A DNA stretch of 21,983 nt from the IMG/VR virus record IMGVR_UViG_3300010370_000281, positions 1 to 21,983 of that record; one strand, written 5' to 3'. This document shows positions 1-21,983 of this stretch, piece by piece. The position numbers were made by a program, and so were the translations under genes. Under the pieces are notes generated by a model. The model saw only the letters and a list, made by a program, of their open reading frames with translations. It was not told the DNA's origin and did not search any database. The number at the start of each line of letters is the position of its first letter. Positions within the stretch are counted from its first letter, which is position 1. Source of the stretch: a virus.

Positions 1-33
1 GATTAGGACTTTCCCTAGTGGTATAAATGCGAC

Positions 34-366
34 ATGACCAAATCCCCCACCCAGCGAAGCCTTGAGTACCTACGGGAAATCGGCATGAAGCCGTGGATCT
101 GCGAATACTGGAACTCGTTTAGCAGGAAGCGGGTTGACTTGTACGGATGTATAGACCTTCTAGCCATTGGCAACGGAGAGACCTGGGCGGTGCAGACAAC
201 GAGTACGGGTGTATCCAGTCGGATACATAAGATCAGGGAGAGCGAGTTTTTCCCTGTGATGCTTGAGAGTGGCTGGCGGGTCTTCGTGCATGGCTACAGG
301 AAGAACTCGAAGGGAAGATATGTGATGAGAATTGTTGAGTTGACAGCGGAATCGAATATAGAATAG
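34..366 (+). CDS. PD-(D/E)XK nuclease-fold-like small protein
   Basis: A 110-residue protein with a restriction-endonuclease-like core. Residues 33-41 read RVDLYGCID and are followed by a strand ending in Q54-T-T56. This matches the D...(E/Q)-x-K layout of Mrr/VRR-type nucleases, with Thr in place of the usual Lys. A later basic stretch (R63, H65, K66, R68) fits a nucleic-acid-facing helix. The active site is therefore degenerate, and the protein may bind DNA rather than cut it. The ATG at 34 has no clear Shine-Dalgarno sequence; a TATAAA lies only about 7 bases upstream, so a leaderless start is possible. It is the first gene of the plus-strand block and is separated by 98 bases from the replication genes. 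The fold is inferred from the motif only. Confidence 0.55.
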   Translation: MTKSPTQRSLEYLREIGMKPWICEYWNSFSRKRVDLYGCIDLLAIGNGETWAVQTTSTGVSSRIHKIRESEFFPVMLESGWRVFVHGYRKNSKGRYVMRIVELTAESNIE

Positions 367-367
367 T
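340..367 (+). promoter_or_regulatory. Candidate sigma70-type promoter before the replication genes
   Basis: A perfect TTGACA (340-345) is followed after 16 bases by AATAGT (362-367), a 4/6 match to the -10 consensus. It lies at the end of the first gene, about 100 bases before the DUF1376 start, where a promoter for the replication operon would be expected. The -10 is weak, so this remains a candidate. Confidence 0.35.
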
Positions 368-375
368 CTTTGCTC

Positions 376-432
376 GTTGCGGCTAGGGTAGCTCCCGAAT
401 AGGCGGTTTTCTCCTTTTCCGTCTGCCGCAAC
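376..432 (+). promoter_or_regulatory. Inverted repeat in the leader of the replication operon
   Basis: The arms GTTGCGGC (376-383) and GCCGCAAC (425-432) are perfectly complementary across 41 bases. A small GGG/CCC hairpin (386-396) sits inside, and pyrimidine-rich sequence (TTCTTTC) follows. It occupies most of the only sizeable gap in the early block (367-464) and would form in the leader RNA of the DUF1376 gene. It could be an attenuator, a terminator remnant or a protein-binding site. The loop is long for a simple intrinsic terminator. Confidence 0.35.
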
Positions 433-464
433 TTCTTTCAAGAGGAGATTGAAAAGGAGAAGCC

Positions 465-1214
465 ATGCATTTCTACAAATTCCACATGGGCGACTACAAG
501 TCTGCGACGGCCCATCTATCCAACGAAGAAGACCTAGCCTACCGACGGCTGCTCGATATGTATTACGACACAGAGCAACCTATCCCACTAGAAACCGACT
601 GGGTTGCAAGGCGGTTACGAGTGGGTAGCGAGGTGGTTGCTACAGTCCTCCAAGATATGTTCCGTGAGACAGAAAACGGCTGGGTACATGACCGCTGTGA
701 GGAGGAAATTCGGGAATATCACCGAATGGCTGACAGGGCTAGAGCCAATGGCAAGGCGGGTGGACGACCACCAAAACCCACTGGGAACCCAGTCGGAACC
801 CAGCAGGAACCCAGTCGAAAGCTAACCACTAACCATAAACCACTAACCACTAACCAAATAGAAACAAAGCGCACGAGTGCGCCTGTATGTCCAGAAAACA
901 TTTCTGAGCAAGTATGGAATGACTACCTAGCGGTTAGGAAGGCAAAGCGTAGCCCTCTTACCGCTACGGCTTTAACTGCCATCGAGAAGGAGGCGGGGAA
1001 GGCGGGTTGGTCTTTAGAGAAGGCTTTAAGTGAGTGTGCAGCTCGGGGATGGATCGGCTTTAAGGCAGAGTGGGTAGACAAGTTGTCTACACAGAAGTTA
1101 TCCTTTGCCGAGAGAGATGAATTGCTAAAGAGGAAGAAGTACGAGGAGATGACTGGTCGCCCGTGGCCTGAAGATGATGTGGCTCCTGCGGCTACCTGGG
1201 AGTTGCTGAAATGA
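465..1214 (+). CDS. DUF1376/YdaU-family phage replication protein
   Basis: A 249-residue protein whose N-terminus (HFYKFHMGDYKSATAHLS, EEDLAYRRLLDMYYDTEQPIP, RRLRV, ENGWVHDRCEEEI) matches the DUF1376 family. That family is found in phage and prophage replication modules beside helicase loaders. After about residue 100 comes a low-complexity linker rich in Pro, Thr, Asn and Gln, encoded by tandem DNA repeats (784-856), then a basic C-terminal region. The arrangement recalls lambda O, where the origin lies inside the initiator gene, so origin binding is a reasonable inference though not shown. The start is well supported: AAGGAG lies about 6 bases before the ATG, in a purine-rich leader. Its stop overlaps the next start in an ATGA. 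Confidence 0.8.
   Translation: MHFYKFHMGDYKSATAHLSNEEDLAYRRLLDMYYDTEQPIPLETDWVARRLRVGSEVVATVLQDMFRETENGWVHDRCEEEIREYHRMADRARANGKAGGRPPKPTGNPVGTQQEPSRKLTTNHKPLTTNQIETKRTSAPVCPENISEQVWNDYLAVRKAKRSPLTATALTAIEKEAGKAGWSLEKALSECAARGWIGFKAEWVDKLSTQKLSFAERDELLKRKKYEEMTGRPWPEDDVAPAATWELLK
784..856 (+). repeat. Iteron-like tandem repeats inside the DUF1376 gene
   Basis: Two adjacent repeat sets. GGAACCCAG occurs three times at an exact 11-base period (784, 795, 806), about one helical turn. The heptamer CTAACCA occurs at 822, 829, 843 and 850 with a degenerate TAAACCA at 836, so five units lie head to tail without a gap. Both sets encode the Pro/Thr/Asn/Gln linker. Regular helical spacing inside a replication gene is what origin iterons look like, but this could also be a low-complexity coding linker. 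Confidence 0.6.
1074..1090. repeat. 17-base odd palindrome in the DUF1376 gene
   Basis: GTAGACAA (1074-1081) and TTGTCTAC (1083-1090) are perfect inverted copies around a single G at 1082. It lies in the coding sequence about 220 bases after the tandem repeats. The dyad size suits a dimeric DNA-binding protein. One such site in about 22 kb is also possible by chance. Confidence 0.35.
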
Positions 1215-1516
1215 ACCCAAAAATAATTGATGCCTTGTTTGACAAGATGTTTATGGTCTACGGGTCGGAGTGGTCGAAGAAATGGGATGGAAGGCCAATC
1301 CAAGAAACCAAAGGCGCATGGGCAGCAGAACTATCTGGCTTTAAGGTCGAGCAGATAAAACACGCTCTGGACAATTTGCCTGAGAGACCACCGAACTTAA
1401 TTCAATTCAAGTCGCTATGCCAACACGCTCCCGTTTACTTAGAGGTCAATAGATTGACTTACAGGCCACAAGTTAACCAGGAGAAGAGGGCTAAGTTGTT
1501 GGAGGTTTTGAAATGA
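1211..1516 (+). CDS. Lambda P-like replication protein (helicase loader candidate)
   Basis: A 101-residue protein. It has FDKMFMVYGSEWSKKW near the start, a central WAAELSGFKVEQIKHALDNL, and RPPNLIQFKSLC at about residues 59-70. The pattern of a Trp-containing helix, an I-x-x-A/G-L helix and a W/R-P-P-x-x-x-x-F-x-x-x-C turn is the conserved core of phage replication proteins of the lambda P type, which recruit the host DnaB helicase to the origin. It is much shorter than lambda P (233 residues), so only the core domain is present. Position supports the call: it follows the DUF1376 gene with a 4-base ATGA overlap and has GGGAG upstream of the ATG. Confidence 0.55.
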   Translation: MNPKIIDALFDKMFMVYGSEWSKKWDGRPIQETKGAWAAELSGFKVEQIKHALDNLPERPPNLIQFKSLCQHAPVYLEVNRLTYRPQVNQEKRAKLLEVLK

Positions 1517-1842
1517 GGTACTACCTACACGAGAATAGAACAGCGGCTCTCAGGGCGGTTGCAGATGCTCCACATGGGTATTACTGCGAGATCAAACAAC
1601 CGACTAGGACTAACGACCAGAACGCCCTTTATTGGAAGGAGCTGGAGTTGTTAGCAGAGAAGGCAGGGCATACCGCAGAGTTGTGGCATGAGTTCTTCCT
1701 GCGCCAATTTGTCAAACCGCAGACCGCAGAGATAGCCGGAGAGGTCATCATCATGCGGCCCTCAACAACGAAACTCTCCAAGCAGGAGTTCTCGGACTAC
1801 CTAGAGAAAGTTTTTGCATGGCTGGCAGAAAATGTTAAATAA
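1513..1842 (+). CDS. ninB: NinB-family recombination protein
   Basis: A 109-residue protein with the NinB/lambda Orf signature RTNDQNALYWKELELLA at about residues 32-48, followed by a helix with WHEFFLRQF. Lambda Orf (NinB) is a recombination mediator that binds single-stranded DNA and can replace host RecFOR. This copy is shorter than lambda Orf (146 residues). A GGAGG about 8 bases upstream supports the ATG, which overlaps the previous stop in an ATGA. It sits between the replication genes and a small HNH protein, the usual nin-like neighbourhood. Confidence 0.8.
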   Translation: MRYYLHENRTAALRAVADAPHGYYCEIKQPTRTNDQNALYWKELELLAEKAGHTAELWHEFFLRQFVKPQTAEIAGEVIIMRPSTTKLSKQEFSDYLEKVFAWLAENVK

Positions 1843-2092
1843 ACTCAACAAGAAAGAAAAAGACCATCTGCTAAGAATTAAAGAGATGGACTGTGCTGTG
1901 TGTGGTGCTTCTGCCCCAAGTGAGGCTCATCATCTTAGGCAGCATCACCAGTACCTGTGTATCCCTCTCTGTTCAGACTGCCACCGAGGTTCTATAAACG
2001 GATGGCATGGGCAGAAGCGGATGTGGAATGTAAAGAAGATGGACGAACTGGACGCACTCAACGAGACCCTCAGATGTTTACTATCTCACTAA
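1832..2092 (+). CDS. Small HNH/Ref-like zinc-binding nuclease
   Basis: An 86-residue protein with C21-x2-C24, H33-H34, C47-x2-C50-H51 and a downstream NGWHG (H59). This is the Cys4/His layout of small phage HNH proteins such as P1 Ref (RecA-dependent nuclease) and the NinG/DUF968 group. Location right after ninB favours a recombination role, perhaps cutting D-loops or branched intermediates. I prefer the ATG at 1832, which overlaps the ninB end by 11 bases. A TTG at 1814 would add six residues and has no better ribosome site. The family choice among Ref, DUF968 and NinG is uncertain; the metal-binding core is clear. Confidence 0.65.
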   Translation: MLNKLNKKEKDHLLRIKEMDCAVCGASAPSEAHHLRQHHQYLCIPLCSDCHRGSINGWHGQKRMWNVKKMDELDALNETLRCLLSH

Positions 2093-2682
2093 CCTTTTAT
2101 AACGACCACGAGCATATAGAGCGCCATTTAGATGAGTGGTGCAAGTATCCCGAGGTTCCTAAACAGGTCATTGATGACGGCTCTAAGAAGCCTTTAGAAC
2201 TGCACTCAATTCCTGTCTACCGAATAGAAGAAGACATCCCCTGGAATATCCCAGGCGCTCGGAATCTAGGTGCGACTGTCTGCACGACCCCGTGGATTCT
2301 TTTCTGCGACACAGATCAGTCTTTCTCTTATGACTCGATGGCTAAACTTCTGGACACGAGGTTAGAGAGAGGAGAGTTTTATTCCTTTGAGCGAAAGAAT
2401 CGCCCTCGGACTTGCGGGACTCTTTTGATACACCGAGAGGACTATTGGGCGGTCGGTGGCTACGACGACGACTTCGCTGGGCATTACGGATACAACGACC
2501 CCTATCTAAGACACTTACTTTGGAACCACGGGGTAAAAGAAGTCACCCTTCCTATTCTCTGCGACCAATACTCCGCAGATTGCGTACTAGACCGCCAGCC
2601 GAATAACGAAGCCCTCTACAACTACAAACTACAAACGGGGCGCTCTCGCTCCATTCTGAGGTTCCCGTGGCGGAGGGTCTAA
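2074..2682 (+). CDS. Family 2 (GT-A) glycosyltransferase
   Basis: A 202-residue protein beginning MFTISLTFYNDHE. It has the nucleotide-sugar motif DDGS (34-37), IPWNIPGARNLGA (about 55-67), a metal-binding D79-x-D81 in FCDTDQ, and a GGYDDDFAGHYGYND segment (128-142). That last segment resembles the C-terminal galactosyltransferase-type domain, which shapes the acceptor pocket. These are the standard parts of a GT-A inverting enzyme, so activity is likely. The acceptor (DNA base, capsid protein or host glycan) is unknown. An in-frame GTG at 1957 would add 39 residues overlapping the HNH gene and lacking GT homology, so the ATG at 2074 was chosen. First of three glycosyltransferases in a row. 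Confidence 0.8.
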   Translation: MFTISLTFYNDHEHIERHLDEWCKYPEVPKQVIDDGSKKPLELHSIPVYRIEEDIPWNIPGARNLGATVCTTPWILFCDTDQSFSYDSMAKLLDTRLERGEFYSFERKNRPRTCGTLLIHREDYWAVGGYDDDFAGHYGYNDPYLRHLLWNHGVKEVTLPILCDQYSADCVLDRQPNNEALYNYKLQTGRSRSILRFPWRRV

Positions 2683-3089
2683 AGAAGTTCTCCCAGGAGC
2701 TGCACGACGAGAACGACCAACCAGCAAAAGATGCGGTCTGGAGGTTCCTTTTTAGAGACTGGAAGTTAGATGTAGAGGAGGGGGATAAGTACGATGTTGA
2801 CCTCGTATGCATGAGAAACGGGGAGGTCGTCGGGTATGTAGAGGTAGAGCGAAGGCAGAACGACTTAAACCGCTTTGAGACGATTCATGTCCCCTACCGA
2901 AAGAAGAAGTTTTTTGTACTGGATCATCCTACGATCCTGTTTGCTGTAAACCGAGACTTTACGGAGGCTTTCTGGGTCGATGGGGATATAATCCTACAGT
3001 CTCCAGTAGAAAATAAAGTCAACAAGTATCTAAAGTCGGAGCGGTTTTTCGTGGTTCCTAAAGTTAAGTGGAGGAGGGTTAAGTTGTGA
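2667..3089 (+). CDS. Putative PD-(D/E)XK-superfamily protein with an E-x-E active site
   Basis: A 140-residue protein. After a helical start (about 1-32) it reads KYDVDLVCMRNGEVVGYVEVERR (41-63, interrupted here only by numbering), giving D43-x-D45, then E59-V-E61. This is the central beta-meander of a restriction-endonuclease fold with Glu where Lys usually stands, as known for BamHI. Downstream strands (FVLDHPTILFAVN) complete an alpha/beta core. The start is a GTG with GAGG six bases upstream, overlapping the glycosyltransferase end by 16 bases. It lies between two glycosyltransferases, suggesting it belongs to the modification cluster, for example by cutting unmodified DNA. The function is an inference from one motif. 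Confidence 0.45.
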   Translation: MAEGLKKFSQELHDENDQPAKDAVWRFLFRDWKLDVEEGDKYDVDLVCMRNGEVVGYVEVERRQNDLNRFETIHVPYRKKKFFVLDHPTILFAVNRDFTEAFWVDGDIILQSPVENKVNKYLKSERFFVVPKVKWRRVKL

Positions 3090-3703
3090 AAGTTTGTGTG
3101 TACACATCTGTTTTTGGAGACTACGACAAGATCGTAGAGCCTGTCTCCCAATCAATCCCAATAGACTTCAAGGTTTGTAATGAGCCGCATGACTTAGGCT
3201 CCCCAAGACTAGAAGCCAAGTATTACAAGATGCACCCACCCGAAGGCTACGACTACACGATCTGGGTGGATGGGTCTGTCAGGATAACTTCTCGGTTCTT
3301 TGCTGAGTACATGGTTTCTCAGGCCAAAGACAAGTGGGCTTTCTTTCCTCACCCGTGGAGACATTGTATATACGCTGAGGCAGAAGAAGCCCATAGCATG
3401 AAGAAGTACCTAGACCAACCAATAATGAAACAGGTGAACTTCTACAGGTCTGAGGGTATGCCAGAGAACTACGGGATGCCTTCTTGCGGGATCATTGCTC
3501 GGTCTACCTGGGGGCAGGAAATCAACGAGGCATGGTGGAACGAGAACCTATCTTGGTCAATAAAGGATCAGGTATCACTTCCATATGTGCTCTGGAAGCA
3601 AAAACAGACTGTATATCTTTGTGATGTCCCGTTGTTCGGTAACGGGTACTTTGAGATTCACGCAAACCATCGGGCCGAGGAGTACAAAAAATGTCAGCAA
3701 TAG
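3086..3703 (+). CDS. DUF616 / TOD1-MUCI70-type glycosyltransferase
   Basis: A 205-residue protein starting MKVCVYTSVFGDYDKIVEP, the hallmark of the DUF616 glycosyltransferase-like domain. It continues with YTIWVDGS (57-64, the DxD-like metal site), FFPHPWRHCIYAEAEEA (86-102) and a late MPSCGIIARS. Members occur in plants, bacteria and large viruses and are thought to transfer sugars to glycans. The GTG start is supported by GGAGGAGG about 8-15 bases upstream and overlaps the previous stop in GTGA. The acceptor is unknown. Second of three consecutive glycosyltransferases. Confidence 0.7.
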   Translation: MKVCVYTSVFGDYDKIVEPVSQSIPIDFKVCNEPHDLGSPRLEAKYYKMHPPEGYDYTIWVDGSVRITSRFFAEYMVSQAKDKWAFFPHPWRHCIYAEAEEAHSMKKYLDQPIMKQVNFYRSEGMPENYGMPSCGIIARSTWGQEINEAWWNENLSWSIKDQVSLPYVLWKQKQTVYLCDVPLFGNGYFEIHANHRAEEYKKCQQ

Positions 3704-4368
3704 TTATCTGCACCAAGAACGCTAAGTGTCTAGGTGTTCTTGCGTCAAGCATTACCTTTTACCTACCGAAGTTCTTTACTGTCTACCTATCGGGGTCGGA
3801 TATTCTCCTGCCTAAACACAGGACTATCAATCTCCCCAACGATGCGACGAACTTCGGAGACGCTTACAACGCTGCCATCAAAGAAGCCTTCATATCCCAC
3901 GATGATGTGATTGTCTGTAATGATGATGTTGTCCTGACACCGTACACATGGAAGACGCTCATGGACGATTTAAGAGTCATTCCAGAGGAAAAGCGGGGTT
4001 GGGTCACAGCCAGATCAGACTACGCTCGTGGCTACCAAAACATTCGTTATAAGCACGAGGGCGACAGGAACACGATTCGCCACGCCTCGGAGGATCAGAT
4101 CATCGAGGTCGATGTAGTGGCCCCCATATTTGCGTATATACACAAATCCGCCTGGGTTGACTTCCCGCCCCTTAATTGGTACTCAGATGACATCCAATGC
4201 CTAGATATGGTAGAAAAGGGGTTTAGGCATTATATTTCAAGGGCTTATGTCCACCATGTTGGCTCTCAGACCTGTGGGCTTGACTATCAGAAGTGTATTG
4301 AGGAAGCGAAACCTTGGATAGAGAAGAACAGACCAGAATTAGCGGAAATTTGGTTCAAGAAAAGTTAG
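3691..4368 (+). CDS. GT-A-fold glycosyltransferase
   Basis: A 225-residue protein. NFGDAYNAAI (54-63) matches the nucleotide-binding helix of family 2 enzymes, and VIVCNDDV (73-80) is the metal-binding DxD-equivalent strand. The acceptor side has VVAPIFAYIHKSAW (about 148-161), NWYSDDIQCLDMVEKG and a histidine-containing HHVGSQTCG, where the second metal ligand is expected. The enzyme looks complete. GAGGAG about 8 bases before the ATG supports the start, which overlaps the DUF616 gene by 13 bases. Sequence is clearly different from the other two glycosyltransferases, so these are not recent duplicates. Confidence 0.75.
   Translation: MSAIVICTKNAKCLGVLASSITFYLPKFFTVYLSGSDILLPKHRTINLPNDATNFGDAYNAAIKEAFISHDDVIVCNDDVVLTPYTWKTLMDDLRVIPEEKRGWVTARSDYARGYQNIRYKHEGDRNTIRHASEDQIIEVDVVAPIFAYIHKSAWVDFPPLNWYSDDIQCLDMVEKGFRHYISRAYVHHVGSQTCGLDYQKCIEEAKPWIEKNRPELAEIWFKKS
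4300..4304 (+). promoter_or_regulatory. Ribosome binding site deciding a TTG start
   Basis: GAGGA at 4300-4304 lies nine bases before the TTG at 4314. It is the best ribosome site available for the Q-like gene, which has no ATG until deep in its conserved region. A second TTG at 4350 has only a weak purine run upstream. Confidence 0.4.
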
Positions 4369-4736
4369 TCAACTGGGCGCTGTGGTGTGAGTGGGGGCTT
4401 ATAGGGCCGCCAGTCCAGACCAGAGCGGCTAGTGCAGAGGGAGATTACACCCCCGAGTTGGGAGAGATTTACGACCCTCCTGAACCCACCATAGAACCCG
4501 ACTTCCAAGACGGGGAAAAGATGGAGGGGCTTATTAGGGAACTCCCTGAATTACAGCGTAGAATTATCAAGGCAAAGTATGTATCATTCCCGTACCAGAA
4601 GCACTTTTCTATAGCGCAGAAGTTACGGGTCTCACAGGACAGGTTTGAATTAGAGTTGCGACAAGCAACAGAAAGGTTAGCAAGGAAATGGAACAGCGAA
4701 GCGAAATTTGGCTACAAACCCGAGTCGGTAAGTTAA
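4314..4736 (+). CDS. Antitermination protein Q-like transcription regulator
   Basis: A protein of up to 140 residues. Near the start is LVNWALWCEWG, then a Pro/acidic linker (YTPELGEIYDPPEPTIEPD). A helical C-terminus follows with LIRELPELQRRIIKAKYV, FSIAQKLRVSQDRFELELRQATERLA. The order of N-W-A-x-W, linker and sigma region 4-like helix-turn-helix matches phage antiterminator Q / ArpU-like late regulators. These bind near the late promoter and let RNA polymerase read through terminators. It starts with TTG, inside the preceding glycosyltransferase gene, and overlaps the exonuclease gene by 49 bases. The late genes lie on the opposite strand, so it would act in trans on a promoter outside the window. 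Confidence 0.5.
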   Translation: MDREEQTRISGNLVQEKLVNWALWCEWGLIGPPVQTRAASAEGDYTPELGEIYDPPEPTIEPDFQDGEKMEGLIRELPELQRRIIKAKYVSFPYQKHFSIAQKLRVSQDRFELELRQATERLARKWNSEAKFGYKPESVS

Positions 4737-5299
4737 CAGGGAGTAGATGTGATGACGCTCTGGCAACGACAAAGACTGGCGAATCTGCATATCGTAGAAA
4801 TCTCAGGCTTCAGATTCTTGCTGAACGCCTTACGGGTATTGCTACCATAATTCCTGAGACCCCAGCCATGAGGTGGGGGACAGAGAACGAACCCGTCGCT
4901 AGGCTTAAATTTGCCTCAGAAACGGGTCTACAGGTCGATGAGGTGGGTTTTATAGAGCACCCTATCCTGAAGGGCTTTGGAGCCTCTCCAGACGGTTTTA
5001 CGAGCGACGGAGGGGTACTAGAGATCAAATGCCCCCAAGGGCCGAAGCATATTGAGAACATCCTGGCAGGGAAGATCCCCAAGGAGTACCAAGCGCAGCT
5101 CTTGGCCCAACTTTCCTGCACGGGTCGGAAGTTCGCTTATTGGGCCAGTTTCCACCCCATGTTCCCAGAAAAAACACAAATTAAAATCATTAAGTTCCAG
5201 CCCGACGAGGAAGAACTTTCGGACTTTGAGAGCCGGATCTATGAGTTCCTAGAAGAAGTCAACGACATGGAGAGGAGGCTTCGTGGAGATAACAATTAA
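4688..5299 (+). CDS. YqaJ/lambda exonuclease-family recombinase
   Basis: A 203-residue protein with all lambda exonuclease-type motifs: EIWLQTRVGKLTGSR (6-20), MRWGTENEPVAR (61-72), GASPDGF with D102, LEIKCP with E112 and K114, and YQAQL (134-138). D102, E112 and K114 form the PD-(D/E)XK site. The family degrades the 5' strand at double-strand ends to leave 3' single strands for annealing. Length fits lambda exonuclease (226). The ATG has AAGGA upstream and overlaps the Q-like gene. No clear annealing partner (Beta, Erf or RecT type) was found near it, although NinB and an SSB-like protein are encoded in the same operon. Confidence 0.88.
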   Translation: MEQRSEIWLQTRVGKLTGSRCDDALATTKTGESAYRRNLRLQILAERLTGIATIIPETPAMRWGTENEPVARLKFASETGLQVDEVGFIEHPILKGFGASPDGFTSDGGVLEIKCPQGPKHIENILAGKIPKEYQAQLLAQLSCTGRKFAYWASFHPMFPEKTQIKIIKFQPDEEELSDFESRIYEFLEEVNDMERRLRGDNN

Positions 5300-5474
5300 G
5301 ACGGAAAGTCTGGACGAGGCTCACTATATGATCCTGTCTTCCCAGGTTATTGCCGACCTCGACGACTTCCGTAGGTATCTGCGGGATAAATTAAAATACG
5401 CTATTGAAGATGTCTCCGTAGTAGAAGAAATCTATGGAGAGTTTTGCGAGGGGGTCGGGAGGCATCTTGAATGA
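5283..5474 (+). CDS. Small acidic phage protein of unknown function
   Basis: A 63-residue protein with a short beta start (MEITIKTESLDEA) and two predicted helices (VIADLDDFRRYLRDKLKYA and VEEIYGEFCEGVGRHLE). Small proteins of this shape are common next to phage recombination genes, but I do not recognise a function. The GTG start is supported by AGAGGAGG six to seven bases upstream. The gene overlaps both neighbours (17 bases with the exonuclease, 4 bases with the methyltransferase), so it belongs to the same transcription unit. Confidence 0.65.
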   Translation: MEITIKTESLDEAHYMILSSQVIADLDDFRRYLRDKLKYAIEDVSVVEEIYGEFCEGVGRHLE

Positions 5475-6040
5475 AGGTGCTAAACCGACATAAGTCCTAT
5501 GAGGACTATGTTTTGAAGCAGAAGGAAAAGACGCTCGATCCACAAAGAATCAAGAGATGGCAGGGCGAAGAGTGGCAGATAAAGGTCGACGGATTTAATC
5601 GGGTTTTTGACCGAAATGCCAAGTATGTCTCTGAGGCTACAAATGCCCTATGTTTAGGCTCTAGGACGGGCCAGGAGGTTGCTGCACTCAGAGATCGGGG
5701 GATAGCCACCATCGGGATAGATTTGGTGGAGTTCCTGCCGTACACGATCACGGGAGACATCCATGACCTACAGTTTGGGGACAGGGAGTTTGACCTAGTT
5801 TTTACCAACATCTTTGACCACTCGATGTATCCAGATAAATTGGTCTCAGAGATGGAACGGGTCTGCAAGGGGTTTATGATCTTAAACCTACAGGTAGGCA
5901 TAAAGGGTGACAATTACTCTGAGAACTTTGTAGACAAGCCAGAGAGTGTTGTGAAACTATTTAAGTCTGAACTTGTGGAATCAAGGAAGATTGACAACCA
6001 GTTTGACGGGATGAACTGGGAACTGGTGTTCAAGAAATGA
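5471..6040 (+). CDS. Class I SAM-dependent methyltransferase
   Basis: A 189-residue protein. Motif I is ALCLGSRTGQEV (59-70), followed by the adenosine-binding acidic strand end GIDL (82-85). Then come GDIHDL (95-100) and a motif IV-like FDLVFTNIFDHSMY (107-120). This is a complete Rossmann SAM-binding core. The DPPY-type site of DNA amino-methyltransferases is absent, so a small molecule, sugar, protein or lipid target is as likely as DNA. GGGAGG precedes the ATG, and the start overlaps the previous gene in an ATGA. With the glycosyltransferases upstream it could be part of a glycan or base tailoring pathway. Confidence 0.78.
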   Translation: MKVLNRHKSYEDYVLKQKEKTLDPQRIKRWQGEEWQIKVDGFNRVFDRNAKYVSEATNALCLGSRTGQEVAALRDRGIATIGIDLVEFLPYTITGDIHDLQFGDREFDLVFTNIFDHSMYPDKLVSEMERVCKGFMILNLQVGIKGDNYSENFVDKPESVVKLFKSELVESRKIDNQFDGMNWELVFKK

Positions 6041-6180
6041 GCAGTTGGTTGATAGCCTTGGTTGGTTTGGTATACCTTTACATAGGTGTAGAACAGTATC
6101 TGAAGGGAAACAGCCCCCTTGGGATTACCTTTGTTGGCTACGCATTTAGCAACATCGGTCTTTACTTGGCTGCGAAATAG
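6037..6180 (+). CDS. 47-residue membrane protein
   Basis: A small ORF, MSSWLIALVGLVYLYIGVEQ followed by a short polar turn (YLKGNSPLG) and a second hydrophobic stretch (ITFVGYAFSNIGLYLAAK). The layout is two membrane helices joined by a short loop. The ATG overlaps the methyltransferase stop in an ATGA and the next gene starts 10 bases after its TAG, so it fills the gap exactly as a translated gene would. Similar tiny two-helix proteins occur in phage early operons without known function. It is not next to the lysis genes, so a holin role is unlikely. Confidence 0.65.
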   Translation: MSSWLIALVGLVYLYIGVEQYLKGNSPLGITFVGYAFSNIGLYLAAK

Positions 6181-6190
6181 AAAGGGTTAT

Positions 6191-6406
6191 ATGGGAATCA
6201 AGTACGAAGTGATCGCTAATGGCGGGTCTTACACCAACAAAGAAGGTGTTGAGAAAAAGCGTTGGCTTAAGTGTGGAGTCGTTATGGAAGGCCAAAAGGG
6301 ACTGTCTCTGAAACTGGAGTCGATTCCAGTCGGGACTGATGGGTGGTTTATCTTGTCAGAACCCCGTGAGAAGTTTATGGACTCCAAAGACGATTTGCCG
6401 TTCTAA
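6191..6406 (+). CDS. Small OB-like ssDNA-binding protein candidate with an SSB-type tail
   Basis: A 71-residue protein, MGIKYEVIANGGSYTNKEGV onward, with alternating beta strands (KYEVIAN, KRWLKCGVVME, LSLKLESIPV, GWFILSEPRE) typical of a small OB-like barrel. The C-terminus, DSKDDLPF, closely resembles the acidic DDDIPF tip of bacterial SSB, which recruits exonucleases, RecO, PriA and other partners. Together with the nearby exonuclease and NinB this points to single-strand handling. The ATG at 6191 is chosen because an upstream in-frame start (6119) would overlap the membrane protein gene. Its stop overlaps the next start (TAATG). Confidence 0.6.
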   Translation: MGIKYEVIANGGSYTNKEGVEKKRWLKCGVVMEGQKGLSLKLESIPVGTDGWFILSEPREKFMDSKDDLPF

Positions 6407-6846
6407 TGTATACGGATGTCCTTCACTTTATGAAGGCGTGTGGGCACGAGCCTAGCGATAAGCTCGTCGCCCTCTACCACGACCTTGTTGCGGAAGAAGT
6501 CGGTGAACTAGAAGTCGGAATCGCTAAGTTCAACGCAGCGGAATCCAAGGAGGAATTGATAGCCGCCAAAGCGGAAACTTTGGATGCCATCTGTGACTCT
6601 ATCTGGGTGCTGATTGGGCTGGCTAGGGCTATGGATTTGCCACTAGATTGGGGATGGGATGAAGTGGCAATCACCAACTTCAAGAAGATTGACCCTGAAC
6701 TCGGGATCGTCAGAAGAGACGAGAACGGAAAGATAATGAAACCAGAGAGGTGGGTTCCACCTGACATGGTGCGGATAATTAAAAATTATGAGCTTAGAAA
6801 TAAAGATCCTGAACTACCTTCAACGCAAGACCTTCAAGACTCCTAA
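6406..6846 (+). CDS. MazG-like nucleotide pyrophosphohydrolase
   Basis: A 146-residue all-alpha protein with the metal-binding pattern E31-x-x-E34 (LVAEEVGELE) and E57-x-x-D60 plus D64 (AETLDAICDSIWVLIGLA). A late NGKIMKPERWVPPDM follows, characteristic of phage MazG-like / phosphoribosyl-ATP pyrophosphohydrolase-like enzymes. The family hydrolyses nucleoside triphosphates to monophosphate and pyrophosphate, and phage versions are thought to tune nucleotide or alarmone pools. The start overlaps the SSB-like gene by one base. The last part of the gene is overlapped by the winged-helix ORF. Confidence 0.8.
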   Translation: MYTDVLHFMKACGHEPSDKLVALYHDLVAEEVGELEVGIAKFNAAESKEELIAAKAETLDAICDSIWVLIGLARAMDLPLDWGWDEVAITNFKKIDPELGIVRRDENGKIMKPERWVPPDMVRIIKNYELRNKDPELPSTQDLQDS

Positions 6847-7030
6847 AGAGATCAGCGAGTATTTCTTATGCAGTCAGGGCTTTTCGAGGGAGATTTGCGA
6901 GAAGATGTTAAGCCGAGGTTTACTAGAGAGACGGAAAAAAGACGGACTCAACTCGTATCGTTCGGTGAGTTTTACGCCACGAGCGAAGAAGTCAGAATCA
7001 TCACAGAGCGAGACTCTGAGATCAAACTAG
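6788..7030 (+). CDS. Small winged-helix protein, possibly the first half of a frameshifted gene
   Basis: An 80-residue ORF. Residues 1-60 read as a compact winged helix-turn-helix: SLEIKILNYLQRK, TPKEISEYF, FSREICEKMLSRGLLERRKK and the wing NSYRSV. The last 20 residues are Ser/Lys-rich and look non-conserved. The start lies 59 bases inside the MazG-like gene without a strong ribosome site. From 6868 a second open frame (one base back) overlaps it and continues to 7188 with a well-formed basic helix region. Either this is a stand-alone small DNA-binding protein or the two frames once formed, or still form by -1 slippage, one protein. An A6 run (6935-6940) and a T4 run (6970-6973) lie in the overlap. 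Confidence 0.5.
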   Translation: MSLEIKILNYLQRKTFKTPKEISEYFLCSQGFSREICEKMLSRGLLERRKKDGLNSYRSVSFTPRAKKSESSQSETLRSN

Positions 7031-7188
7031 AGAACCTCTCAGAGATGGTGGCTGGGTGGAAGGAAAAGAAAAAGAGGCGGGAGTTCGTGGAGTCCTTTGA
7101 GAGACGACACGGGGCGTATTTGGGCGGGAAGTTAAGGGAGATGGTTGCTAAGAAATTCTTTGCGAAATCTTCCTCACTACCCGCTTAA
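6868..7188 (+). CDS. Basic helical protein overlapping the winged-helix ORF; start uncertain
   Basis: Open frame of up to 106 residues in the -1 frame relative to the winged-helix ORF. The part before about residue 45 looks like a shadow of the overlapping gene. The part after it looks genuine: ENLSEMVAGWKEKKKRREFV then ESFERRHGAYLGGKLREMVA, two basic amphipathic helices with an HG turn. An internal ATG at 7045 would give only 47 residues and has a poor ribosome site. This therefore looks like the C-terminal half of a protein whose N-terminal winged helix is in the other frame. It is the last plus-strand gene and runs 41 bases into the end of the convergent HNH gene. Confidence 0.4.
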   Translation: MQSGLFEGDLREDVKPRFTRETEKRRTQLVSFGEFYATSEEVRIITERDSEIKLENLSEMVAGWKEKKKRREFVESFERRHGAYLGGKLREMVAKKFFAKSSSLPA

Positions 7189-7540
7189 CTTTTTTCATCA
7201 CGGCTTTCTCAAACTCCTCGTCGTTGTGGAGTCTTCTGTGACAGTTAGAGCACAGAACCACGCATTTCTTGATCTCCTCCATAGCGGCCCTAAAGCGCCC
7301 GTGTCCGGCTAGTTTGTAGACCTTCTCATTATCAGGAGAGTGAACCACATGGTGGAAGTCTAGGGCTTCTGGACACTCGTTATAGCCACAATACTGGCAG
7401 GACAGAGTAGCCTTATATGCTTTATATTTCTCACGGAGACTGAGTTTCTGCCGAGCGGTGGTTGCTATCACCTTGTCTCGGTTCTTCTCGTACCACCTTC
7501 TTGACCAAATTTTCTGTTTCTCTGGGTCTCTCGTCGGCAT
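7148..7540 (-). CDS. HNH endonuclease
   Basis: A 130-residue protein with a basic N-terminus (KQKIWSRRWYEKNRDKV) and a zinc-anchored HNH core: C48-x2-C51, ALDFHH (D61, H63, H64), CVVLCSNCHRRLH with C97, C100, H101 and H105. DFHH supplies the general-base His, and the second Cys pair completes the structural zinc site. It is last in the late block, overlapping the SprT-like stop in TAATG. It may be a free-standing homing-type endonuclease or a packaging-associated HNH; terminase is not adjacent here. Its 3' end overlaps the last plus-strand ORF. Confidence 0.8.
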   Translation of the reverse strand: MPTRDPEKQKIWSRRWYEKNRDKVIATTARQKLSLREKYKAYKATLSCQYCGYNECPEALDFHHVVHSPDNEKVYKLAGHGRFRAAMEEIKKCVVLCSNCHRRLHNDEEFEKAVMKKVKRVVRKISQRIS

Positions 7541-7878
7541 TAAAATTCTTTGGGGTCAAATCCAAATTCAGCGCAAATCTTGTTTGCGTGATCCTTAAAT
7601 TCTCTACCATGCTTGTCCCAGTCCTTGAACCCGTCTTTGCAGAGTTTTAGGTGGACTATCTCATGGGCCATCGTCTTTATTAAGGTATCGAGATGCCCGA
7701 CCTTACAGGACGAGATACGGATGACATGAGGCTCGTTCTCGTACTCCCCATAACACTTAGGATCTCTAATGACTTGGAAGATGACTTTCTCTGAGGGAGG
7801 AAGTCTCCAGCCCTTTATAGGTGAGAGTTGTATTAGGGTTTCGTAGACGATTCGGCAGCTATCACTCGACAGGCGCAT
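7540..7878 (-). CDS. SprT-like zinc metalloprotease
   Basis: A 112-residue protein with MAHEIVHLKL (H72-E73-x2-H76) and a downstream DWDKHGREF supplying the third zinc ligand H90. This HExxH...H(G)xxF arrangement is that of SprT/Spartan-like and related small metallopeptidases. No signal peptide is visible, so it would act in the cytoplasm. The start overlaps the end of the small holin-like gene by 17 bases. Its placement between a holin-like gene and an HNH gene suggests a late role, perhaps removing DNA-protein crosslinks or processing a virion or lysis protein. The substrate is unknown. Confidence 0.7.
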   Translation of the reverse strand: MRLSSDSCRIVYETLIQLSPIKGWRLPPSEKVIFQVIRDPKCYGEYENEPHVIRISSCKVGHLDTLIKTMAHEIVHLKLCKDGFKDWDKHGREFKDHANKICAEFGFDPKEF

Positions 7879-8044
7879 GGCGACCCGTGAGCTTCTTTAC
7901 TGTCTCGGTTTCCCAAATCCTGATCCCTGTCCAGATGATCGTAAACAGGGCGGCAACGGCTGGGAGAAACTCCATTAGAGTCCCTACTACTGTCACCACG
8001 GACAGAGCGTCTACAGCGGTCTTGGCGGTGTCATGGTGCGTCAT
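7862..8044 (-). CDS. Small holin-like membrane protein
   Basis: A 60-residue protein, MTHHDTAKTAVDALSVVTVV followed by GTLMEFLPAVAALFTIIWTG and a charged end with WETETVKKL and RH. It has one long or two short membrane helices (about 13-45), a short polar start and a basic tail. That fits class II/III holins and the small membrane proteins next to phage endolysins. The start overlaps the endolysin stop by 14 bases. A separate 3TM holin lies on the other side of the endolysin, so this could be a second holin, an antiholin or a pinholin-like partner. Confidence 0.6.
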   Translation of the reverse strand: MTHHDTAKTAVDALSVVTVVGTLMEFLPAVAALFTIIWTGIRIWETETVKKLTGRHAPVE

Positions 8045-8507
8045 ATAAGGCTCTTTCGTCTTTCCGTCTTTTGACTAATCCGTTTAAGACTCTTCCCCCT
8101 GCCTTTGTCCACATCATAAAGGCTTCCGATGCTCCTGCATAGTCACCTCTGTTATGTTTCATTCTTATTGTTGATCTCTGTAGATTTCCAAGGCCGACAT
8201 TGAAAGCAAAACTGACAAGCGCATCAAATTGAGACTGAGTAGTAACGGGGCATAAACGAAGCACCCCAGTCTCAAATCTACGCAAGTCGTCGGCAAGGAT
8301 GTCGTCAACCTCTTTCGATGATAGAACCCTGTTCCACCCGTGGGGAATTGGTAAATTCTTGCGTTCATCGAATTTAACCTTTATGTGTGACGGGTCGATT
8401 ACATGACCAACCCCAACAGTCCACAAGAGTGCAGGACATTGGTAGGGTCTAGTCTTCACGCCTTCGTGATGCTTAATCATCTCGATGACCTTGGAACTTA
8501 CTTTCAC
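8031..8507 (-). CDS. GH24 endolysin (T4/P21-type lysozyme)
   Basis: A 158-residue protein with the catalytic layout E15 (HHEG), C24 (YQCP) and T30 (LWTVGVGH), that is Glu-8-Asp/Cys-5-Thr, as in P21-type endolysins where Cys replaces the T4 Asp. Downstream FDALVSFAFNVG and the C-terminal GLVKRRKDERALY are standard for the family. It cleaves the beta-1,4 bond between MurNAc and GlcNAc. There is no signal peptide or signal-anchor segment at the N-terminus, so release should depend on a holin. The GTG start overlaps the holin stop in GTGA and has GGAG upstream. Confidence 0.92.
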   Translation of the reverse strand: MKVSSKVIEMIKHHEGVKTRPYQCPALLWTVGVGHVIDPSHIKVKFDERKNLPIPHGWNRVLSSKEVDDILADDLRRFETGVLRLCPVTTQSQFDALVSFAFNVGLGNLQRSTIRMKHNRGDYAGASEAFMMWTKAGGRVLNGLVKRRKDERALYDAP

Positions 8508-9007
8508 TTACGGCTCCAACCCCTAGACCCGAACCAAAATCCAATAATGCCGCCAAGCATAGCCATCTCGTCTTCAGAAAAGACTACATTTGCCATCTTC
8601 ACCACATCATCCATGTTCGTGATAACCCCTGGCATTACAAAGATGTTCCACGCTAGGAATAGGTTAATTGCCACAAGTTCCAGCACGAAGATATAAGTCA
8701 CAGTCGGGCGCACAGTACCGACATAGTTCACCACCCACTTGGAGGACTTCTCCATTACCTTTTCGTCGTGAGCCAAGGCAGCGTTCTGCATCTGCGCTTC
8801 GGTCTGCATAGCGACTTGATCTGTGCGGATCTCCTCGACTCTCTGCTGGGCAATAAAACCTTCACGGGCAAGAGCAAGCTCACGCTCCGTCTGAACCTGT
8901 GCGAGGGCTAGTTCATGCTTCTTGTCGGACTTGTCTTGGAAGAAGTCTAGGACTCTAGGAAGCCCAGAGATGAGTAGACCACCCAGCGTAGAAATAAGGG
9001 AGAGCAT
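8504..9007 (-). CDS. 3TM-superfamily holin
   Basis: A 167-residue protein with a hydrophobic N-terminus (MLSLISTLGGLLISGLPRVL) and a long charged helical middle (about 25-88). Two more hydrophobic segments follow (TYIFVLELVAINLFLAWNIF and MLGGIIGFWFGSRGW). The ending GFWFGSRGWSR and the V-R-P-T-V-T-Y entry are typical of the GTA/phage 3TM holin family (PF11351-like). It would form membrane lesions that release the endolysin encoded immediately downstream. The start overlaps the preceding stop (TAATG). Confidence 0.75.
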   Translation of the reverse strand: MLSLISTLGGLLISGLPRVLDFFQDKSDKKHELALAQVQTERELALAREGFIAQQRVEEIRTDQVAMQTEAQMQNAALAHDEKVMEKSSKWVVNYVGTVRPTVTYIFVLELVAINLFLAWNIFVMPGVITNMDDVVKMANVVFSEDEMAMLGGIIGFWFGSRGWSRK

Positions 9008-9474
9008 TAAAACTTACCTTTCGTGATGATGAACCAAATAGTCCCAACTATGAGTAGGACTAGAAACCCCATAAGAACAGTCATCCAGAACCACAAAAGT
9101 AGTTTCTCGATGAGATGGTCTTTCTCGGCTTCTTCTTCTAGTTGCTTGCGGATTTCTGCGGCTTTTGCCGCTTCTCGCTTGTGTCTGGCTTGTTGCTGGA
9201 ACTTGCACCAGTCTTGCCAAAGTCCAGGGCGACCCTGAATAATCATCAGGTCTTTGAGCTCTTGTTCTTTCTGCTTCATTTCCTCAAGAGCGAAGAACTC
9301 TTCTAAGTCGTTTCTATCGCTCTCGGGCTTTTCTTCTATCTTCTTTTGTAACTCGTTCTTAGCAGAAAACCACTCTATGACTGCCTTGCCAGCAGACATG
9401 ATTTCACCGCTATTCTGTACTGCCTCCTTTATGACCTGAAATGCTTGGTTCGCAAGCACCAACTCTGCGATCAT
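9007..9474 (-). CDS. Coiled-coil protein with C-terminal membrane anchor
   Basis: A 155-residue protein. Residues about 1-40 are a mixed helix (LVLANQAFQVIKEAVQN), then a long Glu/Lys/Gln/Ala-rich coiled coil (about 40-125) with a conserved-looking MIIQGRPGLWQDWCKFQQQA. A strong membrane helix follows at about 127-151 (LLLWFWMTVLMGFLVLLIVG) with a short basic end. Proteins of this plan sit before holins in marine and freshwater short-tailed phages. The function is not known to me: an inverted spanin-like lysis protein or a minor virion protein are options. The ATG is supported by GGAG about 9 bases upstream. Its first 65 bases overlap the homing endonuclease gene. Confidence 0.65.
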   Translation of the reverse strand: MIAELVLANQAFQVIKEAVQNSGEIMSAGKAVIEWFSAKNELQKKIEEKPESDRNDLEEFFALEEMKQKEQELKDLMIIQGRPGLWQDWCKFQQQARHKREAAKAAEIRKQLEEEAEKDHLIEKLLLWFWMTVLMGFLVLLIVGTIWFIITKGKF

Positions 9475-10234
9475 TTGCCACTCTCCAGTCGTTAAATGCT
9501 TTGCGATCTACATTTACATAGTTCGACCCAGGTTTTTTTATGTTGCTTTCCAAACAAAACAAAGCCAATAAACGCCTTGTTTCCCCGCTTGCTTGTCCCA
9601 TTTTTACAGCAAAAGAACTTTTACCAGTTAATAAGTCTTTTTCTTTGTGCTTTTTAGCACAAGCGACATAACCACCATAAGCACAGTTTTGCCTAGCATT
9701 TGGCATTTCTCGTGTTTTTTTTAGGTTTGTTGCTCCAGCCGCTTTGCCACCAAGAACGCAGCCAATTTTTTGTATGGTTGCCATGTGGCCTGATTCAGCG
9801 TTTTTGGCCCCTTGGACTCTCCCACCAGCAGAAACAGCATCTGTTCCATCTATTGCCTGCCTGCCCATTTTTGCAAACTGTATTCTTTGATCTTTGCTTA
9901 GACCGCAAAAAGCAGAGTCATAAGATGTTTCTTTTGCTCTGTTAGCCCATGCTTTATTTGATCTTAAAAAGTAACCTGGATTTTTTTCTTCAAATTTACA
10001 TAACCATTCATCAGCATTTGATTTTGAAGAAATCCAATCGCTACTAATAATTTCTATATTTTTTTTACTGTATCCGCCATGTTTTTTACAATGCGCTATC
10101 CAGTATTGACCAGATCCGTAATACCTTGATATATCTTTGCGTACTGTCTGACCAACATATAGCTTCCCGCTTGTTATGTTCTTTAGAACATAGTACCAAC
10201 GAGGTCGCCATGTGTTATCAAGTTCGACTAGCAT
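9410..10234 (-). CDS. GIY-YIG homing endonuclease
   Basis: A 274-residue protein. The N-terminal nuclease domain (about 12-100) shows WYYVLKNITSGKLYVGQTVR, the GIY-YIG variant YYV...YVG, then RYYGSGQYW with the conserved Arg, and NADEWLCKFEE with the likely catalytic Glu. The rest is glycine-rich repeated DNA-binding units (AKMGRQAIDG, SAGGRVQGAKNAESGHMA, LGGKAAGATN, YGGYVACAKKH). By eye its DNA is much richer in A/T runs than its neighbours, as expected for a recently acquired mobile gene. It sits between tail fibre and lysis genes and ends 65 bases inside the next gene. The likely target is the intact junction in related phages without it. Confidence 0.85.
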   Translation of the reverse strand: MLVELDNTWRPRWYYVLKNITSGKLYVGQTVRKDISRYYGSGQYWIAHCKKHGGYSKKNIEIISSDWISSKSNADEWLCKFEEKNPGYFLRSNKAWANRAKETSYDSAFCGLSKDQRIQFAKMGRQAIDGTDAVSAGGRVQGAKNAESGHMATIQKIGCVLGGKAAGATNLKKTREMPNARQNCAYGGYVACAKKHKEKDLLTGKSSFAVKMGQASGETRRLLALFCLESNIKKPGSNYVNVDRKAFNDWRVANDRRVGACEPSISGHKGGSTE

Positions 10235-10328
10235 GGTTCATCTTTCTATTTCGCTTTCAATGTCTAACACGCCATCAAAACGCATGGGACGCAGTAAGAG
10301 CCGTCATCATAAGTACAGGTGACATTGC
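10235..10328 (-). other. 94-base gap with two tiny open frames
   Basis: Between the tail fibre stop and the homing endonuclease start, the minus strand holds a 22-codon ORF starting MSNVTCTYDDGSYCVP, whose ATG overlaps the fibre stop in an ATGA. It also holds a 15-codon ORF in another frame, MRFDGVLDIESEIER, ending just before the endonuclease ATG. A one-base shift would join them into one peptide. They may be remnants of a small gene disturbed by the homing endonuclease insertion, or nothing. Confidence 0.25.
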
Positions 10329-11771
10329 TCATGCTTGCTCCAATGCAGACAGTCGGGCTTCTAGTGCGTCATTCTTTGCTTCCAGAGTCTCAATGCGCTC
10401 CATTGCTTCTTGCAGGGCTTTGACTGCTTTCATGTAAAGAACCGAGTATTTAACAGACTTAGTTGTAGTGCCAAGAGCATTGCGCTCAGTTTTAACATTG
10501 CCATCCTCGTCAGTAATCTCGATTTCTTCATAATCTGGATGTTCTTCAATGAGTCCAGCGGAAACAGTTTCAAGTTCTTGCGCTACAACACCAATTTGCA
10601 ATGGCCCTGTTGGATCGTTCTTAAACCGAAACTTGCGAACACGAACATTCTTAATGTCATCCCATTGACTTGCGGCATCAACAATGTCTTGTTTTGTCTT
10701 GATGTCAGAGATTTGTCCATAGGAATTATTTGTATTCGTGACATTACCTGAGTCTGCTATAAGTAATTTGTCTGCAACACCTTGAATACGACAACGAAGA
10801 TGGTAGTAACTGTTATTTGTTGTGTTTCTATTTACATTAGAAAAAATGTTGTAATCAGCGAAAGAGCCGCTAGTTGCTTGAGCGCATATTGTGGATCGGT
10901 CTGTAAAGCCTGAGGTTGCTTGAAAAAAGTGGTCTGTTCCAGTTCCTCCAACATTAGCACCCCCTGCGGCATGAATACGGGCACGCTCGGTAACACTGCT
11001 TGCACCATCAGCGGTGGTAGAGAATATCAACCGACCGGGCATATCGTTAGTTCCGGGTGTTCCGTCAACCTCAACACGAATAGAACCAGCAGTTATGTAG
11101 TTTGTTCCATCAGCACCTCTAAAATTTATAACGCCTAATTCATCACCATTTTGCAAAACAGTATTTGTCCCGATTGACGCACCTCTAGACTTAATAAAAT
11201 GAACTGCTGGGACGCCACCTGATGTATTTTGGAAACGACCGATAAAGAATCCACCGTCATTAGAATTACTATCTCCTGCGATGTAAAGTTTTGCGTTGTT
11301 TGAAGCAAATGGGCTTGTTGTTCCAATGAGAGTTCGACCGCTATCATCAATCCGCATCGCCTCTGCCCCACCTTCTGCAAAGGCTATGGTATCTGCCGCA
11401 GGGAAGAAAATGCCTGTGTTTAAGTCGCCCGTTGTAGAGTAAACAGGAGCAGAGACAGTGCCCGCACCCGTGACCACACCGTTGTCTTTCAGTAGCACTC
11501 CGTCAATAGTCACCCCAGCAGCAGAGGTCTTTTCAGAGATCACATCTACATTAAAGGTGTTAACAGTCGTAGAACCGCTCACCACCAAAGAACCACCTAC
11601 GGTCACACCGTCACCGTCAGAACCGACCTGGAAGCGTTTTAGAGCCGCCATGATCTCACGGCCCATGTTATTCATAGAAGAAGGGGGACACCCCTCCGCT
11701 ATGTTTACACCATTGACATCTGTGTTATTTGCGGCACTTGCGTCGTATTGAGAAATCTTTGCTTTTGTCAC
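10329..11771 (-). CDS. Tail fibre with C-terminal S74 intramolecular chaperone
   Basis: A 480-residue protein. The N-terminus (ISQYDASAANNTDVNGVNIA) is a virion-attachment-type segment. The middle (about 60-350) is Gly/Thr/Asn-rich beta structure with ALIGTT-like stretches. From about 353 comes the peptidase S74 / endosialidase chaperone: SDIKTK with S355 and K360 as the predicted Ser-Lys dyad, VAQELETV, YSVLYMKAVKALQEAMERI and a terminal coiled coil (LEAKNDALEARLSALEQA). The chaperone trimerises the fibre and then cleaves itself off at S355, leaving about 354 residues in the mature virion. The GTG start follows the previous TAA by three bases and has AGGAG upstream. Confidence 0.85.
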   Translation of the reverse strand: MTKAKISQYDASAANNTDVNGVNIAEGCPPSSMNNMGREIMAALKRFQVGSDGDGVTVGGSLVVSGSTTVNTFNVDVISEKTSAAGVTIDGVLLKDNGVVTGAGTVSAPVYSTTGDLNTGIFFPAADTIAFAEGGAEAMRIDDSGRTLIGTTSPFASNNAKLYIAGDSNSNDGGFFIGRFQNTSGGVPAVHFIKSRGASIGTNTVLQNGDELGVINFRGADGTNYITAGSIRVEVDGTPGTNDMPGRLIFSTTADGASSVTERARIHAAGGANVGGTGTDHFFQATSGFTDRSTICAQATSGSFADYNIFSNVNRNTTNNSYYHLRCRIQGVADKLLIADSGNVTNTNNSYGQISDIKTKQDIVDAASQWDDIKNVRVRKFRFKNDPTGPLQIGVVAQELETVSAGLIEEHPDYEEIEITDEDGNVKTERNALGTTTKSVKYSVLYMKAVKALQEAMERIETLEAKNDALEARLSALEQA

Positions 11772-11774
11772 GGC

Positions 11775-13331
11775 TTACTCCTGAGTTTGTTGGACTTGCC
11801 CAGACTGAATAAGTAAATTATAAAGTTCTGGCGTTAATATGAAAGGCGCTCTTTGTCCTGCGGCTGATACTGGTCTAGCAAGCGTCCCCAAACCATAAGC
11901 GGCTTCTCCCATGATCCTCGGTGAAGAAAGCGCAGCAGAAGCGGCTGCTTGAGGAAGTTGCCCAGTCAATCCAAGGTAGCCAGTAAGACCACCTCCAGTT
12001 ACTTGGGACATTCCACGAGGCACAACCGACTGAAGCGCCTGACCAGCAATCCCAGGCATCATCATCTGCCCACCTTGTTGCTCAAGTTGCTTGGCTAATC
12101 TGACCCGCTGACCATAATTTGTCTGCACATTGTCACGCATCAAGGACTGGAGTTTCCGCATCGCAGTATCGGCAGAAGCCTTGTTACCAAGAGATAAAGC
12201 CCTCTCGACTTCCTTGATCTGATCCATTGACTGTGTATAGTCCCGCATTACATTTGCGTAGACAGGCGCTTGTTTAACAATCTCAGTCTTGATTGAGTTG
12301 TAGACTTGATTGATAGTGTTGTAGGAGTTTGTCTTAGGATCTAAACCCTCAAGGATTGCTCCGACAGACTGCTTTAGCGCATCCAAACCTTCTGGGGTAT
12401 GGTACTCGGCAGGATCAAGAGTCTTCCAGTTATCTACAAGTTCACGGGTTTTTGTAATCTCATCAAAGGCTGCCTGGTCTTTAATCTGCCCCTTAAACTT
12501 GGTGCGCTTTTCTGCGTCAGCCAAAGACTTGTCAATCCCATCAAAAGAAAGCGTAGTTTTGTCCTTGGAGATGTTTACCATCCCAGAGCGGTACTGCTCG
12601 GACTTCATGTCACGCAAGACAGAAAGGTTTTGCTTTGCGGCATTGAGGACATTCTCTGGGTCTGTTACTCCAGTAATGTTCTCTCGGAACATCCTTCCCC
12701 TCTCGCCACCCGCTCTGCCAGCCTCAAAAGCCTGTCTAATGGCCTCGCCCCCAGCGCCTGTGGTCATACCAGCAATCGGGGCCAAAGTGCCTACAGCGCC
12801 CCTACCGATTACGGCAAGTGGATCAATTGTTGATCCTGCTCTCTGAACTGCGGCAGCAGGAGCGGCTGCGCCAGCGGCTCGTAGGGCCGCACCGCCACCA
12901 TAAAGAACTGTTGCGGCATCTGCTAGAACGCCAGCAGGGTCTTCTGCAACCGCCTTTTTGACCCCCTCAACGGAGCCGTAGCGGTCAACATAAAACTCGC
13001 CCACTTTTCTAGCGACTTCACGAGAGTTTGGATCTTCTCCAATTGCCTGAACCAGTCGCTCAGGAAGGGCGGCTTGTAGGATTCCAGCGCCTAAATCAAG
13101 GACGCTTTTAGCAGTTTCAATGGGGCTAGTTACGGCTGTTGCGAGGTTACTAACAAGACCAAGAACAGAACTCGGGAAGTTCCTCACGGCTCCCGTTGCA
13201 ACATCTCCTGCCGTCATGGATTTCTGAGGAGACATTGAACTGGCAATTTCAGCCAATCGAGTAGCGGCAGCAGTATCTCCAGCGGCATCGGCATTTCGTA
13301 AGGCTTGCATTACCTCATCGTAAGTTGCCAT
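11775..13331 (-). CDS. Putative internal virion / DNA ejection protein (518 aa)
   Basis: A 518-residue protein, starting MATYDEVMQALRNADAAGDT, then alternating Ala/Gly-rich hydrophobic segments (AGDVATGAVRNF, SVLDLGAGILQAAL, ADAATVLYGGGAALRAAGAA) and long charged helices (about 215-410). A Gly/Met/Gln-rich end follows (QQGGQMMMPGIAG, TGGGLTGYLGLTGQ). No enzyme motif was recognised. Large helical, Ala-rich proteins in this position, after other internal proteins and before the fibre, are typically virion proteins injected with the DNA. The ATG is 1 base after the previous TAA (TAAGATG), with GGAG upstream in the end of that gene. Confidence 0.6.
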   Translation of the reverse strand: MATYDEVMQALRNADAAGDTAAATRLAEIASSMSPQKSMTAGDVATGAVRNFPSSVLGLVSNLATAVTSPIETAKSVLDLGAGILQAALPERLVQAIGEDPNSREVARKVGEFYVDRYGSVEGVKKAVAEDPAGVLADAATVLYGGGAALRAAGAAAPAAAVQRAGSTIDPLAVIGRGAVGTLAPIAGMTTGAGGEAIRQAFEAGRAGGERGRMFRENITGVTDPENVLNAAKQNLSVLRDMKSEQYRSGMVNISKDKTTLSFDGIDKSLADAEKRTKFKGQIKDQAAFDEITKTRELVDNWKTLDPAEYHTPEGLDALKQSVGAILEGLDPKTNSYNTINQVYNSIKTEIVKQAPVYANVMRDYTQSMDQIKEVERALSLGNKASADTAMRKLQSLMRDNVQTNYGQRVRLAKQLEQQGGQMMMPGIAGQALQSVVPRGMSQVTGGGLTGYLGLTGQLPQAAASAALSSPRIMGEAAYGLGTLARPVSAAGQRAPFILTPELYNLLIQSGQVQQTQE

Positions 13332-13332
13332 C

Positions 13333-14406
13333 TTATCTCCTCAGATAACGATTGATGAGATCTTCATCAGCCCGTTGGAGTTGAGTTCTTGGGCTTCCAG
13401 GAGAAGCCGCTTGGTTGCGCTCAAAAAACTCTTGGATCGGGTTGCCTAGTTCAAGCAACTTCTGGCGACCCTGAGCGGGGGTTAACTTGCCATCAAGAAC
13501 ATCAGCCGCAATCTGCCCCTCTTTAATGAGGTAGTTGTTGATGTCTTTCATGCTACGGACAATCTCTTTGTTTGCCCCTGGCTGATTGATAAGCCTTGGG
13601 AGAGATTCTTTGTATAGCGCCAAGTCTGCGTCCGACATGGTTCCAGACCCAGGAGGTCTCTGTTGAGGCACAAGTTTGTTAATGATTGCTTGAGCTGCTT
13701 GGATGTCATCAAGTCCCTCAGTTTTAATACCAAGGTTTCCAGCCGCTTGCTTAAATGCCGCAACACCACCCGTTTCGACTTTCTCAAGCAAAGTGCCAAG
13801 TTTGTTGACATCTTTGGATGAACGCTGGGCGGCAAGACCAGACTTCTGAATGTCCGAGAACACCTCTGCCTGTTGTTTTTGAGCGGCTTGTTGGAATGGG
13901 CTTGCTTTCTCCCCTACATTGACAGTCGTCCCAGGAGGACGCTTCATTGCAATGTAATCAGTTAGGGTGGTACTTGCCGGAATCTCTCCAGAAGCCTTAG
14001 CCGCTTGGAACTCTCCAACAACCCCAGGAGCCTCTCTAAACCGCTGAGTAGCAAACTGTTCAGGGAAAGCTGTAGCCAAAGCCCTTTGGTCTTCAGGAAG
14101 GGTACGAATAAACCCTTGCATAGCGGCTTGTTGGGCCTCTTGCTGTTGGCGTTTGCGTTGCGCTTCTTGAAGTTGTTGCCCAAGAAGAATATCCCTCAGC
14201 GTCTGGTCTATCCCACCTTGGTAGGCTTGCATCCCTGCGGGAGCGGCTTGTGCTGCTATCTGACCAAATGAAGGCCGAGGTTGTCCCCGCTGACCTTGAG
14301 AGGCTTGCAGGAGAGCAGAACCTAGCCCAATAAGTCCTTGTGTCTGCGCTTGTTGCCGAGCCAATGCTTGTTGCTCAGGCGTGAGATAAGAGAGAAGTCC
14401 ATCCAT
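13333..14406 (-). CDS. Gln/Ala-rich putative internal virion protein (357 aa)
   Basis: A 357-residue protein beginning MDGLLSYLTPEQQALARQQA. It is extremely Gln/Ala/Arg-rich over the first 100 residues (LLGQQLQEAQRKRQQQEAQQ), then helical with a YIAMKRPPGTTVNVGE linker and a C-terminal domain (LTPAQGRQKLLELG, FFERN). It ends in a basic NRYLRR. No catalytic motif is visible. Similar Gln-rich helical proteins occur in the ejection-protein block of short-tailed phages. The start overlaps the preceding stop in TAATG, so translation is probably coupled. Confidence 0.6.
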   Translation of the reverse strand: MDGLLSYLTPEQQALARQQAQTQGLIGLGSALLQASQGQRGQPRPSFGQIAAQAAPAGMQAYQGGIDQTLRDILLGQQLQEAQRKRQQQEAQQAAMQGFIRTLPEDQRALATAFPEQFATQRFREAPGVVGEFQAAKASGEIPASTTLTDYIAMKRPPGTTVNVGEKASPFQQAAQKQQAEVFSDIQKSGLAAQRSSKDVNKLGTLLEKVETGGVAAFKQAAGNLGIKTEGLDDIQAAQAIINKLVPQQRPPGSGTMSDADLALYKESLPRLINQPGANKEIVRSMKDINNYLIKEGQIAADVLDGKLTPAQGRQKLLELGNPIQEFFERNQAASPGSPRTQLQRADEDLINRYLRR

Positions 14407-15104
14407 TAGAGTAGTCCGTATCTAGTAAGTAGAGAGATGGTCGGTTCAAAATTGGCTTGCCCTGAAACAGGTTGTTGCTGTTGGTACTGAACTGGAGGGG
14501 TAATTTGTTGGGGTTGACCACCTAACAAAGATCCACCAAGTCTAAGCATATTTGACAAATTAGACGCACCTAAAAGTCCTGCGCTCGGGCTTAAATTCAT
14601 AGCCGCAGTCGGGAATATCCCAGTAGATCCTAAAGCCCCGCCAACAGCACCAGCATAGGTCGGCAAAGAAGAAGCCGCTAGTCCGTACCCAGATGTCGCT
14701 GGCATATACCCGTAAAGGCCGCTTGCTCCAGCCGCACCAGGGGTTAAACCCGTCGCTCCCGCAACACCCATTGGAGCGCCACCCATAAGTCCAGAAGCGC
14801 CTCCCAATGTATTCCCGAGGTAAGCCCCACCAGCACCCATAAGAGCGCCTGTAAGCGGGTTTCTACCGCCTAACGCAGAAGCACCAGCACCTATAAGTCC
14901 ACCACCTAAAAGGGTGGCAGTCGTTCCTGTAGCCCCCAGCATCCCGCCCAAAGCAGTACCAATCCCAGGGAAAGCAACCATAGCAATAGGGGCAGCAATA
15001 GGCGCAACTTTCTTGACAACATTAGCGACAGAACTTACTGCGCTTCCGACGGCCTTGCCTACGCTGCTTACCGCTTTACCTACGCTTCTGACTGCACCAC
15101 TCAT
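14406..15104 (-). CDS. Gly/Ala-rich hydrophobic virion protein (232 aa)
   Basis: A 232-residue protein. Residues 1-35 are repeated amphipathic units (VGKAVSSVGKAVGSAVSSVA), then a hydrophobic segment (VAPIAAPIAMVAFPGIG). Many glycine-zipper stretches follow (LGGGLIGAGASALGG, LMGAGGAYLGNTLGG), and the tail is Gln/Pro-rich (PPVQYQQQQPVSGQ). This composition suits a protein that inserts into the cell envelope during DNA ejection, comparable in role to T7 gp14, though similarity is only compositional. GAGG lies 6-9 bases before the ATG, two bases after the GNAT-like gene ends. Confidence 0.6.
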   Translation of the reverse strand: MSGAVRSVGKAVSSVGKAVGSAVSSVANVVKKVAPIAAPIAMVAFPGIGTALGGMLGATGTTATLLGGGLIGAGASALGGRNPLTGALMGAGGAYLGNTLGGASGLMGGAPMGVAGATGLTPGAAGASGLYGYMPATSGYGLAASSLPTYAGAVGGALGSTGIFPTAAMNLSPSAGLLGASNLSNMLRLGGSLLGGQPQQITPPVQYQQQQPVSGQANFEPTISLLTRYGLL

Positions 15105-15106
15105 AG

Positions 15107-15544
15107 TTACCTCACATAAGAAAGGGCTGGAGCCTGTCTAGTAAAGCCCAGCCGCTTAAACATACGAACATACCTCTCGTCCATAAACCTCTCTAAGAAC
15201 ACCGAGGCTAGAGCTATTGAGGAATCTGATCTAATCCATTGGGACAGTTTGCGGAGCAACTTGTAACCCTCGCCTGTCTTACAGTAAAACATCAGGATTG
15301 ATACTTGGTTCTCTGCGAACCAAAAACCCTCATGTTTTATCGCAACAACAGCACCTTTCACTCCTTCTATGTCCGAAACCCACACAAATCCAGACTTCAT
15401 GGATTCTTGTATTGCGTTTCTCATTCTTGGTCTGCATATCGTCAAAGACCAAGCATCTTGGCTGACCGACTCAACAGCCAGCTCTACTATCTGAGGAATA
15501 TCCTCTGGTCTAGCGGGGCGCAACAAGTTGTTGAGCCACTCCAA
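15107..15544 (-). CDS. GNAT acetyltransferase-like protein
   Basis: A 145-residue protein with the GNAT layout. LRPARPEDIPQIVELAVE (8-25) forms the first strand and helix. A middle strand FVWVSDIEGVKGAVVAI, then MFYCKTGEGYKLLRKLSQWI, stands for the acetyl-CoA loop (K-T-G-E-G). The end is YVRMFKRLGFTRQAPALSYV, the typical final strand. T7 gp13 and homologues in other short-tailed phages also have GNAT-like folds and are needed for virion assembly. Position among internal proteins supports that role over a catalytic one. It starts 35 bases inside the preceding gene. Confidence 0.6.
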   Translation of the reverse strand: MEWLNNLLRPARPEDIPQIVELAVESVSQDAWSLTICRPRMRNAIQESMKSGFVWVSDIEGVKGAVVAIKHEGFWFAENQVSILMFYCKTGEGYKLLRKLSQWIRSDSSIALASVFLERFMDERYVRMFKRLGFTRQAPALSYVR

Positions 15545-15809
15545 CTAATCCAAGAATCGCCAACACAAATCCCGTATCAAACTCACCTGGGGCATCTTCT
15601 TGAGTCATCAACCCAGCCGCCAAGAGATATTGAATAAAGTTAGGAAAGTTATTGGGATTTGATAAGGTCTGTAAGGTTATCTGCCTTACCTCGTCAATCT
15701 CGGCTTGAGTTACGCCATCTTGTTGAATAGCCGCAACAAACTCAGCGACATCCTCGGGGGCCTCCCTCTGCACGAGGTCAGCCATAAACATTTCAAGTTC
15801 GTCGTTCAT
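15510..15809 (-). CDS. Small acidic late protein (99 aa)
   Basis: A 99-residue protein, acidic and helical at the start (NDELEMFMADLVQREAPEDV, FVAAIQQDGVTQAEIDEVRQ). The middle is amphipathic (NFPNFIQYLLAAGLMTQ) and the C-terminus hydrophobic (GFVLAILGLVGVAQQLV) that could be a membrane helix. No family recognised. It overlaps its upstream neighbour by a single base (TGATG) and the GNAT-like gene by 35 bases, so it belongs to the ejection-protein block. Confidence 0.6.
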   Translation of the reverse strand: MNDELEMFMADLVQREAPEDVAEFVAAIQQDGVTQAEIDEVRQITLQTLSNPNNFPNFIQYLLAAGLMTQEDAPGEFDTGFVLAILGLVGVAQQLVAPR

Positions 15810-16855
15810 CAGAAAAGCAACCCAGCAAGACCACCAAGACCAGCACCGATTACAGGTGCAGAAAAGCCTCCGAATGAACCACCTATCGCTTGACCTAAAC
15901 CAGCACCCAAGGCCGCACCACCGAGCGCAGTACCAAGTCGGTTAGATTGGGCAGGGGTTTGTTGCGGCACAACAGAACCCGCCATCGGGTTGCCGTAAAC
16001 CGCAGACAAGTAAGATTGAAGTTGCGAGTACGGGAGTTGCTGTTGGTATTGGAAGCGGGAGATTTCTTCTTGCAGGGGTTTGGCGGCAATAGCCTCCCTC
16101 GATGCGCCAATCTGAGCCAGTTGCTCGGAAGGCAGAAACTGTTGGGCATAGAAACTAGGCGCAAGTTGCCCAAATATTGCCTGTTGACCAATTGCCTGTT
16201 GCTGAAGCGCCCTCTCACGAGCGTAGTCTTGTGCCGTCATGGAAGCAGAGATGTCCCCAATTGCACGAGAAGCGGCCTCTTGAGCCTGCCCGATTGCACG
16301 AGCCTGAGCGCCTGATCCGTACCGACCAGCCTGCGAGAAGGCCGACTGAATCCCAGGGAGAGTTTGCTCTTGGAACTGTTGCATAACAGGACGGGTTGCC
16401 GATGCAATAGCACCTTGGAGGAACGGGTTGGCCCCTAGAAAGCCTCCACTAGCAGTAAACCCTGTCTGACCTAACGCACGACCATAAGCCTCTTGTGCAG
16501 CCGCCAACTGAGGGGAGCCAGCACGAGCGATTTGTTCTTGAGCGGCAAGTGCGTCTAGTGTTTGCTGGCTGGGAGAAACATACATCTGCCCAGGGAAGAG
16601 TTGTGGTTGCTGACCAAAGAACAGTTGCTCTGCCCTTTGTAGGCCCATACCAAGATAAGGCCGCAGAGTAGGATCAATGTTTGACCCTTCTGCACCGCCA
16701 CCTGTCCTCAAAACAGGAAGCCCAGCAATAATGTTGCTAGGAGCCGCAGGAACAGTAGATGTGGGCTGTGGGACTGAACCACCAGAACCAGGAAAAATTC
16801 CCTGCGATACCGCCTGTGAAACAAGCGGGCTTACCATTGAAGATATTGATGACAT
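15809..16855 (-). CDS. Putative internal virion / ejection protein (348 aa)
   Basis: A 348-residue protein. The N-terminus is Ser/Pro/Gly-rich (to about 50), then Gln/Ala-rich helices (GLQRAEQLFFGQQPQLFPGQ, QTLDALAAQEQIARAGSPQL). A conserved-looking GIQSAFSQAGRYGSGAQARA (about 175-194) follows. The C-terminal glycine-zipper hydrophobic region (about 310-348, GTALGGAALGAGLGQAIGGS) could span a membrane. Proteins of this type are widespread in marine and freshwater short-tailed phages near the tail nozzle gene. They are thought to be internal or tail-associated. AGGAT before the ATG supports the start. Confidence 0.6.
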   Translation of the reverse strand: MSSISSMVSPLVSQAVSQGIFPGSGGSVPQPTSTVPAAPSNIIAGLPVLRTGGGAEGSNIDPTLRPYLGMGLQRAEQLFFGQQPQLFPGQMYVSPSQQTLDALAAQEQIARAGSPQLAAAQEAYGRALGQTGFTASGGFLGANPFLQGAIASATRPVMQQFQEQTLPGIQSAFSQAGRYGSGAQARAIGQAQEAASRAIGDISASMTAQDYARERALQQQAIGQQAIFGQLAPSFYAQQFLPSEQLAQIGASREAIAAKPLQEEISRFQYQQQLPYSQLQSYLSAVYGNPMAGSVVPQQTPAQSNRLGTALGGAALGAGLGQAIGGSFGGFSAPVIGAGLGGLAGLLF

Positions 16856-16859
16856 TTGC

Positions 16860-17654
16860 TTATCCTATCAAAATATAAGCGTAAGTTTTATTTGCCGTGT
16901 TGTTGGCAAAGTGAGAAATAACTGCGCTTCCCGTCGTCTGAGACTCAGCGTATACATTTGAATACGCATAGGGAGCGATGTACTGCACAGTAATAAAAGC
17001 AGTTGGTGTCTCTGGTATTGCTGGAGTAGTTCCAGAAGATGCCACAGCCGCAAAATGCTCAAACGAAACGCCTATGTCTGTTGGCCTCCAAGCAAGTTGG
17101 ATATAGTCACCAGCAGTTAAGTCAAAAAACACCATCGTAGCCGCAATAAGTTGAGAAGCAGCACCAGAAGATTTCCTCGGTTTTATACCAAATTTGCTAT
17201 TTGACTTGTCTATGTTGGAGCCGTTCTTCTTAAACCAAATATCCAAACTCTGAACATCATTTGTTGAGTTCACTACCTGAATAGAAAACTGAATTGCATA
17301 CTTACCTGAATTGCGAAAGTTGATTCTGTTTCCGTTGCTTAGATAAACCCCGTTTGATAAATCCTCTGTATCCAACCCAAGAATGTTCTCGGTGGCGGTC
17401 GTTGTTGCCGCTTGGTCGTTGTAGTCAGAAAATTGAGCATACGGGGCTGCATCGCCTTCAGCCGCATTTGAAAATGGAATCAGGACAATCTTTGTATCTA
17501 CAGAAATACGCTCGTCAACTAGGTTAGTGGTTGTTGCCCAACCCGTATTTAGCGTGATCGTTCCTGTGTTGTTGGTCTTGCCATTCATCACCCCATTGAG
17601 GATCTCGGCAACCGCACGAGGCTCCCCTCCAAACGGAGGCAGTACACGAAACAT
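16860..17654 (-). CDS. Virion protein with jelly-roll-like C-terminal domain
   Basis: A 264-residue protein, MFRVLPPFGGEPRAVAEILN at the start, a short leader common in short-tailed phage fibre or head-decoration proteins. From about 110 it reads like a C1q/TNF-type beta sandwich: NFRNSGKYAIQFSIQVVNST, DIWFKKNGSNID, AATMVFFDLTAGDYIQLAWR, FITVQYIA. Such domains trimerise and often bind host surface or capsid. The ATG at 17654 overlaps the preceding stop in TGATG. A TTG one codon earlier is less likely. The exact virion location is unknown. Confidence 0.6.
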   Translation of the reverse strand: MFRVLPPFGGEPRAVAEILNGVMNGKTNNTGTITLNTGWATTTNLVDERISVDTKIVLIPFSNAAEGDAAPYAQFSDYNDQAATTTATENILGLDTEDLSNGVYLSNGNRINFRNSGKYAIQFSIQVVNSTNDVQSLDIWFKKNGSNIDKSNSKFGIKPRKSSGAASQLIAATMVFFDLTAGDYIQLAWRPTDIGVSFEHFAAVASSGTTPAIPETPTAFITVQYIAPYAYSNVYAESQTTGSAVISHFANNTANKTYAYILIG

Positions 17655-19081
17655 CAACGAGACCCCGCTGGCTGAGACTCTATCTCTACCCCAATGGCTG
17701 TCTGCCAGTTACCTGTCGGGTTGACCCTTAGTCTGTGAAATTTGCCCACCGACCTCAGACCCACTCGATTCTCAGAGTCAGCGGCAACCTCATTGTTAAA
17801 GGTTGGGGTTTGATTCAATAAGAACCTAGAAGCTATTGCTACACTCGCAGAACCGTTGTCTATGATTGGTTTTGCAAGAGTAACCATAGCAGCACTTGGA
17901 ATTTCGTTTAAGTCTGCGGTTTCTATAGATGCTTGTTTGTTAGCACCTGTAAAGGTCACAATCTTTGACCCCTTTACTCCTGAGAACATCATATTTCCAC
18001 CGAGCCAAAGTCTTGAATCTAGCGAAGTTCCAAGAGCGTCTATAGAGGCTGAGAAAGTATCTAATGCTTCCAAAGTAACACTTGGGGTGGTGGAGTCTGC
18101 GATCCTATTGACCGTGGTATCTACATAACTCCAGCGTTTAGTTACCAAGTGATACACCAAAATTCTGTAAGTATTATTTAGGGTTGGATAACCCCACATG
18201 ACTAGATTTTTGGTTGGCTCTACTGCCGCAGACATTTCATCAATGTCAGACTCAATAATCGTATCAAAAAAGAACCTGTTTACTTTTTCTGCACCTATGG
18301 GTTCAATTTGTTGCCCGTTGCAAGAATAAAATCCGTCATCAGCAAGGAAATAAGTAACGCCCTGCCATTGAATTACAGAGTTAGATTCATAGCACCCTAA
18401 GTTTCTAGCAATGTTGTCAAACTGGAAAACTAACGGAGTACCAACATAAGACATTCTGTGGATAGACCGAGCGCAAAGAACAAGCCCAAACTCACCACCT
18501 GTAATCCCTCTGATTTCACCACCGTCAGGAATGTCTTGGAAGTCTGACTGCGTAACCGCAGAACTCGACCAAGTTGTAGGATCGTTAATTCCTGACCATT
18601 GAACCCGATTGGAACCATCTGTGCTATTTGCCGTGACTACAAAATCTCGCACAACAGTCACGAGCTTTGCTTTGGGCGCACCAGAAACAGTTGTAAAGTT
18701 TCCAGTCGTTGTCAGGTCATAACTCTGAAGCGTGTTCGGATGTCCAGCAGCAATTAAAGTATTACCAAACTGCGTGAACCTCCAGCGGTCTGTGACAGTT
18801 GTGTAAGTTGTTGCGGAAATGTTATCTAAAGACAAGTCTGCTGAATCAAACAGAAACAGTTTTGTTGACCCGCCCGCAATAAGACGAGATACGCCACTTG
18901 TGTCTATAGCACCCACCACCGCACTCAAGACTTCAGATGCATCTCCAGAGTAGTCCACCTCTTCCATAAACGGGCCATAACCCACCGCTTTGGGGTACAC
19001 ATTCTTGGCAACCGTCAGCGCTCCTACAAGCCCAGGCTGGTCAGGAAGCCACTCTCCGAAATTTACCCGACTTGTTGCCAT
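17654..19081 (-). CDS. P22 gp10-like tail nozzle / DNA stabilisation protein
   Basis: A 475-residue protein starting MATSRVNFGEWLPDQPGLVG with ALTVAKNVYPKAVGYGPF, the entry motif of the phage packaged-DNA-stabilisation (P22 gp10-like) family. Repeated beta-propeller blades follow: RLIAGGSTKLFLFD, WRFTQFGNTLIAAG, VQWSGINDPTTW, VTYFLADDGFYSCNG, RILVYHLVTKRWSYVD. It would form the six-fold nozzle closing the tail tube below the adaptor, equivalent in position to T7 gp12. Length is in the family range. The start overlaps the repeat-protein gene by 19 bases. Confidence 0.75.
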   Translation of the reverse strand: MATSRVNFGEWLPDQPGLVGALTVAKNVYPKAVGYGPFMEEVDYSGDASEVLSAVVGAIDTSGVSRLIAGGSTKLFLFDSADLSLDNISATTYTTVTDRWRFTQFGNTLIAAGHPNTLQSYDLTTTGNFTTVSGAPKAKLVTVVRDFVVTANSTDGSNRVQWSGINDPTTWSSSAVTQSDFQDIPDGGEIRGITGGEFGLVLCARSIHRMSYVGTPLVFQFDNIARNLGCYESNSVIQWQGVTYFLADDGFYSCNGQQIEPIGAEKVNRFFFDTIIESDIDEMSAAVEPTKNLVMWGYPTLNNTYRILVYHLVTKRWSYVDTTVNRIADSTTPSVTLEALDTFSASIDALGTSLDSRLWLGGNMMFSGVKGSKIVTFTGANKQASIETADLNEIPSAAMVTLAKPIIDNGSASVAIASRFLLNQTPTFNNEVAADSENRVGLRSVGKFHRLRVNPTGNWQTAIGVEIESQPAGSR

Positions 19082-19656
19082 TGATTGTTCCCACTAGAAA
19101 TCGTTGTCCAAGTACCGCTACCAACCGATACAGTAGTCCATGTGTTTGCTTGATCAGCAATGTCCGACCACTCTTCGCCATAAATATAAAGGTTAGCTGC
19201 TACTGTTCCTGTTCCTGCTATCTTCCCAACCACACTACGAGTAATGTTAATCGTTACTGTGACCTCGCCATCAGCACTTATATGGCCTTCAGCGGAGAAC
19301 TCGACACCCGCTAAAGCAAAGACCTCACCTGTGGCTGTAATCGCCCCAAACACAGTCCTAAGTCGGTCAGCAGAAGCAAAAACATCTCCATCTGCGGATA
19401 TAGAACCACTAACCAATTTTTCTCTGATTGCATCGGCAATAACACTTCCAAACGCAGAAATTTCTCCCGCCCCTGGTCGAGTGCGGGTGTAATCTACATT
19501 TACCTCACCATCTGCTTGAACTTGCCCTTCTCCGTAGAGAACACAGGTATTCGGGCTTTCCCATATCTCGCTGTCAAGCGAAAACGGGATTGTGTCTATG
19601 TCCCCAAAGAGGTCTAGTTGCTCTAGGGTAAATGGCCCACAGACATCGGCTGGCAT
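19063..19656 (-). CDS. Virion protein built of six exact 20-residue repeats
   Basis: A 197-residue protein. After a 43-residue head, six repeats begin with Gly at 44, 64, 84, 104, 124 and 144, an exact 20-residue period. Each reads roughly G-x-I-S-A-D-G-E-V then an alternating hydrophobic/polar strand. After residue 170 a second period of 10 residues appears (NTWTTVSVGS, GTWTTISSGN, NQWQQVG) with Trp at every tenth position. The pattern points to a beta-solenoid or stacked beta-hairpin fibre. No enzyme motif is seen. It lies between a tail-associated protein and the nozzle gene, so a tail or fibre component is likely. Confidence 0.65.
   Translation of the reverse strand: MPADVCGPFTLEQLDLFGDIDTIPFSLDSEIWESPNTCVLYGEGQVQADGEVNVDYTRTRPGAGEISAFGSVIADAIREKLVSGSISADGDVFASADRLRTVFGAITATGEVFALAGVEFSAEGHISADGEVTVTINITRSVVGKIAGTGTVAANLYIYGEEWSDIADQANTWTTVSVGSGTWTTISSGNNQWQQVG
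19168..19527 (-). repeat. Six 60-base coding repeats
   Basis: The DNA encoding residues 44-163 of the repeat protein. The period is exact at protein level, with diverged bases: the units share GCxGATGG-like cores but are no longer near-identical, so the repeat is old and kept by selection on the protein. Confidence 0.55.
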
Positions 19657-19657
19657 A

Positions 19658-20044
19658 CTAATCCAAGGCTACAGTCAAACCACCTGTAGAGATCTTGAGG
19701 ATGTCGCCACTCTCAATGGTCTTGGAAGTGGTCAAATCGGTATACATGAGAAGGTTCCCAGTCACCACCGAATCATGGATTCCAAGGGCAACCACAGTTC
19801 CCCAGTTACCTGTTGCTTGCGGAAAAGAAATGTCTGCGTCCGTAGTCGTAAGCCCACCAGAGGCAGCAGAGAACGAAGCAGCCTGACGAGCATAAGAGCC
19901 GCCAGAAACCTCAGTTCCACCACCTGAGTCGGTTGGAGCAACTGTATAAAGCCCGATGTAGGCAGTTGTTGGGGAAGTGAAGTTTACATTCCGCAGGACA
20001 TGATCGAGCAGTTTTTCTTCCAAGTAGTTGCTAAATTCAGCCAT
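19658..20044 (-). CDS. Gp80-like phage structural protein
   Basis: A 128-residue protein, FSNYLEEKLLDHVLRNVNFT then TTAYIGLYTVAPTDSGGGTE, GGSYARQAASFSAASGG, ISFPQATGNWGTVVALGIHD and LLMYTDLTTSKTIESGDIL. This is the well-known small beta protein family found in many tailed phages next to head-tail or fibre genes (often annotated as gp80-like or tail fibre-like). It is complete. The exact role is unproven; minor tail or head decoration are options. It starts two bases after the adaptor stop. Confidence 0.65.
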   Translation of the reverse strand: MAEFSNYLEEKLLDHVLRNVNFTSPTTAYIGLYTVAPTDSGGGTEVSGGSYARQAASFSAASGGLTTTDADISFPQATGNWGTVVALGIHDSVVTGNLLMYTDLTTSKTIESGDILKISTGGLTVALD

Positions 20045-20046
20045 GA

Positions 20047-20667
20047 TTACCTCGATGTAACAGACATTTGAAGGGGAACACCAGAATACTCAGAAGACTC
20101 GTCAGAAACATTAAGAGACTCAAGAGCAGCGTTATAAAAATTCGACCAGATAGCAATGCGGTTATCGTTCATCAAGTAAGGCTCTGCCTCCACGAGAGCC
20201 CCATAAAGGAGCGCATCTGGGGCATTAGCCAAGAAGACATTGCTCGTGTTGCTATCACTCAAAACATCGGGTTTTGCGTAGTACAGCATCACCAAGGTGT
20301 AAGCCGTGTCGGGGATAGGAGCAAACTCAAACTCAGCGGCCCGAAGGGTATAGAAGTTAGGTCTGCCAGAATCAGCAGCACGAGCATCCCGACTAAAGGC
20401 ACTAGGACTTAGGTAACTCAGGGTGAAACGAGGACGGGCATCTATGTAAATGTCCCGCAATTCTAGGAAATCAGACGGAAGCCCTACTGTGCTATCTCCG
20501 CCAGTCGTGGTGGCAGTAGCGGTCTTCAACATCTGCCGAACCCTCAGATTTCTTTGGAGTCGGTACTCAGCAAGAGTAATAAAATCAGGAATTTGGGCAG
20601 TCAGATCAGAACGCCCAAGGTAATTGGCGATGCTAGTCTTTAGTCCCGAGTAATTCGTTATCGCCAT
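20047..20667 (-). CDS. Head-tail adaptor (T7 gp11 / SU10 adaptor-like)
   Basis: A 206-residue protein: NYSGLKTSIANYLGRSDLTA, IPDFITLAEYRLQRNLRVRQ, GLPSDFLELRDIYID, YTLVMLYYAKPD, DALLYGALVEAEPYLMNDNR. The pattern of early helices with E-x-R-L-x-R-x-L-R, a beta insert after LPSDFLELR, and the late ALLYGALxEAxPYL helix is that of the dodecameric adaptors of short-tailed phages. These sit between portal and nozzle. The start lies 35 bases inside the glycosyltransferase gene. Confidence 0.78.
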   Translation of the reverse strand: MAITNYSGLKTSIANYLGRSDLTAQIPDFITLAEYRLQRNLRVRQMLKTATATTTGGDSTVGLPSDFLELRDIYIDARPRFTLSYLSPSAFSRDARAADSGRPNFYTLRAAEFEFAPIPDTAYTLVMLYYAKPDVLSDSNTSNVFLANAPDALLYGALVEAEPYLMNDNRIAIWSNFYNAALESLNVSDESSEYSGVPLQMSVTSR

Positions 20668-21307
20668 CTATAATGTCCTTCCAGCCGTAGGTGTATGAGC
20701 CAACATGACCGATTTCATTACTAAGGCCGTGATCCACCCAAGTCTCAAAACCAGCGTCGTGCGCTGCAACACAGAAATGAACATCCTCGCCTAACACCTT
20801 GTTTCCAGGTAATTGGTAAAACCAGAACCAAGGTTGCGGGGTTTTTTCAAATACTTTCCTCTTAACCAGCATGACTCCACAGCCAATGCTCGTCACTTTC
20901 TCAATCCCAGTCTTTCCTTTTGAAGAAACCTGAGTCCAAACATTTGTCTTTTCTTCCTCGTTGATCACTAAGTTTTTAGCAGTCGCTTTCACAGGAATAG
21001 TCCGAGTTGTTGCATTTACACCACAAATATCTTTGTTGTGGCGCATCAATCTTTCAATAGTGTTCTTCGGGAATCGCATATCTGCGTCAACCCAGAGAAT
21101 CCAGTCACAGTTCTCTTCTAAGGCGGCAATGGCTAACTTTTCCCTCTGGTCGAATATCAGAGTGCCGTTGACCGTATAAATCGCCTGTTCGCCCTTCCTA
21201 AACTTAGAGTCATAACTGGTCATTAAAGCCAGATCAAAGGCGGTTCCAATCTCCATCTCGCCCCTGCTGGGAATACAAATTCCTACTTTATCGCCCTTTT
21301 TCTTCAT
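20633..21307 (-). CDS. GT-A glycosyltransferase within the virion operon
   Basis: A 224-residue protein: VGICIPSRGEMEIGTAFDLA (8-27), WILWVDADMRFP with D74-x-D76, and ICGVNATTRTIPVKA. VTSIGCGVMLVKRKVF (138-153) is the acceptor-side strand. GEDVHFC (173-179) follows, with the likely catalytic acid, and a late EIGHVG with H201. All parts of a metal-dependent GT-A enzyme are present. It is translated with the 106-residue protein (ATGA overlap) and overlaps the adaptor gene. Expression with the capsid suggests glycosylation of a virion or host-surface acceptor. It is unlike the three early enzymes in sequence. Confidence 0.78.
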   Translation of the reverse strand: MKKKGDKVGICIPSRGEMEIGTAFDLALMTSYDSKFRKGEQAIYTVNGTLIFDQREKLAIAALEENCDWILWVDADMRFPKNTIERLMRHNKDICGVNATTRTIPVKATAKNLVINEEEKTNVWTQVSSKGKTGIEKVTSIGCGVMLVKRKVFEKTPQPWFWFYQLPGNKVLGEDVHFCVAAHDAGFETWVDHGLSNEIGHVGSYTYGWKDIIDGDNELLGTKD

Positions 21308-21624
21308 ACTCTCCCTGGCCTTACACGAAAATGTCTATTTTCTGGATCATTTAGCCATGCTTTGAGGGCTTTCTGATCCACCACAAAGAAGCCTCGACAG
21401 ATACCTTTTCTGTTGAGTTCTTGGAAGACTGTAAGGGGGATGTGAGCGACATGAGTCCAATCGTCCCACCTCGCCCGTTCATCGACCGAGTTATAGGCTT
21501 TTTTGTTGGCCTCAATAGCAGCGGTGACATCTTGCTCTGTCTTGATTACAAGACCGCCATCACCATCGTCGTATGCGACTTGGCTTATGCCCGTCATCGC
21601 ATCATGCGAGAGAATTTTTTTCAT
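21304..21624 (-). CDS. Conserved phage protein ending in FRVRPGRV (106 aa)
   Basis: A 106-residue protein: MKKILSHDAMTGISQVAYDD, a central VIKTEQDVTAAIEANKKAYN, WTHVAHIPLTVFQELNRKG and the end ALKAWLNDPENRHFRVRPGR. This ending (N-D-P-E-N-x-x-F-R-x-R-P-G) recurs in small proteins coded just after the capsid gene in short-tailed phages. The function is not established; head completion is an inference from position. The ATG at 21624 was chosen over an upstream in-frame start because GGAG lies five bases before it and the longer form would run into the hairpin. Confidence 0.65.
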   Translation of the reverse strand: MKKILSHDAMTGISQVAYDDGDGGLVIKTEQDVTAAIEANKKAYNSVDERARWDDWTHVAHIPLTVFQELNRKGICRGFFVVDQKALKAWLNDPENRHFRVRPGRV

Positions 21625-21638
21625 GTAACTCCAAAGTC

Positions 21639-21661
21639 GGAGGTGGGAATTACCCACCCCC
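21639..21661 (-). terminator. Strong hairpin between the capsid gene and downstream genes
   Basis: On the minus strand the stem arms GGGGGTGGG and CCCACCTCC pair over nine bases (eight Watson-Crick, one G-T) around the loop TAATT. The G-T pair would be A-C on the plus strand, so the structure favours minus-strand RNA. It starts 26 bases after the capsid stop and ends six bases before the next ribosome site. Only TTT follows within seven bases, so it is more likely an attenuator or RNA-processing/stability element than a full terminator. Confidence 0.5.
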
Positions 21662-21687
21662 GATGCTACTACAACACTACCTGATTA

Positions 21688-21983
21688 TCAAGTTGCGCTG
21701 AGATCGAAGATACCGCCATGAGCGGCTTCGTTACGAACCTCAAGGGTCAGCTCGGCAATCAGTTGGGTCTTCTCAGAGTCACCCGTTTTAGCCAGATCAT
21801 TCGTGGCAAAGGGGCGCAGGAAGGCCATGGCTGCGTACTCAGGATCGAGCACCAGAGCGTCACGGGTACGCATAAAGCGGTCAGGGACGATCTGAAGCAC
21901 ACCGAAGTCGCTCTGATACAAGTCAGCACCAGCCAGAATAGCGATCTGACCAGTAGCGTTGCTGTTATAGCGATGCTGGCTCA
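21688..21983 (-). CDS. Major capsid protein, SU10/DUF5309-like, C-terminal part
   Basis: The last 97 residues of a gene that continues beyond the window edge; no start is visible. The frame reads ATGQIAILAGADLYQSDFGV, VPDRFMRTRDALVLDPEYAA, FLRPFATNDLAKTGDSEKTQ and ends in TLEVRNEAAHGGIFDL. The S-D-F-G...V-P-x-R, L-A-K-T-G-D-S-E-K and L-E-V-R-N-E-x-A-H-G series is the C-terminal end of the SU10-type (DUF5309) capsid family of short-tailed phages. A strong hairpin follows the stop codon. Confidence 0.8.
   Translation of the reverse strand, partial: SQHRYNSNATGQIAILAGADLYQSDFGVLQIVPDRFMRTRDALVLDPEYAAMAFLRPFATNDLAKTGDSEKTQLIAELTLEVRNEAAHGGIFDLSAT

Follow-up and report, generated by a model that had tools for sequence, protein, structure and literature searches.

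The DNA of an uncultivated phage contains three glycosyltransferase genes of different families next to a gene for a nuclease-like protein, an arrangement that raises the question of what the enzymes glycosylate and whether the nuclease belongs with them. The window, by which we mean the whole stretch analysed, is an IMG/VR virus record (IMGVR_UViG_3300010370_000281; 21,983 bases) that is linear, probably partial, and derived from a podovirus-like phage. Its plus strand carries replication and recombination genes in positions 1-7030 (primosomal protein, NinB, HNH, YqaJ exonuclease, nucleotide pyrophosphohydrolase), and its minus strand carries lysis, tail and capsid genes in positions 7148-21981. 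Its tail and capsid proteins are most similar to those of contigs from Manatee Spring and of Methylophilales phage Venkman; among cultivated phages Venkman is closest, followed by Pelagibacter, Rhizobium and Pseudomonas phages. In the window's lineage, 11 relatives encode a PAPS-reductase-like protein (L032 1285-2109) 5´ of NinB. The late strand of the window has two possible homing endonuclease genes, one HNH-like (7148-7540, minus strand) and one GIY-YIG-like, as judged by eye, between tail-side genes (9410-10234, minus strand).

The genes and their products

A first-pass annotation had described the locus as a dedicated modification pathway, expressed early and directed at DNA bases, with the nuclease acting on unmodified DNA, or at host surface glycans. 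The open reading frames, the four protein families and the downstream methyltransferase on which it was based are present according to an ORF check, Pfam and AlphaFold2/Foldseek (Table 1). The three glycosyltransferases are also unrelated, as had been claimed, in that pairwise comparison of their profiles with hhalign gives probabilities <1%.

Table 1. Genes of the cluster, its surroundings and a fourth glycosyltransferase gene in the window
Feature	Position	Strand	Basis and remarks
HNH/NinG-like protein	1841..2092	+	phrog_1588; precedes GT2, its 3´ end overlapping the GT2 start
GT2-family glycosyltransferase (GT2), outermost accessory member	2074..2682	+	ATG; PF10111, PF00535
PDX, predicted PD-(D/E)XK-fold protein, passenger	2667..3089	+	D45...E59-x-E61; AlphaFold2 and Foldseek; distribution
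DUF616/TOD1_MUCI70 glycosyltransferase-like protein, accessory member	3086..3703	+	GTG start; PF04765
GT3, unclassified predicted GT-A enzyme, cassette core	3691..4368	+	ATG; AlphaFold2 model, Foldseek, alignment
ArpU/sigma-70 region 4-like putative late regulator	4350..4736	+	phrog_248 (E 1e-4); TIGR01637 phage_arpU (E 2.6e-5, below cut-off)
SAM methyltransferase	5471..6040	+	Methyltransf_11
Fourth glycosyltransferase, Anp1/phrog_1574 type	20633..21307	-	PF03452 (35.0 bits); phrog_1574 (8e-24)

GT2, PDX, DUF616 and GT3 overlap head to tail by 16, 4 and 13 bases and sit inside a longer run of overlapping genes, with an HNH-GT2 overlap before them and a GT3-regulator overlap after. In relatives, too, the HNH gene precedes GT2 or GT3, and the ArpU-like regulator adjoins GT3 in many relatives, on either its 3´ or its 5´ side. 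ArpU is a class of late regulators. The Methyltransf_11 gene of the window is rare in relatives (L056/L123). That the cluster is not a chance assembly is indicated by dN/dS ratios of ~0.02-0.16 in eleven pairs of relatives; the gene copies compared are under purifying selection, with the motif residues kept.

The GT2-family protein passes the curated cut-offs of both PF10111 (38.9 bits; cut-off 27.3) and PF00535 (24.0 bits; cut-off 23.3). It has a DxD motif at D79-D81 and a C-terminal GGYDDDFAGHYGYNDP motif, and its alignment (A4; 10 sequences) has a mean column identity of 85%. The DUF616 protein passes PF04765 with 52.2 bits (cut-off 21.4) and in this resembles the TOD1_MUCI70 family, from which it differs as a short, stand-alone phage version (205 aa) that is coupled to GT3. 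Of the plant proteins, MUCI70/RGGAT1 (DUF616, PF04765) is a galacturonosyltransferase (PMC10576798) and TOD1 has been reported as an alkaline ceramidase (PMC4309442).

GT3 has no match in Pfam or NCBIfam and no meaningful match among PHROGs. An AlphaFold2 model based on an alignment of 36 relatives (pLDDT 86.6) was matched by Foldseek to the GT-A enzymes GnT-I, AvpGT, TarP/TarS and SpsA with a probability of 1.00, and on this model GT3 is a predicted enzyme with a GT-A fold. NDD (77-79), WYSDD (163-167), H189, G191 and S192 are invariant (alignment A1), and N77-D78-D79 and W163-Y164-S165-D166-D167 probably represent metal and catalytic sites. PDX scores 20.7 bits against PDDEXK_14, a putative phage endonuclease family (PF24579), which is below the cut-off of 25. 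Its AlphaFold2 model (pLDDT 85.4) gives Foldseek matches to the SPARDA nuclease (E 1e-4), DpnI (9e-4), I-Ssp6803I and Hjc, and its core is accordingly modelled as a PD-(D/E)XK nuclease fold, as in PDDEXK_14. Residues D45, E59 and E61 do not vary among 14 sequences, with E replacing the K of the catalytic D...(D/E)xK motif, a further difference from PDDEXK_14. BamHI likewise has E in place of K in this motif. Searches of PDB sequences with the GT3, GT2, DUF616 and PDX profiles returned weak or chance matches only, and those to antibody chains (DUF616), nitric oxide synthase (GT3) and SunS (GT2; E 0.16) were dismissed.

A nested cassette with a passenger

Relatives of GT3 occur in at least 157 stretches in IMG/VR. 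Two different queries gave nothing among 50,697 phage records, and 84,980 genomes of bacteria and archaea yielded only three loci. The contig of one of these (L106) also encodes a relative of the phage tail protein and is probably viral DNA within a MAG; the other two are partial or weak. In essence, the GT3 family belongs to uncultivated phages, and it has neither a Pfam or NCBIfam model nor a cultivated member. DUF616, searched independently of GT3, has relatives in at least 114 IMG/VR stretches. The first-pass annotation had called DUF616 enzymes unusual in phages, which holds for cultivated phages (12 records), and the literature library searched contained no paper on DUF616 in phages.

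The order of the genes is fixed. Gene-order counts rest on the best 80 loci per query, and more distant exceptions may exist. Within this set, GT3 is directly downstream of DUF616 in 53 of 54 distinct DUF616 loci and the contig ends in the remaining one, and GT2 is directly upstream of DUF616 in all 14 distinct GT2 loci. The DUF616-GT3 pair is kept down to ~36% (DUF616) and ~32% (GT3) identity, and the two proteins co-diverge (r = 0.87; 61 pairs), to which phage relatedness contributes. GT3 is common without DUF616, and it then directly follows the HNH gene, a regulator or PDX. DUF616 without GT3 was not seen among the testable loci (best 80 of at least 114 stretches), nor was DUF616 found elsewhere in longer records of phages that have GT3 only. 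On the GT3 tree, the presence of DUF616 changes state about seven times, always in the same slot. The combinations therefore form a nested set: GT3, DUF616 with GT3, and GT2 with DUF616 and GT3. This is what a sequential glycan pathway initiated by GT3 would leave, if the order of reactions follows the nesting, and the pattern also fits branching or other acceptors. The survey of gene order thus sustains the suggestion of a dedicated pathway as far as the three glycosyltransferases are concerned, since relatives keep them side by side in one order and do not have them as scattered, unlinked genes. It also defines a conserved, ordered cassette in uncultivated phages, including a GT-A family absent from Pfam and NCBIfam, and the nesting offers a biosynthetic sequence that can be tested.

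A separate observation concerns L003, in which GT3 (132-812) matches window positions 3691-4368 for ~155 codons and is then 99% identical to L045. The regulator and exonuclease downstream differ from those of the window, and the switch may represent recombination inside GT3 or an assembly chimera.

The nuclease-fold gene does not follow this pattern. PDX lies between GT2 and DUF616 in the window only and adjoins DUF616 in none of 13 other distinct loci. In 6 distinct loci it directly precedes a GT3 that lacks DUF616, and the records in which it does so with neither of the other glycosyltransferases are L004, L005, L008, L009 and L011-L013. L083 has PDX but no GT3, G006 has it at a different place in the genome, and it also occurs in unrelated contigs. 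Because its distribution is its own and separate from that of the glycosyltransferases, PDX is an independent passenger outside the conserved cassette. That all four genes form one system, in which the nuclease cuts unmodified DNA, was the inclusion of PDX in the pathway as first annotated. The overlapping genes of the window and the predicted PD-(D/E)XK fold with its conserved D...ExE are in keeping with it, but it is contradicted by the distribution of PDX, and we regard it as highly improbable. The tempting step from glycosyltransferases beside a nuclease to glycosylated DNA is corrected by the analysis.

Candidate acceptors of the glycan

We favour, with moderate confidence, a reading of the three glycosyltransferases as a cytosolic glycan-assembly cassette in which GT3 acts first and a virion protein is the most likely acceptor. 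GT3, as the core enzyme, would use a nucleotide sugar to place the first residue on the acceptor. The DUF616 enzyme would extend the product of GT3 by one sugar, and the GT2-family enzyme would add another after the DUF616 step; particles would then leave the cell glycosylated. The order of these reactions, the donors and the acceptor are our inferences. The assignment to one cassette draws on the fixed DUF616-GT3 and GT2-DUF616 adjacencies (53/53 and 14/14 among the best 80 loci per query), the co-divergence, the nested presence and the state changes confined to one slot, and a cytosolic location is suggested by the lack of membrane segments in the glycosyltransferases.

The evidence pointing to the virion is circumstantial and comes from gene positions and precedent. 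In three sister groups GT3 is on the terminase strand, 1.3-5.2 kb upstream of TerL, and wherever TerL is present in the record it lies downstream of GT3 on the same strand (15/15, 34/34 and 4/4 loci). The GT3-TerL interval holds Methyltransf_11/23 SAM methyltransferases and a hexapeptide acyltransferase, which could decorate the glycan in these lineages, and in one group also a 2OG-Fe(II) oxygenase. The early position proposed for the cluster is therefore not a conserved property. The nearest cultivated relatives of DUF616 and GT2, in Cellulophaga phi18:1 and Tetraselmis virus S20, are among head and tail genes. The fourth glycosyltransferase gene of the window is between a gene proximal to the major capsid protein (MCP) gene and that of tail tubular protein A, a place it also has in several relatives (G001-G005, MW202462, MW202711). 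Against the virion reading, the cassette of the window itself is not beside structural genes; it is convergent to them, among the replication and recombination genes, and in the window's own lineage the late module found next to GT3 in the sister groups stays on the opposite strand. The neighbours of GT3 in the sister lineages could also have come together by chance, the region being variable. A precedent is provided by mycobacteriophages, whose own glycosyltransferases add glycans to capsid and tail-tube proteins (Freeman 2023, as cited in PMC12363180), the enzymes named being Che8 gp110, Corndog gp38 and one of Myrna (Freeman et al. 2023, cited in PMC12363180 and PMC11256854). In these citing accounts, the enzymes are phage-encoded, like those of the cassette, their action on virion proteins is demonstrated where ours is proposed, and the glycan has been found on capsid and tail. 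The fixed three-enzyme order with a DUF616 enzyme distinguishes the cassette from the mycobacteriophage enzymes. Should the cassette act on a virion protein, glycosylated particles would be a common trait of these podoviruses and not a speciality of mycobacteriophages.

Decoration of the virion is more probable than modification of DNA. Attachment of sugars to hydroxymethylated bases, protecting the phage DNA, would suit the location of the cassette among genes of DNA metabolism (YqaJ, NinB, primosomal protein), and a GT-A enzyme acting on DNA exists in TAGT, the second DNA glucosyltransferase of T-even phages (T6; PMC13216743). TAGT (PF20691) is similar to GT3 in size and general fold, and Foldseek matches of GT3 to viral models include TAGT-domain proteins of the GT-A type. 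Moreover, a 2OG oxygenase gene occurs in lineage D, where one record (G012) has a C5-methylase gene in addition. However, the TAGT profile matched T6 only and neither the window nor 30 relatives, and the glycosyltransferases have no match to PF20691, PF11440 or PF09198. No hydroxymethylase gene was found in the relatives: the thymidylate-synthase-type enzyme (PF00303) was found in 0/22 relatives and, in a search with positive T4 and T6 controls, in 0/18 relatives plus the window, the records, including that of the window, being incomplete. Among 26 records that all have GT3, a C5-methylase is present in four and a 2OG oxygenase in five, with both in one; a Tet/JBP search of 32 records gave no match, its control being likewise silent. 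The T4 alpha- and beta-glucosyltransferases (GT63/GT72), with which a structural comparison had been suggested, are phage glycosyltransferases like GT3, but they have a GT-B fold (PMC13216743) and use hmC, whereas the GT3 model is GT-A. Taken together, the case for DNA glycosylation, one of the two targets originally put forward, is weak, and we consider it decidedly improbable.

The other target, remodelling of a host surface glycan for receptor masking or superinfection exclusion, is possible but unlikely. GT2-family enzymes and folds like those of TarP and AvpGT act on bacterial surface glycans, and phage S-SCSM1 keeps its DUF616 relative inside a large glycosyltransferase/fucosyltransferase cluster that need not be virion-directed and so also counts against the virion reading. 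Against surface remodelling, no GtrA flippase (PF04138) was found in 30 relatives, with a positive control, and the enzymes lack membrane segments. The soluble enzymes might instead glycosylate a host cytosolic target, e.g., RNA polymerase, a defence protein or a small molecule, as part of host takeover. The ArpU-like regulator and replication genes beside the cassette of the window would agree with such a role, and so would the repeated gain and loss of the accessory members, as in an arms race; set against this are an empty PADLOC search and the terminase-strand position in sister lineages, which suggests a late function, and we hold a host target to be rather improbable.

Extensions of the virion reading

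A more far-reaching version of virion glycosylation is, in our view, speculative and on balance unlikely. GT3 would represent a GT-A family of its own, new and carried by phages, whose members initiate an oligosaccharide on a virion protein throughout a large group of uncultivated podoviruses. The DUF616 and GT2 enzymes would be interchangeable extenders, and in one lineage the acceptor hydroxyl would be made by a 2OG oxygenase that resembles prolyl hydroxylases. The particle glycan would then be modular, would switch often in evolution and would alter the encounter of the virus with hosts or grazers.

Two further genes were noted near GT3 in the sister groups. A conserved Cys-rich protein of 100-130 aa, for which no Pfam match was found and, in the two copies tried, no PHROG match, follows GT3 in more than 60 loci (e.g., L064 4540-4902, L167 2577-2963 and L114 2178-2492). 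In lineage D, a prolyl-hydroxylase-like 2OG-Fe(II) oxygenase (PF13640; L121 8416-9078) is encoded near DUF616-GT3 and could hydroxylate an acceptor.

Follow-up and report, generated by a model that had tools for sequence, protein, structure and literature searches.

A periodic repeat protein follows a GP4-type bead gene

The window, by which we mean the whole 21,983-base stretch of viral DNA analysed here (IMG/VR record IMGVR_UViG_3300010370_000281), carries a cluster of virion genes on its minus strand (Table 1). Read along that strand, the order is the end of the major capsid gene, two genes, an SU10-type adaptor, a bead protein, the repeat protein and a presumed nozzle protein, past which lie one gene without a clear family and then a gene matching the ejection-protein family phrog_4287. 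The capsid gene end resembles the capsid of MW202462, and no close isolate of the window virus was found in the phage collection. The bead matches PF23140 (E 2e-46) and the GP4 chain 8jou_a in the PDB, the latter both by sequence (E 2.7e-10) and by profile (E 3.9e-41). The end of the repeat gene and the start of the presumed nozzle gene share 19 bases. Elsewhere in the window there are three glycosyltransferase-like genes, one of which sits between the capsid and adaptor genes, and an ORF resembling, by eye, a GIY-YIG homing endonuclease.

Table 1 Features of the window discussed in the text
Feature	Coordinates	Strand	Remarks
Rope-like repeat protein	19063..19656	(-)	197 aa; stop codon within coordinates
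N-terminal anchor, residues 1-43	19528..19656	(-)	MPADVCGPFTLEQLD...SLDSEIW...; best-conserved portion
Six 20-residue units, residues 44-163	19168..19527	(-)	60 bases each
Individual units	19468-19527, 19408-19467, 19348-19407, 19288-19347, 19228-19287, 19168-19227	(-)	
C-terminal Trp tail	19066..19170	(-)	W163, W173, W183, W193; one Trp per 10 residues
Bead	19658..20044	(-)	128 aa; homologous to gp80 of GP4 fibre I; the rope gene follows directly
Presumed tail nozzle/stabilisation protein	17654..19081	(-)	phrog_3287 virion structural protein, E 1.8e-68
Head-tail adaptor	20047..20667	(-)	PF24175 SU10_adaptor, E 5.1e-38
Tail fibre-like protein	10329-11771		C-terminal S74 chaperone domain (PF13884)
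Glycosyltransferase-like genes (three)	1957-2682, 3086-3703, 20633-21307		PF10111, PF04765, Anp1
ORF of 274 aa	9410-10234	(-)	No Pfam match; GIY-YIG-like by eye; flanked by lysis and tail-fibre genes

The original prediction, made from the DNA letters, described six exact 20-residue repeats with glycines at positions 44, 64, 84, 104, 124 and 144, followed by a 10-residue Trp period, in a virion protein. The translation bears out the glycines and the Trp period at the C-terminus. The repeats are exact in register, with no indel in six units, but not in sequence, as all units differ: no two are identical, and they share the consensus G-x-[I/V]-x-[A/G]-x-[G]-x-V-x-[A/V]. Between residues 38 and 160, 37 of the 103 residue pairs at spacing 20 are identical, whereas the best-period identity of shuffled versions was at most 22% and none of 5000 shuffles equalled the observed period-20 signal. 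DNA-level tandem repeats are absent from the gene, where the scan gave only a 15-base array, suggesting that the units are old. In a 15-sequence alignment, 23 of the 27 invariant columns fall in residues 1-41. At E 0.1 neither PHROGs nor Pfam gave a family match for the protein, and a PDB sequence search gave no match. Its placement in the virion, which had been a guess, is backed by the gene order and by annotated relatives.

Repeat number varies in whole units among relatives

Relatives were collected in two overlapping sets, one from a scan of viral contigs (26 loci) and the other from an alignment search (best 80 of 147). In the first set, 20 of the 22 distinct sequences, the window included, could be measured between anchor and tail, and this region was 127 aa long in 6 rows and 207 aa long in the other 14, corresponding to 6 or 10 units. 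The same two lengths dominated the 81 measurable ropes of the wider set (207 residues in 48 and 127 in 20), the rest lying near 6, 8, 9, 10 or 12 units. Across window-type ropes, the spacing between units was exactly 20 in 870 of 877 cases. The Trp steps were exactly 10 in all measured rows of both sets, with steps of 8 to 12 accepted by the measurement in the wider set.

Among 115 distinct complete ropes we counted 10 units in 68, 6 in 27, 8 in 8, 9 in 8, 12 in 2, and 5 and 7 in one each. Each figure, like those used for the bead tree and the clusters below, is the larger of two counts, one from an in-register counter, whose result is too low when a rope has a small indel or its first unit is weak, and one from a flexible counter, which loses weak end units. 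Ropes with fewer than five units by the in-register counter and ORFs open at the 3' end were dropped from these 115 ropes and from the 36 clusters described below; the five-unit filter takes out Methylophilales phage Venkman, phiM5 and the ropes of the GP4 group, to which the profile is blind. The tail held six Trp residues in 90 of the complete ropes and four in 21, together 111 of the 115. Irregular register in homologues, named in the original prediction as grounds for abandoning it, did not occur. With a strict homologue register and a repeat number that varies in whole 20-residue units, a length-setting role, which had been offered as one of two options, is well supported.

Two proteins in the rope position, BcepIL02 gp56 and BcepMigl gp57, are annotated as virion-associated. 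No relative of the window rope was found in 203 candidate stretches of bacterial genomes, and no ORF matched both the bead and rope profiles, as a natural fusion would. A literature search covering the rope and its repeat as well as bead chains, with subscription papers outside its coverage, returned no paper on 20-residue rope repeats.

Period-20 proteins accompany the bead across phages

Among 106 rope loci, counted without deduplication, the bead gene is the immediate upstream neighbour of the rope in 100 and lies further upstream in 5, while one short locus lacks it. In a complementary sample, 80 loci were found by the bead alone, 76 of which were long enough for a downstream test. A period-20 ORF lay downstream of the bead in 55 of these 76 loci, in 42 of them immediately, and none of the 210 upstream ORFs of the bead-only loci showed the period. 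The other 21 testable loci had no period-20 ORF within the ≤2.5 kb downstream examined. The windowed test applied to the annotated phages below takes the best window of each ORF and so gives optimistic scores. Its background amounted to 8 of 697 ORFs: six are ropes neighbouring a bead that the profile had missed, and two are other ORFs in bead loci (L081 and L132). In both of these loci the ORF that passes is about 420 aa long and follows the bead. Some loci (L078, L081, L082, L086 and L089) have an extra gene, of the MAFVLKDRVKET... type, between bead and rope.

Of the 471 phage records in which the bead was found, 399 are from Mycobacterium phages. Beside it, period-20 proteins of unrelated sequence were encountered in Laurie (gp33), Lolly9 (gp22), phiGD23-1 (gp20), Bazzle (gp24), the Psychrobacillus phage PVJ1 (PVJ1_58) and the Sporosarcina phage Lietuvens (Lietuvens27), the last two being Gram-positive myophages. 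The neighbour is directly upstream of the bead in the mycobacteriophages Laurie, Lolly9 and phiGD23-1 and downstream in Bazzle; GordDuk1 and SororFago gave a weak period-20 signal beside the bead. Laurie gp33 (L037:2766-3974), Lolly9 gp22 (L220:1759-2958) and phiGD23-1 gp20 (L222:1819-2973) go under the name of 'minor tail proteins' and carry 20-residue repeats.

Two further loci show the bead in other settings. Caulobacter phage J4, a phiCbK-like jumbo phage, encodes an unannotated bead homologue close to the major capsid gene (L225:3001-3390), which we presume may be linked to the head filament; none of the five genes tested beside it showed period 20. In Octadecabacter Antarctic DB virus 2, gp11 (L033:6208-7734), three genes after the bead gene, has 22-residue repeats, judged by eye, and a six-step Trp tail, and is possibly a rope with another period. 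The gene directly after the bead of this virus, gp9 (L033:4416-4778), resembles a second bead-type protein by eye, and the bead profile gave no match to it.

The window genes parallel GP4 fibre I in arrangement and not in rope sequence

PDB entry 8JOU, from Ralstonia phage GP4 and titled fibre I and fibre-tail adaptor, contains ten gp80 chains (8jou_a). The GP4 paper reportedly describes in its abstract an elongated rope protein that joins five gp80 dimers. One locus in our collection (L209, 61129 bases) encodes a bead 100% identical to 8jou_a, and the gene directly downstream (L209:2206-3180) encodes 325 aa, divisible by eye into about 11 units, each some 20 residues long. Ten beads against about 11 units is in rough agreement with one unit per bead. 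We searched the PDB with rope sequences (BcepMigl, a Lessievirus/Ittyvirus profile and GP4) and none was present. The GP4 repeat protein therefore cannot be tied to the 8JOU rope, and the rope chain in that entry is either unassigned or absent. In a passage of PMC13243795, the GP4 protein 8JOU_g is stated to be a dimer.

GP4 fibre I and the window both have the PF23140 bead family and, immediately following it, a repeat gene with a period of about 20 residues, and the related ropes of Lessievirus, POI1126 and PBC5 also show period 20. In contrast, the rope sequences show no homology: alignment of window-type with Lessievirus/Ittyvirus ropes by hhalign gave a probability of 0.1% and E 0.44. The unit numbers also differ (about 11 in GP4 and 6 in the window), the GP4 rope lacks the Trp tail, and no counterpart of the 15-fold GP4 fibre-tail adaptor (8jou_D family) was recognised among the ORFs of the window, a 21983-base fragment. 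The same holds for phrog_19041, a family of rope-position virion proteins of Lessievirus and GP4, which agrees with the window protein in gene position and period; no profile match to it was obtained for the window protein, nor was one found among the matches of 15 members. By sequence the window protein does not appear to belong to the GP4 rope family, and this lack of homology counts against the rope model proposed below, while the best reading is that it works like the GP4 rope.

Bead proteins and threaded chains are found in other phages as well. The Shigella phage Sf14 whisker protein gp31 (PDB 9C39) and the Bas63 protein (9MT4) have a fold in common with the window-type bead (Foldseek probability 1.0, Z 10.2), and Sf14 gp31 matches the bead profile weakly (12.6 bits). 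According to PMC11821841, the gp31 whisker dimer is bound by gp30, a single chain of which threads both whiskers, each being completed by a gp31 dimer. This sets a precedent for a threaded rope. Unlike the proposed window rope, gp30 is 166 aa long without a 20-residue period, and each whisker has one bead dimer and no chain of beads. The neck fibre of Anabaena phage A-1(L) is similar to the proposed fibre in being flexible, with a defined number of beads, and located near the neck, as described in PMC10966104. Its gp81 trimers are, in that account, joined head to tail with no rope, and we therefore rejected it as a direct model.

A rope model and its rivals

We propose that the repeat protein probably serves as a rope on which gp80-type beads are strung to form a fibre, with one repeat per bead site. 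In its favour are the close pairing of bead and repeat genes, lengths that change in whole units, a repeat number that changes freely of the bead, the GP4 repeat gene after gp80, the shared period in unrelated bead neighbours and the Sf14 precedent. Among the points against it are the 21 bead loci and phage J4 without a period-20 neighbour, the weak signals of GordDuk1 and SororFago, the 22-residue repeats of DB virus 2 and the lack of a recognisable GP4-type fibre-tail adaptor in the window, itself a fragment. The N-terminal anchor would dock on the virion. In each 20-residue unit, one extended strand (G-x-I-x-A-x-G-x-V-x-A) may be captured by one gp80-type bead subunit, while the remaining half would reach across to the next bead, and the rope alone would have little stable fold, gaining order on the beads. 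If one unit is captured per bead, the unit number would set the bead number and with it the fibre length, giving about 6 bead sites in the window rope and, in many relatives, 8 to 12. The Trp tail, which usually has four or six ten-residue steps, might hold a distal or capping partner. It is also possible, though we lean slightly against it, that unrelated ropes owe their 20-residue period to docking on gp80-type beads, so that one repeat equals one bead in a widespread modular fibre shared by proteobacterial podophages, actinobacterial siphophages and Gram-positive myophages, the GP4 rope being the gene after gp80. If true, the fibre length of a class of virions could be read by counting repeats, much as tail length is from tape-measure proteins, and could be tested by adding or removing whole units; the gene beside the bead would also gain a named function in most lineages examined.

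AlphaFold2 modelling of the window protein alone gave a pLDDT of 43 and a pTM of 0.31, with no residue above 70, which comes close to the disordered chain that the original prediction had named as speaking against its regular beta structure. A read-through model, in which the bead and rope of a relative (L056) were artificially joined, reached a pLDDT of 53.7 and a pTM of 0.39. Its block-mean pLDDT was about 45-77 in the repeats and 33-78 in the bead, values that make an uncontrolled comparison with the rope-alone model, since both protein and alignment differ. The bead part resembles 8jou_a (Z 11.3), Bas63 9mt4_K (Z 10.2) and Sf14 9c39_K (Z 10.2). Residues 166-297 were drawn as a beta-solenoid similar to 4ygu (Z 12.0, 2.5 A over 115) and 1rwr (Z 9.1), so that this weak model speaks against the rope model.

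The solenoid speaks for the main rival, in which the repeats self-fold into a parallel beta-helix, right-handed and with 20 residues per coil, similar to filamentous haemagglutinin or DUF2807 adhesins, forming a short rigid rod with its load at the Trp tail. One relative (L001) also passes the PF05594 profile (26 bits, cut-off 21.5), and a profile search gave weak hits to 4opw and 3jx8 (E 0.02-0.04). The window protein itself matches neither the filamentous haemagglutinin nor the DUF2807 Pfam profiles and is not confidently folded, the solenoid was drawn at low confidence, and AlphaFold2 is known to produce spurious solenoids when given repeats. At about 4.8 A per coil, a stack of six would be only about 3 nm long. 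Furthermore, unrelated ropes next to the bead that are not rich in glycine, such as Laurie gp33, have the 20-residue period too, which a self-folding helix would not require. On balance, we consider a beta-helix unlikely, though a rival to be taken seriously.

The reading in which the gene product has a role as assembly factor or receptor-binding adhesin, travelling with the bead gene and threading nothing, seems improbable to us. In its favour, relatives carry the label serine-rich adhesin in their annotation. The whole-unit length changes, fixed register and conserved anchors suit a ruler or scaffold better, and the proteins in the same position in BcepIL02 and BcepMigl have virion annotations. 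Very improbable is the shaft of a trimeric tail fibre or spike, with the repeats as an intertwined beta shaft. This suggestion accompanied the first description of the repeats, and the regular repeats and the location among tail genes agree with it. No trimeric fibre family was matched, the S74-chaperone fibre of the window phage is a separate gene (Table 1), and the neighbouring bead corresponds to the GP4 fibre-I protein, present in ten copies in 8JOU and said to form rope-linked dimers.

Repeat number is labile relative to the bead

We finally consider how the unit number of the proposed rope has changed. When the complete ropes were clustered at 60% identity (n=36), 29 clusters were all even and 7 all odd in unit number. 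Dimeric beads would predict even numbers, and the odd clusters thus count against the rope model; a strict dimer parity, with two units per bead dimer and only even numbers, fails. The idea that the rope length matches the capsid edge, which we considered by reasoning only, was dropped because BcepMigl and JC1 have genomes of similar size (63 and 61 kb) and ropes of different length.

On a 94-tip tree of bead proteins, parsimony required at least 23 changes of unit number, as compared with a mean of 38.8 and a minimum of 33 when the labels were shuffled, indicating that the repeat number is partly inherited but labile. Beads about 90% identical pair with 6- and 10-unit ropes, and beads 97% identical pair with ropes of 8 and 12 units, which differ in length by 80 aa. 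With such differences among near-identical beads, the repeat number appears to evolve freely of the bead.
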